Below, one piece after another: positions 1 through 57,248 of a DNA stretch of 57,248 nucleotides; the first letter of the stretch is position 1; the number at the start of each line of letters is the position of its first letter. The notes beneath the pieces are model-generated. The model did no database searches, was not told the origin of the DNA, and worked only from the letters and a program-made list of their open reading frames with translations. A program made the translations under genes and the position numbers. Source of the DNA: a virus; IMG/VR virus record IMGVR_UViG_3300007276_000057, positions 1 to 57,248 of that record; one strand, written 5' to 3'.

Positions 1-333
1 ATATTAAATAAACATTATGATGGAGAAACAATATCAACTCCATTCGGAAGAAAGATACAATCAGACGATTTTCATGCTTTGAATTATCTCCTACAATCTT
101 CTTCCTCAGATAATTGTGTACAATCAGCAGTTAAGGTTAATAAATTCCTAAAGAACAAGAAGTCATTTGTTCAGTCGGTTGTTCATGATTGCGTCACAAT
201 TGATATGGATTTATCAGAAAGAAATTTGCTTCCAATGTTGGTTGAGTTGTTTAGCGACACAGCCCTTGGAAGATTCAAAACATCGATTCAAATCGGACAC
301 AACTTAAAAGACTTGGAGGAAGTACAATGGTAG
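1..333 (+). CDS. Family A (PolA/T7-type) DNA polymerase, C-terminal part
   Basis: This is the 3' end of a gene that begins before the window; the frame is open from base 1 to the TAG at 331-333, about 110 residues. It would be the replicative polymerase. The segment F-H-A-L-N-Y-L-L-Q-S-S-S-S-D matches the conserved palm/fingers helix that follows the O-helix in family A enzymes, and S-V-V-H-D-C-V-T-I-D-M is motif C with the catalytic aspartate. The usual third residue of the HDE triplet is Cys here. The stop overlaps the next start by 7 nt, indicating translational coupling. Identity as family A is confident; the subfamily cannot be judged from the fragment. Confidence 0.85.
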   Translation: MLNKHYDGETISTPFGRKIQSDDFHALNYLLQSSSSDNCVQSAVKVNKFLKNKKSFVQSVVHDCVTIDMDLSERNLLPMLVELFSDTALGRFKTSIQIGHNLKDLEEVQW

Positions 334-1133
334 TTATCGGCATCGGCACAGCGGGTTGTAAAGTCGCTTATTCATTTGGAAAGGGGCACAAGAAGATTTT
401 CATTGGTCCCGATAAGTTTCCAAAGACTTGTAAGACTGTTGAGGATTATGAAAACAAGTGCCCCTCATTGAAAAAAGAACTTACCTTTTCAGCAAAAGAG
501 TGCTGGGTATTTGTTTGTGGTGCTTCTAAAACTTCCGGTGCGACCTTGAGAATCTTGGAGAAGATAAAAAATAAAAAGTTAAATGTCGTTTATATGACTC
601 CAGACAACTTGCTATCAACTCCAACTCAAACAAAGCAAGATAAAGTAGCATTCAATGTTTTACAACAATTTGCTCGTTCAGGGCTTATAAATTCAGTTTA
701 TCTTGTTTCCAACACAGCATTGGTAGATATAGCAGGCGAAGGACCAATTAGCGATGTTTATAGAAATGCAAACAGCACAATCGCAAACATCATTGAGACC
801 ATTGAATACTTTAGATCACAAGAGCCAGTTCTTGGATCAATAGCAGAAACAAAAGAAGTATCAAGGATAAAAACCTTCTCAATCGGTGTTATGGAAGAAT
901 CAGAAGAAAAGTTGTTATTTCCCCTTGACAACATAACTGAATCTGGTTACATGTATAGTATCAACGAAGACGAACTTAATCAGGAGAATGATTTGTTAAT
1001 GTCAATAAAAGATAGAGTAGCTCAAGATAAAGAGAATGAACTTCATTCGTCTTTTGCTATTTTCTCTTCTCCGCATGAACGATCATTTTTCTATTCAATT
1101 AAGTCCACGCACTTCATACAAGAAAAAATATAA
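327..1133 (+). CDS. Tubulin/FtsZ-like protein (divergent)
   Basis: 268 residues. The start V-V-I-G-I-G-T-A-G-C-K-V-A resembles the first glycine-rich nucleotide-binding loop of FtsZ/tubulin. Near residue 70 the strand W-V-F-V-C-G followed by A-S-K-T-S-G-A-T-L and a helix sits where FtsZ has its GGGTGTG loop. Near residue 130, V-Y-L-V-S-N-T-A-L followed later by Y-R-N-A-N-S-T-I-A-N-I-I resembles the N-x-x-L and nucleotide-contact helix of the family. It is shorter than FtsZ (about 320-380 aa) and several loop glycines are lost, so GTPase activity is doubtful. Phage tubulins (PhuZ, TubZ) position DNA or build filaments; a role with the overlapping polymerase gene is inference. Fold assignment is moderate. 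Confidence 0.5.
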   Translation: MVVIGIGTAGCKVAYSFGKGHKKIFIGPDKFPKTCKTVEDYENKCPSLKKELTFSAKECWVFVCGASKTSGATLRILEKIKNKKLNVVYMTPDNLLSTPTQTKQDKVAFNVLQQFARSGLINSVYLVSNTALVDIAGEGPISDVYRNANSTIANIIETIEYFRSQEPVLGSIAETKEVSRIKTFSIGVMEESEEKLLFPLDNITESGYMYSINEDELNQENDLLMSIKDRVAQDKENELHSSFAIFSSPHERSFFYSIKSTHFIQEKI

Positions 1134-1142
1134 AAAAATTAT

Positions 1143-1170
1143 TTGACAAAAAATAGTTTTATGTTATATT
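1143..1170 (+). promoter_or_regulatory. Sigma70-type promoter
   Basis: TTGACA at 1143-1148 and TATATT at 1165-1170 with a 16-bp spacer lie about 50 bases before the gene at 1219. Confidence 0.75.
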
Positions 1171-1218
1171 CAAAGAGTCGATAAAGACAAAACAAAAAAC
1201 AACAAAATAGGAGAAAAA

Positions 1219-1461
1219 ATGAAAAATTACACTGCATATACCGGAACTTTTGTAACTAAACGAGGTAACACCCGTGAAATGACTTTCATTCGTGAGAGTG
1301 ATGTTCCAAGTTCTGTATTTGGAGGAGGACAGAAACGTAAACTTTCGGAGGGTATGGAAACAGTTTATGATGTACAAGCGAATGGTTGGCGAACATTTAA
1401 CAGCAATACACAAGTTGGTCAACTTTCACAAAAAACAGTTCAATTTTCATTTGACAACTAA
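1219..1461 (+). CDS. Small conserved-type phage protein, unknown function
   Basis: 80 residues beginning M-K-N-Y-T-A-Y-T-G-T-F. It has a beta-rich pattern (T-G-T-F-V-T-K-R-G-N-T-R-E-M-T-F) and the segment R-K-L-S-E-G-M-E-T-V-Y-D-V, which I recall in short proteins of other marine phages without known function. AGGAGAAAAA precedes the ATG. It has its own upstream promoter, and its last codons contain the -35 box of the SSB promoter. Confidence 0.7.
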   Translation: MKNYTAYTGTFVTKRGNTREMTFIRESDVPSSVFGGGQKRKLSEGMETVYDVQANGWRTFNSNTQVGQLSQKTVQFSFDN

Positions 1462-1479
1462 GCATAAACATGCTATAAT
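1451..1479 (+). promoter_or_regulatory. Promoter of the SSB gene
   Basis: TTGACA at 1451-1456 and TATAAT at 1474-1479 with a 17-bp spacer, a consensus sigma70 promoter. The -35 box lies inside the end of the preceding coding region. Transcription should start near 1486, just before a strong hairpin. Confidence 0.85.
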
Positions 1480-1487
1480 ATAAACAG

Positions 1488-1507
1488 CGGGGGACTTTTG
1501 TCCCCCG
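1488..1507 (+). promoter_or_regulatory. 5'-terminal mRNA hairpin in the SSB leader
   Basis: An 8-bp perfect stem (CGGGGGAC/GTCCCCCG) closed by TTTT begins a few bases after the predicted transcription start. No T-run follows, so it is not an intrinsic terminator. It could stabilise the mRNA or take part in autoregulation, as the gp32 leader does in T4; that role is inference. Confidence 0.65.
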
Positions 1508-1555
1508 ACTTTAGCCTGAAACGGCAAAAACTTTAATTACTTAGGAGAAATTACA

Positions 1556-2317
1556 ATGGCTTTAAATTTAGACAAAATGAGAGAAAAGCTTGAAGCTTCC
1601 AAAAACGGCGGCAAGAAACAAGAAAATAGCACCAAGTGGCGACCACAAGAAGGCGACCAAACTATTCGTCTTATGCCCACTGAAGATGGTGACCCCTTCA
1701 AGGAGTATCATTTTCACTACAATGTAGGCAGAAACCCCGGCATTTATTGCCCAAAGAAGAATGATGGTGAAGAATGTCCAATATGTGAATTCGCATCACA
1801 GTTGTGGCGAGACGGTGTTCAAAACAATAACGATACCGCAAAACGAGAAGCAAAGAAATTGTTTGTTCGCAAACGTTATTACTCTCCAGTATTGGTCCGA
1901 GGTCAAGAATCTTCTGGAGTAAAAGTTTGGTCTTATGGTAAGACCGCATATGAAACCCTTTTGGGTTATGTATTGGATCCTGATTATGGAGACATAACAC
2001 ATCCAGAAACAGGAACTGATATCGTTCTAACCTATACGGTCCCAAATACACCGGGATCGTTTCCAAAGACACAATTGAAACCAAGAAGGCGACCATCCGT
2101 TTTATGTGATGATGCTGTGGCTAATTGTGACGATTTGGTTAGCTCTGTCCCGGAGATTGATACTCTCTTCCAACGACGAACTACCTCTGAGGTACAAGCC
2201 CTCTTGGATGATTATCTTTCCTCCGATGCAAATAGTGAGTCCCGATCTTCGGAGACAGCCAAATATAATACTGAAAGCAAGGTAGATGCTGCTTTTCAAA
2301 AATTTATGAACGGTTAG
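1556..2317 (+). CDS. gp32-like single-stranded DNA-binding protein
   Basis: 253 residues. It coats single-stranded DNA during replication and recombination. Near residues 45-85 it has the gp32-type zinc-binding pattern: H-F-H-Y-N, then C-P-K-K, then E-E-C-P-I-C-E-F (His/Cys..Cys-x2-Cys), flanked by aromatic and basic residues, and Y-Y-S-P-V-L-V-R follows. The N-terminus (M-A-L-N-L-D-K-M-R-E-K-L) matches the basic cooperativity arm seen in phage gp32 homologues, and the C-terminal part is acidic and low-complexity, the usual partner-binding tail. AGGAGAAATTACA precedes the ATG. It sits between the polymerase and UvsX genes, as in T4-type replication modules. Some C-terminal residues look irregular for the family, but the reading frame is intact. 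Confidence 0.85.
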   Translation: MALNLDKMREKLEASKNGGKKQENSTKWRPQEGDQTIRLMPTEDGDPFKEYHFHYNVGRNPGIYCPKKNDGEECPICEFASQLWRDGVQNNNDTAKREAKKLFVRKRYYSPVLVRGQESSGVKVWSYGKTAYETLLGYVLDPDYGDITHPETGTDIVLTYTVPNTPGSFPKTQLKPRRRPSVLCDDAVANCDDLVSSVPEIDTLFQRRTTSEVQALLDDYLSSDANSESRSSETAKYNTESKVDAAFQKFMNG

Positions 2318-2331
2318 ATACGGGCCGCTAC

Positions 2332-2360
2332 GGGGCGCAGCGGGTAATAAATTGCGCCCC
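2332..2360 (+). terminator. GC-rich hairpin after the SSB gene
   Basis: The stem GGGGCGCA/TGCGCCCC (8 bp) with a 13-nt loop is followed by ACATTTTACA. The T-run is weak, so it may be a partial terminator or a 3'-end stabiliser. Confidence 0.5.
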
Positions 2361-2380
2361 ACATTTTACAAAACCACAGG

Positions 2381-2412
2381 GAGGCACAGGTTAAAGGTGC
2401 CTCATTATTTTT
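2381..2412 (+). terminator. Intrinsic terminator-like hairpin (GGGAGGCA type, copy 1)
   Basis: The stem GAGGCAC/GTGCCTC at 2381-2403 with a 9-nt loop is followed by ATTATTTTT. A closely related hairpin recurs at 3027 after the next two genes. Confidence 0.6.
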
Positions 2413-2426
2413 AAAGAGAGAGATTA

Positions 2427-2891
2427 ATGAGTATAATAATGAAAGGTCAAACGGTGGGTGTCCATTATGTTGGAACCTTTGACGACGGAACAGAATTTGA
2501 CAACTCAAGAACCAGGGGAAACCCTTTGTTTTTTAAAGTTGGAGAACGACAAGTAATCAATGGATTTGAAACTGCTGTAATGGGCATGTCTGTTGGAGAA
2601 ACAAAATCCTTTACAATTACACCAGAACAAGCATATGGGAACAATGATCCAAATTTGCTTCGCGAACTTCCAAGAACTAATTTCCCACCTGACTTTGCGT
2701 TTAAAGAGGGTATGATGGTAGAAATGAATTCACAGCAAGGAAAACCGTTCCCGGCTCAGATTACTTCATTTACAGAAGACACTGTGACGCTTGACTTTAA
2801 CCACCCATTGTCTGGGAAAACACTTAATTTTGAGATCGAACTTGTCCAGACCGATGAGTCTGGAGAAACAACAACAAAAGGAGAAACATGA
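2427..2891 (+). CDS. FKBP-type peptidyl-prolyl isomerase (SlyD-like)
   Basis: 154 residues. It catalyses cis-trans isomerisation of prolyl bonds and acts as a folding helper. The FKBP half-domain is clear: V-H-Y-V-G-T-F-D-D-G-T-E-F-D-N-S near residue 12, then G-E-R-Q-V-I-N-G-F-E-T-A-V-M-G-M and P-E-Q-A-Y-G, with an inserted-flap region and return to the core near residue 120, as in SlyD. It lacks the His/Cys-rich nickel-binding tail of SlyD. An ATG at 2439 is an alternative start; GAGAGAGATTA precedes the one chosen. The terminal ATGA overlaps the lipoprotein gene. An FKBP is unusual in a phage and fits the other folding factors here. Confidence 0.9.
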   Translation: MSIIMKGQTVGVHYVGTFDDGTEFDNSRTRGNPLFFKVGERQVINGFETAVMGMSVGETKSFTITPEQAYGNNDPNLLRELPRTNFPPDFAFKEGMMVEMNSQQGKPFPAQITSFTEDTVTLDFNHPLSGKTLNFEIELVQTDESGETTTKGET

Positions 2892-3010
2892 AATATTTCA
2901 TGATGGCTGCAATGCTTATGGCTTGCGGAGACAAAGAAGACTCTTCCGAACCGAAAGAGGAAGAAGTAACAGTAGAGCAAGAAGTAGAAGATTCAGCAGA
3001 AGCTGAGTAA
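2888..3010 (+). CDS. Small acidic lipoprotein
   Basis: 40 residues: M-K-Y-F-M-M-A-A-M-L-M-A-C-G-D followed by an acidic Glu/Ser tail. L-M-A-C is a type II signal-peptidase lipobox with Cys at residue 13, so a short acylated peptide in the host envelope is predicted. It overlaps the FKBP gene by ATGA and shares a transcript with it. The very short signal resembles those of four other predicted lipoproteins in this window. Function unknown. Confidence 0.7.
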   Translation: MKYFMMAAMLMACGDKEDSSEPKEEEVTVEQEVEDSAEAE

Positions 3011-3026
3011 AACAAAACACCGCAGG

Positions 3027-3054
3027 GAGGCATGGGTCACAGATGCCTCATTTT
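3027..3054 (+). terminator. Intrinsic terminator-like hairpin (GGGAGGCA type, copy 2)
   Basis: The stem GAGGCAT/ATGCCTC at 3027-3049 is followed by ATTTTATTC. It shares CAGGGAGGCA and TGCCTCATT with the hairpin at 2381, so the two copies bracket the FKBP-lipoprotein pair. Confidence 0.6.
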
Positions 3055-3089
3055 ATTCACTGGAGAAATAATTGGGAAAGGTAATACAA

Positions 3090-4166
3090 ATGGCTACTAA
3101 ACCAGGAAAAATTAGTATTGGCGACATGAAGAAAGCAATTAATAAAAAGCTTGGTATTGAAGTCGCATATGATTTAAATCATGAAAATCCAGCATCTATC
3201 AAAGATTGGATCCCAACAGGATCAACTATCTTAGATTGGCTGATCTATCCCGGAAAGAAAGCAGGAATTCCTGTTGGGAGAATAACGGAGTTAGCGGGCC
3301 TTTCGGCAGCAGGTAAGTCATTTATGGCTGCTGTTATTGCCGCGAATGCTAACAAAAAGGGAATGAAGGTTGTCTACTTTGATTCGGAGGCAGCCGTAGA
3401 TGCAGATTTCTTAGAGAAAGCAGGTTGCGACAAGAACCAGATTCTTTATATTCAAGCAACATCAGTTGAGATGGTTCTCACATCTATTGAATATCTAATG
3501 GAACAATGGCCAGACGAACAGTTATTGTTTATTTGGGACTCTATCGCCGCCACACCAGCAGAGAAAGATGTAGAGGGAGATTTTAATCCCCAATCAAGTA
3601 TGGCTCAAAAGCCAAGGATCTTTTCAAAGGCATTCGCTAAATTGCAAGTTCCCTTGGAGAGAACACAATCGACACTTTTGCTCATTAATCAGTTGAAAAC
3701 CAACATTACATCTAATGTAGCTGAAATGAGAATGAATCCTTACTTTGCTCCCGGCGGTAAAGCTATCGAGTTTCATTGTGCTCTTCGTATCTGGCTCACA
3801 CGCCGTGCAGCAAAAGCTGGTAAGGTGCTTGACGAGAACGGAACACAAATTGGATCCGAGGTTAAAGCACAGATCAAGAAGGTTCGCTCTGCCGGTTATG
3901 GTAGACAGTGCTCTTTTGATGTTCTTTGGGGCGGTAACGATGTTAGGATCGCTGACGAAGAATCATGGCTTGAAGCACTTGCTACAGTTACCAGTGATCG
4001 CTATAAGGCAGCGGGTGCTTGGAAGAGTATTTTCGATAAAAAAGGCAAAGAATACAAATTTCAGTCTAAGGATTGGCTTGAGAAGTTAAAAGATGAAAAA
4101 TTTAAAGCAACTGTGGTTGATATCTTAGAAGAAGAGTTTGTAAACAAATATAAAAAAGAATCTTAA
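3090..4166 (+). CDS. RecA/UvsX-like recombinase
   Basis: 358 residues from the ATG at 3090, chosen over an upstream TTG at 3072 because GGGAAAGG lies at the right spacing. It is an ATP-dependent strand-exchange protein for recombination and repair. The Walker A loop is G-L-S-A-A-G-K-S near residue 70; V-V-Y-F-D-S-E-A-A-V near 95 holds the catalytic Glu region; L-L-F-I-W-D-S-I-A-A-T near 150 is Walker B; L-L-L-I-N-Q-L-K is the RecA-family motif before loop 2; P-G-G-K-A-I-E-F-H follows. The order and length match UvsX of T4-like phages more than bacterial RecA. A strong terminator follows. Confidence 0.9.
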   Translation: MATKPGKISIGDMKKAINKKLGIEVAYDLNHENPASIKDWIPTGSTILDWLIYPGKKAGIPVGRITELAGLSAAGKSFMAAVIAANANKKGMKVVYFDSEAAVDADFLEKAGCDKNQILYIQATSVEMVLTSIEYLMEQWPDEQLLFIWDSIAATPAEKDVEGDFNPQSSMAQKPRIFSKAFAKLQVPLERTQSTLLLINQLKTNITSNVAEMRMNPYFAPGGKAIEFHCALRIWLTRRAAKAGKVLDENGTQIGSEVKAQIKKVRSAGYGRQCSFDVLWGGNDVRIADEESWLEALATVTSDRYKAAGAWKSIFDKKGKEYKFQSKDWLEKLKDEKFKATVVDILEEEFVNKYKKES

Positions 4167-4199
4167 TCCTGTCTCCTGGTGATTTAGAGAGAACAAGAA

Positions 4200-4224
4200 C
4201 CCCGATTAATTTCGGGGTTTTTTT
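4200..4224 (+). terminator. Rho-independent terminator after uvsX-like gene
   Basis: CCCCGA/TCGGGG stem with a 6-nt loop followed by seven T. The next promoter begins immediately after the T-run. Confidence 0.9.
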
Positions 4225-4226
4225 AT

Positions 4227-4254
4227 TTGACAAATGAAAATATCGTGATATAAT
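4227..4254 (+). promoter_or_regulatory. Promoter of the PurA/PurZ-like gene
   Basis: TTGACA at 4227-4232 and TATAAT at 4249-4254, 16-bp spacer, placed directly behind the terminator of the upstream operon. Confidence 0.85.
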
Positions 4255-4276
4255 AAATGAGCAACGGAGAAAACTT

Positions 4277-5281
4277 ATGAAAGAAATACAATATGTAGAC
4301 ATTGTGGCTGACCTTTCTTGGGGAGACACTGGTAAAGGAAAAATAACCTCACACCTCGCGAAAGACAAATCATATGATTATGTTTGCCGCTGGGCTGGTG
4401 GAAACAATGCGGGACACACTGTGTTCCTCAAAGGAAAGAAATACAAGACTCACCTTGTTCCCTCTGGTGTGTTCCACGGGATCAAATCAATTATCGGACC
4501 CCAGTGTGTAGTTCACCCAGAGTCTCTACAAGAGGAATTAGACTATCTTAAAGAGCACGGCTTTGATATTTCTTTGGTTAAGGTCTCTCCGAGAGCCCAT
4601 ATCGTCACCGATAAACATATCAAAGACGATAAAAAGAAATTAGCAAAGAAACTTGGAACAACCTCAAAGGGAATCGCCCCTTGCTATTCAGATAAAATGG
4701 CTAGAACCGGACAACTAGCAAAAGATATTCTCCCAGAAGAGTTAATATGGGATGAAAAACTCAGCGGTAAGATTCTCTGCGAAGGAGCACAAGGTTATTA
4801 TCTAGACATAGATCACGGTAACTATCCTTATGTGACTTCCTCAATTACTCTTCCTTATGGTGCTTGTTCTCTTGGGTTTCCTCCGCAGAAAATTCGTCGT
4901 ATATGGGGCATATCCAAGTTATATGATACCCGTTCTGGTGTGGACCCACTATTCCCCGATAAACTCTTAAAAGACAAAGAATTGGCTAAATTGGGCGATC
5001 TAGGGGGTGAAATTGGAGTAACAACCGGACGGAAAAGAAAGTGCAACTGGTTGAATGTTGATTTAATGATTGATGCCGCGAGACGAACAGGAACAACTCA
5101 TTTGGTTATCAACAAGTGCGATGTTATTAGAGAATTGGGAGTGTTTAAATGTTATAGCGGAGGAGAGTTAAAAGAATTTTCTTCTTACCACAAGTTAACG
5201 AGTTATATTACCGATAAAGTTGGTCAATCTGATTCATTAGCCAAGCACGTTTACCTTTCAAACTCCCCGGAGAGATTATGA
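4277..5281 (+). CDS. Adenylosuccinate synthetase family protein (PurA/PurZ-like)
   Basis: 334 residues. The family joins aspartate to IMP (PurA) or dGMP (PurZ of 2-aminoadenine phages) using GTP or ATP. Conserved parts are [13 protein letters not shown] near residue 10 (the P-loop-like GDEGKG motif), G-G-N-N-A-G-H-T-V near residue 46 (the GxNAGHT motif with the catalytic His), [12 protein letters not shown] near 132 (substrate loop), [11 protein letters not shown] near 170, and [11 protein letters not shown] near 255. Cellular PurA is about 430 aa; phage PurZ is about 330-370, so the length suggests PurZ. The first-motif aspartate is kept while Glu is replaced by Thr, so specificity is open. 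The stop overlaps the homing endonuclease by ATGA. Confidence 0.85.
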
Positions 5282-6051
5282 GCGAGAACGAAAGCAAAGA
5301 AACTTCTTTATCCTCCAGCAAGCCGATTACTAATTTGCGGGGAGTAATGGGGGTTTATAAAATTACAAATACCAAGACCAATAAGGTTTATATTGGAAGT
5401 AGCAAAAACATATACAAACGCTGTTATGATCATAAATATCTTTTAAGGCACAATAAACACCACTCCACTCACTTACAAGAGTCTTGGAATAAATATGGAG
5501 AAGATAGTTTCACTTTTGAAGTTATAGAAGAGGTCCAAAATGCAGACGATTTGCGAATCAGGGAACAACACTACCTAGACACAGAGAAGCCGTTTTTGAG
5601 AGACAGAGGATTTAACAGTTATCCTTCTATCTTAGGACGCCTTGGACTTAAACACACAGAAGAAACCAAAAGAAAATTGAGAGAAGCCCACAAAGGCAAC
5701 AGAGGCAGAGCCTTCTCGGAAGAAACCAGAAGGAAAATGTCCGAAGCCCAAAAAGGAAAAAAACATTCGGAAGAATCCAAAAGGAGAATGTCCGAAGCCC
5801 AAAAAGGAAAAAAACATTCGGAAGAAACCAAAAGGAAAATAAGCGAAGCACTAACCGGCTGTAAAAACCACTCTGCTGTTCTTAACAGAGAGCAGGTAAT
5901 AGAGATAAGAAGATCTTATTTGGAAGAAAACATAATCCAAATCGAATTAGCAAGAATGTATGGTGTTACACCAGCCACTATAACAAATGTCTTGTATAAG
6001 AGTCACAAGAATATACCGGAGTATCTTGATATTTTAAGAGGTGAAAAATGA
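5278..6051 (+). CDS. Free-standing GIY-YIG homing endonuclease with NUMOD3 repeats
   Basis: 257 residues. It makes site-specific breaks that promote its own spread. The GIY-YIG nuclease domain occupies about residues 20-110 (G-V-Y-K-I-T-N, then V-Y-I-G-S-S-K-N, catalytic-type Arg, and [13 protein letters not shown]). Four NUMOD3-type DNA-binding repeats of the H-S-E-E-T-K-R-K-x-S-E-A type follow, and a helix-turn-helix-like end (V-I-E-I-R-R-S-Y...[11 protein letters not shown]) closes it. Two repeats are nearly identical at DNA level with a 51-bp period. The first 11 bases ATGAGCGAGAA are repeated at the start of the next gene, suggesting insertion at that start codon. Confidence 0.92.
5716..5868 (+). 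repeat. 51-bp tandem repeat inside the homing endonuclease
   Basis: Units start at 5716, 5767 and 5818 (period 51 bp, 17 codons). The first two are nearly identical; the third diverges toward its end. They encode the NUMOD3 DNA-binding repeats, so copy number may alter the length of the DNA contact. Confidence 0.85.
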
Positions 6052-7007
6052 GCGAGAAGAAAAGATTATTAATCATCGATGCCTTGAATCTGTTCATACG
6101 GAGTTATGTAATTATACCCACAATGGACCCCTCCGGTATTCCAATCGGAGGAACCATCGGGTTTGTTAAGTCTCTACAGAAAGTAATGAGACAATGCCGA
6201 CCTCACGAAGTGGTTATCTGCTGGGACGGTATCGGTGGCTCTCAAAGAAAGAAGCAACAGAACGAGAACTACAAAGAAGGTAGGAAACCTCTTCGTTTTA
6301 ATCGTCGTATGATTGATTTGGACCCAAAGAGCCAAGAACAAAACAAGATTCACCAACAGATTCGCTTGTTTGAATATTTAAACGAGTTGCCTATGATACA
6401 ATTGACTTATGACGGTGTTGAAGCCGATGATGTAATTGCTATTGTTGCTCGCCACAAGCACTATGAAGGTTGGCAGAAGATCATTGTATCAAGCGATAAG
6501 GACTTCTTTCAGTTGTGTGATGAAGACACAGCAGTTTATAGACCGATTCAAGACGTTTTGGAAACACAGGGAACAATTGCATATAGGTTTGGAATCCACC
6601 CCAATAACTTTGCACTAGCCAGAGCAATAGCGGGCGATGCTTCAGACAACCTCAAGGGAGTCGGCAGAGTAGGGCTAAAAACCATCGCCAAAAATTTTAC
6701 ATTCCTCTCCGAGTCGAAACAATACGAATTGGAAGAATTGGTCGAATTTTGTGAGAGTGTAGAAAAAAAGAAAGTTGCACACAATAAAATCATCGAGAAT
6801 CAAAAGTTGGTAGAAAACAACTACTCAATTATGCAACTATACAACCCCTCGATTTCAGTACTCAATAGAAAGAAAATTGACTACACCATAGCCAGTTTTG
6901 AGGCAGAGAGTAATAAGATGAATTTCACAAAAATGCTTTTTGAGGACGGACAAGGCTCCTTAAATTTCACGGACTTATGGAATTTGATAAAAAAACTTGA
7001 AAGATAA
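6048..7007 (+). CDS. 5'-3' exonuclease / flap endonuclease (T5/T7 type)
   Basis: 319 residues. It removes RNA primers and flaps and can degrade duplex DNA from 5' ends. Near the start [13 protein letters not shown] gives the first metal-binding Asp; V-V-I-C-W-D-G near 60 and the basic arch [11 protein letters not shown] follow; G-V-E-A-D-D-V-I-A near 125 and [10 protein letters not shown] near 150 supply the acidic cluster; the helix-hairpin-helix [14 protein letters not shown] near 200 binds DNA. The ATG overlaps the homing endonuclease stop. It fits the family A polymerase, which in phages often lacks its own 5'-3' nuclease domain. Confidence 0.92.
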
Positions 7008-7016
7008 AAGAGTAAC

Positions 7017-7045
7017 TTGACAAGGTTACAAAAAGTTGTTACATA
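7017..7045 (+). promoter_or_regulatory. Promoter of the helicase operon
   Basis: TTGACA at 7017-7022 and TACATA at 7040-7045 with a 17-bp spacer; TTGGAGGAAAG precedes the ATG at 7069. Confidence 0.7.
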
Positions 7046-7068
7046 GTTAAAAACGCATTGGAGGAAAG

Positions 7069-8427
7069 ATGGAACAAACCAACGAAACATTTCAGAGATT
7101 CGGTAAATCATTTCAAGAGGACTTGTGCCATTTGATGCTTCAAGACCGACCATTTTGTGATCAAATCACAGAAGTGCTTAGTCTTGAATTTTTGCAATAT
7201 GAGTATTTACGAGTATTCACTAAGACAATATTAGATTACCGCCGCGATTATAAAATGCACCCGTCATATAAAATCATGGCTACACACATTTCCGCAGGGC
7301 TTAGTGAGTACTCGGATGCTCTTCAAAAACAAATAAGGCAGTTTTATGCCAAGGTACTTTCTAATTCAGAAGTAGACGGTGCCCAATATATTAAAGATAA
7401 TGCCCTTGACTTTTGCCGCAAACAGGTTCTAAAAGGAGCCATGATGAAATCGGTAAAACTCATTAAAACTTCGTCTTTCGACGAGATACAGAAAGTTATC
7501 CAAGATGCTCTAAAGCTCGGAACCGACAACAATTTCGGTCACGATTATCTCAAGGATTTTGAAGAAAGATTCTCAATAAAAAATCGTGATCCGATATCAA
7601 CCGGGTGGGAAAGAATAGATGATATTTGCAAGGGCGGTCTTGGCAAAAGGGAGCTTGGAGTCGCGATCGCCCCTACCGGGGCTGGGAAATCGATGATACT
7701 TGCTTGCCTTGGAGCCGCCGCACTCAAGCAAGGAAAAACTGTTGTTCATTACACTCTTGAGTTAGCCGATACAGTGGTTGGAACGAGGTATGATTCGTCG
7801 ATAACTGGGGTTCCTCTGGGCGACCTAATGTCGAATAAACAAAAAATTCTCGATGTTGTGAAAGATGTTGAGGGAACTCTAATTATTAAAGAGTATCCAA
7901 CGAAGTCTGCTTCAACGGAAACAATCAAGAATCACATTGAAAGGTTAAAGAAACGCGGCATTGAGCCCGACATGGTTATTGTTGACTATGCCGACCTTCT
8001 AAGACCAGTTAAGGAGACCCGTGAGAAACGACACGATCTTGAAAATATTTATGAAGAATTGCGAGCAATCGCACAAATTTACGACTGCCCACTTTGGACA
8101 GCCTCACAAACAAATAGGTCGGGTTTGAATGCGGAAGTTATCACCATGGAGGCAATCTCGGAAGCCTTCAATAAATGCTTTGTCTCTGATTTTATATTTT
8201 CGTTGTCGAGAACCATCGAAGATAAGAATGCGAACACTGGAAGAGTCTTTGTCGCCAAGAATAGAAATGGTCCGGACGGTCTTGTGTTTCCGATCTTCGC
8301 TGATTGGTCGAGAGTTGATATGAAAGTATTAGAGAGACAAAGTGAAACAATGGACGATGCTGTACAAGAGTCCACGAAGTCAACCGTAGAATTTCTAAAG
8401 AACAAATATAAAAATATGAAAAAATAG
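7069..8427 (+). CDS. DnaB-type replicative helicase
   Basis: 452 residues. A RecA-fold hexameric helicase that unwinds the fork. The N-terminal 150 residues are helical and hold the primase/collar part; the core begins near 175 with S-T-G-W-E-R-I-D-D-I-C-K-G-G-L. Walker A is A-P-T-G-A-G-K-S near 202, followed by Y-T-L-E-L (the DnaB YxSLEM equivalent), V-I-V-D-Y-A-D-L-L (Walker B) near 305 and A-S-Q-T-N-R-S (sensor/Q motif) near 345. It lacks a primase domain, so the primase must lie elsewhere. 11 bases separate it from nrdJ. Confidence 0.92.
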   Translation: MEQTNETFQRFGKSFQEDLCHLMLQDRPFCDQITEVLSLEFLQYEYLRVFTKTILDYRRDYKMHPSYKIMATHISAGLSEYSDALQKQIRQFYAKVLSNSEVDGAQYIKDNALDFCRKQVLKGAMMKSVKLIKTSSFDEIQKVIQDALKLGTDNNFGHDYLKDFEERFSIKNRDPISTGWERIDDICKGGLGKRELGVAIAPTGAGKSMILACLGAAALKQGKTVVHYTLELADTVVGTRYDSSITGVPLGDLMSNKQKILDVVKDVEGTLIIKEYPTKSASTETIKNHIERLKKRGIEPDMVIVDYADLLRPVKETREKRHDLENIYEELRAIAQIYDCPLWTASQTNRSGLNAEVITMEAISEAFNKCFVSDFIFSLSRTIEDKNANTGRVFVAKNRNGPDGLVFPIFADWSRVDMKVLERQSETMDDAVQESTKSTVEFLKNKYKNMKK

Positions 8428-8438
8428 AGGGAGATATT

Positions 8439-10430
8439 ATGATGAAAATTGGAAACATTAATGTTCGTAAATTTGGTCTTTCAGACCAGTTTATTGAGCA
8501 ATACAAAACAAAAGAGGTTCCATGGGGTCCTGTTGGGTACATTACCTATAAGCGAACCTATGCTCGTCGTTTAAACGAGACAGACCCAAATGCCAAAGGC
8601 ACAGAGGAATGGTATCAGACTTGCCGTCGTGTTATCGAAGGAATGTTTGATATCCAAAAGAGGCATGTATTTGCTCTTGGTTTAGAGTGGAACGATGCTA
8701 AAGCCCAAAGAACAGCCAAAGAAGCTTATGATCGCTTGTTTAATTTGAAATGGACACCGCCTGGTCGTGGTCTATGGATGATGGGTACTAAGTTTATTTA
8801 TGAACGAACAGGTGCTGGGCTTTTTAATTGTGCTTTCCGCTCAACAAAAGATATCCATACCAAGGGTGGTTATCTTTTTGCTTGGATGATGGATGCCCTT
8901 ATGGTTGGTATTGGTGTTGGTTTTGATACACTTGGTGCTAAAACTTTAACGATCAAAGAACCACAATGGACAAAAGAGACTCTTACTATTGATGATAGTC
9001 GTGAAGGTTGGGTTGACTCTGTTCATATGCTTCTTGATGGATACCTGCAAGGCAAGAAGGTTCCTAATTTTGATTATTCACAAATTCGTCCCGAAGGAGC
9101 ACCTATTAGAGGCTTTGGGGGAACTTCAAGTGGCCCTGGTCCTTTAATTGAACTTCACAACAATTTAAAAGAACTATATAACGAAAAAATCGGCGAACTG
9201 ATTTCATCAGTTGATATTGTTGATACTGAAAATCTTATTGGTCGCTGTGTTGTCGCTGGTAATGTCCGTCGTTCCGCTGCTCTTGCTTTGGGACAACATG
9301 ACGATCGTGAATACTTATCTATGAAGAATGACCAAGAGAAACTTTATCATCATCGCTGGGGGTCTAACAACTCCTTTGAAGCAAAGATTGGTATGGATTA
9401 TTCTTGGCATGCCGAGCAATCACAAAAGAATGGAGAACCGGGTTATATCTGGCTTCACAATGCTCGTTATTATGGTCGTATGAAGGACGGTAAAAGATAT
9501 GACGATACAAAAGTTATGGGCTTCAATCCTTGCGTTGAGCAACAATTGGAAGACGGAGAACTTTGTTGTTTGGTTGAGACCTTTCCAGCAAAACACGATT
9601 CATATGAAGATTATGTAAAGACACTTGAAATTGCTTATCTATATGGTAAGACAGTTACTCTTGTTAATACACACTGGAGAGAAACTAATGCTATTATGTT
9701 GAAGAACCGTCGTATTGGCTTATCTCAATCAGGTGTTGTACAGGCTTTCAATAAGCACACACGAAGAACTATGTTGCAATGGTGTGATGATGCCTATGAA
9801 CATGTAACCGAGATGGATAAAGAATATGCCGATTGGCTCTGTATTCCTCGATCTGTTAGAATGACTTCTATTAAGCCAAGTGGAACAGTGTCTCTTCTCA
9901 ATGGTTCAACACCGGGTATCCACTTCCCAGAGAACGAGTTCTATATTAGAAGAATTCGCTTTGGAAAAGATTCGGATTTGTTGCCGACTTTGGAAGAAGC
10001 AGGTTACAAAATTGAAGACGACAAATATTCACCGAATACTGTTTGTGTTGAATTTCCTGTTAAGGAGCCTTTTTTCGTAAAAGGAAAGAAAGATGTTTCT
10101 ATGTGGGAGCAGTTAGAGATTGCCTCCCAGTATCAACATTATTGGGCAGATAACAGCGTTAGTATCACGGTTACCTTTAATGCGAATGAAGCACCACAAA
10201 TCAAAGATGCTTTAGAACTTTATGAGTCTCGCTTGAAGGCTGTCTCTTTCTTGAGATACCAAGAAACAGGATATGAACAGGCTCCTTACGAGCCAATTAC
10301 GGAAGAAGAATATAATGAAATGGTAAAGGGAATTACCCCTATACAGAGAATTGATACCGAAGAAGAAGGTGTTGGTTCTAAATACTGTACGAATGATTCG
10401 TGCGACATTAACTTTGGAGAAGAACAATGA
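8439..10430 (+). CDS. nrdJ: Adenosylcobalamin-dependent ribonucleotide reductase (class II)
   Basis: 663 residues. It reduces ribonucleotides to deoxyribonucleotides without oxygen dependence, using coenzyme B12. P-P-G-R-G-L-W-M-M-G-T near residue 105 and F-N-C-A-F-R-S-T near 128 (first redox Cys), G-F-N-P-C-V-E near 365 (thiyl-radical Cys), E-L-C-C-L-V-E near 375 (second redox Cys), S-I-K-P-S-G-T-V-S-L-L near 478 (phosphate loop) and a C-terminal C-x4-C shuttle are all present. The architecture matches the monomeric RTPR type common in marine phages. No cobalamin riboswitch fits in the short leader. It ends in ATGA overlap with the next gene. B12 would come from the host. Confidence 0.95.
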   Translation: MMKIGNINVRKFGLSDQFIEQYKTKEVPWGPVGYITYKRTYARRLNETDPNAKGTEEWYQTCRRVIEGMFDIQKRHVFALGLEWNDAKAQRTAKEAYDRLFNLKWTPPGRGLWMMGTKFIYERTGAGLFNCAFRSTKDIHTKGGYLFAWMMDALMVGIGVGFDTLGAKTLTIKEPQWTKETLTIDDSREGWVDSVHMLLDGYLQGKKVPNFDYSQIRPEGAPIRGFGGTSSGPGPLIELHNNLKELYNEKIGELISSVDIVDTENLIGRCVVAGNVRRSAALALGQHDDREYLSMKNDQEKLYHHRWGSNNSFEAKIGMDYSWHAEQSQKNGEPGYIWLHNARYYGRMKDGKRYDDTKVMGFNPCVEQQLEDGELCCLVETFPAKHDSYEDYVKTLEIAYLYGKTVTLVNTHWRETNAIMLKNRRIGLSQSGVVQAFNKHTRRTMLQWCDDAYEHVTEMDKEYADWLCIPRSVRMTSIKPSGTVSLLNGSTPGIHFPENEFYIRRIRFGKDSDLLPTLEEAGYKIEDDKYSPNTVCVEFPVKEPFFVKGKKDVSMWEQLEIASQYQHYWADNSVSITVTFNANEAPQIKDALELYESRLKAVSFLRYQETGYEQAPYEPITEEEYNEMVKGITPIQRIDTEEEGVGSKYCTNDSCDINFGEEQ

Positions 10431-10618
10431 ATGATAAAATGTTAGAAATAATCAGTATATTAAACGGCACAGCCGATGATATGGATAAGATTGAAAATAA
10501 AAAATATGGCTACAAGTCCTCTGCTGTTAGAGCAAGAAAGGCTTGTCAAGAGGCCATCGCTTTACTCAAACAAATGAGAAAAGACATTCAAGATGCTAAA
10601 AACGAAGTGGAGGGATAA
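10427..10618 (+). CDS. Small Lys/Arg-rich helical protein (histone-H1-like family of phages)
   Basis: 63 residues, predicted helical. The segment Y-G-Y-K-S-S-A-V-R-A-R-K-A-C-Q-E-A near residue 25 resembles short phage proteins often labelled histone-H1-like, in which K-x-A-A-x-R-A-R-K-A recurs. Nucleic-acid binding is plausible but unproven. It is coupled to nrdJ by ATGA and to the groES-like gene by TAATG. Confidence 0.65.
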   Translation: MNDKMLEIISILNGTADDMDKIENKKYGYKSSAVRARKACQEAIALLKQMRKDIQDAKNEVEG

Positions 10619-10902
10619 TGAACTTTGAACCAACTAATCGTCACATTTTAGTAAAACCCATCGAGGAGAAGAAAGAAGAAAAAAATTCTTTAATTATGCT
10701 CCCCGATGATTATAAAAAACAAGAATCACCTTATCTGGCTTGTTCTGTCCTCGCAATAGCGAGTGACAGCAAGCTTGTTGGGTCTGTAACAGATAACGAT
10801 ACTATAATTGTTGAAAGAAGAATGCTAGAAAAAATAGAGATGAAAGGAAGAGAATTCTATTTAGTCCTAGATAATTATGTTATGGGGAGACTAACAAAAT
10901 GA
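10618..10902 (+). CDS. GroES/gp31-like co-chaperonin
   Basis: 94 residues, the length of GroES. The opening P-T-N-R-H-I-L-V-K-P-I-E-E-K-K matches the GroES first strand (P-L-x-D-R-V-x-V-K). Residues about 18-32 form the mobile loop with S-L-I-M-L-P, the hydrophobic tripeptide that docks on GroEL. D-N-D-T-I-I-V-E-R and Y-L-V-L-D-N-Y-V-M-G-R-L match the last strands. It caps a chaperonin ring; the window also encodes a GroEL 27 kb away. It lies in an overlapped operon from nrdJ to thyX. Confidence 0.8.
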   Translation: MNFEPTNRHILVKPIEEKKEEKNSLIMLPDDYKKQESPYLACSVLAIASDSKLVGSVTDNDTIIVERRMLEKIEMKGREFYLVLDNYVMGRLTK

Positions 10903-11582
10903 AATTAGATGCTAAAATGATCAAAGAATTAATTAAAGAGGCGGCTGGTCCGTCTATGCTCTTAGAGGAGCCGGTTATTGCCGAGTCTTCTTTTAACCGC
11001 ATTAAAGACAAAGTGGACAACTCGGATGTTGCTTTTGTTGTAATGTCTGCTGATCGTCACGAGAAATCACGAAATGAAAATGATGCAAGAGGAAAAGAAT
11101 TGAAGTCTGCATTTCAGGCTGCTGGCTTTCCTTTCACAGAAATTGAAGGGTCTTGGCTTGAAAAAGACGAAGACGGAAACGATGTTCGTGTTATTGAGAA
11201 ATCAATTGTTGTAACCGACGAAACAAGAGGTGACGTTGAACAAGGAGAGGTCTCATTATTTGATTTAGCCAAGAACTTGAGTGGAAAGTATGAACAAGAT
11301 GCTTTTATCTTCGGAGACATTGGAAAACACACAGGCAAAAGATCAATCGATGCATACGATGCAGAAGGTAATCGTGTTGCTTATGGTGGACCTTGGACAA
11401 GTGTTGAGCCAATCGAGAAAGATGCTGACTTCTGGTCAAAAGTTCGTGGATCTACATTTGTATTCAAAGAAGAACAAGAAGAGGTTGTTGAAGTTGACGC
11501 TCCAAACTCCGTTATCGAAGCAATGATTAAGGCAGAGATGCACAAAGGCAAGAAAATTAAATTTGTGCGGAGGGATAAGTGA
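10899..11582 (+). CDS. Unrecognised protein with an amphipathic leader, DUF3293-like core
   Basis: 227 residues. The N-terminus M-K-L-D-A-K-M-I-K-E-L-I-K-E-A resembles the leader shared by several proteins in this window (see 18449). The core has V-A-F-V-V-M-S-A-D-R-H, N-D-A-R-G-K-E-L-K-S-A-F, E-I-E-G-S-W and S-L-F-D-L-A-K, an order I associate loosely with DUF3293. Function unknown. The stop overlaps thyX (GTGA). Confidence 0.6.
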   Translation: MKLDAKMIKELIKEAAGPSMLLEEPVIAESSFNRIKDKVDNSDVAFVVMSADRHEKSRNENDARGKELKSAFQAAGFPFTEIEGSWLEKDEDGNDVRVIEKSIVVTDETRGDVEQGEVSLFDLAKNLSGKYEQDAFIFGDIGKHTGKRSIDAYDAEGNRVAYGGPWTSVEPIEKDADFWSKVRGSTFVFKEEQEEVVEVDAPNSVIEAMIKAEMHKGKKIKFVRRDK

Positions 11583-12301
11583 ACAAATATGAAAAGTCTG
11601 TTCTCTTATATGATGACGGGATTGGTCGTGTGGACTACATTAGTCATATGGGCAGTGACCTTACCGTCGTCAATTCTGCTCGCGTCAGTTTTGGTGTCGA
11701 AAAGTCTGAGTTGGATAACAGGGACAGAAAACTTATTAAGTACCTTATTAGACACAGGCACACTTCTACACTGGAGCATTGTGCTATTACCTTTAAATTT
11801 ACTGTGCCTTTATTTGTTCGTTCACAGCACCACAGACACAGAACCTGGTCGTATAATGAAATTTCTCGTCGGTATACCGACAAGGATTTACAATTTTATC
11901 TTCCAAAGGCATTCAGGACACAACACAAATCCAATAGACAAGCCTCCAACCCAGACGAATTAATTGATCCAGTTGTTCTTCATGATTTGAGCGATTATGA
12001 TCACGGTGTTAGTGCTTCCGAGGTTTTAAAAATGCAGACACAAAGGTCATTGGATACATTCCGAGATCTTTTGTCAAATGGTGTTTGCCGAGAACAAGCA
12101 AGAATGATTCTACCGCAGAATTTGTATACTGAATACTACGGAACCGTAAATGCGTCCAATTTACTTAAATTTATTGATTTGAGAACACACGAAGGAGCAC
12201 AATGGGAAATTCAAAAGACAGCAGAAGCCTGTTTGGAGATTGCAACCGATTTGTTCCCAGTTACTGTAAATTCTTATAAGGAAATAAGAGGTGGAAGCTA
12301 A
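11579..12301 (+). CDS. thyX: Flavin-dependent thymidylate synthase
   Basis: 240 residues with a GTG start that overlaps the previous TGA. It methylates dUMP to dTMP using FAD, NADPH and methylene-tetrahydrofolate. The ThyX signature R-H-R-T-W-S-Y-N-E-I-S-R-R-Y (RHRxxSxNxxSxR) is at about residues 82-95. S-A-R-V-S-F-G near 35, the H-T-S-T-L-E-H substrate region near 60 and A-R-M-I-L-P-Q-N-L-Y near 180 are all family hallmarks. It works with dUTPase, thymidine kinase and NrdJ in this window. Confidence 0.95.
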   Translation: MNKYEKSVLLYDDGIGRVDYISHMGSDLTVVNSARVSFGVEKSELDNRDRKLIKYLIRHRHTSTLEHCAITFKFTVPLFVRSQHHRHRTWSYNEISRRYTDKDLQFYLPKAFRTQHKSNRQASNPDELIDPVVLHDLSDYDHGVSASEVLKMQTQRSLDTFRDLLSNGVCREQARMILPQNLYTEYYGTVNASNLLKFIDLRTHEGAQWEIQKTAEACLEIATDLFPVTVNSYKEIRGGS

Positions 12302-12533
12302 ATTTAAAGTAGGAGACTTAGTTATGCTGAATGAATTTGGACAATTGGTTCTTGAAAACAAAACCACAATTATTGGTCTTATTACCCGTGGACCAATTAA
12401 TCTAACATATCCATTGTTTCCAGCAGCAGAGGAGAAACCTTTCTCTTTCTGGGCTTACAATGTAATGGTCGGCGATCAACTACTTACTGAAGTACCACAA
12501 GAATTTTTAAATAACTTGGTAGAAACAGACTAA
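12291..12533 (+). CDS. Small GDLV-family protein
   Basis: 80 residues opening M-E-A-K-F-K-V-G-D-L-V-M-L-N, the beta-strand start shared by many tiny proteins here. I-I-G-L-I-T-R-G follows near residue 28, the second strand of an SH3-like small barrel. It overlaps the end of thyX by 11 nt. Function unknown. Confidence 0.7.
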   Translation: MEAKFKVGDLVMLNEFGQLVLENKTTIIGLITRGPINLTYPLFPAAEEKPFSFWAYNVMVGDQLLTEVPQEFLNNLVETD

Positions 12534-12547
12534 TCAACTGGTGTTTG

Positions 12548-13390
12548 ATGAAACAGGAATTTTTTTATAACAACATAATCATTGGGGGATCTCTGGAAGC
12601 ATTGCTTTATTCATTTGTTTCAGAGACCCCCATTATTATTAAAGAGCCAATTATCCCCTTTGAGTTGGAGAAAGTAACCAACTTGGTTGACTTTAAATTC
12701 TTGGGCTACGAAGGAGTAAGGGATATATACAAATCAGAATTATGGGACAGACTAACCTTTCTCTTATCTATGGGTGGTCTTGTTTTGGTTCCGAATATCG
12801 TTAAGAACATTAGAAGCGAACGAAAAGCCTTTACAATAACAACAATAGATAATTCACGAATAAAGATAAGATACAATGAAAGAATAGATTTTGATAAGAT
12901 TTCCAATTCGTCTTTGAATGTTTATGATTGGTTTCACGTTCACTCTGGAACTGTCCACCCGCATATTTTCATTGAAGACAGAAAATCTAGATTTGTTAAT
13001 AAATTGTTTTTTCACTCTCCGCGACGGATTGGGCTCAATAGAAGCCGCAAAGATGTCGTTGCTTTCTCCAAGATTAGAACAGCAGACATTGAAAGTTATG
13101 AAAGCAGCGAGAGTTATGCGAGACTTAAAGTATTGAAAATGATGAAAGACAATGGTATCCGAGGAACAGCCAATGGCTATAATAAGAGAGGACTCCAGTT
13201 ACACTATGCTGTAAAGATTGAGCACTCCCACCGAGACATAATAAAAAATTATACACCATTGCACTCAACATTAGAGATTTTAGAACAAAGAAAAAGAGAA
13301 GGTAAATTATGGAATTCCACGAAAAAACTTTTCCGTCACAAGCAAATTTCCACCTTACGGGGATTATACCAATTGCCGGACAAAGCTTAG
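12548..13390 (+). CDS. Unrecognised protein with a Rossmann-like N-terminus
   Basis: 280 residues from the ATG at 12548. The N-terminal strand-turn-helix N-I-I-I-G-G-S-L-E-A-L-L-Y-S-F resembles a dinucleotide-binding loop, but the rest is not recognised. The last 82 bases overlap the next gene in another frame, an unusually long overlap. I recall similar protein pairs in other large phages, so a joint role with the nucleotidyltransferase-like neighbour is possible but only inferred. Confidence 0.6.
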   Translation: MKQEFFYNNIIIGGSLEALLYSFVSETPIIIKEPIIPFELEKVTNLVDFKFLGYEGVRDIYKSELWDRLTFLLSMGGLVLVPNIVKNIRSERKAFTITTIDNSRIKIRYNERIDFDKISNSSLNVYDWFHVHSGTVHPHIFIEDRKSRFVNKLFFHSPRRIGLNRSRKDVVAFSKIRTADIESYESSESYARLKVLKMMKDNGIRGTANGYNKRGLQLHYAVKIEHSHRDIIKNYTPLHSTLEILEQRKREGKLWNSTKKLFRHKQISTLRGLYQLPDKA

Positions 13391-14223
13391 ATTTTGAAAT
13401 GCCCTATCCCGATTGTATGCTGCCTGTGGCTTCTAACTATACATTGTTGGAGGCAGCAGTTGTGGAGTGTGCTTTCGCAGGGTGCGATACCATTTGGATT
13501 GTTTGTAACGACGACATTGAACCTATTGTTCGCTATCGGGTTGGAGATTATATTCAGGATCCTCTTTACTTTTATAATACTCTTGGTCCCAAACCCTCGT
13601 CATTAAAGCGAAGGATACCAATCTTCTGGGCTCCGGTTCACCCCAAAGACAGAGACAGGCGAGACTGCCTATCTTGGAGTGTAATTTATGGTGCCCTCAC
13701 TGCATTTAAAGTAGCAGCAAGATTATCAACTTGGATGATCCCAGACAAATATTATGTCTCCTTTCCTTATGGAATCTTTGATCCAAGGTTTCTCGACAAG
13801 AAGCGAAAACTTATCAAGACACAAAAAAACTTTTATGTATCATATCACGGAAAGACCGTCCAAGATAATCAGTATACCTCTTTTACATTCGGCAAGGAAG
13901 AGTTTGTTCAATACAGAAGGAATGTAAGAAAAGGAACAGGTAAATATAGAAGTGTTCCAGACTCTACAAAAGCAATCCCAGTTGAGCCACTACCAATAGA
14001 AGAAAGATGGAGTGCTCGCAATTTTGAATTAAAGGATGTTTTTCAAGATTTGGATTTAGAAAATGCCACAATTCACGAACCAAGGCAGTTCTCAAATGTA
14101 AGCTCTTGGGAACAATACAGAGATTTCATGAAAACCGAATTAGCACATACAATTAAGAGACCAACAAAGAGCCTGTTCAAGTATAGCGAATTTAATCGCA
14201 TTGCAACTGATATTGGAGAATAA
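13309..14223 (+). CDS. Nucleotidyltransferase-fold protein
   Basis: 304 residues; AGAGAAGGTAAATT precedes the ATG. The N-terminal half resembles sugar-phosphate nucleotidyltransferases: G-I-I-P-I-A-G-Q-S near 20, M-P-Y-P-D-C-M-L-P-V-A near 32 (where an activating Lys usually sits), L-L-E-A-A-V-V-E-C-A-F-A-G-C-D-T-I-W-I-V near 48. A positively charged R-R-N-V-R-K-G-T-G-K-Y-R region follows near 205. The exact glycine and lysine signature is degenerate, so activity is uncertain. Could modify a nucleotide, sugar or DNA base. Confidence 0.55.
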   Translation: MEFHEKTFPSQANFHLTGIIPIAGQSLDFEMPYPDCMLPVASNYTLLEAAVVECAFAGCDTIWIVCNDDIEPIVRYRVGDYIQDPLYFYNTLGPKPSSLKRRIPIFWAPVHPKDRDRRDCLSWSVIYGALTAFKVAARLSTWMIPDKYYVSFPYGIFDPRFLDKKRKLIKTQKNFYVSYHGKTVQDNQYTSFTFGKEEFVQYRRNVRKGTGKYRSVPDSTKAIPVEPLPIEERWSARNFELKDVFQDLDLENATIHEPRQFSNVSSWEQYRDFMKTELAHTIKRPTKSLFKYSEFNRIATDIGE

Positions 14224-14422
14224 AATGAAAGAAGAGAAATATAGTATAAAGACAGGCGACAATGACCCTGGTGTGCTCTACTTAGAATTAAGCGACCTCT
14301 CCGAAGCCTCAATTCAGATTTGGGAAGAGGAAGGTGAAAAGAAAGCCTTTGTTAGAATTAAACTTTCAAAGGAAGAACTGGAGAAAATTGTAAATGAGTA
14401 TAAGCACATTCAAACTCTATAA
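14224..14422 (+). CDS. Small acidic protein, unknown
   Basis: 65 residues starting M-K-E-E-K-Y-S-I-K-T-G-D-N-D-P-G. It is strand-rich and then ends with the helix S-K-E-E-L-E-K-I-V-N-E-Y. The start lies directly after the previous stop, and the end overlaps the J-domain gene by 29 nt. Not recognised. Confidence 0.65.
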
Positions 14423-15035
14423 GAAACTCTCCAACGAGTTGAAGTTCAAATATTCAGAATTAGATTATGTCGATCAAGCCTGTGTTGAGGGTAACATGGA
14501 GTTTGAAACACATTATAGGGATTTTTGCACTAAGCATAATATCTCAATTGCTGATCTCGAAGCGCAACAACCAGAAAAAGTAAAGCAGTTTTCTAATAAG
14601 CCCACAGTCACTAAAGAACAGAAAGAGGAAGATGTTAAAGCAGAACTAACAGACGAACAGGTTCGCAAGAAAAAGATCTTTCAAAGAATATTTCGCGGCA
14701 TCGCCAAGAAGATCCACCCAGATAAGTTTTCCAATATGGAGCAAACCCCTGATGTTTTAAAGAAACAAGAGATGTTCAAGCAGGCTTCCGAAGCACTTGA
14801 TAATGAAAAGTGGGGACAGTTGCTGGAGATAGCAGAAGAGCTAGATATTCACCCGCAGAAGTATGAAAAGGTAAATGAATTGCTTCGTGAAGAGATCTCT
14901 GATGTTAATAAAAAGATCGTCGCAAAACAAAAGTCATTTGGCTGGCATATGACTGAAGCCGAGACAGAAGAAGAGAAAGATAAAGTTATTATTTCTTTTC
15001 TTAAAACATTGTTTAATTATACATTTAAACCTTGA
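14394..15035 (+). CDS. J-domain-like protein
   Basis: 213 residues. The central part R-I-F-R-G-I-A-K-K-I-H-P-D-K-F-S near residue 98 contains the HPD tripeptide and preceding basic helix of DnaJ J-domains, followed by a helix F-K-Q-A-S-E-A-L-D-N-E-K-W. J-proteins stimulate DnaK ATPase; here the domain is flanked by helical sequence, a form I recall in T4-like marine phages. It would recruit host DnaK to phage substrates. No zinc or substrate-binding domain is present. Confidence 0.75.
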   Translation: MSISTFKLYKKLSNELKFKYSELDYVDQACVEGNMEFETHYRDFCTKHNISIADLEAQQPEKVKQFSNKPTVTKEQKEEDVKAELTDEQVRKKKIFQRIFRGIAKKIHPDKFSNMEQTPDVLKKQEMFKQASEALDNEKWGQLLEIAEELDIHPQKYEKVNELLREEISDVNKKIVAKQKSFGWHMTEAETEEEKDKVIISFLKTLFNYTFKP

Positions 15036-15059
15036 CAATTAATAATTATAAGTTATAAT
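15032..15059 (+). promoter_or_regulatory. Promoter of the thymidine kinase operon
   Basis: TTGACA at 15032-15037 and TATAAT at 15054-15059, 16-bp spacer. Confidence 0.85.
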
Positions 15060-15076
15060 ATTAACAAAGGTGAAAC

Positions 15077-15649
15077 ATGAAAAACGAATTCGTAATCTTC
15101 ACCGGACCTATGTTCGGTGGAAAAACTACAAGATTGCTTAGTGCAATTGAAAGATACAGATTGAGACAAAAGAAAGTCTTTACCTTTAAGCCTCTGAGGG
15201 ATACTCGTTATGATCCCGAAGGGCAGTCTATTGTGACACATAGAGGCTACGAAATGAACTCTGTACCCATTGTAGCAGCAGAAGAGATATACCTACACCT
15301 TGAGAAACGACAAGCGAAAACCGGTGTTATAGCACTTGATGAAGCCTTTATGGTTGATGGAGCAGCAGAGGTCTTAATAAGTTTATTTAAGTCTGGATAT
15401 ACCGTTTTAATTTCGTCCTTGCAACTTTCCTCTGATTTGAAGCCTTTTGAAGAGATTACTAAAATGCTACCTTGGGCAACTAGAGTGGAAGTTTGTCCTG
15501 CCGTGTGTACGATATGCGGTGCTGATGCTTACTATACTTATAAGAAGGACGGCATTTTTAATGGCGAAATAGAGGTTGGCGGTAAAGATAAATATGAACC
15601 GAGATGCAGTGTGCATCATTCTTGCGATATGAAAGCTTTGGGGGCTTAA
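15077..15649 (+). CDS. tdk: Thymidine kinase
   Basis: 190 residues, normal for type II thymidine kinases. It phosphorylates thymidine to dTMP. The P-loop is F-T-G-P-M-F-G-G-K-T-T near residue 8; V-I-A-L-D-E-A-F-M-V-D near 75 is the Walker B/lid region; C-x2-C (V-C-T-I-C-G) near 143 with a later C...H pair forms the zinc lasso; Y-E-P-R-C follows. The stop overlaps the membrane-protein gene (TAATG). It gives the phage a salvage path to dTTP beside ThyX. Confidence 0.95.
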   Translation: MKNEFVIFTGPMFGGKTTRLLSAIERYRLRQKKVFTFKPLRDTRYDPEGQSIVTHRGYEMNSVPIVAAEEIYLHLEKRQAKTGVIALDEAFMVDGAAEVLISLFKSGYTVLISSLQLSSDLKPFEEITKMLPWATRVEVCPAVCTICGADAYYTYKKDGIFNGEIEVGGKDKYEPRCSVHHSCDMKALGA

Positions 15650-15996
15650 TGGATTATAGATTAGTAGTTGGATTTTTATTATTTATGATAGCACAGACTG
15701 TGGCTTGGTATCAACTTAATAGTCAATTTGTATGGGATTACTGGAAAGATAAGGCTCTTTTGGCTTCGTTGGTATTTTCTGTGCCTGTTTCATTAATGTT
15801 TTGGTATGGTACAAGATTTGTATATGATGCTTCCGATGCTCTTTGGACTTGTCGTTTTTTAGCATTCTCAAGTGGAATGATAATATTTCCAATTTTAACA
15901 TGGATTCATTTACATGAGAGCCCCTTTTCTATTAAAACCATGTTATGCTTAGGCTTGGCTTGTCTTATAATAGCCATACAGGTGTTCATGAAATGA
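15649..15996 (+). CDS. Four-helix small membrane protein
   Basis: 115 residues. Four hydrophobic stretches are visible: about 5-20, 38-52, 68-82 and 95-113. The opening M-D-Y-R-L-V-V-G-F-L-L-F-M-I-A-Q-T-V-A-W-Y resembles uncharacterised inner-membrane proteins found in other marine phages. No transporter motif is identifiable. It is coupled on both sides by start/stop overlaps. Confidence 0.7.
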   Translation: MDYRLVVGFLLFMIAQTVAWYQLNSQFVWDYWKDKALLASLVFSVPVSLMFWYGTRFVYDASDALWTCRFLAFSSGMIIFPILTWIHLHESPFSIKTMLCLGLACLIIAIQVFMK

Positions 15997-16685
15997 AAGA
16001 AGATTACACCAGATTAATTATTTCAGATATACACATGGGCTCTTTACACTCAAAAGAATCTAAATTACAAAAACTACTCAACACAGTAGACTTTGATGAA
16101 ATAGTTCTTGCTGGTGATATCATTGACTTCATACGAGTTCCGACATTCACAGAACATACAGCCGAATTGTTCCAAACAATCTCAAATTTAAACCGAGACA
16201 ATAAGAGAGTTATTTACATTGTTGGGAATCACGACATTGCTTTTAATAAGTTTGTAGGCAAAACTGTCGGCGGTATTGAGTTTATGGAAGAATATGAGTT
16301 TGACTATGCAGGTCGCCACTACCGAGTAGAGCACGGAGATAAATACGAAAAAGGTATAGTCCATTGGAAATTCACCATGAACATTGTTTCTATCTTTCAT
16401 GATCTCTTGGAGAGAGTATTCAAGTGGAATCTTGCCGCTTGGTTTGTGAGACAACAACAAAAGAAAAGAAAACTCAGAAGAGTGTGGGACATAATGAAAC
16501 TTAACAAAGGTGCAGATGTATTTATTATGGGACATACACATATCCCAGAAGTTGTTATTTGGGTTGACGAGATGGAAAAGATTAAAACCTATGCAAACAT
16601 AGGTGACTGGGTTGAGCACTCTACTTATATTCTAATTAAAGACGGACAACTTCGTCTAAAAACATTTGAACCGGAGGAGAAATGA
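15993..16685 (+). CDS. Calcineurin-like metallophosphoesterase (LpxH-like)
   Basis: 230 residues from the ATG that overlaps the previous TGA. All five metal-binding blocks are present: I-S-D-I-H-M-G-S near residue 9, L-A-G-D-I-I-D-F near 38, V-G-N-H-D near 77, E-H-G-D near 110 and G-H-T-H-I-P-E near 180. The spacing and the basic linker between the fourth and fifth blocks resemble UDP-2,3-diacylglucosamine hydrolase-type enzymes. Substrate is unknown: lipid A precursor, nucleotide or phosphoprotein are all possible. The product is likely cytoplasmic or membrane-associated. Confidence 0.85.
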   Translation: MKEDYTRLIISDIHMGSLHSKESKLQKLLNTVDFDEIVLAGDIIDFIRVPTFTEHTAELFQTISNLNRDNKRVIYIVGNHDIAFNKFVGKTVGGIEFMEEYEFDYAGRHYRVEHGDKYEKGIVHWKFTMNIVSIFHDLLERVFKWNLAAWFVRQQQKKRKLRRVWDIMKLNKGADVFIMGHTHIPEVVIWVDEMEKIKTYANIGDWVEHSTYILIKDGQLRLKTFEPEEK

Positions 16686-16951
16686 AAAAACTTGATTTAC
16701 ATGGGAAGCGACACGATTCTGTTGAGACAGAAGTAGTAAATTTTATTTTAATGAATGACCTCCCAGTTGAAGTTGTTACTGGAAATTCTCAAAAAATGAG
16801 AAGTATTGTTGCGAAAGCAGCAAACAAACACGGACTCGCTGTTTATCCTAAAGGACTAAACAACCATGGTTCGTTTATAATTGTAGAGAAAACTGATTAT
16901 TGTTTTGTGTGTGGATGTGATCCATGCGATTGTCACTGGGGGAATTACTAA
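16682..16951 (+). CDS. Smr-domain protein with a Cys-rich tail
   Basis: 89 residues. L-D-L-H-G-K-R-H near residue 4 is the LDLHG signature of the MutS-related Smr domain, and V-V-T-G-N-S-Q-K-M-R near 34 matches its TGxG-like loop. Smr domains nick or cleave DNA or RNA; recent work on bacterial SmrB shows cleavage of mRNA at collided ribosomes, which would fit the nearby tmRNA theme. The tail C-F-V-C-G-C-D-P-C-D-C-H may bind metal. Activity here is inferred. Confidence 0.75.
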   Translation: MKKLDLHGKRHDSVETEVVNFILMNDLPVEVVTGNSQKMRSIVAKAANKHGLAVYPKGLNNHGSFIIVEKTDYCFVCGCDPCDCHWGNY

Positions 16952-17271
16952 TGCCTAAAAAGAAAATGGATAAGAAGTCTGGTATTGGCGTATTAGATAA
17001 GCAAAAAAACAAACTTGAACCACCAAAGAAATTTAAAGTGGTACTTTATAACGATGATTACACCTCGATGGATTTTGTTGTTGCGATTTTGGAAAAGATA
17101 TTTCGTAGATCAAAAGCAGACGCAACCGCCATTATGATGAATGTACACAACTCAGGCAGAGGCATTGCTGGTGTCTATAGTAGAGAGATCGCCGAGACAA
17201 AAGTTGGTCAAGTAAAAGCAACTGCAACCGCCTATAAAGTACCTCTACTTGCCGAAGCGGAACCAGAGTAA
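16951..17271 (+). CDS. clpS: ClpS N-degron adaptor
   Basis: 106 residues from the ATG in the TAATG overlap. ClpS delivers N-degron substrates to ClpAP. The signature V-V-L-Y-N-D-D-Y-T-S-M-D-F-V near residue 30 contains the Asp pair that binds the substrate N-terminus, and M-N-V-H-N-S-G-R-G-I-A-G-V-Y near 65 carries the conserved His and the G-x-A-G-V strand; E-I-A-E-T-K-V follows. The basic N-terminal extension would reach the ClpA pore. It requires a ClpA-type ATPase, which I do not see here, so it would act on the host machine. Confidence 0.92.
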   Translation: MPKKKMDKKSGIGVLDKQKNKLEPPKKFKVVLYNDDYTSMDFVVAILEKIFRRSKADATAIMMNVHNSGRGIAGVYSREIAETKVGQVKATATAYKVPLLAEAEPE

Positions 17272-17283
17272 TACTTATTATGT

Positions 17284-17544
17284 ATGTGGCACCAAGAAGA
17301 CGCTAAATTTAAGATAGGCGACCTGGTAAGAGTCTTAGAAGATATCAATTTTATTGCTTATAAACTTGATGTTTCCAAAGGCGATATTGGTCTTGTTGTC
17401 GGTATTGATTATGATCATGAGATACTTTCTATATGGGGAATAGATTACATTGTTCTTATAAGAGGACAGACTTTGATCTTTTTTGATAGCGAACTAGAAT
17501 TGATATCGCCGAAAGAAGAGGATAATACTGAACTACAAGACTAG
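17284..17544 (+). CDS. Small GDLV-family protein
   Basis: 86 residues. F-K-I-G-D-L-V-R-V-L near residue 9 and G-D-I-G-L-V-V-G-I near 34 form the strand pair typical of the small SH3-like proteins in this window; the acidic end is E-L-I-S-P-K-E-E-D. First of four such genes in a row. Function unknown. Confidence 0.7.
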   Translation: MWHQEDAKFKIGDLVRVLEDINFIAYKLDVSKGDIGLVVGIDYDHEILSIWGIDYIVLIRGQTLIFFDSELELISPKEEDNTELQD

Positions 17545-17563
17545 GTATTTTAGAGGATACCGC

Positions 17564-17800
17564 GTGTTTGGAGAAAGAAATTACAATATTGGAGACTTAG
17601 TGATCAACAAAATGCCGATAGAACTGACATTTGATGATCACATTATAGAGCCAGGAGAGATTGGACTTATTATCCGCCTGGTAAAGTACCATGATTGGCT
17701 GACTGGTGAATATGATTATCTTGTTTTGGTTCAAGGTAGAGAAGTTTTTTTCTTCGATCATGAATTGGAACTCTATAATTCAGACCAGGATATAAAATGA
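17564..17800 (+). CDS. Small GDLV-family protein
   Basis: 78 residues with a GTG start after TAGAGGATA. It has N-I-G-D-L-V-I-N-K near residue 6 and G-E-I-G-L-I-I-R near 31. The sequence V-L-V-Q-G-R-E-V-F-F-F-D-H-E-L-E-L closely parallels the preceding gene (V-L-I-R-G-Q-T-L-I-F-F-D-S-E-L-E-L), so the two are tandem duplicates. Confidence 0.7.
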   Translation: MFGERNYNIGDLVINKMPIELTFDDHIIEPGEIGLIIRLVKYHDWLTGEYDYLVLVQGREVFFFDHELELYNSDQDIK

Positions 17801-17991
17801 ATATAACTTTTTCCTTTCAGGGTACGACGCTGATATGTATTAGTGACTTCGCCTTTTTTCAAAAGGGAGGGCGATATTACTGCACACACGATACCGGGGA
17901 TTTTTTCTATGTTTGGTGTCCACACGCAAGGCTACCAGTAAATGAAATCAAACTCTCCAAAGAATCCAAGCAGCACTTCCGAAGAGCCTGA
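17797..17991 (+). CDS. Small orphan protein
   Basis: 64 residues opening M-N-I-T-F-S-F-Q-G, overlapping the previous gene by ATGA and the next by 50 nt. It has paired Cys/His in Y-Y-C-T-H and W-C-P-H-A. Not recognised; the long downstream overlap lowers confidence. Confidence 0.5.
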   Translation: MNITFSFQGTTLICISDFAFFQKGGRYYCTHDTGDFFYVWCPHARLPVNEIKLSKESKQHFRRA

Positions 17992-18211
17992 ATTTAATAT
18001 CGGCGACTTAGTTTGTTATCTCTATCGTGATTTTTCTGATAGAGAGCCAGATATTGGTCTTATCACAGCGGTGGTAAAAGTTGATATACAACTTCCCGAA
18101 GAGGCAGAATTTTTAGATCATTTTTATGAATACGATGTTCTTTGGGCACGAAGGGGATATACTTCAATTATGTTTGAGATGTTTATAGAAAAATATGAAT
18201 ATGAAAAATAA
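17942..18211 (+). CDS. Small GDLV-family protein
   Basis: 89 residues. F-N-I-G-D-L-V-C-Y-L near residue 19 and D-I-G-L-I-T-A-V-V near 38 form the family strand pair, preceded by a Ser/Asn-rich start. Function unknown. Confidence 0.65.
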   Translation: MKSNSPKNPSSTSEEPEFNIGDLVCYLYRDFSDREPDIGLITAVVKVDIQLPEEAEFLDHFYEYDVLWARRGYTSIMFEMFIEKYEYEK

Positions 18212-18228
18212 ACTTTTCTATTTACAGT

Positions 18229-18462
18229 GTGGATAAAACGGGTTATAATAGTTTAGAGGTTGGTGATTTAGTAATTTATGCTCCTTACTTTGAGGGTGAG
18301 GGGGCTTGGGTGATGAGTGGCGACCTTGGAATTGCCTTGGAAGTAAGGACAATAGATAATATGCAAATAGTCAGAGTTAAGTGGCTAAATCCAGAAATGG
18401 AAGAAAACGATATGGCCGCAGATGTTTTAGTAAAAGTGGAGAACAAAGATGAAAATAAATAA
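18229..18462 (+). CDS. Small GDLV-family protein
   Basis: 77 residues with a GTG start (M-D-K-T-G-Y-N-S-L-E-V-G-D-L-V-I-Y). G-D-L-G-I-A-L-E-V follows near 35. No clear ribosome binding site precedes the GTG. It overlaps the next gene by 14 nt. Confidence 0.6.
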   Translation: MDKTGYNSLEVGDLVIYAPYFEGEGAWVMSGDLGIALEVRTIDNMQIVRVKWLNPEMEENDMAADVLVKVENKDENK

Positions 18463-19438
18463 ATCTGATTTAAAACGAATGATAAAAGAAGAACTCATCG
18501 CAGTATTGGGCGAAGGCGGCAATATCTTTAAAGGCGAAACCGCTAGAATACCTTTAGAATACATCGAGCCAACACTTGACAAATACAGAGACGAGTTGGT
18601 TAAATTGTTTCCAAAACAAGAACAACAGTTTGCCGAGTTCAACCCTGTGGGTAGTGTAGGAAAGAAAGCATACTCTGGCGATATTGATGTAGCCTTTGAT
18701 GTGAAGTCATTCTTTCCCGATGGTGTTGTTGATGCTAATGATTTTGCCGCTTGGAATGTAGATCCCGAAGAATGGGAAGCCAAGTATAGCCAAATTAAAA
18801 AGAGAGCAAGAACAGCAACAGAGGAAATGTCCAAGTGGAAAGCATTCCTTTCGTTGATCGCCAAATATATTAACGAGAATTCAGACATTATAAAAGTCGC
18901 TGAGAAGAAAACCAAGTTCTCAAATATCTTTACTTTGTTTCCGCAGTATAGCCCCGAAGGTGATCAAATGGATATTGGTGTCCAAATTGATTGGATGGTC
19001 GGCAACCTTAAGTGGTTGAAGTTTGCTTATTATTCCGATGCTCCCGTTGAGAACCTAAAAGGATTACACAGAACTCAGTTGTTATTGTCTATGTTTAACT
19101 CTAAGGGCTACTCCTTTGTTCACGGAATGGGTGTTAGAAATAAAGAGACGGGCGAATACATTGTTCGTGATGTTGATGATGCTCTTGAGTTGCTCGGCAA
19201 CCTTTATGGCTCACCAATTGACGAAGAACAAACAAAGAAATATTATTCTTTATACAATTATTTAGTAAAAAATTCAAACCCAGAGACCTATCAAGAAACA
19301 ATGGATACCTATATAAAGATTCTGGATAGCACAAGAGCAGATATTCCCTTGAATCTTCAAGATTATTGGAGAAAGAATAAGGCCCGTCTTGGGCTTACCG
19401 GAAGGTATTTACCGGATTCCTCCAATCTTAAAAACTAG
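18449..19438 (+). CDS. Pol-beta-type nucleotidyltransferase with putative capsid-targeting leader
   Basis: 329 residues; GTGGAGAACAAAG precedes the ATG. The catalytic signature P-V-G-S-V-G-K-K-A-Y-S-G-D-I-D-V-A-F at about residues 66-83 is the GS...DxD motif of the pol-beta/MNT superfamily, and D-I-G-V-Q-I-D-W near 172 is a plausible third acidic strand. The first 20 residues (M-K-I-N-K-S-D-L-K-R-M-I-K-E-E-L...G-E-G-G) form an amphipathic helix shared with other proteins here and resembling T4 capsid-targeting peptides. It may be a virion-packaged enzyme that transfers NMP to a host molecule; substrate unknown. The enzyme fold is the firm part. Confidence 0.7.
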   Translation: MKINKSDLKRMIKEELIAVLGEGGNIFKGETARIPLEYIEPTLDKYRDELVKLFPKQEQQFAEFNPVGSVGKKAYSGDIDVAFDVKSFFPDGVVDANDFAAWNVDPEEWEAKYSQIKKRARTATEEMSKWKAFLSLIAKYINENSDIIKVAEKKTKFSNIFTLFPQYSPEGDQMDIGVQIDWMVGNLKWLKFAYYSDAPVENLKGLHRTQLLLSMFNSKGYSFVHGMGVRNKETGEYIVRDVDDALELLGNLYGSPIDEEQTKKYYSLYNYLVKNSNPETYQETMDTYIKILDSTRADIPLNLQDYWRKNKARLGLTGRYLPDSSNLKN

Positions 19439-19558
19439 CGATAAGCCAGTTACAAGCTGCAATGTGCATCGAAAGTGTTCACCGCGACATTAAAATAAAA
19501 GAGAACGATGTACACAAAAACTACTTAAACACAGCACAGCGAAGCGAATCTACCATTA
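19439..19558 (+). other. Gap without a supported gene
   Basis: About 120 bases between the nucleotidyltransferase and its terminator. A 45-codon frame from an ATG near 19461 exists, but it has no ribosome binding site and runs through the terminator. I see no RNA structure other than the terminator. Confidence 0.4.
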
Positions 19559-19587
19559 ACCATCAGACTACTCTGGTGGTTTTTTTA
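19559..19587 (+). terminator. Rho-independent terminator
   Basis: A 9-bp stem ACCATCAGA/TCTGGTGGT with a CTAC loop is followed by seven T. Confidence 0.88.
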
Positions 19588-19609
19588 TTAAAAAAGTAAT
19601 ACATTTGTG

Positions 19610-19637
19610 TTGACAATGTTATACAACATGTTATAAT
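19610..19637 (+). promoter_or_regulatory. Promoter with repeats in its spacer
   Basis: TTGACA at 19610-19615 and TATAAT at 19632-19637, 16-bp spacer. The direct repeat TGTTATA-CAACA-TGTTATA covers the spacer and -10 box and could be an operator. Confidence 0.8.
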
Positions 19638-19668
19638 ATACTTGTCCTGATCAAAATAGGAGGGTATC

Positions 19669-20097
19669 ATGACAATTTACACTGTTGTAAAAACTATGCA
19701 CGTTGACGACTATAAGAGACCATCAACCGACACACAAGCAGTAATAACAACTGCCGACTATAACGATGCTGTAACTGTTGCAGCAAACACTTGGCTAGAA
19801 GAATTCCACAGTGACTTTGTGTATGATAGCACAAGCGATTCGGGATTTATCAATGAATTGCAAGAACTGCTTGCCGATGAGCCTTCAGCAGAAACCATTG
19901 TTGATTTCTTTCAAGACAACCACAGTCAGATTTGGGAGCCTGAATTTATCTATGATGCTTGGTTTAGTGTTAGTATTCAACAAACTGAATCGCAAGAAGT
20001 CACCGGTTTAAATACTGATGTTATTAAAGAACTAATGACAACCAATGATTTTCATACGAGGGAAAACATTGAAAAAACAACCAGTATGATCAACTAA
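19669..20097 (+). CDS. Acidic orphan protein
   Basis: 142 residues starting M-T-I-Y-T-V-V-K-T-M after AGGAGGGTATC. It is acidic with a helical middle (F-I-N-E-L-Q-E-L-L-A-D-E). It has its own promoter and strong ribosome binding site, suggesting high expression. Not recognised. Confidence 0.7.
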   Translation: MTIYTVVKTMHVDDYKRPSTDTQAVITTADYNDAVTVAANTWLEEFHSDFVYDSTSDSGFINELQELLADEPSAETIVDFFQDNHSQIWEPEFIYDAWFSVSIQQTESQEVTGLNTDVIKELMTTNDFHTRENIEKTTSMIN

Positions 20098-20119
20098 GCC
20101 AACAATTGACGGAGATAAC

Positions 20120-21061
20120 ATGATTAATATAATTTTAATGGCGGCATGTTCAACAGAGGTTGGGCTGCTTGGGTACACGGACAAAAAACAAGATACCTCC
20201 ACAGCGGTGGTAACTGATACAACAGAAGAAGTCGAGCCGAGTTTAGAGCCTTCTTTAGAGCCGTCTAGCCCAAGTACTGAGCCATCCACCGAGCCAGCAT
20301 CAGAACCTGACTCCACACCAGCGATAGAAGGCACTGGTGGCTATGTTAATTATTATCTCCGTCAATTAGGGTGTCCAGCTTGTTTTGGCGAGTCGCAAGA
20401 GCTTCTTGTAGAGTTTACAACTAAATTCCACGAACCGACTTCCGATACCCATACAAGTTGGATACCCCCCGTTGGGTCCTGCACCAATCAGTTATTAATA
20501 ACTGTACCTTCAACAAACCCGATTGATGTTGGTCCACAATTATCTGTAGTTGGTCCTCTTCATTCCTTTATAGCAAACCAAGTCGCCCCCGGAGAACACT
20601 ATGCCTATCTTTATGAAACACAATACGATAGAAATGCTATCCATGATGTGTCACTTGGGAACTATACCGAGTCCTTTTCCTTCACCTCAATCGAGGGATT
20701 TGATTTTATCGAGCCCTATACTATGTTTTATGTGGATCCATCATATGCTTATGCAGCACCAATTCTAAAGAGCGGTATGACTTTTACTTGGGCTCCTTAT
20801 GGTTCAAGCGGAGTGTTTATGGTTACACTAGCAATTTATAACCAACAAGGGACACAATTGTTGGGCTATGCTGCTTGTGTCGGTCCCGACCAAGGGTTCT
20901 TAACTTTCCCTGGATCTTATCTCGTACAATATCCATCATATAGTTTGGTAGCCATTCACTTGGCGAGACATAAGGTAGATATGATTCCTTACTATCCCTT
21001 AGAATCTTACATTGAGACACATATGGAATGGGAAGTCATAGGTACAGGTTATTTACAATAA
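20120..21061 (+). CDS. Large secreted lipoprotein with Glu/Pro/Ser linker
   Basis: 313 residues. The ultra-short signal M-I-N-I-I-L-M-A-A-C ends in a lipobox Cys at residue 10. A linker of E-P-S-L-E-P-S / T-E-P-S-T-E-P-A-S-E-P repeats (about residues 35-72) is followed by a globular domain starting Y-V-N-Y-Y-L-R-Q-L-G-C-P-A-C. The architecture (lipid anchor, extended linker, beta-rich domain) resembles surface lipoproteins of Myxococcota and related bacteria. A phage copy may alter the host envelope, for example to exclude other phages; that role is inference. The C-x2-C may be a disulfide or metal site. Confidence 0.75.
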   Translation: MINIILMAACSTEVGLLGYTDKKQDTSTAVVTDTTEEVEPSLEPSLEPSSPSTEPSTEPASEPDSTPAIEGTGGYVNYYLRQLGCPACFGESQELLVEFTTKFHEPTSDTHTSWIPPVGSCTNQLLITVPSTNPIDVGPQLSVVGPLHSFIANQVAPGEHYAYLYETQYDRNAIHDVSLGNYTESFSFTSIEGFDFIEPYTMFYVDPSYAYAAPILKSGMTFTWAPYGSSGVFMVTLAIYNQQGTQLLGYAACVGPDQGFLTFPGSYLVQYPSYSLVAIHLARHKVDMIPYYPLESYIETHMEWEVIGTGYLQ

Positions 21062-21074
21062 ATTTATTTTTTAC

Positions 21075-21102
21075 TTGACAACTTAATAATGTATGTTATT
21101 AT
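21075..21102 (+). promoter_or_regulatory. Sigma70-type promoter
   Basis: TTGACA at 21075-21080 and TATTAT at 21097-21102, 16-bp spacer, before the membrane protein at 21138. Confidence 0.75.
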
Positions 21103-21137
21103 ATGAAGGCACAATAAAGTGCTAACGTGGAGTTAAA

Positions 21138-21365
21138 ATGGAAAATAGAAAAGAATGGCTTATTAAAGGCACAAAAGAGTTTATTTTAATGATGGTATTT
21201 TTTACCACCATTGTAGTAGTTCTGGGTGTGTCCTCTTATTCAGCCACTTTAGTTGGGCTTCACCCAACAATTGGTTTGTTAGTCATTATGATACTGGGGC
21301 TATATGGAATGTCCCTACAGAATGCTTATACTGAAGAGCAAGTAAAAAGAAAACAATCCGAATGA
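21138..21365 (+). CDS. Two-helix small membrane protein
   Basis: 75 residues with hydrophobic segments at about 15-34 and 40-60 separated by a short turn, a charged start (M-E-N-R-K-E-W) and a basic tail. GTGGAGTTAAA precedes the ATG. It forms a single-gene transcript between its own promoter and a terminator. The layout is holin-like, but no lysis partner is adjacent; function unknown. Confidence 0.7.
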   Translation: MENRKEWLIKGTKEFILMMVFFTTIVVVLGVSSYSATLVGLHPTIGLLVIMILGLYGMSLQNAYTEEQVKRKQSE

Positions 21366-21370
21366 ACCCC

Positions 21371-21391
21371 AGCCCCGAAAGGGGCTTTTTT
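21371..21391 (+). terminator. Rho-independent terminator
   Basis: AGCCCC-GAAA-GGGGCT, a 6-bp stem with a stable GAAA tetraloop, followed by TTTTT (the last stem T begins the run). Confidence 0.9.
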
Positions 21392-21414
21392 CTTATCTCA
21401 ATTCTATTTATAGC

Positions 21415-21741
21415 ATGGAAATTACAACCGAAGACATTATCAATATAATCGAAGAAGAGATCACCGCTGTTCTTGATGAGAAGAAGAAAGCCAAGACAGA
21501 CTATTCTAAAGAAAAAGAATCAGGATTGCATGGCTGGTTTTCCCGACAAGGCGGCAAAGGAAAATCAAAGGGCTGGGTTGATTGTAATACCTGCCGCAAA
21601 GACAAGAAGACAGGCAGAAAAAAATGTAAGTCCTGTGGTCGCAAAGATGGCGAGAAGAGATCAAAGTATCCTTCATGTCGCCCAACTCCCGCTTCATGCG
21701 GCACAAAAGGTAAAGGTAAAAAATGGGGCAAAAAGAAATGA
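21415..21741 (+). CDS. Small basic Cys-rich protein with amphipathic leader
   Basis: 108 residues. The leader M-E-I-T-T-E-D-I-I-N-I-I-E-E-E-I is the capsid-targeting-like module. The body is basic with G-L-H-G-W-F-S-R-Q-G-G-K-G-K-S-K-G-W-V near residue 37 and C-x2-C pairs (D-C-N-T-C, C-K-S-C-G), plus Y-P-S-C-R-P-T-P. I recall this G-W-V-D-C-N-T-C family in marine viruses as a domain of unknown function. It could bind nucleic acid through a zinc ribbon; packaging in the virion is inferred. Confidence 0.72.
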   Translation: MEITTEDIINIIEEEITAVLDEKKKAKTDYSKEKESGLHGWFSRQGGKGKSKGWVDCNTCRKDKKTGRKKCKSCGRKDGEKRSKYPSCRPTPASCGTKGKGKKWGKKK

Positions 21742-22439
21742 AACTTACAACAGAAGAGATTAATAAAATTATAGAAGAAGAGATTACTTCTGTCTTATCA
21801 GAGGGAGATGATCGCTGTACACGAATAGCCAAGCGAAAGTATGATGTTTGGCCTTCTGCTTATGCTTCTGGTGCTGTTGTTAGATGTCGTAAAGGTAAAA
21901 TTTGGAAGGGAGTTAAAGAAGAAGATGCTCGTCCAGAAGTTGATGAGATGATCAACGAAGAGGATTTGACCGACGAGGAGAAAGCAGAACTTCGCAAGAT
22001 TTTAAAAGACGAAGGTGGTGCTGCTGGAATGAAGAATTTCAAAGACAAGATTGATAAACCAGAGAAAGATATTAAGAAAGCCGCTAAGGATGATCCGAAG
22101 ATCACCAAGCATCGTCATGGCGATTATATTCTAAAAGAAGAAGAACTTGAAGAAGCAGTCTATGCTGGTCGAACTGTTAAACTTAACAAACCAATGCGCG
22201 GAGATGTTAAGAAATTTAAAGTTTACGTTAACTCCGGTAAGAAAGACAAAGAAGGCAGAATTAAAGCAAAGAAAGTTAACTTCGGCCATGGTGGAACAAG
22301 TGCTAAAAAGAAAGGCGAGAAAACCATGAAGATCCGCAAGAGTAACCCAAAGGCTCGTAAGAACTTTAGAGCAAGGCACAATTGCGATAACCCCGGTCCA
22401 AAGACAAAAGCAAGATATTGGTCTTGCCGGAAGTGGTAA
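21738..22439 (+). CDS. Paralogous basic protein with amphipathic leader
   Basis: 233 residues from the ATG in the ATGA overlap. The leader M-K-L-T-T-E-E-I-N-K-I-I-E-E-E-I-T-S-V-L-S-E nearly copies the upstream protein. A Cys-containing basic segment (C-T-R-I-A-K-R-K-Y-D-V-W-P-S-A-Y-A-S-G) follows near residue 30, then an acidic helical middle, then a basic tail rich in Lys/Arg with N-P-K-A-R-K-N-F-R-A-R-H-N-C. The tail resembles phage proteins of marine origin of unknown function. Possibly an internal virion protein. Confidence 0.68.
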   Translation: MKLTTEEINKIIEEEITSVLSEGDDRCTRIAKRKYDVWPSAYASGAVVRCRKGKIWKGVKEEDARPEVDEMINEEDLTDEEKAELRKILKDEGGAAGMKNFKDKIDKPEKDIKKAAKDDPKITKHRHGDYILKEEELEEAVYAGRTVKLNKPMRGDVKKFKVYVNSGKKDKEGRIKAKKVNFGHGGTSAKKKGEKTMKIRKSNPKARKNFRARHNCDNPGPKTKARYWSCRKW

Positions 22440-22440
22440 T

Positions 22441-22878
22441 ATGATAAGAATTAAAATAGTAAAAGCAATCAAAGACTTTATAAATTATGCTTGTCCAGCA
22501 GCGACACAGGATCTCAAACTAAATACGAAAAACAGAGATTCTGCTATCAAAGCTGAACACATTCAATATGGCCCACTAAATGTTGATGAGCCCGGTCCTT
22601 ATTGGAAAGACATAGCAGAGTATTGGAATACCACAGAGGAAGCAGCAAAGAAATCTAATTGCGGTAATTGTGTTGCTTTTGATATTTCTCCAAGAATGAA
22701 AGAATGTATGCCGGGCGAGACATCAGATAAAGATGGAGAGCTTGGTTATTGCTGGATGCATCACTTTAAATGTCATAGTGCTCGCTCATGTCGCACTTGG
22801 GCAAAAGGTGGACCAATCAAAGACGATAAGATATCAAACGATTGGCAAGAAAGGTCCGGTGTTAAAGAAGGTATATGA
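22441..22878 (+). CDS. Cys/His-rich conserved phage protein
   Basis: 145 residues. Y-A-C-P-A-A-T-Q-D-L-K-L-N-T-K-N-R-D near residue 16 and C-G-N-C-V-A-F-D-I-S-P-R-M near 78, followed by Y-C-W-M-H-H-F-K-C-H and S-C-R-T-W, form a highly recognisable Cys/His set. I recall close relatives in cyanophages and other marine myoviruses, function unknown. A metal or Fe-S site is plausible. It starts directly after the previous stop. Confidence 0.75.
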   Translation: MIRIKIVKAIKDFINYACPAATQDLKLNTKNRDSAIKAEHIQYGPLNVDEPGPYWKDIAEYWNTTEEAAKKSNCGNCVAFDISPRMKECMPGETSDKDGELGYCWMHHFKCHSARSCRTWAKGGPIKDDKISNDWQERSGVKEGI

Positions 22879-22911
22879 CCTGATTTAGTTTAACCAGTTT
22901 GGTTATTTTAT

Positions 22912-22939
22912 TTGACAAATATTGATATCGTGTTACCTT
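22912..22939 (+). promoter_or_regulatory. Sigma70-type promoter (weak -10)
   Basis: TTGACA at 22912-22917 and TACCTT at 22934-22939, 16-bp spacer. Confidence 0.6.
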
Positions 22940-22959
22940 ATAGAAGTATTGGAGGTAAC

Positions 22960-23130
22960 ATGAAAGAACCAAAGATTGGGGCACTTGTCCAAGACGTTCG
23001 TAATGGTATTTTCTTCACTATTGCGAAGATCAATAAAAAAAAGAAAACACTTGATCTCCACTCAAAGTGGATAGATATGGTTGTTACTCGCGATGAAATC
23101 AAATTTAATGATGGTATTTGGAAACTATAG
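22960..23130 (+). CDS. Small orphan protein
   Basis: 56 residues from the ATG at 22960, which follows GGAGGT. M-K-E-P-K-I-G-A-L-V-Q-D is a variant of the GDLV opening, and F-F-T-I-A-K-I-N-K-K-K-K-T-L-D-L-H follows. Function unknown. Confidence 0.65.
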   Translation: MKEPKIGALVQDVRNGIFFTIAKINKKKKTLDLHSKWIDMVVTRDEIKFNDGIWKL

Positions 23131-23131
23131 C

Positions 23132-23159
23132 TTGACAACCGCTATCATTATGTTATCTT
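23132..23159 (+). promoter_or_regulatory. Promoter of the UV-endonuclease gene
   Basis: TTGACA at 23132-23137 and TATCTT at 23154-23159, 16-bp spacer. Confidence 0.75.
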
Positions 23160-23181
23160 ATAGAAAGCAACGGAGGCTGTT

Positions 23182-24114
23182 ATGACTACTAATTTGGGCT
23201 ATGCATGTATCAACGAAACACTAAAGAAGCAAAAGATCTCTTGCAATCGCGGTATGATCAAACGGACCTTCCAAGCTAAGGGTATCGCTTATGCTAGCGA
23301 ACTTGCTTTGGCTAATGTTACCGATCTCAAGAAGATTATCGAGTGGAACAATGCCAACGGTATTTCTGTCTATCGCATGACTTCTTGCTTGTTCCCTTGG
23401 TTCTCTGACTATGATATCTTTGATATGCCTGATATTGATGCTATTGTAGATGTTATGTCTGAAGCTGGTAAGATCGCCATGGATGCCGGTCAGCGGTTGT
23501 CCTTCCACCCCGGTCCCTTCAATTGTCTTGGATCACACAACGAGAAGGTTGTTCTCAAGACGATAGCAGAGCTTGATGCGCATGCTGCTCAAATGGATCT
23601 CATGGGTCTACCAGTATCACCACAAGCCAAGATTAATATTCATATCGGCGGTGCTTATGGCGAACACGACAAAGCTCTTGCTCGTTTCTGTGACAACTTC
23701 AAGCGACTCGCACCATCCACACAGGCTCGCCTGACTGTTGAGAACGACGACAGACAATCTATGTTTTCAACCAAGATGCTTTACGATGGAGTCAGCAAGC
23801 ACATCGGTATCCCTATTGTCTTTGATTCACATCACCATGATCTTGGCCCACAGGATCTTGACTATCATGATGCCTTTCATCTCGCCAGACAGACTTGGAT
23901 TGATCGCGGTATCAAACAACAATGTCACCACTCTAATTCACGCAAAGACTACGAAGATCCATCAGTCAAGGCCACGGCCCATTCAGACTGGTACTACACC
24001 CCCTTTGAAGCTTACGACAAAGATGTTGATGTCGTGCTTGAATGCAAGAAGAAAGAGTTGGCCCTCTTCAAGTACAGAGAAGATTTCCAAAAAAAACTCT
24101 TGACAGCAGCCTGA
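23182..24114 (+). CDS. uvdE: UV damage endonuclease (UvdE/UVDE family)
   Basis: 310 residues, normal for the family. It nicks DNA 5' of UV photoproducts. The N-terminus L-G-Y-A-C-I-N-E-T-L and Y-R-M-T-S-C-L-F-P-W near residue 63 are UVDE hallmarks; L-S-F-H-P-G-P-F near 105, I-N-I-H-I-G-G-A-Y-G near 150, L-T-V-E-N-D-D near 185 and F-D-S-H-H-H near 215 are the TIM-barrel metal ligands. AACGGAGGCTGTT precedes the ATG. Useful to a phage exposed to sunlight in surface water; its codon use looks more GC-rich than that of its neighbours, which may reflect transfer. Confidence 0.93.
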   Translation: MTTNLGYACINETLKKQKISCNRGMIKRTFQAKGIAYASELALANVTDLKKIIEWNNANGISVYRMTSCLFPWFSDYDIFDMPDIDAIVDVMSEAGKIAMDAGQRLSFHPGPFNCLGSHNEKVVLKTIAELDAHAAQMDLMGLPVSPQAKINIHIGGAYGEHDKALARFCDNFKRLAPSTQARLTVENDDRQSMFSTKMLYDGVSKHIGIPIVFDSHHHDLGPQDLDYHDAFHLARQTWIDRGIKQQCHHSNSRKDYEDPSVKATAHSDWYYTPFEAYDKDVDVVLECKKKELALFKYREDFQKKLLTAA

Positions 24115-24128
24115 TATTATGATACATT
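24100..24128 (+). promoter_or_regulatory. Promoter of the DnaE-like gene
   Basis: TTGACA at 24100-24105 and TACATT at 24123-24128, 17-bp spacer, partly within the uvdE end. Confidence 0.65.
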
Positions 24129-24149
24129 AATAACATTCATGGAGGGTAT

Positions 24150-27100
24150 ATGAATGATATAAAGTTTGTTGGATTGCATGCACATTCTGGTGTCGGTTCC
24201 CCATTTGATGGGTTCGGTAAGCCAAGTGAGCATATGGATTTTTGTTATGAGAATGGAGGCACCGCGATAGCACTAACTGATCATGGAAACATGAATGGTA
24301 TGGCGGGACAAGTTCTACATGCAAAGAAAATGATTAAACAAGGTAAAGACTTCAAGCCAATTTATGGTGTTGAGGCTTACTTTATCCCCGATGTTGCCGA
24401 ATGGAGAGAAATTTATGAACAACACAAAGCAGACAAAAAGAAAGCGAGACAACTCGATGACGGCCAATCAGGCACTACGATTGAAAACGAAGGCGAGACT
24501 AAATCTGGTGGTGGTAGCAACATCAATCGCACTCGCCACCTTGTTCTTTTAGCGATGAATCAGACCGGCTTAAATAATATATTTAAGTTGATCTCGGAGA
24601 GTTATACCGGTGAGTATTTCTACCGCAAACCTCGCATAGATTATAGCCTTTTAAAGAAGCATAACGAGGGTATAATTGCCCTTTCGGCTTGTCTAGGTGG
24701 TGTATATGCGGGTTGCTTTTGGACCAAGCGAGAAGAGGGAAGAGAGGCGATTCTGGAGTGTATGCGGGAAGTTACACAAGAAATGGTCTCTATCTTTGGT
24801 GACCGCTGGTATGGCGAGATCCAATGGAACAACATACCAGAACAACACGAACTAAACCAGTATGTTATCGAGGTCTGTAAGGAGTTTGATGTTAAGGTTG
24901 TTTCTACTGTTGATTCTCATTATCCCAATCCCGATGCTTGGCGAGACAGAGAGTTATATAAACGACTTGGTTGGCTTGGTAAAGGTAAGCCCGAATGGTT
25001 GGAAATGACTCTCCCCACATCAGCCGAAGAGATTGGCTATGAACTTTATCCAAAGAACGGAGACCAAGTATGGAATTCATACAAAGAGTATTCTAAATTA
25101 AATAAAGTTACATACGATGACGAATTTGTTATGGGAACTCTTGAGGAGACACACGACATAGCATTCAATCGTATTGAGAAGTTTTATCCTGACGATACTG
25201 TTCGCTTGCCTGACTTTGTTGTTCCCGCTGGATACACAGAGGACGAATACCTAAAGCGACTTACTTTTAAGGGACTATCCGATGCTCCCAACAAAGTTCA
25301 TAAAGATCAGCGATATGTTACTCGCTTGGAACACGAATTAAAGGTTATCGCAGATCGCGGTTTCTCAAAATACTTCTTAACTATGAAAGCAATTACGGAT
25401 AAAACAAATGAAATACAACTTTCTGGACCTGGTAGAGGAAGTGCTGCTGGTTCTCTTGTTGCATATTGTCTTGGTATCACTCAGGTTGACCCTATTCATT
25501 ATGGATTGTTATTCTCTCGTTTCCTCAGATCAGACGCGGAAGACTATCCTGATATTGATTACGACGTGTCTAATCCTATGGCTCTGAAAGAATCTCTTAT
25601 TGAAGAGTGGGGAGACAATGTTGTTGTTCCGATATCCAATTGGAATACATTACAACTTCGCTCTTTGATCAAAGACATATCAAAGTTCTATGATATTCCT
25701 TTCGCAGAGTCAAACCTTGTAACAAGTAAAATGTTATTTGAAGCAACTCCAATTGCAAAGAAAGCCCACGGAATCAAAGCCGGTGTTTATACTCCAACCT
25801 TTGAGGAGGTTATGGAGTACTCTGACACACTGCGAAACTTCCTGAAGAAGTATCCCGATGTTAAGACTCATGTTGAGGCTCTACATGGTGAATACCGCAG
25901 TTGTTCCCGTCATGCTGGTGGTGTTGTAATTGGAGAGGACTTAAACAAACACATGCCTTTAATTGCTTCCAAAGGAGTCAGACAGACTCCATGGTCTGAA
26001 GGGCAGAATGTTAGGCAACTTGAGCCTATGGGTTTCATTAAGTTTGATATCCTTGGTTTGTCTACTCTCCGAATGATTGAAGACTGTATCACAAAGATAC
26101 TACAGCGACACCATGGTGTTGAGAATCCATCATTTGATCAAGTTAAGGAGTTCTATGACCAGAAGTTACACCCAAGTGTTCTTGACTTGGACGACCAAGC
26201 AGTCTATAAGAATATCTTTCACAAAGGTCGTTGGGTTGGTATCTTTCAATTCACAGAGCAGGGAGCCCAGAGGTTCGCACTACAAGCCCAACCTCGCTCA
26301 ATCATTGACCTCTCAGCCATTACTTCAATCTATCGCCCCGGTCCTTTGTCGGCTGGTGTTGATAAGGATTATGTTGAAGCCAAGGAAGCACCGAACAGTG
26401 TTAGGTATCTAAACGAAGTAGTAAAAGAAGTCACCAAGGAAACACATGGCTTCTTAATCTTTCAAGAACAAATTGCCCTATTGGCTCACAAACTCGGCAA
26501 GAACCTAACCTTGGACGAAGGAAACCTTTTGAGGAAAGTACTTACCAAGAAAGGAACGGGCAAAGGTCATGAGGTCAAAGAGAAGATCAAAGAAAAATTC
26601 ATTGAAGGGTGCAGAGAAAAGGGAATCATTGACCACGATTCTTATGGACTTTGGCGAACTTTTGAGTACTTTAGTGGATATGGTTTCAATAAGTCTCATG
26701 CTGTGTCTTATAGTCTTATCTCTTATCAGTGTGCTTGGCTTAGTTATTATTATGCTACCGAGTGGATGGCTGCCTTTTTAGATAAAGAACCAGAGACAAG
26801 AAAAGAAAAAGCAATTAATCTTGCTAAACAGCATGGTTATAAAATTCGTCCTTTGGATATAAACACTTCAGAAATGACTTGGAAGATTATTGATGACGAA
26901 ACACTGGTCGCCCCTTTAACAACAATCAAAGGACTTGGCGAGAAAGCCATAGATCAGATACTTGCTAATCGCCCATTCAACGCAATTGAGGAGCTATTGT
27001 TCAATGATAATATCGTATACAGCAAACTTAACAAAAAGGCTTTGGATGTTCTGTGCCGAGGTGGCGCATTGGACAACCTTATTGATGATCGTTTTACCGG

Positions 27101-27575
27101 CTCCAAACATTTTTGGTATGCGACATGTGTTGATCGCCCCAGAACCAGAAAGAATCTCAGCAACCATATAGAGAAGTATAGAAGCGAAGGTAGTTTCTCT
27201 GAAGAAGAGCAGATTGAATTTATTGCTGACTTAACCGGTATATTTCCGATGTCCAAGGTCGTCAATGATGCGGTTCAATCACGATTGGACGAACTATATG
27301 TTCCACCTATATCTGAGTATGATTCTGATCTAATGGTTTGCTGGTGTGTTCCGAGAACAATAACAGTCAAGAAGAGTAAAAATAATAGAACTTATTATGT
27401 TATAGAGGTTGTTGATACGAACTCTGTTGTTACTAGAATTCGCTGTTGGAGTGTAAACCCAGCCAAGGACAAGATACACTTGAATCGTCCTTATATGATT
27501 AAGCCTCGATACGATGATAACTGGGGATTCAGCACCTATGGGCGAGTAAATAATTCTTGGATGTTATTGGACTAA
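24150..27575 (+). CDS. dnaE: DNA polymerase III alpha subunit (DnaE-type, family C)
   Basis: 1141 residues, close to bacterial DnaE length. The PHP domain opens with F-V-G-L-H-A-H-S-G-V-G-S and A-L-T-D-H-G-N-M. The palm has G-P-G-R-G-S-A-A-G-S-L near 430 and P-D-I-D-Y-D near 468 with the catalytic Asp pair, then F-D-I-L-G-L-S-T-L near 632 with the third Asp. The fingers (I-Y-R-P-G-P, G-F-N-K-S-H-A-V-S-Y) and a helix-hairpin-helix (I-K-G-L-G-E-K-A) follow. GGAGGG precedes the ATG. A family A polymerase also ends at the window's first bases, so this phage carries two replicative-type polymerases. No beta clamp or tau gene is seen here; host factors or other loci would be needed. Confidence 0.95.
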   Translation: MNDIKFVGLHAHSGVGSPFDGFGKPSEHMDFCYENGGTAIALTDHGNMNGMAGQVLHAKKMIKQGKDFKPIYGVEAYFIPDVAEWREIYEQHKADKKKARQLDDGQSGTTIENEGETKSGGGSNINRTRHLVLLAMNQTGLNNIFKLISESYTGEYFYRKPRIDYSLLKKHNEGIIALSACLGGVYAGCFWTKREEGREAILECMREVTQEMVSIFGDRWYGEIQWNNIPEQHELNQYVIEVCKEFDVKVVSTVDSHYPNPDAWRDRELYKRLGWLGKGKPEWLEMTLPTSAEEIGYELYPKNGDQVWNSYKEYSKLNKVTYDDEFVMGTLEETHDIAFNRIEKFYPDDTVRLPDFVVPAGYTEDEYLKRLTFKGLSDAPNKVHKDQRYVTRLEHELKVIADRGFSKYFLTMKAITDKTNEIQLSGPGRGSAAGSLVAYCLGITQVDPIHYGLLFSRFLRSDAEDYPDIDYDVSNPMALKESLIEEWGDNVVVPISNWNTLQLRSLIKDISKFYDIPFAESNLVTSKMLFEATPIAKKAHGIKAGVYTPTFEEVMEYSDTLRNFLKKYPDVKTHVEALHGEYRSCSRHAGGVVIGEDLNKHMPLIASKGVRQTPWSEGQNVRQLEPMGFIKFDILGLSTLRMIEDCITKILQRHHGVENPSFDQVKEFYDQKLHPSVLDLDDQAVYKNIFHKGRWVGIFQFTEQGAQRFALQAQPRSIIDLSAITSIYRPGPLSAGVDKDYVEAKEAPNSVRYLNEVVKEVTKETHGFLIFQEQIALLAHKLGKNLTLDEGNLLRKVLTKKGTGKGHEVKEKIKEKFIEGCREKGIIDHDSYGLWRTFEYFSGYGFNKSHAVSYSLISYQCAWLSYYYATEWMAAFLDKEPETRKEKAINLAKQHGYKIRPLDINTSEMTWKIIDDETLVAPLTTIKGLGEKAIDQILANRPFNAIEELLFNDNIVYSKLNKKALDVLCRGGALDNLIDDRFTGSKHFWYATCVDRPRTRKNLSNHIEKYRSEGSFSEEEQIEFIADLTGIFPMSKVVNDAVQSRLDELYVPPISEYDSDLMVCWCVPRTITVKKSKNNRTYYVIEVVDTNSVVTRIRCWSVNPAKDKIHLNRPYMIKPRYDDNWGFSTYGRVNNSWMLLD

Positions 27576-27580
27576 AGTCC

Positions 27581-27609
27581 TTGACAACTTTAGTTTTATG
27601 TGTTATAAT
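27581..27609 (+). promoter_or_regulatory. Promoter before the DUF262-like gene
   Basis: TTGACA at 27581-27586 and TATAAT at 27604-27609, 17-bp spacer, with a leader of about 60 bases. Confidence 0.85.
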
Positions 27610-27677
27610 ATAAATGCGTTGAAAGAAATAGATTATACATTTTAATTGGCGCGTCATTTATACAATAGGAGAAAAAA

Positions 27678-28889
27678 ATGGCTATTAATTTAAAAAACTA
27701 CACACTTAGGCAAGCAAATATTACTATCTTTAACAAATGCAAATCCCTTCCTTCTCTTCAGAGAAGAGCCGCGTTCGGTCGTTTGGATAAGGTAAAATTT
27801 ATTCGATCTCTAATTGAGAAGAACGTTAGAACTGCGATCGTTGTCGCAGATGTGCAAAAGTGTCTTGAACACGCAAGATCTCTTGAGAACCCATGTCAAA
27901 ACTCAATAGAAGTTTTTGAAAGGCTCTTGGGCGAAAACAAGCTCTACTTATCTGTAGACGGCCAGAACCGTACACTCTCTCTAGAAGAGTTTTATACAAA
28001 CACTTGGGGAGTCTGGAAAGCGACCTACAACCCCGGTGCTGGTGGCGAGAAGGTTAAGATAGAAACCGAGACTGTTTACAGTCAATTGCCGACTGATGTG
28101 AAGGCATACCTTGATCATAGCAATTGTGTATCAATCGACATTATTGAGGACCAAACTATAGACCAAATACACAATACCTATTTGGCTTTGAACTCTGGTG
28201 TTGAGCACAATTTGATGGAGAGGATTAATGCATCTACGATGCAAGCATCTCAGGTCGTTAGAGACTTGTCCTCTAAGGGCAAAAATATGTGGCCAGCAGT
28301 ATCTAAATTACAATACCGTAGGATGGAAGACATAAAATATGTCGCTCAAGCCATCTTGATGTGTATTGGCGATAATGTTGGCTCAAACGATGCAAAACCT
28401 ACTCAAATTGTGACTTTGTACGAACAAAGTGGCCAACCAATTGATGAGGGAACAATCAAGCTGATGGGGGATATCTTTTATGATATGAACCTCGGTATAG
28501 GTTCTAATTATACTGTTGGAAAGGTTAAAATGAGTCTTGCACAGTGGTGGGGTATTTTTATGTCTATGCACCACATCTACACTCAGAAACAACCCATTTG
28601 GGTTGATCGCTCTAAGTTTGTTGATGAAATAAAGCGCATTGTCACTCAAGAGGTGGATGCAGCCCAGGCTAAAAGAGGTAGGGATATCACTGCGTATCAC
28701 AAGAACCCTACGCTGGTTAAACCATCCAAGTCCCAGTATTTTGACGGATGGATTAGTGCTTTTCACTTGGGCCCCAATCGCCAAAAGGCATATGATAAGC
28801 TCAAAGAGCACGTCGATGATATTCTGAACAATAGACCAGACATTGTATTTTTTAGGTCTGAAGAACAGGATATAGAAGACGCCGCTTAG
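27678..28889 (+). CDS. DUF262-like (ParB/GmrSD-N-type) protein
   Basis: 403 residues. L-P-S-L-Q-R-R-A-A-F near 25 and K-F-I-R-S-L-I-E-K-N-V-R-T-A-I-V-V near 40, then Y-L-S-V-D-G-Q-N-R-T-L-S-L-E-E-F near 95, match the DUF262 fold, whose DGQQR motif hydrolyses nucleotides in GmrSD-type restriction systems. The second half is helical. DUF262 proteins occur as restriction or defence components, and this gene lies directly upstream of a methyltransferase and nuclease-like pair. A strong terminator separates them, so shared function is inference. AGGAG precedes the ATG. Confidence 0.7.
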   Translation: MAINLKNYTLRQANITIFNKCKSLPSLQRRAAFGRLDKVKFIRSLIEKNVRTAIVVADVQKCLEHARSLENPCQNSIEVFERLLGENKLYLSVDGQNRTLSLEEFYTNTWGVWKATYNPGAGGEKVKIETETVYSQLPTDVKAYLDHSNCVSIDIIEDQTIDQIHNTYLALNSGVEHNLMERINASTMQASQVVRDLSSKGKNMWPAVSKLQYRRMEDIKYVAQAILMCIGDNVGSNDAKPTQIVTLYEQSGQPIDEGTIKLMGDIFYDMNLGIGSNYTVGKVKMSLAQWWGIFMSMHHIYTQKQPIWVDRSKFVDEIKRIVTQEVDAAQAKRGRDITAYHKNPTLVKPSKSQYFDGWISAFHLGPNRQKAYDKLKEHVDDILNNRPDIVFFRSEEQDIEDAA

Positions 28890-28910
28890 ACAGTGTTTTT
28901 GAATTACACC

Positions 28911-28934
28911 CCCCGTTTATTCGGGGGTTTTTTC
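28911..28934 (+). terminator. Rho-independent terminator
   Basis: CCCCCG-TTTATT-CGGGGG followed by TTTTTT; the next promoter starts at once. Confidence 0.92.
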
Positions 28935-28935
28935 T

Positions 28936-28964
28936 TGACATTCATGTAAAAGCGTGATATAAAA
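28936..28964 (+). promoter_or_regulatory. Promoter of the methyltransferase operon
   Basis: TTGACA at 28936-28941 and TATAAA at 28959-28964, 17-bp spacer; CTGGAGGGTAAT precedes the ATG at 28983. Confidence 0.8.
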
Positions 28965-28982
28965 CATATACTGGAGGGTAAT

Positions 28983-29954
28983 ATGAATACTATTAAATGT
29001 GGTGACTCAAGAGAGTTGCTTAAGACTGTTGCTGATGAATCTGTTCAAAGTATCTACTTTGATCCACCATTCAATTCAAAGAGAAATTACTATCTAACAC
29101 CGGACAACAAGCTTGGCTTTAAAGATAAGTTTGATTCTGATGATGATTACATTTCTTTGATTGAACCAATGTTAATTGAAATGAAAAGAGCCTTGAAAAA
29201 AGATGGCTCTCTGTTCTTTCATATCTCAGCCGACCAGATGTTTATTCCACATCTTCTTTGCAATAAGCATTTCAAAAAGGTTCAGCCAATTTTTTGGAAG
29301 AGATCAAGATCAAAGAACAATGTCAAATCAAAGCTTGGTGCTTGTACGGATGTTATATTCTGGTGCTCCAAGGTTGCGAAGCCAAAGTTTAATATGGTCT
29401 ACCAACCACTCGATGAATACTATTCTGAGAACTCATATAAAAATAAAGATGAACGCGGCTTTTATGCTCTTGGGCATATTGTATATACGAAGACGCAGAG
29501 AACTAAGAAACCAGAAAGGCTATATTCTATAGAACATAATGGCGTCACCTATGCTCCTGAGAATGGGTGGAGAATGTCGGAAGAAGATTTGAGAGGAATG
29601 ATTGCTGATAATAGAATACACTTTCCACAGAAAGCTAGTGCTAATCCCTATAAGAAGATATACAAGCACGAATCTCTCGGCAAGCCCAGCACCGATGTTT
29701 GGGATGATATTCATTCCATTGCTATGGGCTCAGAGGCGCGTGTATATCCAACACAAAAGCCTTTGGCGTTGCTCGATAGAATTATCAAGATGTCTTCTGA
29801 TGAGGGAGATATTGTTCTTGACCCTGTTGCTGGCTCCGGTACAACTGGCGTTGCAGCAAAAAAATTAAAAAGATCCTTTATTTTATTTGACATGAACCCA
29901 GAAGCGGTTATATTATGTAAGGAAAGAACACAGGAGGTTTCCAATGGCTTTTAA
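28983..29954 (+). CDS. DNA adenine-N6 methyltransferase, beta class
   Basis: 323 residues. It transfers a methyl group from AdoMet to adenine in DNA. The catalytic motif F-D-P-P-F-N near residue 25 comes before the AdoMet-binding motif V-L-D-P-V-A-G-S-G-T-T-G near 279, the beta-class order; Y-P-T-Q-K-P near 258 is the conserved substrate-side motif. The target-recognition part lies between (about 90-240). DPPF rather than SPPY favours adenine. Its end overlaps the nuclease-like gene by 11 nt. Could protect the phage genome or pair with a restriction enzyme. Confidence 0.92.
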   Translation: MNTIKCGDSRELLKTVADESVQSIYFDPPFNSKRNYYLTPDNKLGFKDKFDSDDDYISLIEPMLIEMKRALKKDGSLFFHISADQMFIPHLLCNKHFKKVQPIFWKRSRSKNNVKSKLGACTDVIFWCSKVAKPKFNMVYQPLDEYYSENSYKNKDERGFYALGHIVYTKTQRTKKPERLYSIEHNGVTYAPENGWRMSEEDLRGMIADNRIHFPQKASANPYKKIYKHESLGKPSTDVWDDIHSIAMGSEARVYPTQKPLALLDRIIKMSSDEGDIVLDPVAGSGTTGVAAKKLKRSFILFDMNPEAVILCKERTQEVSNGF

Positions 29955-30801
29955 AAACGACGGTAGCACACATGAGAGCGGAGTTAAGGCTGAACATAAT
30001 TTTATTGGTAGAATCTTTGATGCCGAACATGAACAGTTTCTCTCACATGGAGAAGATTTATTCCCAGATTTATTAGGCAAATCTTGTATTGTTGAGCACA
30101 AAGGTGGTCCAAATAACAAGGCAGACTGTATTATTAAAGATGCCGATGGAAATAAAGTTAAAAATGTTTCAAACAAAAAGAAGGAAAAAGTACCTGTGGG
30201 TTCGTGGGACTGGGCCAATTCAAGTTCAATTGTTACAGAAAACCCTGAGTGGTTCGCAGATGCTTTAAGTGCTGCTGAAACCCATAGGAAGTCGGTTGAG
30301 AGTAATATAGGAGTCGCCCGGAGAGAAATTGATAATAACAAATCAAAAGCAAAAACGGAAGTCAATAAAGCTTGTAATAAAAATTTGAGAGAAATGACAT
30401 CGGATAGAATAAAACATGTTCTTCGAGAAACTGTTATTAATAAAAATCAGGACATAACTGTAGTTGTTTCCGATCTTGAGAACTCTGTTGATAGTTCATG
30501 GTCGTTTATGGAACATCCTTTACTTGATGTGATCGATACCCACACAGCAACTCTTGAAGGTAAATTTTTAAACAATGACAATATAACATCTGCGCGAATC
30601 GTATTTGCGAAAGGCGATGAACGAAGAGATGAGGGTTTAAGGATGCGAATAACCACAAACAACGGCTTTGGTGCTCTTGTGGGTGACCCCAAATCTACCA
30701 ACAAGGATAGCCAAATTGTCGTGAAGATTCAACAAGACAAGTGCGATAAATTACTTGAAAGAGTTCAAAAGAAAGGCAAGTTAATAGCCAAATCATTTTA
30801 A
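29944..30801 (+). CDS. Candidate restriction endonuclease partner of the methyltransferase
   Basis: 285 residues, GAGGTTTCC before the ATG. The segment E-H-K-G-G-P-N-N-K-A-D-C-I-I-K near residue 50, then G-N-K-V-K-N-V-S-N-K-K-K near 70, fits the pattern D-x(n)-S/E-x-K of PD-(D/E)xK nucleases, where A-D-C-I-I supplies the Asp strand and V-S-N-K-K the Lys strand. It is overlapped with the methyltransferase, as R-M partners often are. Sequence similarity is otherwise not recognised; it could instead be a nuclease that degrades host DNA. Function is inference. Confidence 0.5.
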   Translation: MAFKNDGSTHESGVKAEHNFIGRIFDAEHEQFLSHGEDLFPDLLGKSCIVEHKGGPNNKADCIIKDADGNKVKNVSNKKKEKVPVGSWDWANSSSIVTENPEWFADALSAAETHRKSVESNIGVARREIDNNKSKAKTEVNKACNKNLREMTSDRIKHVLRETVINKNQDITVVVSDLENSVDSSWSFMEHPLLDVIDTHTATLEGKFLNNDNITSARIVFAKGDERRDEGLRMRITTNNGFGALVGDPKSTNKDSQIVVKIQQDKCDKLLERVQKKGKLIAKSF

Positions 30802-30811
30802 GGAAAATACA

Positions 30812-31246
30812 ATGAAAATAAATATTAAAAAATTACACCCAAATGCTGTTGTTCCAAAGTATGCTAAAGCTGGCGATGCTGGTATGGACTTGTATGCTAC
30901 AGAACAGGGCGAAGCAGATAAGTATGGTAATATGGTTTATAAAACCGGACTGGCTATGGAAATCCCTGACGGACATGTCGGTTTAATTTATCCGCGTTCA
31001 TCAGTATCAAAGACTCCGCACATGTTAAGAAATCATGTCGGCGTTATTGACTCTGGGTATCGCGGCGAGATTATGCTAAAGTTTGGCTGGTATGAGACAA
31101 GCGATACACAAACCCCAGTCTATGAAGCAGGTGATCGTATAGGGCAGCTTATTGTTATGCCTCACCCAAAAGTTCAATTCAACGAAGTAGAGGAGCTTTC
31201 TGATACTGATCGTGGTGCCGGTGGGTTCGGGAGTACCGGATCATGA
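30812..31246 (+). CDS. dut: dUTP diphosphatase
   Basis: 144 residues, the trimeric dUTPase length. It hydrolyses dUTP to dUMP, the ThyX substrate. Motifs in order: A-G-D-A-G-M-D-L near residue 21, P-R-S-S-V-S near 65, G-V-I-D-S-G-Y-R-G-E near 81, G-D-R-I-G-Q-L near 107 and the C-terminal arm R-G-A-G-G-F-G-S-T-G that closes over the active site. AAGGAAAATACA precedes the ATG; the stop overlaps the next gene (ATGA). Confidence 0.96.
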   Translation: MKINIKKLHPNAVVPKYAKAGDAGMDLYATEQGEADKYGNMVYKTGLAMEIPDGHVGLIYPRSSVSKTPHMLRNHVGVIDSGYRGEIMLKFGWYETSDTQTPVYEAGDRIGQLIVMPHPKVQFNEVEELSDTDRGAGGFGSTGS

Positions 31247-31521
31247 ACCGAGCCGAACGAAGAGCAAGAGAGCGAGCCCTAAAGAAAGCAGGGAAGAAAG
31301 GAACAGAAATGGAGCAAAAACTTGGTTTATTTGATAAAATACCAAAAAACTGCTTGACATGTCATAAGGACTTTGATAAGTTAAATAAAGAGATGGTAAT
31401 GAGTTGGAATGTTATCGTCCGAGAGGCAGAAGGAGTAGTCAGGCTTTATTGTCCTGATTGCTGGAACAAAGCAACCGAATTCGCAAAAGAAATGCGAGAC
31501 CTTGGAGACAAAAATGATTAG
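31243..31521 (+). CDS. Small zinc-ribbon protein
   Basis: 92 residues. The basic start M-N-R-A-E-R-R-A-R-E-R-A-L-K-K is followed by C-L-T-C near residue 37 and Y-C-P-D-C-W near 71, two C-x2-C knuckles of a treble-clef or zinc ribbon. I recall similar small proteins in T4-like cyanophages, function unknown. It overlaps the lipoprotein gene by 8 nt. Confidence 0.72.
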   Translation: MNRAERRARERALKKAGKKGTEMEQKLGLFDKIPKNCLTCHKDFDKLNKEMVMSWNVIVREAEGVVRLYCPDCWNKATEFAKEMRDLGDKND

Positions 31522-31846
31522 TTTATTATTAACAGCATGTCTAGCAGCAGCCAGCACTGGTGGTCGCACTATGTTTCAATCACAGGCAAAACTACCTAAT
31601 GCTACATTTCAATACCGTTGTGTTGAAGACACGACAATGAATTGGACTTTTGTTTTTGTTCGTGCTCAAGGCTGTGCTCTCAAGGGCTCTAATATAACTG
31701 TTACCACTATGTTTGAGTCTGATAAGTCTTATCACTTACATGAAGTAGCGACTTGCGAATACGGAACAAAGTTGTTTCTGGGCAAGACACCGTGCAAAGA
31801 TATAACTGATGTAGCCTTAAACAATGTTCTCGGAGAAAACAAATGA
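31514..31846 (+). CDS. Small lipoprotein
   Basis: 110 residues from the ATG at 31514. M-I-S-L-L-L-T-A-C-L is an ultra-short signal with a lipobox Cys at residue 9. The mature part has several Cys (R-C-V-E, G-C-A-L, T-C-E-Y, P-C-K-D) that could form disulfides in the periplasm. Overlapped with the preceding zinc-ribbon gene and, by ATGA, with a second lipoprotein. Function unknown. Confidence 0.72.
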   Translation: MISLLLTACLAAASTGGRTMFQSQAKLPNATFQYRCVEDTTMNWTFVFVRAQGCALKGSNITVTTMFESDKSYHLHEVATCEYGTKLFLGKTPCKDITDVALNNVLGENK

Positions 31847-32151
31847 AAATATTTCTATTACTTCTCGCTGCTTGTGGCGATGCCGTCTCAGATTATCCTC
31901 TTCCACAAGAACTTTATGAATGGGATTGTCGAGACTTTGAGGATTTTACAGAAGTTAAGGTAGCAACAGAGACCTGTGATGAGCAAGTTAAATTTATTAT
32001 TGCTGAACTTCACTTGGACGATGGAAGTGTACAAAAAACAAATTTAAAGAAACCAGCAGTTGTTGATTGTTATTGGGAGGAAAGTTTTTTGCTGACTGAT
32101 GAGATTTGTATGAATGTTGAAGGTGTTGCTCTCACTGCTTGGGCTGAATAA
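31843..32151 (+). CDS. Small lipoprotein
   Basis: 102 residues. M-K-I-F-L-L-L-L-A-A-C-G-D is a short signal with a lipobox Cys at residue 11. The mature part carries spaced Cys (D-C-R-D, T-C-D-E, D-C-Y-W, I-C-M-N), parallel to the previous lipoprotein, so the two may be diverged duplicates. The stop overlaps the next gene (TAATG). Confidence 0.72.
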   Translation: MKIFLLLLAACGDAVSDYPLPQELYEWDCRDFEDFTEVKVATETCDEQVKFIIAELHLDDGSVQKTNLKKPAVVDCYWEESFLLTDEICMNVEGVALTAWAE

Positions 32152-33191
32152 TGATTATAGATAAAGAAGGTATGATGAAAAATAATATTAAAGAAACGGT
32201 AACCTTTGACGATCTCTTATTGGTTCCTCAATACTCAGAGATTCTAAGTCGAAAGACAATCAACCTTTCCAGCGAGTTGGATATGAAAAGGAAGTTTGAT
32301 CTTCCAATTGTTTCGTCTCCAATGGACACCGTGACTGGCGCGACAATGGCTAGTGCTATGAATAAGGCTGGAGGCTTTGGTGTTATTCATCGCTATAATT
32401 CAATTGAAGAACAGTGCGATAAAATAAAGAGAACAAATGGAACACCAGCCGCCGCAATCGGAGTCACGGGTGATTATTTAGAAAGAGCAATGTCTCTTGT
32501 AAAAGCTGGCTGTGATATATTATGTGTTGATGTTGCCCATGGTCACCATGCTCTTATGCGACATGCTTTAAAAACGTTAAGGAATACAATAGGTTATGAT
32601 ATTCATATCATGGCTGGGAATGTTGCTACCTTGGAAGCTTTCAATGATTTGGCTGACTGGGGTGCTAATTCTATCCGGGTTGGTATCGGTGGTGGATCAA
32701 TCTGCTCAACAAGGATACAAACCGGACATGGTGTTCCAACTTTACAATCGGTTATGGACTGCTCTCGATCCGATAGATCGGCAGCATTGATCGCTGACGG
32801 TGGAATCAAAACACCTGGCGACATCGTAAAGTCTCTTGCCGCTGGTGCAGACTTTGTTATGCTTGGTTCTATGCTTGCCGGAACAGCCGAATCACCGGGG
32901 CAAGTGTTTCATAACAAGGGCAAACAATATAAATCTTATCGAGGTATGGCTTCAGTTGAAGCACAAATTGACTGGAGAGGTCACACCGCCTCAGTTGAGG
33001 GAGTATCTCACACTATACCATATAAAGGTTCGGTTGTAGAGATCCTGATGAGCCTTGAAGGTAGTATCAGAAGTGGACTATCTTATACAGGTGCTTTAAA
33101 TCTTAGTGACTTGAGGTCCAAGTCTCAATTCATTAAACAAACTGCCGCTGGTCAAACAGAAAGTAGTACCCACATCAAATCAAGGTACTAA
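32151..33191 (+). CDS. GMP reductase / IMP dehydrogenase family enzyme
   Basis: 346 residues, the length of GMP reductase and without CBS domains. T-F-D-D-L-L-L-V-P-Q-Y-S near residue 18 is the family opening, I-R-V-G-I-G-G-G-S-I-C-S-T-R near 175 carries the catalytic Cys loop, L-I-A-D-G-G-I-K near 213 binds phosphate, and Y-R-G-M-A-S near 266 follows. Only about 14 residues separate this from V-E-G-V-S-H-T-I-P-Y-K-G, so the long IMPDH flap is missing, favouring GMP reductase (GMP to IMP). The loop following the Cys (R-I-Q-T-G-H-G-V-P) is more IMPDH-like. GAAGG upstream suggests a possible start at 32175. It could supply IMP to the PurA/PurZ-like enzyme. Confidence 0.88.
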   Translation: MIIDKEGMMKNNIKETVTFDDLLLVPQYSEILSRKTINLSSELDMKRKFDLPIVSSPMDTVTGATMASAMNKAGGFGVIHRYNSIEEQCDKIKRTNGTPAAAIGVTGDYLERAMSLVKAGCDILCVDVAHGHHALMRHALKTLRNTIGYDIHIMAGNVATLEAFNDLADWGANSIRVGIGGGSICSTRIQTGHGVPTLQSVMDCSRSDRSAALIADGGIKTPGDIVKSLAAGADFVMLGSMLAGTAESPGQVFHNKGKQYKSYRGMASVEAQIDWRGHTASVEGVSHTIPYKGSVVEILMSLEGSIRSGLSYTGALNLSDLRSKSQFIKQTAAGQTESSTHIKSRY

Positions 33192-33198
33192 TTAAAGT

Positions 33199-33522
33199 AT
33201 GGCCGAGAACAAAGATAAAAAAGTTATCTTCTCTGATACTCATATTCGACACGCTCAATTGAGAATTAGATTAGATCACGACGGGTTCACACAATCAGAA
33301 TTCTTTCGCTGCATTGTGAGCGGTTACTTGGAGAAAGATCAAGACCTAATGGAATATGTTAGGAAATATAAATCTGAGCACAAAGTTCAGAGTAAACGAA
33401 AAATGAAGTATATAGAGAAAGATAAGAAGATCGCCGAGGATTTAATGGGTCAATTTGGTATCAAAGATGGAGAACTAGAAAACATTTTTGACTTAATTGC
33501 CGAAGAACACCCAGATTTATAA
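33199..33522 (+). CDS. Conserved-type phage protein, unknown
   Basis: 107 residues, basic and helical. V-I-F-S-D-T-H-I-R-H-A-Q-L-R-I-R-L-D near residue 9 followed by Q-S-E-F-F-R-C-I-V-S-G-Y-L resembles small proteins of marine T4-like phages that may be ribbon-helix-helix-like regulators. Function unknown; no strong ribosome binding site. Confidence 0.65.
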   Translation: MAENKDKKVIFSDTHIRHAQLRIRLDHDGFTQSEFFRCIVSGYLEKDQDLMEYVRKYKSEHKVQSKRKMKYIEKDKKIAEDLMGQFGIKDGELENIFDLIAEEHPDL

Positions 33523-33587
33523 AACTTGGCTTTTTTTGTTTTTTCAACCTATTTACTGTGAAAAGCTTTTTAAGGAGAAAATTTAAA

Positions 33588-34193
33588 ATGAGCAAGAAAC
33601 TTTTGAATGAAGCCGCCGTCCGTCGTTTTATGGGACTTGCAGGCATGCAAGCTAACATGGTTAGCAACACAGTCACAGAAATGTACAAAAACGAAGAAGA
33701 AGAGGAAATGGCTGAAACAGTTGAAGCTACAACCGAAACTGTAACAGAAGAAGAAGTAAATGAGGACGCTCATAAAGAAACAGAAGAAGGTGAGCACATG
33801 GAAGAAGATATGAATGCCATGGAAGGTGAGCACGAAGATCCTGTTGAAGACGAAATGATGGGTGAACCAGAAATGGACGCCGCTCCTGAAATGGAAATCA
33901 CTTCTGAAGAAGCCGAAGTTCTTGCTAACGTCTTACAGAAGCTAATGGCTGCTAAAGGCGATATGGCTGACGAACCAGAAATGGACATGGACGCTGAAGA
34001 AGAAGTTGAAATGGCTGACGATGATGCTGTTGAAGCTGAAGAAGACGAAGAAGATGCAATGGCTATGATGGAAGAAAAAGAAGAAGAAATGAACGAAGAC
34101 GAAATCGTTCAAGAAGTCGCTCGTCGTGTCGCTGCTAGAATTTTGAAAGCTAAAAAAGCTCAAAAGGAAATGAATGAAGCTCTTGGAAAATAA
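33588..34193 (+). CDS. Highly acidic protein, candidate prohead core/scaffold
   Basis: 201 residues; AAGGAGAAAATTTAAA precedes the ATG. The N-terminus K-L-L-N-E-A-A-V-R-R-F-M-G-L-A-G-M-Q resembles the leader of marine T4-like structural proteins; about 150 residues of Glu/Asp/Met-rich sequence follow and the protein ends with a basic helix R-R-V-A-A-R-I-L-K-A-K-K-A-Q-K. Such an acidic core with a basic tail fits an internal scaffold that is proteolysed during capsid maturation. No capsid genes are nearby, so this is a candidate only. Confidence 0.5.
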   Translation: MSKKLLNEAAVRRFMGLAGMQANMVSNTVTEMYKNEEEEEMAETVEATTETVTEEEVNEDAHKETEEGEHMEEDMNAMEGEHEDPVEDEMMGEPEMDAAPEMEITSEEAEVLANVLQKLMAAKGDMADEPEMDMDAEEEVEMADDDAVEAEEDEEDAMAMMEEKEEEMNEDEIVQEVARRVAARILKAKKAQKEMNEALGK

Positions 34194-34194
34194 T

Positions 34195-34223
34195 TTGACA
34201 AGAATTATTTCTTGAGTTATAAT
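34195..34223 (+). promoter_or_regulatory. Promoter of the ClpP operon
   Basis: TTGACA at 34195-34200 and TATAAT at 34218-34223, 17-bp spacer. Confidence 0.85.
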
Positions 34224-34267
34224 GGATAGGACGGGCAATTGCTTCGTCCTTTCTTTTTGGAGGCACC

Positions 34268-34663
34268 GTGGAATATTACAGTACATTTTTTATAGGCTTA
34301 ATTGCAGGGATAATAATTCTAAGAATATGGGATTACCTTTATGCCACGGGAGCAATTGTTCTCGCTATGAAATCTTGTATCAAAGATTCCATTGTTATGA
34401 TCGCGAAGAATGTTCAATCGGTTTATGAGATCAATAATTTAAAATACATTGCTTTGGAAATGTCTGATAAAGACGAGAAGTATGTAGATTTTCAGAAAGC
34501 CATGGACACACGCGAACTCCATTCAATGAAGAATACTACTATAAGAAATTTTATTAATAGTATACCACCAAAATATAATCACCTCATTCCGTTTAGTGAT
34601 TGGGGAACAGCCATGGATTATATCAATGCTGAATTGCAAAAACAAAAGGAGGGTCAGCAATGA
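34268..34663 (+). CDS. Membrane-anchored small protein
   Basis: 131 residues with a GTG start after TTTGGAGGCACC. The single N-terminal hydrophobic stretch (Y-Y-S-T-F-F-I-G-L-I-A-G-I-I-I-L) spans about residues 3-20; the rest is soluble and helical. It overlaps the ClpP gene by ATGA. Function unknown; proximity suggests it is made with ClpP. Confidence 0.65.
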   Translation: MEYYSTFFIGLIAGIIILRIWDYLYATGAIVLAMKSCIKDSIVMIAKNVQSVYEINNLKYIALEMSDKDEKYVDFQKAMDTRELHSMKNTTIRNFINSIPPKYNHLIPFSDWGTAMDYINAELQKQKEGQQ

Positions 34664-35301
34664 TTGTAGGATCAGATAAAGATAAGAAGAAAAAGAAAGG
34701 TGACATTGAGGAATCAAAAGAAAACACCGAAGAAGCCCCTGTAAGTGCTTTAGAGCAGTTACTCGGCGGACCACAAAATGAAATCAGAACAATTGGTTTG
34801 ATGGGCGATGTTGATGAAGAGAAAGGGGGCGACCTTATGATGGCGATCCTACTCTTAACAGAATTAAGCGGCAAAGAAGCACCTTATGACCCCATTACAA
34901 TGTATATTTCAACCTACGGCGGCTCTGCTGATGAAATGTTTGGTATCTATGATGTCATGACCAAAGCCAAAAAACAATGTGAAATTCATACAATTGGTGT
35001 TGGTAAGGTTATGTCTGCTGGAACTTTGGTTTTAGCATCGGGTACAAAAGGCAAAAGAAAGATTGGAAGGCACTGCCGTGTTATGATCCATTCTGTTAAC
35101 TCAGGGCATGTCGGAGAACTCCACAGTATTGAGAACGAAGTAAAAGCAGTTAAACATATGCAAGAACTTTATATCAATGCTATGGCTCAAGAAACCAGTA
35201 TGACCAAGAGGCAATTGCAAAAACTTATTGATCGCAAGGTCAATGTTTATTTAAGTGCAGAAGAAGCAATTGAATATGGAATCGCTGACGAAATACTTTA
35301 G
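34660..35301 (+). CDS. clpP: ClpP-like serine protease with Asp-to-Asn triad change
   Basis: 213 residues. It forms the proteolytic chamber that works with Clp ATPases. The first 45 residues are charged and not part of the fold. I-T-M-Y-I-S-T-Y-G-G-S near residue 82 is the handle region, V-G-K-V-M-S-A-G-T-L-V near 117 contains the nucleophile Ser, and V-M-I-H-S-V-N-S-G near 143 the catalytic His. Aligning K-V-N-V-Y-L-S-A-E-E-A with E. coli E-R-D-R-F-L-S-A-P-E-A puts Asn at the catalytic Asp. Listeria ClpP1 is known with a Ser-His-Asn triad and works best in mixed rings, so this one may assemble with host ClpP. Confidence 0.9.
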   Translation: MIVGSDKDKKKKKGDIEESKENTEEAPVSALEQLLGGPQNEIRTIGLMGDVDEEKGGDLMMAILLLTELSGKEAPYDPITMYISTYGGSADEMFGIYDVMTKAKKQCEIHTIGVGKVMSAGTLVLASGTKGKRKIGRHCRVMIHSVNSGHVGELHSIENEVKAVKHMQELYINAMAQETSMTKRQLQKLIDRKVNVYLSAEEAIEYGIADEIL

Positions 35302-35309
35302 AGGAAATT

Positions 35310-36206
35310 ATGGATAAGATATTTTATAATGAAGCTTCCGCTGCGAAGCTTGGTTGGGAACCCGATTGGTTTGGAGCCGAAGAGATTGATGAAGATTTGA
35401 TTGAAAAGGTCATTGAGTTTCAAAAGTCTCTTGGGCTCACAGCCGATGGCTTGGTAGGACCAACAACACACCGTAGAATCTGGACACACAGAGAGTCACA
35501 ACTTTCTTCGTATCCACAATTAGAAATGAGAAATGCTCCGAGAATTAATAATATTATTTATAATAATGAATACTTTGAGATTGAATGGCCCAAGGTCATT
35601 CTTCCTTTCAATCACGGTGGTCTTGGACACAAGAAAGGCTTTAAGAAAGTATACGAAAAAAGACAACCAGATATGTTTGTTTGTCATTGGGATGTATGCT
35701 TATCCGCAGAGTCGTGCTTCAAGGTCTTAACCAAGCGAGGAATCAGTGTTCACTTCACTATAGATAATGACGGAACCATCAGGCAGCATTTAGATATGAA
35801 TCATATTGGCTGGCATGCTGGCTCAAGAAAACACAATGCTCAGACCATTGGAGTGGAAATCTCTAATGCCTATTATTTGAAACATCAAGATTGGTATGTA
35901 AGAAATGGGTTTGGAGAACGACCAATCATTAAAGGACAAAAGGTTCATGGCAAATCTATGAAACCATTCCTTGGATTCTATCCAGTTCAAATTGAAGCAC
36001 TTCAAGCCCTAATGAAAGCGGTACACGAAGCAACAGGAATTCCTTTGAAATGTCCTCTCGACAGAGACGGAAATACAAGTTATGTTTCAAGCACATCGGC
36101 GGTGAGAGGAAGCTTTAAAGGTTTTGTTTCGCACTATCACCTTACAAAGCGAAAGATCGATTGTGCCGGTTTAGATCTTCGCAAGTTGTTAGATGAAATT
36201 AAGTGA
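35310..36206 (+). CDS. Endolysin: PG-binding plus amidase_2 (PGRP-type)
   Basis: 298 residues. It cuts the amide between MurNAc and L-Ala for lysis. Residues about 25-60 (V-I-E-F-Q-K-S-L-G-L-T-A-D-G-L-V-G-P-T-T) form a PG_binding_1 domain. The amidase domain carries zinc ligands and catalytic residues in C-H-W-D-V near 127, I-G-W-H-A-G-S near 165, G-V-E-I-S-N near 182, and H-Y-H-L-T-K-R-K-I-D-C-A-G-L near 277. GAGGAAATT precedes the ATG. No signal peptide, so a holin or other release is needed. Confidence 0.93.
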   Translation: MDKIFYNEASAAKLGWEPDWFGAEEIDEDLIEKVIEFQKSLGLTADGLVGPTTHRRIWTHRESQLSSYPQLEMRNAPRINNIIYNNEYFEIEWPKVILPFNHGGLGHKKGFKKVYEKRQPDMFVCHWDVCLSAESCFKVLTKRGISVHFTIDNDGTIRQHLDMNHIGWHAGSRKHNAQTIGVEISNAYYLKHQDWYVRNGFGERPIIKGQKVHGKSMKPFLGFYPVQIEALQALMKAVHEATGIPLKCPLDRDGNTSYVSSTSAVRGSFKGFVSHYHLTKRKIDCAGLDLRKLLDEIK

Positions 36207-36287
36207 AGAATATAAGAAAGTCGCTAATAAGAACAAGAAGAAATTCAGATTGGTTTGAACTAAATAGATATAAGGAGACCCCAAAAA

Positions 36288-37220
36288 ATGAACAAGAACC
36301 TAAGCCAACTCGATAAACTCATTGTCGAAATCCTCCGCGAAAAAAATTTACTACAGGAACAAGCACCTGTCGCGAAAGTCAAACAAGTGGAATCACTTCC
36401 ATTCCCTAAGCTTGCTATCACAGAGAATTGGGGGAGACCGGGAAACAAAACACCGGAACTTGTTATGTCCATCTTTGGAAAGATTGAAGGTAATTCGATT
36501 CAAGCAAAGATAGATTATCTCACTCGTTTCTTTATTGATGAATGTAGTGTTAATGTATGTGGTCAGATTGATAAAGCCCTTTCGGGAATCCTTGTTCTCG
36601 ATGTTCTTAGTTCGGTTCTAAACGATTACGGAGCATCCAGTGGAGGGTTCTTATTTGAAAACTTTATGGCTCTCTTGGCTCAAGGTTCTGTCGAATCTGG
36701 AAACAGAAATATCGTTGATTTTAATATTGGCGGCGACTTGGAAGACCTTTCCAAAACAGCCAGTCTAAAGTTGATTAAGCCGACTACTCAGATCAAAGGC
36801 AGTATTGCTCTTTTAAAGCAAGTTCTTGAAAGAGATCCAAGCGGGATTACTTATATTGTTGGAATGAAGGGCGAAGACCTTGCAAGTGTTAGAATATATC
36901 AAGTTACCCTAACCGCAGACAACTGGAAAGAAATGGTCAAGCCCATCAAAGAAGGCGATACGCAGTTTGTTATTGATAAAAAAATCGTATTGGACAATCC
37001 AATCGCAGAATTATCGGGACTTTCACCAGAAAACTTGAGTCGCTCCGCGAGACTTATCTTGGACTCCATCGACGAAAACATCGGCAAGATTTATTCAAAT
37101 CTAAAATTATTATCCGATAATATGACAAAATATTTTATTGATAATAATGCGACTGCTGGAAAGAATGCCGTCGCTACCGCTGACTTACTTAAAAATACCG
37201 TAGAAAAAGTCATCGATTAA
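36288..37220 (+). CDS. Nuclease-like protein with putative capsid-targeting leader
   Basis: 310 residues; AAGGAGACCCCAAAA precedes the ATG. The leader M-N-K-N-L-S-Q-L-D-K-L-I-V-E-I-L-R-E resembles the amphipathic leaders described at 18449. The segment G-G-F-L-F-E-N-F-M-A-L-L-A near residue 122 followed by N-I-V-D-F-N-I near 142 and T-A-S-L-K-L-I near 160 fits a FE...D...SxK pattern of PD-(D/E)xK-type nucleases in which a helix Glu precedes. The remainder is strand/helix mix ending in a helical tail. Possibly an injected DNase or a virion structural protein; weak evidence. Confidence 0.45.
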   Translation: MNKNLSQLDKLIVEILREKNLLQEQAPVAKVKQVESLPFPKLAITENWGRPGNKTPELVMSIFGKIEGNSIQAKIDYLTRFFIDECSVNVCGQIDKALSGILVLDVLSSVLNDYGASSGGFLFENFMALLAQGSVESGNRNIVDFNIGGDLEDLSKTASLKLIKPTTQIKGSIALLKQVLERDPSGITYIVGMKGEDLASVRIYQVTLTADNWKEMVKPIKEGDTQFVIDKKIVLDNPIAELSGLSPENLSRSARLILDSIDENIGKIYSNLKLLSDNMTKYFIDNNATAGKNAVATADLLKNTVEKVID

Positions 37221-37221
37221 C

Positions 37222-37250
37222 TTGACAACCACCCTAAATGTGATTATAAT
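37222..37250 (+). promoter_or_regulatory. Promoter of the groEL gene
   Basis: TTGACA at 37222-37227 and TATAAT at 37245-37250, 17-bp spacer; ATTGGAGGACTA precedes the ATG. There is no CIRCE-like inverted repeat. Confidence 0.88.
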
Positions 37251-37277
37251 ATATATGTCTATAAAATTGGAGGACTA

Positions 37278-38849
37278 ATGACTAAGCATTATAGCAACGG
37301 TCAAGGACTGAATGCGAAACTGTTGAGCGGAATCAACAAGCTTGCCGATAATGTCGGAAGCACCCTCGGCCCCAAGGGCCGCAATGTTATTCTTTATAGT
37401 AAAGAACAAAACCTTCCCGTTGTAACAAAAGACGGGGTAACCATCGCAAAGTTTGTTGAATTCGAAGATCCCTTTGAAAATGTCGGGGCTCAAATTGTAA
37501 AACAAGCCGCCGAGCAATCTGCAAATAATGCTGGCGATGGCACAACAACCACAACGGTTCTTGCCCGTGGTATCATTAACCGAGCACAAAAGTATATTAC
37601 CGCCGGTGTTTCTCCAATTGAACTGAAGCGAGGCATGGATGCAACCACCGAAGCCCTAACGGCTCAACTGAAAAAAATGTCGCGACCTATTCAAAGCGAA
37701 GAGGATATTCGCCATGTTGCAACGATTTCGGCCAACAACGACATCACCATCGGCACTCTTATCGCAAAGGCTGTTGATTGTGCTGGTAAAGACGGCTCTG
37801 TTATTGTTGAAGAAGCAAGGTCGCTTGAGACTTCCCTTGATTTAATCGAAGGCTTCAGGTTTGATTCTGGGTATCTTGCATCAGCATTTATTACCGATGA
37901 AAGAAACGGAACCATTAATTATGAGAACCCTTTGATTCTTGTTACAGATGAAAAGATTGAACATGTTGATCAGATTCTTCCGGTTCTTGAACTTGCCGCT
38001 CGCGAAAGCAGACCGCTTTTATTTGTTGCGAACGATATTGTTGACCAAGCCCTCGCAGCACTCATTATGAACACTGTTCGGGGCTCCCTAAAGGTCGCTG
38101 CTGTGAAAGCTCCTCGCTATGGTGAAGAACGAAGAAACATTATGAAGGATCTATGTACTTCTATAGGTGCAACCTATCTTACCAGAGAAAACGGACTTCA
38201 ATTAAGAGACATTCAGTTAAAACATTTTGGAAATTGTAAAAAGATTTCTATCAACAAAGGCTGGACCACCATGATTGGCGGCAAAGGAGATCAAAATGAG
38301 ATTGACAAGCAAATTGAAACAATTAAAGCGGAAATTAAAGATACCGAGTCCATCAAAGAGTGCGAGCGTCTGCAAGAACGGATCACTCGTCTTGCTAGTG
38401 GGGTTGCTGTTGTTCGGGTCGGCGCAGCTACGGAAGTTGAAATGATTGAAAAGAAGCACCGAATCGATGATGCTCTTGAAGCGGTGAGATCCGCTCAAAT
38501 GGAGGGTATTGTTTCGGGGGGTGGCTCTGCTCTTATACATGCCGCAAAGTGCATAGAAGTCACCAATTTGAGCGAGGAACAGGCTATTGGTAGAGATATT
38601 GTGCTTGAAGCAATTCAAGAACCTCTAAGACAAATGGCTACAAATGCTGGGCTTTCTCCTGATCTAATTGTTAACCAAGTTATTAATTCAAATGAAGGTG
38701 AAGGTTATAATTTTATGACCAACAAGGTAATCCAGCTTACAAACTCTGGTATCATTGACCCAACTAAAGTGACTCGCTGTGCAATTGAAAATGCTGTCTC
38801 GGTTGCCTCAACTTTATTGACCACCGGACATGCTATTGTATCGCAGTGA
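37278..38849 (+). CDS. groEL: GroEL-like chaperonin
   Basis: 523 residues against about 547 for bacterial GroEL. It is the ring chaperonin partner of the GroES-like protein at 10618. T-L-G-P-K-G-R-N-V near residue 30 and A-G-D-G-T-T-T-T-T-V near 84 bind ATP (with the catalytic Asp), N-N-D-I-T-I-G near 150, R-I-D-D-A-L-E-A-V near 395 with the second Asp, and G-I-V-S-G-G-G-S-A-L near 408. The flexible Gly-Gly-Met C-terminal tail is absent. It sits alone between its own promoter and a small-gene operon, so the two partners are 27 kb apart. Confidence 0.96.
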   Translation: MTKHYSNGQGLNAKLLSGINKLADNVGSTLGPKGRNVILYSKEQNLPVVTKDGVTIAKFVEFEDPFENVGAQIVKQAAEQSANNAGDGTTTTTVLARGIINRAQKYITAGVSPIELKRGMDATTEALTAQLKKMSRPIQSEEDIRHVATISANNDITIGTLIAKAVDCAGKDGSVIVEEARSLETSLDLIEGFRFDSGYLASAFITDERNGTINYENPLILVTDEKIEHVDQILPVLELAARESRPLLFVANDIVDQALAALIMNTVRGSLKVAAVKAPRYGEERRNIMKDLCTSIGATYLTRENGLQLRDIQLKHFGNCKKISINKGWTTMIGGKGDQNEIDKQIETIKAEIKDTESIKECERLQERITRLASGVAVVRVGAATEVEMIEKKHRIDDALEAVRSAQMEGIVSGGGSALIHAAKCIEVTNLSEEQAIGRDIVLEAIQEPLRQMATNAGLSPDLIVNQVINSNEGEGYNFMTNKVIQLTNSGIIDPTKVTRCAIENAVSVASTLLTTGHAIVSQ

Positions 38850-38877
38850 TACTATTTAGGGTTGCGAGGACCCATTT

Positions 38878-39144
38878 ATGACCAATCAAGATATTACACA
38901 CTTAACCCAAGCCATCATGGATCTCAAAGGACAAATCGAAAGAATGTCCGAGAGACAAGGCGAGATGATCGAAGATGTTAAAAAAATTAAAGAAGCGGTC
39001 TATAATCCTGATTCTGGTCTTTATGCTCGTTTACGCGCTCTTGAACAGTGGAAGGAATCGCAAGCAAAAATCCAATGGATGATTGTGGCTACAACGCTTG
39101 GTTTGGTCATAGCAACAATATACAAAGCATTATTTGAAATTTAA
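38878..39144 (+). CDS. Coiled-coil protein with C-terminal membrane helix
   Basis: 88 residues: a heptad-like charged helix (I-M-D-L-K-G-Q-I-E-R-M-S-E-R-Q) then a hydrophobic segment at about 66-85 (W-M-I-V-A-T-T-L-G-L-V-I-A-T-I-Y). The layout matches XhlA/holin-accessory proteins. It lies 2.7 kb after the endolysin, so a lysis role is plausible but not shown. GCGAGGA precedes the ATG. Confidence 0.65.
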   Translation: MTNQDITHLTQAIMDLKGQIERMSERQGEMIEDVKKIKEAVYNPDSGLYARLRALEQWKESQAKIQWMIVATTLGLVIATIYKALFEI

Positions 39145-39155
39145 TGGAGTAAAAA

Positions 39156-39551
39156 ATGAAAGTAAGAGTAAGTTACGCCACAGAATTGGCTTCCCTTACG
39201 GATAAACTATCTGAACTTATGGAACAGAGTATCCTTCCTATTGAACAAGCAGCCGCCTTGGTTAAGTCAGTTTCTTGTGTTCTCAAGATTGAAGGAGATA
39301 ACTCTGTTGAGTATGCACACGATGCTATTGATCGTGTTCGCAAAAGCTTATCCGAAATTGATGAATCACTTGCCGATGTCAGCGGCTTAATGGGTGGCTA
39401 CATTAAAAATGTTCTCAAGCCCGAACCAGCACCACAGCCCATGCCAACGCAGGCACCCCCACCAGTCCCAGTACCGGAGACTACAAAGCCGAACACTTAT
39501 GATTATAAACCAAAGCATTCGGTGCCCCCACACGATTCGGAGAGTGAATAG
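39156..39551 (+). CDS. Helical protein with Pro-rich tail
   Basis: 131 residues. The first 85 are helical (L-T-D-K-L-S-E-L-M-E-Q-S, Y-A-H-D-A-I-D-R-V-R-K-S-L); the last 45 are Pro-rich (P-A-P-Q-P-M-P-T-Q-A-P-P-P-V-P). AATGGAGTAAAAA precedes the ATG. The stop overlaps the next GTG. Not recognised. Confidence 0.65.
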   Translation: MKVRVSYATELASLTDKLSELMEQSILPIEQAAALVKSVSCVLKIEGDNSVEYAHDAIDRVRKSLSEIDESLADVSGLMGGYIKNVLKPEPAPQPMPTQAPPPVPVPETTKPNTYDYKPKHSVPPHDSESE

Positions 39552-39784
39552 TGTTTTGCATTGGCGATCTTATTAGGGTGCCTTCGCAAGTGGGGCTTTA
39601 CAAAATGAGTAAAGGTTCAATGATTGATTTTTACAAAAGAACAAAAGAGCCTAAAATGGGCATATTTATGAATTACGAAAACACACATGAATGTGTTGTA
39701 AATGTTGACGGGCAAAATTGGCTTGTCGGTTTAGAAGACATAAGAATGATGGAGAAAGAAAATGGTCAAGTTAACCCAAATTAA
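39551..39784 (+). CDS. Small GDLV-family protein
   Basis: 77 residues with a GTG start in the TAGTG overlap. M-F-C-I-G-D-L-I-R-V-P and K-M-G-I-F-M-N-Y near 36 follow the family pattern. Overlaps the next gene by 23 nt. Confidence 0.62.
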   Translation: MFCIGDLIRVPSQVGLYKMSKGSMIDFYKRTKEPKMGIFMNYENTHECVVNVDGQNWLVGLEDIRMMEKENGQVNPN

Positions 39785-40040
39785 AAAGAATTCCTACAAT
39801 AGCTATATTTTAACAAGTGTTTATGTTAATCCTAAGCATATTGTTTTTATGGCTGAAGAACCAAAGCTAAAAACTGAATTGGTTGAGGGAAAAATAAATC
39901 TAGGATTGGATAAAAATATTGTTTTTACCGAAATTAGATTAAACGACAGTCATCGAATCACGAACTTAACTGTTGTAGGCACACCAGAAATGATTGAAAG
40001 CAAAATAAGCACTTCCTCAAGAAAATTATTGAGAGATTAA
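39762..40040 (+). CDS. Small conserved-type phage protein
   Basis: 92 residues. V-N-P-K-H-I-V-F-M-A-E-E near residue 21 and F-T-E-I-R-L-N-D-S-H-R-I-T-N-L-T-V-V-G-T-P near 55 are strand-rich and resemble small uncharacterised phage proteins (flagellin-FlbD-like fold is possible). GAGAAAGAA precedes the ATG. Function unknown. Confidence 0.65.
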   Translation: MVKLTQIKKNSYNSYILTSVYVNPKHIVFMAEEPKLKTELVEGKINLGLDKNIVFTEIRLNDSHRITNLTVVGTPEMIESKISTSSRKLLRD

Positions 40041-40041
40041 A

Positions 40042-40296
40042 ATGAAATATTATCAAATATTCGGCAGAAACAACTGCCCTTGGTGTGTAAAAGCAACAGA
40101 AGTGTTAGAAAACAATGAACTTGATTTTATGATGTGTGATATGGAAAAATCACCAGCATTATTACAACACTACAAAGACCTTTATAATATGAGAACTGTT
40201 CCAATTGTCTTGGAAGTGGATCTATTTGAAGACGAAGCCAAGGTAATTGGTGGCTGTAGTGAATTAATTGATTATTTAGGGAGCACAAATGATTAA
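40042..40296 (+). CDS. Glutaredoxin-like protein
   Basis: 84 residues. The redox motif N-N-C-P-W-C-V-K-A at about residue 9 (CPWC), the T-V-P-I-V cis-Pro loop near 53 and G-G-C-S-E-L near 72 are glutaredoxin hallmarks. It could reduce the C-terminal Cys pair of NrdJ, though the two genes are 30 kb apart. The ends overlap the cupin gene by 8 nt. Confidence 0.9.
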   Translation: MKYYQIFGRNNCPWCVKATEVLENNELDFMMCDMEKSPALLQHYKDLYNMRTVPIVLEVDLFEDEAKVIGGCSELIDYLGSTND

Positions 40297-40654
40297 AGTT
40301 GATAAACCATGGGGACATGAGATCCGCTGGGCGATGAATGATAAGTATCTTGGTAAGATTTTACATATCAATTCCGGCCAGAAATTATCAAGACAATACC
40401 ATGAAGTAAAAGACGAGACGATTTATGTTCTCCAGGGTATTCTTATCTTGGAACTTGGTATGGATAAGGAAAAAAACAATCAGCCTGAGAAGGTCAAAGT
40501 ATTGGAAACTGGAGAATCATATCGTGTCAAACCGGGCACAATTCATCGTTTCTGTGCCCCAACCGAGGGCTATGTTAGATTGATTGAAGTCTCCACACCG
40601 GAGATTGACGATGTTGTGAGACTGCATGATATGTATGGAAGGGATACAAAATAG
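40289..40654 (+). CDS. Cupin protein, mannose-6-phosphate isomerase-like
   Basis: 121 residues. D-K-P-W-G-H-E near residue 4 is the opening of type II mannose-6-phosphate isomerase cupins. The metal-binding core is S-R-Q-Y-H-E-V-K-D-E near 34, Y-V-L-Q-G near 45 and P-G-T-I-H-R-F near 90. It may isomerise a sugar phosphate or bind a sugar nucleotide; substrate unknown. Confidence 0.85.
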   Translation: MIKVDKPWGHEIRWAMNDKYLGKILHINSGQKLSRQYHEVKDETIYVLQGILILELGMDKEKNNQPEKVKVLETGESYRVKPGTIHRFCAPTEGYVRLIEVSTPEIDDVVRLHDMYGRDTK

Positions 40655-40699
40655 CATTAACTATCATTTGCGACCTAGTTACATTAGGAGGGCTCAAAA

Positions 40700-40762
40700 A
40701 TGGAAAAACGTGAATGCTGCGGGTGCAAAGCACCTTGTGAATGTGAATGCTGCTGTAAATAA
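40700..40762 (+). CDS. 20-residue Cys-rich microprotein (metallothionein-like)
   Basis: M-E-K-R-E-C-C-G-C-K-A-P-C-E-C-E-C-C-C-K, eight Cys in 20 residues, after the strong ribosome binding site AGGAGGG at 40687-40693. It lies 45 bases after the cupin gene and 5 bases before the tmRNA. The Cys density predicts metal binding (Cu, Zn or Cd). Not described to my knowledge; the strong ribosome binding site is the main support. Confidence 0.6.
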   Translation: MEKRECCGCKAPCECECCCK

Positions 40763-40767
40763 TTTAA

Positions 40768-41106
40768 GGGGGTTACATGGTTTCGACAGCGTAGAACTCG
40801 GAGGACGAGTGCAGGTAGGTAAGATACAACCTTAAAAGTTCAAACTTAATAATTGCAAACAATAATTTGTTTTTTGAAGAAGTAGCCTTAGCTGCTTAAT
40901 CAGGTGGTCGCTTCACACCATCTGTCCAAGTGAAGCAACACAACAGATAAGTTGTAAAAATCAAAAAACTTGGTGCAACAGGGTAGTAAGCATCATTTTA
41001 AAGCTGCCTATCTTTGTCGGAGTTGTGATAGGAAACCGACTAAGCCTGTAAATGACTCTAATCTTAGCTGCGTTGGACAGGGGTTCGATTCCCCTATCCT
41101 CCACCA
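40768..41106 (+). ncRNA. ssrA: Transfer-messenger RNA (tmRNA)
   Basis: It rescues stalled ribosomes and tags the nascent chain for proteolysis. The 5' end GGGGGTTACATGGTTTCGAC and 3' end GGGGTTCGATTCCCCTATCC then TCCACCA form the tRNA-like half: T arm AGGGG/CCCCT, acceptor stem with one mismatch, encoded CCA. A tag frame lies at 40855-40899. Several hairpins between tag and 3' half are consistent with pseudoknots. About 339 nt, normal length. Confidence 0.95.
40855..40899 (+). other. tmRNA tag reading frame
   Basis: The frame GCA AAC AAT AAT TTG TTT TTT GAA GAA GTA GCC TTA GCT GCT TAA gives A-N-N-N-L-F-F-E-E-V-A-L-A-A. The Ala resume codon and the ALAA end are typical; ALAA is the ClpX recognition end. 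The upstream position of the resume codon is inferred from this match. Confidence 0.88.
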
Positions 41107-41134
41107 TTTAAGGAACAGAACTATTTAAATATAC

Positions 41135-41210
41135 GGGGGTGTAGCTCAGTTGGGAGAGCATCTGCCTTGCACGCAGAGGGTCGCAAGTTCGAATCTTGTC
41201 ACCTCCACCA
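41135..41210 (+). tRNA. tRNA-Ala (anticodon TGC)
   Basis: 76 bases with cloverleaf: acceptor GGGGGTG/CACCTCC, D arm GCTC..GAGC, anticodon stem TCTGC/GCAGA with loop CTTGCAC (anticodon TGC, codons GCA/GCG), T arm GCAAG-TTCGAAT-CTTGT, discriminator A and encoded CCA. It decodes GCA, the resume codon of the adjacent tmRNA tag. Confidence 0.95.
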
Positions 41211-41257
41211 TTTAAATAACCACAATACTACTTAATGTAGGCTCAAAAGGGTGTAAT

Positions 41258-42226
41258 TTGTTAGAAAATATAAAAGCAAAAATAAAGCTAAATGGTGGTT
41301 TTGTGAATGCTCACTCTCACCTTGATAGAGCAAACACTGCAAATTCTTTCACAAGCAAAGAAAAATACATGTTTTTAAAAGAAAAGTGGCGACTGGTTGA
41401 TAAAATAAAGAAACAGTCCACTCAAGAAGACTATGAAAACAGGATTAATAAAGTAATGCGCGACCAAGTAGCCTTCGGGGTAAAACAGGTTTGCTCTTTT
41501 GTTGATATTGATACAATTGTTGGCTCTAAAGCCATTACTGCCGCTTATAATGTCGCTAATTATGATTGGTTAAAGGGACAAGCAAGTCTTTTAATAGCAA
41601 CTCAGACCCTAAAAGGAGTTCTTAGCCCAGAGCAAAACTCGCTCCTGTTATCCAACATTCATAAGGCAGATATAATTGGTTCGCTTCCTGGTGCTGATAA
41701 AGGCAGAGAAAGCGAGCATTTAGACTTTGTTATGAAGTTGGCGAAGGAGCATAATAAAAAATTACACGTTCATGTGGATCAATTGAACACAAACAGAGAA
41801 AAAGAGACTGAGTTGTTGGCGAGAAAGACTATCCAATGGGGCATGGAAAATAAAGTTACTGCGGTTCATAGCATATCGTTAGCATGTCATCCGAAATATT
41901 ACCGACAAGAGGTTTATAGTATGAGTCGTGACGCTGGCTTGTCGTTTGTGGCTTGCCCAAGTGCTTGGATAGACCACCCAAGACGAGAAGAATTAGCTCC
42001 GATTCACAATTCAATAACCCCAGTTGATGAATTGATAGAAAACAACTTAACTGTAGCGATCGGATCAGACAATATTCACGATGTATACAAGCCTTATTGT
42101 GACGGCGATATGATGTTTGAGTTAAGAATGTTGCTTGAGGCTTGCAAGATCTACGATGAAGACGAACTGGTTAAAATAGCAACAGTAAATGGTAGAAAAG
42201 TATTAGGAATGAAGCAACGTGACTGA
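41258..42226 (+). CDS. Amidohydrolase, cytosine-deaminase-like
   Basis: 322 residues with a TTG start after AAAAGGG; the next ATG is far downstream. N-A-H-S-H-L-D-R near residue 18 (HxH metal site), L-H-V-H-V-D-Q near 170, T-A-V-H-S-I-S-L near 202 and I-G-S-D-N-I-H-D-V near 268 (catalytic Asp) follow the CodA pattern, and W-I-D-H-P-R-R-E matches its substrate region. The family deaminates cytosine, isoguanine, creatinine and others, so the base is not fixed. Deaminating C to U would feed dUTP/dTMP synthesis. Confidence 0.85.
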   Translation: MLENIKAKIKLNGGFVNAHSHLDRANTANSFTSKEKYMFLKEKWRLVDKIKKQSTQEDYENRINKVMRDQVAFGVKQVCSFVDIDTIVGSKAITAAYNVANYDWLKGQASLLIATQTLKGVLSPEQNSLLLSNIHKADIIGSLPGADKGRESEHLDFVMKLAKEHNKKLHVHVDQLNTNREKETELLARKTIQWGMENKVTAVHSISLACHPKYYRQEVYSMSRDAGLSFVACPSAWIDHPRREELAPIHNSITPVDELIENNLTVAIGSDNIHDVYKPYCDGDMMFELRMLLEACKIYDEDELVKIATVNGRKVLGMKQRD

Positions 42227-42368
42227 GCAAGAAGAAAAACAAACAAAAGAGAGTATACAAGCTTATCAAAACATGATACAATACATGAAAGATCAGATTG
42301 AGATTCTCGAAAGACAAATGAATAAAGATAAAAACTTTACATATAAATTCAATATAACCAAGAAATAG
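42219..42368 (+). CDS. Small coiled-coil protein
   Basis: 49 residues with a GTG start that overlaps the previous gene by 8 nt (GTGACTGA). M-T-E-Q-E-E-K-Q-T-K-E-S then Y-M-K-D-Q-I-E-I-L-E-R-Q-M gives a short charged helix with heptads. Unknown function. Confidence 0.55.
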   Translation: MTEQEEKQTKESIQAYQNMIQYMKDQIEILERQMNKDKNFTYKFNITKK

Positions 42369-42376
42369 GAGATAGA

Positions 42377-43531
42377 ATGCTTAATTTATTATTATGCTCA
42401 ACACTTTGGGCATCACCAATTGGTGAATCGGAGACCTCTTATTCGGGGGCTACGATCTTGCAAGGCGACACAGATGTCACCTTTGATTACATTGCAAATA
42501 TGGATGATGAAGAAGACCCAAATGCCTATGCTTTCTTTGAGGGTAATACACTGTATTTGGGAAACTCTGACGATTACGGTAACTCTGTTGACGGGATTGT
42601 TGAGTTCTTTTGGTTTCAATCATCAATTGATAGAGGGACAGATTTCTATGTCGCTGTAATCAAAGCCAGAGCGACCCCTGGAGACTCTTGTCCTTGGTTT
42701 TTCGGCGGCACTGCTTGCGAACTTTGGGCTGATGATTGGCAGGACTTTGGAGAGCACCCTGTTCTTTCTGTTGAGGCTATAACAGATATCAATAGAGAAC
42801 AAGGAGCATTTCGTTGGGACTGGTCGGTTCCTTTTGAGAACTATGGTATCGATGCTTATGGACAAGTTACCTTCGCTAACCAATATGGTATTGGAGCAAA
42901 TGCTGAAGGTGCCGTTATGTCTCACGGAGAGATACCTTTGGATGAATCGGGAGCCACCAAGGCTGCTGGCGATGTTCAGGTTAAAGGTTTCATAAGCACG
43001 GACTACATGGTGCGAACCCAATACGAAGTAACTCTATATGAGTGGGATGTTTATGTAAATGGTCGCGCTGATCTTATGGCTTGGGACACCTATCTTAATT
43101 TGGGTGTGAGAGCAGATCAAGCAGCATATCATGAGTACTTTATGAGCATTCAGGTGGAGCAGGGACGAACTTTTGTTCTTGATGAGATAAATTTTCTTTC
43201 GCATTTTGACATTGGTAATATAAATCCATTTGCAAAGGAACTCGGACTTTCCCTACAGAACATTCAAATTGGAGCACCGTTTTGGGAACCAGAAGAAGAG
43301 GAAGAGGAGCCGATTGAAGTTGAACCAGCATCGGAGCCAGCCCAAGAAGAACAAGAAGAACATGATACAGGTGATACCCAACCAGAAGTTCCCGAAGATA
43401 CTGAACTACCTTCATTGTCTTCTGAAGGAACACCAGTGAAGTCTGCCTGCAACACGACTAACAAACCTATTGGGACATTCTCGGCTTTATTGCTTCTTAT
43501 GGCTTCTGTGCTTGTAAGAAGGAGAAGATAA
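42377..43531 (+). CDS. Secreted protein with MYXO-CTERM-like C-terminal tail
   Basis: 384 residues; AGGAGATAGA precedes the ATG. A very short signal M-L-N-L-L-L-C-S-T-L-W-A-S precedes a beta-rich domain of about 290 residues that I do not recognise. An acidic Pro/Glu spacer (E-E-E-E-E-E-P-I-E-V-E-P, D-T-G-D-T-Q-P) at about 310-355 leads to a tail V-K-S-A-C-N-T-T-N-K-P, a hydrophobic helix (F-S-A-L-L-L-L-M-A-S-V-L-V) and R-R-R-R at the end. This is the layout of MYXO-CTERM sorting signals of Myxococcota, processed by myxosortase. It suggests delivery to the host surface and a myxobacterium-like host. Confidence 0.78.
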   Translation: MLNLLLCSTLWASPIGESETSYSGATILQGDTDVTFDYIANMDDEEDPNAYAFFEGNTLYLGNSDDYGNSVDGIVEFFWFQSSIDRGTDFYVAVIKARATPGDSCPWFFGGTACELWADDWQDFGEHPVLSVEAITDINREQGAFRWDWSVPFENYGIDAYGQVTFANQYGIGANAEGAVMSHGEIPLDESGATKAAGDVQVKGFISTDYMVRTQYEVTLYEWDVYVNGRADLMAWDTYLNLGVRADQAAYHEYFMSIQVEQGRTFVLDEINFLSHFDIGNINPFAKELGLSLQNIQIGAPFWEPEEEEEEPIEVEPASEPAQEEQEEHDTGDTQPEVPEDTELPSLSSEGTPVKSACNTTNKPIGTFSALLLLMASVLVRRRR

Positions 43532-43532
43532 T

Positions 43533-43694
43533 ATGAATTTTTTAACATCAAGCAAACTTAGTTTGGTATGTGCAATTATTAATGTTATAATGGCTATAAC
43601 ATCACTATTAACAGGCCAGTGGTTTTGGTCCATATTTTGTTTGTTCTTGGCTGCTTTCTGTTACAATAATTATCAAATTGCGGAGGGGGAATGA
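43533..43694 (+). CDS. Two-helix membrane microprotein
   Basis: 53 residues. Two hydrophobic segments at about 8-24 and 29-43 with a short polar turn, then N-N-Y-Q-I-A-E-G-E. GAAGGAGAAGATA precedes the ATG. I recall similar small proteins in marine phages. Overlaps the next gene by ATGA. Confidence 0.6.
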   Translation: MNFLTSSKLSLVCAIINVIMAITSLLTGQWFWSIFCLFLAAFCYNNYQIAEGE

Positions 43695-43849
43695 AGCCCG
43701 GAGATAAGATAAAGGTTAGAAATGTTAAAAACGAGAACTTTATAATTGCAACAGTCGTTAAGATCACGGAGGAAACTGTAATGTTCAAGCACCCTGCAAT
43801 TGGTGGCGTGTTTGGCGTTTCACGGGATTTAGTTGATCCAATAAAGTAA
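43691..43849 (+). CDS. Small GDKI/KOW-like protein
   Basis: 52 residues opening M-K-P-G-D-K-I-K-V-R-N, a variant of the GDLV start, with I-I-A-T-V-V-K-I-T and a terminal V-S-R-D-L-V-D-P. GGAGGGGGA precedes the ATG, and a terminator follows 25 bases later. Unknown function. Confidence 0.6.
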   Translation: MKPGDKIKVRNVKNENFIIATVVKITEETVMFKHPAIGGVFGVSRDLVDPIK

Positions 43850-43873
43850 AAAATATCCAATGATAAAACACTG

Positions 43874-43897
43874 AAAGACCCACTGCGGTCTTTTTTT
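43874..43897 (+). terminator. Rho-independent terminator
   Basis: AAAGACC/GGTCTTT stem (7 bp) with a 6-nt loop and continuing T-run. Confidence 0.82.
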
Positions 43898-43954
43898 ATT
43901 TCATTTCCTTCTTTTGTTATAACAATCTATAGTTATTAATAGGGGGGCTTGCTT

Positions 43955-44662
43955 ATGTCTTATTTTTTATTGTTGTTATTTTCTTGCTTGATCACTTATG
44001 AGGGGGACGAAGATCGGACAGCCGTTACCTTTGAACAAGCCTCAACAGCAAAGTCTTTTTCCTCACAAACTCCATTAGAATCCAGTGGTCGAATTCTTGT
44101 CATGAAAGGTGAAACCATACTTGGACACGGATCAGGAAATTACTTTAAATCAGGAAAATATAAATTTCTCCTCACTGCGGCACATGTCGTTAACCACCCT
44201 TACGAGTCTCATATTGTTGACGGCGAAGAGTTGGTTAGGCTTATTCCAATACACTTGGATCTTGAAAGAGATCTCGCTATTCTTGTCCCAGTTAAAGAGT
44301 TAGTAGAAATCAGTTGCAAGTCGTTTAGAGTCAATCGAAGTAATGATTTGATTGGAAAAACTATGTACTATGCGGGTTTTCCGCAAGATCTAGGTCACTC
44401 TCTTTTCAAAGGATTTGTCTCAAGGGACTCTAAGCATAGAATGTTAATGCAGAGTTTCGCATTGCCTGGCTCTTCGGGGTCTGTTGTGTTTGATTTCTGG
44501 GGCAGAGCAATTGGTGTTCTTTCTGCTGTGTCCGTTGGAGTCTCCAGTGTTAATCCGTTTCCTGAATTGGTTGAGACTGCGGTTCATGTAATGAAAATTC
44601 AAGACTACAATCATCGCTTCATTAAGGAGTTGTTTAAAAATGCCCAAAGCGGAGTACTATAA
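43955..44662 (+). CDS. Trypsin-like serine protease, predicted lipoprotein
   Basis: 235 residues from the ATG at 43955; AGGGGGG lies 8 bases upstream. M-S-Y-F-L-L-L-L-F-S-C is a short lipoprotein-type signal with Cys at 11. The S1 fold triad is F-L-L-T-A-A-H-V-V near 75, E-R-D-L-A-I-L near 108 and L-P-G-S-S-G-S-V-V-F-D near 172 (nucleophile Ser in GSSGS). It looks DegP/HtrA-like without a PDZ domain. It may process envelope proteins or act outside the host cell. Confidence 0.82.
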   Translation: MSYFLLLLFSCLITYEGDEDRTAVTFEQASTAKSFSSQTPLESSGRILVMKGETILGHGSGNYFKSGKYKFLLTAAHVVNHPYESHIVDGEELVRLIPIHLDLERDLAILVPVKELVEISCKSFRVNRSNDLIGKTMYYAGFPQDLGHSLFKGFVSRDSKHRMLMQSFALPGSSGSVVFDFWGRAIGVLSAVSVGVSSVNPFPELVETAVHVMKIQDYNHRFIKELFKNAQSGVL

Positions 44663-44900
44663 TTTAGGAACTCTCATTTGGGATATGGGAAAGATTGGTG
44701 TGATTTGCCGAATGATCGAGACAGGCAAATTAAATACTTCAAATGCTATGGTGAATTGGCGATTCAATTATGAAATATACTATGTAGACGGGAGTATAAC
44801 AATAATGGGCCACGAAACACTTCAAAGATTAATAGCAAGTGGAGCGGTTCATTTGCTTGAAGAAGAGCATGTCTTGGAGGATCAGATAAATGAATTATAA
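44640..44900 (+). CDS. Small orphan protein
   Basis: 86 residues: M-P-K-A-E-Y-Y-N-L-G-T-L-I-W-D then I-G-V-I-C-R-M-I-E-T, a distant GDLV-like strand pair. It overlaps the protease by 23 nt and the next gene by 11 nt. Confidence 0.6.
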   Translation: MPKAEYYNLGTLIWDMGKIGVICRMIETGKLNTSNAMVNWRFNYEIYYVDGSITIMGHETLQRLIASGAVHLLEEEHVLEDQINEL

Positions 44901-45078
44901 AAATGGCGAGTTAGTTCTTGTTAAGGAAGTGGGAAACACCGAAGTACACTCTTTGTGTATGGTGGTTAAGCCAGTTGGTGTGGCGGCTCTTATGCTGGAG
45001 AGTTATTTTATGGTTTATTCGATAACACATAAAGAAAAGTTTATCGTAACCACACATTTTATGAAGAAAATAGGTTGA
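44890..45078 (+). CDS. Small GDLV-like protein
   Basis: 62 residues opening M-N-Y-K-N-G-E-L-V-L-V-K-E, with L-C-M-V-V-K-P-V-G near 22. Same strand pattern as the GDLV group, variant glycine motif. Unknown function. Confidence 0.58.
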   Translation: MNYKNGELVLVKEVGNTEVHSLCMVVKPVGVAALMLESYFMVYSITHKEKFIVTTHFMKKIG

Positions 45079-45103
45079 CTTATAGGTATAGACGAGATAT
45101 ATT
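45075..45103 (+). promoter_or_regulatory. Sigma70-type promoter
   Basis: TTGACT at 45075-45080 and TATATT at 45098-45103, 17-bp spacer; the -35 box overlaps the end of the preceding gene. Confidence 0.65.
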
Positions 45104-45127
45104 ATGGAAGTTGATTGGAGAATCAAA

Positions 45128-45325
45128 ATGGAAATTGGCGATTTAGTTGAATTTGATGAGGAATTCTATTCCTATATGAAATCGGATAATGCTCTACGAA
45201 TCCAAAAGGTTGGAATTATCACAGAAGTCAAAGAAATGTTTTACTGTGTTACCTCTGGTGACATAACCGACCTCTGGGTAACAACCGCAGATATTAAAAA
45301 AATAAACCTTGACAATGTAGCATAA
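45128..45325 (+). CDS. Small GDLV-family protein
   Basis: 65 residues from the ATG at 45128, preceded by GGAGAATCAAA (chosen over an ATG at 45104). M-E-I-G-D-L-V-E-F-D and V-G-I-I-T-E-V-K near 28 fit the family. The -35 box of the next promoter is inside its end. Confidence 0.65.
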   Translation: MEIGDLVEFDEEFYSYMKSDNALRIQKVGIITEVKEMFYCVTSGDITDLWVTTADIKKINLDNVA

Positions 45326-45336
45326 TCAGTTATAAT
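45309..45336 (+). promoter_or_regulatory. Sigma70-type promoter
   Basis: TTGACA at 45309-45314 and TATAAT at 45331-45336, 16-bp spacer; CTGGAGGTAATA precedes the ATG at 45358. Confidence 0.82.
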
Positions 45337-45357
45337 AATAATACCCTGGAGGTAATA

Positions 45358-45537
45358 ATGAAAAACGATAATGAAATTACAATTAAAATCAATGTTAGTG
45401 ATTCGCTTTTAACCAAGATAGCCAACATTATGTTGTTGACTTCCTCCCCCGCACCCGTGGGTGTAATGATGTCACAGATACCTGCGACCAAAGCGGCACC
45501 CGAAAAAGAAGCGACACCTATTGGATTTAAATCATGA
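45358..45537 (+). CDS. Small orphan protein
   Basis: 59 residues: M-K-N-D-N-E-I-T-I-K-I-N-V-S-D-S-L-L-T-K-I then an Ala/Pro-rich tail. Strong ribosome binding site GGAGGT. It overlaps the next gene by ATGA. Not recognised. Confidence 0.6.
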   Translation: MKNDNEITIKINVSDSLLTKIANIMLLTSSPAPVGVMMSQIPATKAAPEKEATPIGFKS

Positions 45538-45728
45538 AGCAGGGTGATCTCGTTCGCCACATGGCGACCAATAAAAAGTTTTATGTTGTTCTTTGCGAGA
45601 AGAAATACGACAATAATTACAAGCCACGGGTTCAAGTGGTTTCGGCTATCTCTACAAAAAAACATTGGTTTCTTGAAGAAGAATTGGAGGTTCTAAATGG
45701 GAATGACCAACAAAACAACTTTAAATGA
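45534..45728 (+). CDS. Small GDLV-family protein
   Basis: 64 residues. M-K-Q-G-D-L-V-R-H-M and F-Y-V-V-L-C-E-K-K near 16 fit the family, with R-V-Q-V-V-S-A-I as the third strand and the acidic end E-E-E-L-E-V-L-N-G. Overlaps the next gene by 32 nt. Confidence 0.62.
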   Translation: MKQGDLVRHMATNKKFYVVLCEKKYDNNYKPRVQVVSAISTKKHWFLEEELEVLNGNDQQNNFK

Positions 45729-46017
45729 AAAGATCGTATGCTCCGATGGCTTTACGATGTCTGTTCAAGCAAATGAATATTCTTATTGTGAGCCACGATA
45801 TACTGGTGCCGAGCAATATGAAACAGTTGAAATAGGCTACCCCTCGCAGCGAGAAGAATTGCTTATGGAGTATGCTGAAACAAAAGCCGATCCGACTGAT
45901 ACAGTTTATGCTTATGTTCCAGCCGCTTTGGTTTATGCCGTCATAGTTAAACATGGGGGTATGGTATCTGGTGAATTACCAAATGGTATCCCCGGCTGCA
46001 TACCGGAGTTGTTATGA
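45697..46017 (+). CDS. Small orphan protein
   Basis: 106 residues: M-G-M-T-N-K-T-T-L-N-E-K-I-V-C-S-D-G-F then Q-A-N-E-Y-S-Y-C-E-P-R. TTGGAGGTTCTAA precedes the ATG. The end V-P-A-A-L-V-Y-A-V-I-V-K-H-G-G is hydrophobic-helical. Related short phage proteins with this S-Y-C-x-P-R segment exist in my recollection; function unknown. Confidence 0.62.
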   Translation: MGMTNKTTLNEKIVCSDGFTMSVQANEYSYCEPRYTGAEQYETVEIGYPSQREELLMEYAETKADPTDTVYAYVPAALVYAVIVKHGGMVSGELPNGIPGCIPELL

Positions 46018-46220
46018 AAATAGGTGACTTGATTAGATGGGAAGAACTGAAGATGAAGCAGTACATACCCTATCGTGAAAAGCAAAGAGTAGGTGTGATT
46101 ACCAATATTAGTTTTAAAGGTGAGGATCAGTACCAAATCTATGTTACTTGTACAAATGGAAAAAAACATCAGGTATGCCCTGTCGATGATAGCGTTGAGG
46201 TGATAGATGAAAATAGGTGA
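46014..46220 (+). CDS. GDLV cassette protein
   Basis: 68 residues. M-K-I-G-D-L-I-R-W-E and V-G-V-I-T-N-I-S near 28. The tail V-E-V-I-D-E-N-R is encoded by the ribosome binding site and start of the next gene (14-nt overlap). First of the cassette junctions. Confidence 0.68.
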   Translation: MKIGDLIRWEELKMKQYIPYREKQRVGVITNISFKGEDQYQIYVTCTNGKKHQVCPVDDSVEVIDENR

Positions 46221-46398
46221 TTTAGTTTATGTAAGTGATGAGGCTATCGTTCCGAGCGGTGCTACCCTACACGGGTTCCCCGCCTTGGTTGTCTCCATAC
46301 CCAATGAAGAAGATTTAATTGTTATGGCTGGAGGCACAAAGATCCTCGTAAGCCGCCAAGATTGCCGCATATACGGCGAGGAGGTCACCAATGGCTAA
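46207..46398 (+). CDS. GDLV cassette protein
   Basis: 63 residues. M-K-I-G-D-L-V-Y-V-S then A-L-V-V-S-I-P near 26 and K-I-L-V-S-R-Q-D-C near 48. Starts inside the previous gene's tail, overlaps the following gene by 8 nt. Confidence 0.66.
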   Translation: MKIGDLVYVSDEAIVPSGATLHGFPALVVSIPNEEDLIVMAGGTKILVSRQDCRIYGEEVTNG

Positions 46399-46675
46399 CA
46401 TATACTGGAACGAAGAGAAGGCACCTGAAACAGAGACGAGAGAGGCTCTAATGAAGGAGCTTGTAGAATGCACTGACGATGCCTTCGACATTAGATTCGG
46501 TGGTGATGGTGCCGGTAAACATGTCGCTGTATATGTTGAGGCTCCTTCAGACGGTCGTGACCCTTACCCTTGGAAGAAACGATTGCCTCCCAAGTTTATG
46601 GGGTGGAGAGTTGTAATAATCTTCTGCCCCCCTACCTATGTCAAAGAAATTCTCAACTGGGTACGAGGTGACTGA
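46391..46675 (+). CDS. Small orphan protein
   Basis: 94 residues. M-A-N-I-Y-W-N-E-E-K-A-P-E-T-E-T-R-E-A-L then D-I-R-F-G-G-D-G-A-G-K-H near 33 and W-K-K-R-L-P-P-K-F-M-G-W near 62. GGCGAGGAGGTCACC precedes the ATG. Not recognised. Confidence 0.62.
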   Translation: MANIYWNEEKAPETETREALMKELVECTDDAFDIRFGGDGAGKHVAVYVEAPSDGRDPYPWKKRLPPKFMGWRVVIIFCPPTYVKEILNWVRGD

Positions 46676-46676
46676 T

Positions 46677-46838
46677 ATGTACGATAGAACATACATTATC
46701 GTCAAAAGGCTTTTTGTGGAACTACATAGGGTCAAGTACAATCATGTTGATGAGGACGAGATATATAAAAAAACTGCTGCTATTCTTCAGCAATTGAAAG
46801 AATTAGAAACTATTTTAAAGATAAAGATTGAGGGGTGA
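46677..46838 (+). CDS. Small helical protein
   Basis: 53 residues from the ATG at 46677: M-Y-D-R-T-Y-I-I-V-K-R then a charged helix ending L-K-I-K-I-E-G. Only one base separates it from the previous stop. Unknown. Confidence 0.52.
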   Translation: MYDRTYIIVKRLFVELHRVKYNHVDEDEIYKKTAAILQQLKELETILKIKIEG

Positions 46839-46841
46839 ACC

Positions 46842-47042
46842 ATGGGACAAAGAAGATTAAGGAATCCATTTAAAATTACAAAGACCATCGTGGAAAGGTT
46901 TGATACCCTTGACCGAGGGGATATAGGCTGCTACGGTATCCTACTACCCCACTCCCCTGCGGAGCCCATGATATACGAGAGCAAGCCTGTCGCAGATAAA
47001 GCTTATGCTTATCTCAAGAAAGTATGGAAATTGGATGATTAA
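46842..47042 (+). CDS. Small orphan protein
   Basis: 66 residues: basic start M-G-Q-R-R-L-R-N-P-F-K-I-T-K-T, then G-D-I-G-C-Y-G-I near 27. GAGGGGTGAACC precedes the ATG. Overlaps the next gene by 8 nt. Confidence 0.56.
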   Translation: MGQRRLRNPFKITKTIVERFDTLDRGDIGCYGILLPHSPAEPMIYESKPVADKAYAYLKKVWKLDD

Positions 47043-47193
47043 CATTGGCGATTTAGTTTATGATAACTGCGATACACAAAAGACACTTGGTTTAGTTACC
47101 AAATCAATGCACGGGCGATGGCTCATACATTTTTTAAATGAACGAAAGGTTTGGCTTTTCGCGAGGGATATAACAAAGATATATGAACGATGA
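47035..47193 (+). CDS. Small GDLV-family protein
   Basis: 52 residues from the ATG at 47035: M-I-N-I-G-D-L-V-Y-D-N then L-G-L-V-T-K-S-M near 19. A compact family member. Confidence 0.62.
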   Translation: MINIGDLVYDNCDTQKTLGLVTKSMHGRWLIHFLNERKVWLFARDITKIYER

Positions 47194-47452
47194 TGGAAAA
47201 ATAAGAGTAAAGTCTGGTCGCTGGGTGATACCGCAAGTTGCGAATATACATGGTGATGTAACAGACATTAAGATTGGGGACTTAGCAAAGGTTGCTGGTC
47301 GCTTGGCTCTTATTCTGGACATTAAAGAACATAAAGAAACATGGATAAAGAAAGTAAAATTGCGCTGGTTAAGCGAAGAACAAGACTATTGGATTAGTTT
47401 CAATACATTCACTGAATTATATGGAGGAAAAGCGAATGACCAAGAAAAATAA
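47183..47452 (+). CDS. Small GDLV-family protein with N-terminal extension
   Basis: 89 residues. The motif I-K-I-G-D-L-A-K-V-A is at about 29-38 rather than at the start, with L-A-L-I-L-D-I-K after it. The first 28 residues add a strand pair (I-R-V-K-S-G-R-W-V-I-P). Overlaps the next gene by 17 nt. Confidence 0.6.
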   Translation: MNDDGKIRVKSGRWVIPQVANIHGDVTDIKIGDLAKVAGRLALILDIKEHKETWIKKVKLRWLSEEQDYWISFNTFTELYGGKANDQEK

Positions 47453-47699
47453 ACAATTGAACCCTGGATACGAATGGGAGACACCGATGGATAATTTCAC
47501 AGCAATGGGTTTAGCAGAGGGTTTCATTGATGCAACCAGCGAAAACCAAATCATCGAAGCATGGCAGCACCTTGTTGATACTGGTGTTGTTTGGTCGCTT
47601 CAAGGTTGGTTTGGTAGAAATGCTAAGAGATTGATTGAGAACGGTGTTATACGACCCGGACCAAGAACAAAGAACAAAGCCAAGAATCAAAAGAAATAA
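47436..47699 (+). CDS. Conserved-type small phage protein (DUF7417-like)
   Basis: 87 residues from the ATG at 47436, which follows GGAGGAAAAGCGA. A-E-G-F-I-D-A-T-S-E-N-Q-I-I-E-A-W-Q-H-L-V-D-T-G near residue 27, then L-Q-G-W-F-G-R-N-A-K-R-L-I-E-N-G-V-I. This E-A-W-Q-x-L-x-D-T-G and L-Q-G-x-F-G-R pattern recurs in many phages as a small protein of unknown function; the family name is from memory. Confidence 0.78.
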   Translation: MTKKNKQLNPGYEWETPMDNFTAMGLAEGFIDATSENQIIEAWQHLVDTGVVWSLQGWFGRNAKRLIENGVIRPGPRTKNKAKNQKK

Positions 47700-47708
47700 A
47701 CTTTTTTC

Positions 47709-47736
47709 TTGACAAATATCGACAACTGATTATATT
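47709..47736 (+). promoter_or_regulatory. Sigma70-type promoter
   Basis: TTGACA at 47709-47714 and TATATT at 47731-47736, 16-bp spacer. The sequence around it lacks the palindrome of the later modules. Confidence 0.8.
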
Positions 47737-47766
47737 ACCTACGAACCACAGACAAATGGAGTCAAG

Positions 47767-47973
47767 ATGATTGAAGAAATACTTGATATAATCACTGAAC
47801 AGTTGCCTGACAATCTGGTAATGAGTTTTTTAGATTCATACGCAAAGATTTATGCACATAACCCTGATGAGCTTGGTAGCTATTCTTGGGCTGCAACTGA
47901 TACCCCAGAGGCCATTGCAAAGCTTTTAAAAGAAAACCCAGAATTGAGACCACCGGAATTTAAACAAAAATAA
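47767..47973 (+). CDS. Small acidic protein
   Basis: 68 residues, helical: M-I-E-E-I-L-D-I-I-T-E-Q-L-P-D-N then Y-S-W-A-A-T-D-T-P-E-A-I-A-K. ATGGAGTCAAG precedes the ATG. Unknown. Confidence 0.62.
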   Translation: MIEEILDIITEQLPDNLVMSFLDSYAKIYAHNPDELGSYSWAATDTPEAIAKLLKENPELRPPEFKQK

Positions 47974-47974
47974 C

Positions 47975-48002
47975 TTGACAAAAAACCACAACTGGTTAAA
48001 TT
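47975..48002 (+). promoter_or_regulatory. Sigma70-type promoter
   Basis: TTGACA at 47975-47980 and TAAATT at 47997-48002, 16-bp spacer; shares ACTGGTTA and GAACC-type flanks with neighbouring promoters. Confidence 0.7.
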
Positions 48003-48032
48003 ACATATGAACCTCAAACAACGGAGTCAAAA

Positions 48033-48302
48033 ATGATGAGGAACGACCAAGTAATTAGAGCATGGAACAACGGACAACGAGCCAGATCAGGTAGTATGAA
48101 AACAGACGGTAGGTCATTGTTTTCTTATCGCTTATGTATCGGCAAGACTGATTGTGAGGGCAACAAAGTCTTGTTTGACTGGACATCACCTGGTGGCGGT
48201 TATGTTAGCCAGACCACTTCAGTTCATGTAAACAAAGCGAAGCAGTTGTCCTCTGCTGCTATTATGCGACCCGATACAGCAAAGATTGCCGGTCTTGTAT
48301 GA
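48033..48302 (+). CDS. Conserved-type small phage protein
   Basis: 89 residues. R-N-D-Q-V-I-R-A-W-N-N-G-Q-R-A-R-S-G near residue 3, S-Y-R-L-C-I-G near 31 and G-G-Y-V-S-Q-T-T-S-V-H-V near 55 form a pattern I recall in many phages, function unknown. AACGGAGTCAAAA precedes the ATG. Overlaps the next gene by ATGA. Confidence 0.72.
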   Translation: MMRNDQVIRAWNNGQRARSGSMKTDGRSLFSYRLCIGKTDCEGNKVLFDWTSPGGGYVSQTTSVHVNKAKQLSSAAIMRPDTAKIAGLV

Positions 48303-48496
48303 AGGTCGGCGACCTCGTTAGAGTTGCCGGTGGAGCCGAATACGATGAAAGGCTATTGGGTATAGTAGTCAAGGTATTTCGCTACACCGGCATTCGCTCT
48401 GTGCGGGTCTTATTGATGTCTGGAGAAGAACACAATTATATACCACATGTTTTAACAGTTATTAACAAACCGGACAAAAAGTGTCCTCGACAATAA
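48299..48496 (+). CDS. Small GDLV-family protein
   Basis: 65 residues. M-K-V-G-D-L-V-R-V-A-G and L-G-I-V-V-K-V-F near 20. The last codons (K-P-D-K-K-C-P-R-Q) are encoded by the palindromic promoter module that follows, so the frame runs into it before stopping. Confidence 0.66.
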   Translation: MKVGDLVRVAGGAEYDERLLGIVVKVFRYTGIRSVRVLLMSGEEHNYIPHVLTVINKPDKKCPRQ

Positions 48497-48514
48497 AAGA
48501 AAATTGGTTATATT
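48472..48514 (+). promoter_or_regulatory. Palindromic promoter module 1
   Basis: GGACA (48472) and TGTCC (48482-48486) flank AAAAG; TCGACA serves as -35 and TATATT at 48509-48514 as -10. The palindrome ends 22 nt before the -10 box, as in all twelve copies. Confidence 0.85.
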
Positions 48515-48536
48515 ATAAGGGTAACAAGGAGAGAAC

Positions 48537-49352
48537 ATGTCATATTCTAGAACCGTACAATGCTCACACTGCTATCGTCAAGGACACAATATATCTGGCT
48601 GCCCAGACCTCATAAAACTTTATGAAGAATACAAGCAGATAATAACGAAGTATAAAGAAGACAACCCTAACTGGCTTGGTTCCACTCATAGTAGCATGTC
48701 TCATTCAACGATGAGAGATTTGGGCATGAACTGGCAGCACATCAAAGCAGCAAGAGTCATGTCTAAAAAGGAACACAAGAGGACCAATCGCCAATGCACT
48801 TACTGCTATGGGAAAGGTCATAATCGCCGCACCTGTAAGCATTTGAAGAGTCACCTTGATCTTCTGGTCAAAGCACAAGTCGCTTATAATGAAAAGATAG
48901 CCAAGTCCTTGACGGCTGCTGGTTATGGTGTTGGTGCCTTGGTTCAGCAAAAAGGGGAAAGGTGGGATTCAAGGACCGGCACTTATGCGGAGTATAACGA
49001 AATGGGTGTTATTACGGACTTCAATCTGAATTATTGTATTATCGAATTTCTTCGCTCGACTTACCAACGTCAACCAACGATTGGGGCTCACCTCGGTGGC
49101 GAAAGAATGCGCCTGATGCCTTACTTCAATGAACAGGTCAAGAGTGAGTTAGCCATCGGCACGGCTTGGCAGAGCAGCCCCGACCATATCCTACTATCCC
49201 GCTCTCATACCCCCGTACCCCCACCCGTACATACGGAGAAAGGAATTAGGAACTCTATCAAAGAAGACCTAAAGGATTGGAATCTTGCGAGTGTTAAGGC
49301 ATGGTTCCACCGTCTTGAAGGCATTGTTGAGGTTCCGAATGAAGATCGGTGA
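48537..49352 (+). CDS. Double zinc-knuckle (CCHC) protein
   Basis: 271 residues. Two retroviral-type knuckles C-x2-C-x4-H-x4-C are visible: C-S-H-C-Y-R-Q-G-H-N-I-S-G-C near residue 9 and C-T-Y-C-Y-G-K-G-H-N-R-R-T-C near 87. Such knuckles bind single-stranded RNA or DNA. Residues about 130-205 (G-V-G-A-L-V-Q, M-G-V-I-T-D-F, C-I-I-E-F-L) look like a variant of the GDLV barrel. The last residues E-V-P-N-E-D-R come from the start of the next cassette gene. AAGGAGAGAAC precedes the ATG. Confidence 0.82.
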   Translation: MSYSRTVQCSHCYRQGHNISGCPDLIKLYEEYKQIITKYKEDNPNWLGSTHSSMSHSTMRDLGMNWQHIKAARVMSKKEHKRTNRQCTYCYGKGHNRRTCKHLKSHLDLLVKAQVAYNEKIAKSLTAAGYGVGALVQQKGERWDSRTGTYAEYNEMGVITDFNLNYCIIEFLRSTYQRQPTIGAHLGGERMRLMPYFNEQVKSELAIGTAWQSSPDHILLSRSHTPVPPPVHTEKGIRNSIKEDLKDWNLASVKAWFHRLEGIVEVPNEDR

Positions 49353-49515
49353 CCTTATAAGGGATGTACAAACACAAAGAATTGGCTTAGTCGTGGACAT
49401 TTATGAAAGCATAGCACAAACTCATTATAAAGTTCTTAATTTAAAAGGAGGCACCGAATGGTTTCCAAAGGACTTTGCCCATGGTAAATGCGAGGTGGTC
49501 AATGAAGGTAGGTAA
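49339..49515 (+). CDS. GDLV cassette protein
   Basis: 58 residues. M-K-I-G-D-L-I-R-D-V, I-G-L-V-V-D-I-Y, then W-F-P-K-D-F-A. It starts inside the previous gene with the standard 14-nt overlap and ends in C-E-V-V-N-E-G-R encoded by the next start. Confidence 0.7.
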   Translation: MKIGDLIRDVQTQRIGLVVDIYESIAQTHYKVLNLKGGTEWFPKDFAHGKCEVVNEGR

Positions 49516-49690
49516 CCTTGTTAAATATCACGAACCTCGTATGCCTGTGTTTCATGGCTGTATTGGGGTTGTTATATCGTTCTATGACCGCTATCACGAA
49601 TGGAAGGAAAGTATTTTGGTTGAACTCACAGATGGAAGACAATTTGTCGATCACTCGGAATGCTTCGAGGTGCTGAGTGAAATGCGGTGA
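49502..49690 (+). CDS. GDLV cassette protein
   Basis: 62 residues. M-K-V-G-N-L-V-K-Y-H and I-G-V-V-I-S-F-Y near 22. Asn replaces the usual Asp, which also turns the upstream stop from TGA to TAA. Ends in F-E-V-L-S-E-M-R at the next junction. Confidence 0.7.
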   Translation: MKVGNLVKYHEPRMPVFHGCIGVVISFYDRYHEWKESILVELTDGRQFVDHSECFEVLSEMR

Positions 49691-49871
49691 CTTGATCCAA
49701 TGTCGAGAGACAAGGAGGCTGGCTATCGTTGTTGTACCTCCAGATAAAAAAACTGGATGGCTGAAAGTTCGTTGGGTTGATTCTGGGGTTGAATTGCTGA
49801 CCCAAAATATCGCTTGGAAAAATCTAACAAAAACCGGACAAAAAATGTCCTCGACAAAGATTCGGAAGTAG
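49677..49871 (+). CDS. GDLV cassette protein reading into a promoter module
   Basis: 64 residues with GTG start (M-K-C-G-D-L-I-Q-C) and L-A-I-V-V-V-P-P. The final 12 residues (T-G-Q-K-M-S-S-T-K-I-R-K) are encoded by palindromic module 2, so its original stop seems lost. Confidence 0.66.
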   Translation: MKCGDLIQCRETRRLAIVVVPPDKKTGWLKVRWVDSGVELLTQNIAWKNLTKTGQKMSSTKIRK

Positions 49872-49878
49872 TTATATT
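49836..49878 (+). promoter_or_regulatory. Palindromic promoter module 2
   Basis: GGACA-AAAAA-TGTCC at 49836-49850, TCGACA at 49851-49856, TATATT at 49873-49878. It lies in the 3' end of the preceding coding frame. Confidence 0.82.
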
Positions 49879-49902
49879 CTATGGGTATTCAAGAGGTAAA
49901 AA

Positions 49903-50589
49903 ATGGAACAGGAAATCACTTATGAAGATCTTAAAGAGGCTGCCCAAACAGCAGATAACCTTGGCGATAGTTACGCTGTCAGGGTTCTCACCAGTATGTC
50001 CGAGAAATTTATGAAGTGGGGTAAGTTAACCACTCGTCAAACCGATTTTGCTCGCAGCCTAATTGAGAGAAACAGCCCTGAAGCCGTTAATGCTCAAAGC
50101 AATTGGATTGAGAGAGTCAAAACAGATTTAGACTTTCAAGAAAGAATCGAAGTTATAGCAAGATATTATTCAGTTACACAATATTTCTCTGCTACCACTG
50201 GCGACTTTTTGAATTGGTTAAAAGATCGAGACGATAAATATATGCCTTCTGAGCATTCAGTTATGAAAATGATTGATAACAAGTTTTCAAATAAGGTTTG
50301 GGAAAGTCACAAAGGAAAGCAGATATGGAATGTCGGTGACCTTGTACAAGCCCGTCAAAATGCAGCCATTCAACCTGCTTCAAGAGAGTTTTTCCTGCAT
50401 CATGGCGAATGCAGAGATTGGGTCTGGATGATAGTGGAACCCAACTCGCGACCCATCGACCGCTCCATTGGATACGATGAAAAGAAGGGGGGCGCACGAT
50501 ATTATCGCTTGCTTAAACTTGGCGGCACTCAACAAATAGATGTCATCGAGTGCGAACTAAAACGAGTTCCTAAAAAACTCCTTAAATAA
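49903..50589 (+). CDS. Helical protein fused to a GDLV-type domain
   Basis: 228 residues. The N-terminal 140 residues are helical, with K-L-T-T-R-Q-T-D-F-A-R-S-L-I-E-R near residue 42, a segment seen in other phage proteins. At about 145 comes I-W-N-V-G-D-L-V-Q-A-R, the GDLV opening, followed by W-V-W-M-I-V-E-P and a basic C-terminal strand. A fusion of an array domain to a second module. AAGAGGTAAAAA precedes the ATG. Function unknown. Confidence 0.68.
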   Translation: MEQEITYEDLKEAAQTADNLGDSYAVRVLTSMSEKFMKWGKLTTRQTDFARSLIERNSPEAVNAQSNWIERVKTDLDFQERIEVIARYYSVTQYFSATTGDFLNWLKDRDDKYMPSEHSVMKMIDNKFSNKVWESHKGKQIWNVGDLVQARQNAAIQPASREFFLHHGECRDWVWMIVEPNSRPIDRSIGYDEKKGGARYYRLLKLGGTQQIDVIECELKRVPKKLLK

Positions 50590-50598
50590 ATAACAAAC

Positions 50599-50641
50599 GG
50601 ACAAAAAATGTCCGTGACAGTTTGCAAGAACTGGTTATATT
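50599..50641 (+). promoter_or_regulatory. Palindromic promoter module 3
   Basis: GGACA-AAAAA-TGTCC at 50599-50613, GTGACA at 50614-50619, TATATT at 50636-50641. Confidence 0.85.
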
Positions 50642-50664
50642 ATATACATGAAAAGGAGAGATAA

Positions 50665-50820
50665 ATGAAAGTCGGTGATTTAGTAAAAACAAGAAAAGGC
50701 AACCTTTGTATGGTTACAGAAATCAACAAGAAAGATTTTTGTGTTGATGTTCTCTTTGTTAAGACTGGTGTTCTTAGGACTGGTCTGCCCATGGGTGCTT
50801 TGTTGAAGGTGGTAAAATGA
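50665..50820 (+). CDS. Small GDLV-family protein
   Basis: 51 residues: M-K-V-G-D-L-V-K-T-R-K-G-N-L-C-M-V-T-E-I then V-D-V-L-F-V. AAGGAGAGATAA precedes the ATG. The stop overlaps the next ATG. Confidence 0.68.
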   Translation: MKVGDLVKTRKGNLCMVTEINKKDFCVDVLFVKTGVLRTGLPMGALLKVVK

Positions 50821-50996
50821 AAGTAGGTGATTTGGTAAAATTTAGAGGCTCAATCGGTATTATCATCGAACTTCATAGCGATTATCGCCATGGTACAGCA
50901 GAGGTCCAATGGATTGAAGGTGACCGAGATGTCATTTCCAGAAAGGTTTTAAAGGCGATAGAACAAACCAGAAATGTTTTAAAGGCGATAGAATAA
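50817..50996 (+). CDS. Small GDLV-family protein with duplicated tail
   Basis: 59 residues. M-K-V-G-D-L-V-K-F-R-G and I-G-I-I-I-E-L-H. The C-terminus repeats R-K-V-L-K-A-I-E and R-N-V-L-K-A-I-E through a 30-bp tandem duplication. Confidence 0.66.
   Translation: MKVGDLVKFRGSIGIIIELHSDYRHGTAEVQWIEGDRDVISRKVLKAIEQTRNVLKAIE
50938..50993 (+). repeat. 30-bp tandem duplication
   Basis: CCAGAAAGGTTTTAAAGGCG and CCAGAAATGTTTTAAAGGCG, each followed by ATAGAA, start at 50938 and 50968. They differ by one base and duplicate the last ten codons of the gene. Confidence 0.85.
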
Positions 50997-51000
50997 AACC

Positions 51001-51043
51001 GGACATTTTATGTCCTCGACATAATTCATCAAGCGGTTATATT
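51001..51043 (+). promoter_or_regulatory. Palindromic promoter module 4
   Basis: GGACA-TTTTA-TGTCC at 51001-51015, TCGACA at 51016-51021, TATATT at 51038-51043. Confidence 0.85.
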
Positions 51044-51066
51044 ATATGTATCAAAAGGAGAAAAAA

Positions 51067-51273
51067 ATGAAAGTAGGTGATTTATTCGTTTATAACAGTC
51101 GTTTCAGCAACACCATTCACGAAGGGCAAAGGTGTGTCTATCTTGGAGAAGACTTTATTCACCGAAGCGACGGTGTGGTGGTTCAAAATCACAAGATTCT
51201 CTTTGTGGGCGATTCTGTCCCGACAACGATTGATATTGGTGTGTTGAAATGGTTAAAGAAGGTGGTAAAATGA
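51067..51273 (+). CDS. Small GDLV-family protein
   Basis: 68 residues from the ATG at 51067: M-K-V-G-D-L-F-V-Y-N then Q-R-C-V-Y-L-G-E-D-F. AAAGGAGAAAAAA precedes the ATG. Overlaps the next gene by ATGA. Confidence 0.66.
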   Translation: MKVGDLFVYNSRFSNTIHEGQRCVYLGEDFIHRSDGVVVQNHKILFVGDSVPTTIDIGVLKWLKKVVK

Positions 51274-51446
51274 AAATAGGCGATTTAGTAAGGTGGGAAA
51301 ATACCGCTGGTGAATATGAATTGGGCATAGTTACATCGTTCGACGCATACGATGAATATCTGGGAGTCAAGGTGTATTTCTTTGACGATGGATTCATCTC
51401 TGAAATGTCCAAAGAAGACTTGGAGGTGATAAGTGAAAATCGGTGA
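51270..51446 (+). CDS. GDLV cassette protein
   Basis: 58 residues: M-K-I-G-D-L-V-R-W-E, L-G-I-V-T-S-F-D, and the junction tail L-E-V-I-S-E-N-R. Confidence 0.7.
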   Translation: MKIGDLVRWENTAGEYELGIVTSFDAYDEYLGVKVYFFDDGFISEMSKEDLEVISENR

Positions 51447-51636
51447 TTTAGTAAAATACAACGACCCTCGGTATCCAGAATGGAGTTCACTTGTCGGCAT
51501 CATTAGCCGTCAAATCCCAGGGACAGCAGAATATCAACGGGTTATCTGGAACAACGGAACCCACAGCACTTTACCAAAAAAATATCTAAGGAGATTAGAC
51601 TATGGAAATACAAAAGGGAACTTTACTAAGAAATAA
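51433..51636 (+). CDS. GDLV cassette protein
   Basis: 67 residues with a GTG start: M-K-I-G-D-L-V-K-Y-N, L-V-G-I-I-S-R-Q. Overlaps the next gene by 35 nt, longer than the standard junction. Confidence 0.68.
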   Translation: MKIGDLVKYNDPRYPEWSSLVGIISRQIPGTAEYQRVIWNNGTHSTLPKKYLRRLDYGNTKGNFTKK

Positions 51637-51835
51637 AAGCGATAAGTCATACGCTATCGTAATTCAAGAACCAGCAGTCAGGTTTTTCCCTGATGCAAAT
51701 CATCGTTATGGTGAGTTTGAATCTGGTGTCGCTGATACTGCTATCCGTATCAAATGGGTTCAGAATGGTTATGAACACACTTTGCAGAGAAGCAAAATGT
51801 CGGCAAATTGGGAGGTGGTCAATGAAGATCGGTGA
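51602..51835 (+). CDS. Small cassette protein with variant start
   Basis: 77 residues: M-E-I-Q-K-G-T-L-L-R-N then Y-A-I-V-I-Q-E, I-R-I-K-W-V near 51, and junction tail W-E-V-V-N-E-D-R. The opening differs from GDLV but the fold pattern is alike. Confidence 0.66.
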   Translation: MEIQKGTLLRNKSDKSYAIVIQEPAVRFFPDANHRYGEFESGVADTAIRIKWVQNGYEHTLQRSKMSANWEVVNEDR

Positions 51836-52022
51836 TTTAGTTAAATGGACTGACTACAAAGGACCAGAACCAATTGAACATGTTGGGCTCTTTATTGAGA
51901 GAGTTAAAGACTTTCATGTCGATGCTGTTAATAACAATTGGGGTGATATTATCGTTATCTATGATGGAGAATATACCAAATGGACTTCTTGGCAGTGCGA
52001 AGTGATAAATGAAGATCGGTGA
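51822..52022 (+). CDS. GDLV cassette protein
   Basis: 66 residues: M-K-I-G-D-L-V-K-W-T, V-G-L-F-I-E-R-V near 22, and junction tail C-E-V-I-N-E-D-R. Confidence 0.7.
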   Translation: MKIGDLVKWTDYKGPEPIEHVGLFIERVKDFHVDAVNNNWGDIIVIYDGEYTKWTSWQCEVINEDR

Positions 52023-52179
52023 CTTGGTTACATTAAAACAACAGTGTCGTGATTCTGACCGCTTGGCGATTATTGTTTCTTTGGCGCAATTCGACCCCGG
52101 CTATGTTTATATCGCTTTCATGGACGACCCTACAAATCGTATCATTTGTGCGGTGGGAAATATTATTGAATTAAATTGA
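52009..52179 (+). CDS. GDLV cassette protein (last in array)
   Basis: 56 residues: M-K-I-G-D-L-V-T-L-K, L-A-I-I-V-S-L-A near 19, and end N-I-I-E-L-N. It lacks the junction tail because no cassette follows. Confidence 0.68.
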   Translation: MKIGDLVTLKQQCRDSDRLAIIVSLAQFDPGYVYIAFMDDPTNRIICAVGNIIELN

Positions 52180-52183
52180 AAAC

Positions 52184-52226
52184 GGACACATTTTGTCCTC
52201 GACAAGTTCAGAGGACTGGTTATATT
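52184..52226 (+). promoter_or_regulatory. Palindromic promoter module 5
   Basis: GGACA-CATTT-TGTCC at 52184-52198, TCGACA at 52199-52204, TATATT at 52221-52226. Confidence 0.85.
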
Positions 52227-52248
52227 ATAAGGGTAACAAGGAGAAAAC

Positions 52249-52332
52249 ATGTCAAGAAATAAAACTTTAGCACTTGCCGCACTCGCAGACATTATTTGCT
52301 GGACTGGACTCATTTGGTTGATTTTTTTTTAA
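52249..52332 (+). CDS. 27-residue membrane microprotein
   Basis: M-S-R-N-K-T-L-A-L-A-A-L-A-D-I-I-C-W-T-G and then a hydrophobic end (L-I-W-L-I-F-F). AAGGAGAAAAC precedes the ATG and it has its own palindromic promoter, so it is probably expressed. A single membrane helix is predicted. Confidence 0.62.
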   Translation: MSRNKTLALAALADIICWTGLIWLIFF

Positions 52333-52334
52333 TC

Positions 52335-52377
52335 GGACAAATTTTGTCCGACATCATGTTTTTACATATGCTATATT
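52335..52377 (+). promoter_or_regulatory. Palindromic promoter module 6
   Basis: GGACA-AATTT-TGTCC at 52335-52349 and TATATT at 52372-52377, keeping the 22-nt gap although the -35 box is degenerate. Confidence 0.78.
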
Positions 52378-52399
52378 ATTAGTGTACCAAGGAGATAAA

Positions 52400-52486
52400 A
52401 TGTTCAGTTTAACCTTAGAAGATTTAGGAATTATGATAATAATGGCTTTCATGTTTTCATTTATTATTTTTCTGGGCCTTCCATAA
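52400..52486 (+). CDS. 28-residue membrane microprotein
   Basis: M-F-S-L-T-L-E-D-L-G-I-M-I-I-M-A-F-M-F-S with a hydrophobic end (F-I-I-F-L-G-L-P). CAAGGAGATAAA precedes the ATG; a private promoter module lies upstream. Predicted single membrane helix. Confidence 0.62.
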   Translation: MFSLTLEDLGIMIIMAFMFSFIIFLGLP

Positions 52487-52489
52487 AAC

Positions 52490-52532
52490 GGACAAAAAAT
52501 GTCCTTGAAACTTTCTGAGACATAGTTATATT
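52490..52532 (+). promoter_or_regulatory. Palindromic promoter module 7
   Basis: GGACA-AAAAA-TGTCC at 52490-52504, TTGAAA at 52505-52510, TATATT at 52527-52532. It drives the MoxR-like gene. Confidence 0.85.
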
Positions 52533-52575
52533 ATAAGAGTAAAAACAAACCATACCTAACCACTGGAGACAAAAA

Positions 52576-53631
52576 ATGTCTATTGATTTTAAAACATTCC
52601 TTTCAATTGTTCCTCACATTATTGAGGCTCGCTTTCCTATTCTGACCCGTGGTCGTCATGGTATCGGTAAATCAACTCTCGTTTATCAACTCGCCAAGCA
52701 AATGGATCTTGAAGTTGTTGAACGAAGAGCCTCTCAAATGACCGAAGGTGATTTGCTTGGGCTTCCAAAAGTTGAGGACAATGTGACTCAGTGGCTTGCT
52801 CCTGAGTGGTTGCACACTGCTTGCAACAAGCCAGTCATTCTTTTCTTAGATGAAGTTGACCGAGCCACAATGGAAGTTCGCCAAGGTATCTTTGAACTTT
52901 GTGATTCTCGTAAGATTGCTGGCTACACTTTGCACCCTGACACAATTATCTTTGCTGCTGTTAACGGTGGAGAGCATGGAGCCCAATATCAAGTTGGTGA
53001 AATGGACCCTGCTGAATTGGACCGCTACACTGTCTTTGATGTAGAGCCTACCGTTGAGGATTGGCTTGCTTGGGCTAAGACTGAGGTTTGCGATGAGATT
53101 TGGAACTTCATCAACCAGAATCACCAGCACCTTGAGCATCGTGACGACTATGAACCAAACAAGGTTTATCCTTCTCGTCGCTCTTGGGAAAGACTTTCTA
53201 AGACTCTAAGTGGTTTAGATAAAGTTGAACACTCGCCAACCCTTTATCACTTGTCCACTGCTTTTGTTGGCTTTGAGGCTGCTATTGCTCTTAACGATTT
53301 TGTTAAGAACTACGACCGACAAGTAACTGTTGAGGATATTATTGACGACGGTAAACTTGAATTAACTAAAGACTGGAAAATCAACGACCACAATGCTTTG
53401 ATTGAGAAGATTAAAGCCAAAGAAACCTTTGCAGAAAAGTTGACTGATAATCGTTTGCAGAATGTCGCCAACTACTTTGTAACCCTTCCGTCTGAGGTTG
53501 CTATGAGTTTGTGGCAAGCCATGGGCAACAGCGAGTTCGCAACTCACAATGTGTCTCGCCTCCATGGAATGACTGCCTCTAATGGTGTGAAGATTCAAGA
53601 GTATATCGTAGAAATCTTAACCGCAAAATAA
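52576..53631 (+). CDS. MoxR-type AAA+ ATPase
   Basis: 351 residues. Walker A is G-R-H-G-I-G-K-S-T-L near residue 25, Walker B V-I-L-F-L-D-E-V-D-R near 90, then F-A-A-V-N-G-G near 131 (sensor 1) and D-P-A-E-L-D-R-Y near 147, the MoxR order. The C-terminal domain (about 285-351) has V-A-N-Y-F-V-T-L-P-S-E-V-A-M-S-L-W-Q-A-M-G. MoxR ATPases remodel proteins together with a VWA partner, here the next gene. CTGGAGACAAAAA precedes the ATG. Confidence 0.9.
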   Translation: MSIDFKTFLSIVPHIIEARFPILTRGRHGIGKSTLVYQLAKQMDLEVVERRASQMTEGDLLGLPKVEDNVTQWLAPEWLHTACNKPVILFLDEVDRATMEVRQGIFELCDSRKIAGYTLHPDTIIFAAVNGGEHGAQYQVGEMDPAELDRYTVFDVEPTVEDWLAWAKTEVCDEIWNFINQNHQHLEHRDDYEPNKVYPSRRSWERLSKTLSGLDKVEHSPTLYHLSTAFVGFEAAIALNDFVKNYDRQVTVEDIIDDGKLELTKDWKINDHNALIEKIKAKETFAEKLTDNRLQNVANYFVTLPSEVAMSLWQAMGNSEFATHNVSRLHGMTASNGVKIQEYIVEILTAK

Positions 53632-53634
53632 ACC

Positions 53635-53677
53635 GGACAAAAAATGTCCTCGCCAAATGGCGAGGGCAGGTTATATT
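53635..53677 (+). promoter_or_regulatory. Palindromic promoter module 8
   Basis: GGACA-AAAAA-TGTCC at 53635-53649 and TATATT at 53672-53677. A second inverted repeat, CCTCGCC-AAAT-GGCGAGG (53648-53665), replaces the -35 box, a variant unique to this copy. Confidence 0.8.
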
Positions 53678-53699
53678 ATAAAGGTAACAAGGAGTTAAC

Positions 53700-54926
53700 A
53701 TGTCCGAAGAACAAGTTAGATTTGACTTAAATAAATATACATTCCGATTGCTTCAAAATGAGCCGTTTTTTGCCGCTTTGTCTCGTCGGATACATAAGCG
53801 ACCAACCAAGTCAATTCCAACGGCTGGTGTTATGATAAATAAAAGCACTTCTCAATTTGAAATGCTTTACAATGAGGAGTTCATGGAAGGACTCGCAGAC
53901 GACCACAAACTTGGCGTCCTGATGCATGAATTCTATCACATTATCTTTGAGCATGTGACCGGACGATTGCCTCCAGAGGGCATGTCTATGATGTGGAATG
54001 TAGCGACTGACCTATCTATCAATTCTCATCTTATCGGTAAACTTCCCAAAGAAGCATGTATCCCTGGTGCTGAAGGTCCATTCAAAGAATACCCTATAGG
54101 TAAATCAGCCGAATGGTACTTCTCCAAGCTTCAAAATGATGAGCAATTCAAGAAAGACCCAAAGGACGGCGACGGTCAATCTGGCGAAGGTGACGGCGAA
54201 TCCCAAGGTTCAAGTGGCTCTGGTGGACTTGGCGATCATGTATTTGATAATCATGATGGCTGGGAGGAAGCAAGCGAAGAAGTCAAGCAGATTGCAAAAG
54301 AAAGAATGAAACAAGCAGTAGCCGACGCAGCAAAAGAAGTACAGGCTAAAGGTTCTTCATGGGGCACAGTCTCAGCCCAAACCCGTCAACAAATCATGGA
54401 CATGATTAGTCCAAAGGTTGACTGGCGCAAGGTTCTTAGATATTTTGTTAAGACCTCCCAACGGTCAAGCAAGCGGTCAACCGTTCGCCGTATCAATAAG
54501 CGATTCCCTTATATCCATTCAGGCAAGAAGGTCACAAGACAAGCCAAGATAGCCATATCAATTGACCAGTCTGGTTCGGTTGATGATAAAATGCTCGCCG
54601 CTTTCTTTTCAGAACTTAATAGTTTATCGAAGTTTGCCGAGTTTACTGTGATTCCATTCGATACCGAAGTAGAAGAAAGCAAGGTGTTTGTATGGAAGAA
54701 AGGTCAAAAGAAAGTTTGGGAACGTGTACTTTGCGGTGGAACCTGCTTTGATGCTCCAACCAGATATGTCAACAAACATAATTTTGACGGTCATATTATC
54801 TTAACTGATATGATGGCTCCCAAGCCAGTCGCTTCCAAATGTCAACGCATGTGGATGACCGACCAGCAAAACGCCAATAACCCCTATTTTCAAACCAGAG
54901 AGCGAGTGATCGCAATCGAACCCTAA
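53700..54926 (+). CDS. VWA-domain protein with HExxH motif (DUF2201-like)
   Basis: 408 residues. L-M-H-E-F-Y-H-I-I-F-E-H near residue 78 is a HExxH-type metal motif of the DUF2201 N-terminal domain. A Gly/Ser/Asp-rich linker (G-D-G-Q-S-G-E-G-D-G-E-S) lies near 160. The VWA-like domain has A-I-S-I-D-Q-S-G-S-V near 287, the MIDAS DxSxS motif. It is the usual partner of MoxR ATPases in metal-centre insertion or complex remodelling. AAGGAGTTAAC precedes the ATG. Confidence 0.88.
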   Translation: MSEEQVRFDLNKYTFRLLQNEPFFAALSRRIHKRPTKSIPTAGVMINKSTSQFEMLYNEEFMEGLADDHKLGVLMHEFYHIIFEHVTGRLPPEGMSMMWNVATDLSINSHLIGKLPKEACIPGAEGPFKEYPIGKSAEWYFSKLQNDEQFKKDPKDGDGQSGEGDGESQGSSGSGGLGDHVFDNHDGWEEASEEVKQIAKERMKQAVADAAKEVQAKGSSWGTVSAQTRQQIMDMISPKVDWRKVLRYFVKTSQRSSKRSTVRRINKRFPYIHSGKKVTRQAKIAISIDQSGSVDDKMLAAFFSELNSLSKFAEFTVIPFDTEVEESKVFVWKKGQKKVWERVLCGGTCFDAPTRYVNKHNFDGHIILTDMMAPKPVASKCQRMWMTDQQNANNPYFQTRERVIAIEP

Positions 54927-54938
54927 GAGAACTAAAAA

Positions 54939-55280
54939 ATGAACAAGAAGTATAACCTATCCGACGAATCCGTCGAAGCCTTTGAAGGCATTGTCCAAGA
55001 CATAAAAAAGAATAAAAGAACCATAAGATATATAAAGAACACAAGAGACAGACAGAGGTTAAATGCTGGCTGGAACTTTCAAACCAAGTGGACCAAGAAG
55101 ACCATTCAGAAAGCAGCAGACTTTATCACTTCATTAGAAGCCGATGATGCTCTAACCTTTTGGCAGTCAATTGGTATGGGACCAAGTGCAAATCATAACA
55201 TAGCCAAACTTCACACGGCTGTTTCTTCAGAGGGAATAATGGTCAAAGACCATTTAATAAATATATTATCAAAAGAATAA
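54939..55280 (+). CDS. Stand-alone paralogue of the MoxR C-terminal domain
   Basis: 113 residues. Its second half (I-Q-K-A-A-D-F-I-T-S-L-E...L-T-F-W-Q-S-I-G-M-G...H-N-I-A-K-L-H) aligns with the MoxR C-terminus (L-Q-N-V-A-N-Y-F-V-T-L-P...M-S-L-W-Q-A-M-G...H-N-V-S-R-L-H), and both end in a strand plus I-L-(S/T)-(K/A). Third member of the MoxR-VWA operon and a likely assembly or competition factor. Confidence 0.8.
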   Translation: MNKKYNLSDESVEAFEGIVQDIKKNKRTIRYIKNTRDRQRLNAGWNFQTKWTKKTIQKAADFITSLEADDALTFWQSIGMGPSANHNIAKLHTAVSSEGIMVKDHLINILSKE

Positions 55281-55283
55281 GCC

Positions 55284-55326
55284 GGACATAAATTGTCCTT
55301 CACAAACATTGTTATCTGGTTATATT
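55284..55326 (+). promoter_or_regulatory. Palindromic promoter module 9
   Basis: GGACA-TAAAT-TGTCC at 55284-55298, TTCACA at 55299-55304, TATATT at 55321-55326. Confidence 0.84.
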
Positions 55327-55350
55327 ATTAGTATAGAAAGGAGAAAACAA

Positions 55351-55680
55351 ATGGACATTTGGATTGTTTTAGAGATACTAAATACAGACGAAGGTTTGGA
55401 ACATTACACCACAGCACACTTAACGAAAAAAGGTGCTTATATTGCAGGTTGGAAGCTTTTGAAATCTCAATACCGCGATGCTTTTGGCTTTGAAGACGAG
55501 GTTAGTTTACTTAACGATGAACAGGGTGACCTGCTTGATTCAATTCTTAAAACAAAAGACTTGAATAGCTTTAAACTTGAGGTACTTGAAAATAGTTTTG
55601 TTGAAATTGGCTATCACATTTCAGCCGCCCTCGATTGGAATTTTGAAGTGGCGATAAACAAATGCAAAGCTTTTTCATAA
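55351..55680 (+). CDS. Orphan protein
   Basis: 109 residues from the ATG at 55351, preceded by AAAGGAGAAAACAA. M-D-I-W-I-V-L-E-I-L-N-T-D-E-G then K-K-G-A-Y-I-A-G-W-K-L-L near 28. Acidic, mixed alpha/beta; not recognised. Confidence 0.66.
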   Translation: MDIWIVLEILNTDEGLEHYTTAHLTKKGAYIAGWKLLKSQYRDAFGFEDEVSLLNDEQGDLLDSILKTKDLNSFKLEVLENSFVEIGYHISAALDWNFEVAINKCKAFS

Positions 55681-55683
55681 GCC

Positions 55684-55726
55684 GGACATAAATTGTCCTC
55701 GACAAGAAGCACCAACTGGTTATATT
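55684..55726 (+). promoter_or_regulatory. Palindromic promoter module 10
   Basis: GGACA-TAAAT-TGTCC at 55684-55698, TCGACA at 55699-55704, TATATT at 55721-55726. Confidence 0.85.
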
Positions 55727-55762
55727 ATATGTGTAAGAAACAAGACAACAAGGAGTCTAAAA

Positions 55763-56191
55763 ATGAGCATGAGATTAGTAACATACGAAGGAAAAAAAGT
55801 GGACATTCTCACCAAGATAGCCAGTGATGTTTATTGGGGTCTATCAAAGGTAGAATTTTATCTTCTTATCCAGAAGGTTGTTGACATCGTAACATTTAAC
55901 GATGACTATTACAATGAAACTGGTTATCTTCATGGTGATTCTATGGACGAGGGTGTTGATCTTCTTAAATTGATTCTTTCACAACAAGCACCAAGAACGG
56001 GAAAAGGCTCACAATATCCTGATGCTAAACGCAGAGAAGACCGATGGTCTTGGGGGCAATCCCGCACTGCGAGAGATTTACACCACCAAGACATTACAAG
56101 AAAAGATTTTAACCAATGGGTTGGAGTTATGAGAAGGTCGGTAAAATTAGCTCATGGTCTTGATGCTGCCAAACAAGCAATCGGACAATAA
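55763..56191 (+). CDS. Orphan protein
   Basis: 142 residues, helical: M-S-M-R-L-V-T-Y-E-G-K-K-V-D-I-L then Q-Y-P-D-A-K-R-R-E-D-R-W-S-W-G near 84. CAAGGAGTCTAAAA precedes the ATG. Its stop codon lies inside the palindrome of module 11. Not recognised. Confidence 0.66.
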   Translation: MSMRLVTYEGKKVDILTKIASDVYWGLSKVEFYLLIQKVVDIVTFNDDYYNETGYLHGDSMDEGVDLLKLILSQQAPRTGKGSQYPDAKRREDRWSWGQSRTARDLHHQDITRKDFNQWVGVMRRSVKLAHGLDAAKQAIGQ

Positions 56192-56225
56192 TTGTCCTCG
56201 ACAAGAATCACCAACGGGTTATATT
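56183..56225 (+). promoter_or_regulatory. Palindromic promoter module 11
   Basis: GGACA-ATAAT-TGTCC at 56183-56197, TCGACA at 56198-56203, TATATT at 56220-56225. The upstream gene ends within the loop (G-Q-stop). Confidence 0.84.
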
Positions 56226-56250
56226 ATAAGGGTAACAAGGAGAAAACACA

Positions 56251-56619
56251 ATGGCTTATTTGAGACCAAACACAACTATCTTTATGCAGAACAACGGACA
56301 ACCAATATATTCTATCATTGAGAAGATTGCTTTTAGAAAGTATTGGGGAAAGAGAAAGGACAAGAACACTGGACAAATGGTTCGTGCTCGCAAGTCTATG
56401 CCCTTTGCTGTCTGTTCTGTGTCCATGTCTTCTGACTCTGATATTCCAATTGGTGCTAAGTTTCTTATCCCTGGGTATCAATTGCGGAATGTCACAATGA
56501 AGGGCGAGAAGATACTTTGCTTTCATGATAAATACTCTGCCGAGTTTGCCCAAGAGTACGGCAACGAATGGGTCAAGACTTTGATAGCAGAAGAAGAACT
56601 AAAGATATCAAACAAATAA
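56251..56619 (+). CDS. Orphan protein
   Basis: 122 residues. M-A-Y-L-R-P-N-T-T-I-F-M-Q-N-N-G, then F-R-K-Y-W-G-K-R-K-D-K-N-T-G-Q near 28, and a strand-rich end (A-K-F-L-I-P-G-Y-Q-L). AAGGAGAAAACACA precedes the ATG. Not recognised. Confidence 0.66.
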   Translation: MAYLRPNTTIFMQNNGQPIYSIIEKIAFRKYWGKRKDKNTGQMVRARKSMPFAVCSVSMSSDSDIPIGAKFLIPGYQLRNVTMKGEKILCFHDKYSAEFAQEYGNEWVKTLIAEEELKISNK

Positions 56620-56622
56620 ACC

Positions 56623-56665
56623 GGACATAAATTTTCCTTGAAGAAATCCTCAGAGCGGTTATATT
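56623..56665 (+). promoter_or_regulatory. Palindromic promoter module 12 (degenerate)
   Basis: GGACA at 56623 and TTTCC in place of TGTCC at 56633-56637; TATATT at 56660-56665 keeps the 22-nt gap. Confidence 0.72.
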
Positions 56666-56689
56666 ATTAGTATAGAAAGGGAGAGAATA

Positions 56690-56878
56690 ATGAAAGTAAT
56701 ACTTGATAGCGGAAAGGTTCATAGCCCTGACGAAATAGCCTTTGGTATGACTCGCTATGCTGTCTTCGATGGTGAAAGCATTATTGATACTGATAACGAT
56801 TTGATTGAATTGGCTAAACGACATAGCATTGAACCGGTAGCCGAAAGTTTATTCAAGACCCAAAAAAATAAAAGTTAA
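56690..56878 (+). CDS. Small orphan protein
   Basis: 62 residues: M-K-V-I-L-D-S-G-K-V-H-S-P-D-E-I-A-F-G, acidic-helical end. AAAGGGAGAGAATA precedes the ATG. Unknown. Confidence 0.62.
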   Translation: MKVILDSGKVHSPDEIAFGMTRYAVFDGESIIDTDNDLIELAKRHSIEPVAESLFKTQKNKS

Positions 56879-56942
56879 TATAGAGGTAATCAATGTTAGC
56901 ACAATCAATGATATCATGTTAGATTATAATAGAGAGGAAGTA

Positions 56943-57131
56943 ATGGAAGTTAATAGTAAGATTAAGGTAGGACAACTGGTAAGGATAAAGAACTATTCAC
57001 CAAGAGAAAAAGGACTGTATCTTGTTGTATCAAAGCATGGAGGAAACTGTGAGTTAATCCCAGTAAACAAGAAGACCAATAGTGAGTCTCGTCGTTGGTG
57101 GACAGAGAAAGGGTTATCGGTGTATGCATGA
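56943..57131 (+). CDS. Small GDLV-like protein
   Basis: 62 residues from the ATG at 56943, preceded by AGAGGAAGTA. K-I-K-V-G-Q-L-V-R-I-K-N near 6 and G-L-Y-L-V-V-S-K near 23 fit the barrel pattern with Gln for Asp. Overlaps the next gene by ATGA. Confidence 0.62.
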   Translation: MEVNSKIKVGQLVRIKNYSPREKGLYLVVSKHGGNCELIPVNKKTNSESRRWWTEKGLSVYA

Positions 57132-57248
57132 ATGGTATTAAAGTAGAAGTGGGTAACCTTATTAAATTAACAAACCAACCTGATGATGATAACATTTGGA
57201 TTGTTCTTGGTGTTAGAAGATTCTTTAAATCAGAGAATAGAGTTAATG
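57128..57248 (+). CDS. Small GDLV-like protein, truncated by the window end
   Basis: About 40 residues visible: M-N-G-I-K-V-E-V-G-N-L-I-K-L-T then W-I-V-L-G-V-R-R. Asn replaces Asp in the motif, as in the gene at 49502. It continues past the window. Confidence 0.6.
   Translation, partial: MNGIKVEVGNLIKLTNQPDDDNIWIVLGVRRFFKSENRVN

Follow-up and report, generated by a model that had tools for sequence, protein, structure and literature searches.

Dimeric activators of the CRP type act on class II and class I promoters from sites near -42, -52, -63 and -73, that is, in helical phase, and their -35 box is poorer at promoters where it directly adjoins the site. In E. coli, Fis activates proP P2 from about -41. 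In the middle promoters of T4 a MotA box near -30 replaces the -35. High-affinity Fis sites are governed by a few rules, namely a border G, Y-R steps, an A/T centre and a pyrimidine outside the border (PMC4784862), and Fis site I of rrnB P1 and tyrT is located at -71, with multiple sites on one helix face (PMC2885671). Lambda NinH is a Fis mimic encoded by a phage; it is a dimer like Fis and has a site of the form G-N13-C (PMC7166090). In T4-type phages there are also the promoter/stem-loop (PeSL) cassettes (Arbiol 2010 and Comeau 2014, both as cited in PMC4503421).

A repeated promoter module in a marine phage

The window analyzed here (the whole stretch of DNA, 57,248 nt, and one entire IMG/VR record) is a fragment of an uncultivated phage of about 190 kb and codes, among others, for a DnaE-type polymerase, a ribonucleotide reductase and GroEL. 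Its relatives have genomes of up to about 185-205 kb with T4-type structural genes, and the group as a whole is one of large, uncultivated and abundant marine phages. We found no close cultured phage, the polymerase being at most about 31% identical to those of cultured relatives. The window also carries a tmRNA gene (40768-41106, tag ANNNLFFEEVALAA) with an adjoining tRNA-Ala; tmRNA genes recur in at least seven related phages, several of them with similar tags.

A sequence-only reading of this DNA had described a palindrome that recurs twelve times at a fixed 22 nt from TATATT, and our counts agree. GGACA-N5-TGTCC is present in 11 exact copies, against a mean of 0.06 and a maximum of 1 in 100 dinucleotide shuffles, and a twelfth copy, GGACATAAATTTTCC, has one mismatch (Table 1). 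All copies are confined to positions 48472-56637. The 22-nt gap is found in 11 of 11 exact copies and also in the twelfth; a reversed control pattern with the same 22-nt rule gave 0 matches. The same reading had given the -35 box as TCGACA or a variant of it. This is correct for the most part, since TCGACA appears in 6 of the 12 promoters and the other boxes are mostly variants, but the GACATC of element 6 is a non-match. The promoters of the window outside this set are, as had been stated, plain sigma70 ones (TTGACA-N16/17-TATAAT/TATATT) without the palindrome.

Table 1. Copies of the palindromic element in the window, with their promoter boxes and downstream genes
Feature	Position	Strand	-35 box	-10 box	Downstream
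Element 1, GGACAAAAAGTGTCC	48472..48486	+	TCGACA 48487-48492	TATATT 48509-48514	ORF 48537-49352 (CCHC zinc-knuckle-like protein)
Element 2, GGACAAAAAATGTCC	49836..49850	+	TCGACA	49873-49878	ORF 49903-50589
Element 3	50599..50613	+	GTGACA	50636-50641	ORF 50665-50820 (MKVGDLV-type)
Element 4	51001..51015	+	TCGACA	51038-51043	
Element 5	52184..52198	+	TCGACA	52221-52226	
Element 6	52335..52349	+	poor (GACATC)	52372-52377	
Element 7	52490..52504	+	TTGAAA	52527-52532	AAA ATPase ORF 52576-53631
Element 8	53635..53649	+	TCGCCA	53672-53677	DUF2201 ORF 53700-54926
Element 9	55284..55298	+	TTCACA	55321-55326	
Element 10	55684..55698	+	TCGACA	55721-55726	ORF 55763-56191
Element 11	56183..56197	+	TCGACA	56220-56225	ORF 56251-56619
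Element 12, degenerate, GGACATAAATTTTCC	56623..56637	+	TTGAAG	56660-56665	
Part of hyperplastic block with short element-carrying operons	48472..56665	+			

A hyperplastic block in related phages

Scanning viral contigs, we have found many relatives with the promoter module, and the same element is present in 17 related phages. Its distribution over 50 related records is bimodal, with several having 6-16 copies of the palindrome in one block and most having none; many relatives of 180-205 kb lack any copy. The copies of a record, which can be up to 20, all lie within one block of 12-20 kb, and the block of our phage may extend beyond the end of the window. A phylogeny of the AAA ATPase with 90 rows contains 16 with at least two promoter-linked elements, and every one of these fell into a single 26-row clade with a support of 100/100.

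The genes of the block are poorly shared. Comparing five complete-looking element-bearing genomes, only 37 of the 278 block genes were common to the whole set, while outside the block 362 of 879 were, and the order of shared neighbours was kept in 43% of cases in the block and in 86% elsewhere. Among the genes under the element are those of an AAA ATPase, a DUF2201 protein, a CCHC zinc-knuckle-like protein and small MKVGDLV-type proteins, and a Shine-Dalgarno sequence with a start codon follows in 242 of the 258 sites whose promoter is clear. The CCHC proteins have two zinc-knuckle motifs each, something unusual for phages, and recur within the block (48537-49352 in the window; paralogues at 7028-7822, 11038-11853 and 15588-16421 in the related phage G001). 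Short MKxGDLV... proteins are numerous at 44640-52022 of the window and apparently represent an SH3/KOW-like family expanded both in the block and near it; the model of one of them suggests an SH3-like structure. Just 5' of the block there is an ORF of the trypsin-like serine protease type (43949-44662), with a weak phage protease match and conserved in kin.

Conservation of the dyad

Over 277 sites the consensus is GGWCA-N5-TGWCC (15 bp). The third arm position is A or T on each side independently (AT 171, TT 45, AA 40, TA 21), which leaves the central pair mismatched in 85 of the 277 sites (31%). At the remaining arm positions single substitutions are almost absent and no compensatory change was seen. 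The N5 loop is A/T-rich, at least 97% A/T at its three central bases, with G or C mainly at the loop ends. The base 5' of the element (-8) is C/T in 160 of 168 abutting sites and in 74 of 78 sites of the classes at 29-33 and 42-44 nt from the -10 (see below), and +8 is A/G in these distant classes and T in the abutting sites. In the distant classes, therefore, the dyad symmetry extends outward. So many broken central pairs next to others that are nearly invariant rule out a hairpin or terminator and indicate a site for a dimeric protein, and we consider that the element is very probably recognized by a sequence-specific protein of this kind. A literature search on the motif did not find a paper describing the element. 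In G018, one of the related phages, dyads in tandem (GGACA-N5-TGTCC with GGTCA-N5-TGTCC immediately after it) are located upstream of promoters twice, at 37691-38040 in reverse-complement coordinates of the contig.

Position of the element and quality of the -35 box

The relatives refine the picture obtained from the window: the gap takes several phased values, of which 22 nt is merely the most frequent. The 258 sites with a clear promoter have gaps to the -10 of 22-23 nt (168), 29-33 (53), 42-44 (25) and 53-54 (3), plus a few others, so that successive classes differ by about one helical turn and the element centres lie near -42, -52, -63 and -73, assuming a -10 hexamer that starts at -12. 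A single genome (G022) holds the classes 22/23, 32/33 and 43. Using unique phage x distance combinations (n=33), a Rayleigh test gave R=0.64 and p about 1e-6 at 10.5 bp, with a best period that is broad (10-12) and does not sharply fix the helical one. The sites of G018 at 29-30 nt are 2-3 bp off the ideal phase.

The -35 box changes with the distance. An exact TTGACA is found in 11 of 168 abutting sites versus 59 of 81 distant ones, a comparison in which the distant promoters were picked partly by their -35 match and the abutting ones at a fixed place; the effect persists within phages, with a stratified odds ratio of about 45. The -35/-10 spacer is 16 in 64% of the abutting sites and 17 in 80% of the distant ones. 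Helical-turn periodicity and a poorer -35 when abutting are features of activator-dependent (class I/II) promoters, and the geometry of the element is likely that of an activator site. Many element promoters have decent -35/-10 boxes, and there an activator may not be needed.

Exchange of the upstream element between sister phages

The relatives L065/G006 and G018 share about 85% DNA identity over 41.7 kb aligned. In L065/G006 the dyad of G018 is exchanged at 6 of 6 alignable homologous promoters, mostly for A/T tracts. The sisters L066, L067, L070 and L073 have AAAAAAGTTTATCTTTTTCC-like A/T tracts directly upstream of TTGACA in promoters of the same block, and by their sequence the tracts of the sister phages resemble UP elements. 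That a positive element can take the very place of the dyad is the best hint of a positive action of the dyad itself. More distant relatives have other elements. In G026 (L280, L289 region) the direct repeat TTGACA-N5-TTGACA appears in eight copies in the same block, ending about 32 nt before the -10, and G038 has another repeated upstream element, TTTACCCCTTGAAA. In G008 (108179-146752) about 15 promoters have TGAATAAAAC some 14 nt before TATAAT-like boxes, in the position expected of a MotA-like box, so that the layout of this phage is closer to that of MotA promoters. Within the block of the dyad-less G006 there is a LexA-like winged-helix gene (91825-92334) that is absent from its close relative G018. 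We found no obvious HTH gene among the G018-only ORFs in the fragments shared with G006.

Proposed mechanism and other readings

We propose that GGWCA-N5-TGWCC would be the cis-acting operator of a DNA-binding protein that is dimeric and sequence-specific. This protein would occupy the dyad adjoining the -35, or one to three helical turns upstream, on one helix face, and once bound would aid RNA polymerase in starting transcription, most likely by contacting sigma region 4 or the alpha-CTD. In this way a single exchangeable block of accessory genes would have all its promoters in one positively controlled regulon. Taken as a whole, an operator for a polymerase-contacting activator that controls one block is to us a probable reading, and we favour an activator because of the helical phasing, the quality of the -35 boxes and the exchange with UP-like tracts. 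We infer protein binding, activation and polymerase contact from this sequence evidence. The sequence-only reading had already suggested a single regulon in an accessory-gene region, with the site of a phage or host activator or repressor upstream of the -35, and the presence of the element in 17 phages, confined to one block, supports and broadens it.

The same dyad might serve a repressor, a phage or host dimer that would turn the promoters off, as in the case of early ones that are silenced later. The commonest position of the element adjoins the -35, where polymerase could be occluded, many -35/-10 boxes are near consensus, and a regulator acting through the alpha-CTD could repress too. 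Repression is nevertheless improbable: sites 20 and 30 nt upstream of the -35 offer no simple polymerase block and yet keep the helical phase, the -35 box is weaker at the abutting sites, and positive UP-like elements stand in for the dyad in sister phages. Much less credible is a stem-loop terminator or PeSL cassette, in which an RNA hairpin coupled to the promoter would end the upstream transcript and recombination between cassettes would shuffle genes. Perfect copies do form a 5-bp stem of about -6 kcal/mol, and the block is indeed shuffled. But covariation is absent, neither the broken central pairs nor the other pairs being compensated, and for this we have rejected the stem; besides, the folding of sites with mixed arms is weak or does not exceed that of shuffles, just 40 of 258 sites have at least 5 T in the next 8 nt, and a terminator would have no need of helical phase to the -10. 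We give hardly any credit to a mere repeated spacer, which the earlier reading had named as its alternative, or to a promoter block spread by duplication without a binding factor. The window copies are closely spaced and share flanks, but the arms stay constant while loop, spacer and -35 diverge over 17 phages and a deep clade, and the whole-turn register is kept when the element moves.

The identity of the factor is a separate matter from the activator site that we propose. A Fis-type factor is a lead that we hold tentatively, and one supplied by the host, although doubtful, would be likelier than any other single candidate. Close relatives have swapped the element in concert, and the fragments compared show no obvious change of regulator, which makes a host factor an attractive possibility. 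The idea is weakened, but stays plausible, by the absence of the same promoter module as a regulon in cellular genomes, where 84,980 genomes gave 16 hits, all of them single and scattered. That the factor is encoded by the phage is unlikely in our opinion, and it would affect who binds and not the status of the element as an activator site. One candidate is a core protein of 129 aa (L222:4081-4470, G001), whose predicted structure gave Foldseek PDB top matches that are nearly all Fis (best E 0.055). This protein was rejected because, although the fold is right, the residue expected to contact the border G is not conserved: phages that share one operator have K, E, E, I or Y at the position that corresponds to Arg85 of Fis. 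The family is present also in element-free phages. Overall, a Fis-fold protein of about 129 aa, with a variable recognition helix, was found in 162 viral stretches. The other candidate, a small SH3-like protein (44640-44900 in the window), belongs to a family located at the upstream block edge in element-bearing phages with coverage and tracked the element at first. Its gene was then found retained in G006 and G021, both without the element, indicating that its co-occurrence with the element is phylogenetic, and it was also rejected. No match over the cut-off was found to HTH_8 in 20 phages or to HTH_3 in the phages examined. A core ribbon-helix-helix (RHH)-like protein with a conserved acidic C-terminus (33199-33522 in the window) was discarded as regulator, being present in all or nearly all relatives, on a variable strand and unlinked to the element.

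Implications

A broader and rather speculative scenario is that this phage family hooks its accessory block to a Fis-type nucleoid activator of the host, as in rRNA promoters, and that lineages swap all the upstream elements of the block together (the dyad, a UP tract, the direct repeat TTGACA-N5-TTGACA, TTTACCCC or TGAATAAAAC), probably on host change. A large putative regulon of abundant uncultivated marine phages is defined here from sequence alone, and its motif, GGWCANWWWNTGWCC placed in phase with the -10, is sharp and can be tested. A standard promoter module would keep unrelated and fast-exchanged accessory genes under one control. Its swap clade by clade, even at about 85% identity, would be a natural experiment on retuning transcription to the host, and the element could help to tie these phages to their hosts.

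Comparison with known systems

CRP-type promoters share with the phage element the positions, the phase and the weaker -35 when abutting, but neither the half-sites of the phage element nor the odd spacing between them resembles those of CRP. The UP element, made of A/T tracts that bind the alpha-CTD, has the same location, and UP-like tracts are found there in sister phages, but the window copies and their kin carry a symmetric dyad instead of a tract. In the T4 middle promoters, too, an upstream box marks a class of phage promoters; the box of the phages described here, in contrast, is upstream of a -35 that is retained. With the PeSL cassettes, as far as they are described in the citing article, the module shares repeated promoter modules, hyperplastic regions and gene shuffling, but the phage palindrome would be a phased DNA site and not a hairpin or terminator. 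NinH offers a parallel, being a dimer similar to Fis that a phage encodes and that has a G-N13-C site, although in that work (PMC7166090) it is not tied to a promoter regulon.

The likeness to Fis sites, noticed after the fact, extends to the 15-bp base-centred dyad, the G-N13-C borders, the A/T centre, the pyrimidine next to the border G and the placement upstream of promoters along one face of the helix. Because the motif is defined with them, every site has G at -7 and C at +7, and deviants at the fixed distance from the -10 are almost absent. The Y-R steps are represented by CA/TG at +/-(3-4), and the pyrimidine rule at +/-8 holds with the exception of the right side of the abutting sites (T at +8). 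The differences are that the phage element is invariant at +/-6, which is no rule of Fis sites and contrasts with the degeneracy of E. coli sites at both +/-5 and +/-6, and that, unlike Fis-activated promoters, the phage promoters have strict GGWCA half-sites in many copies within one block.
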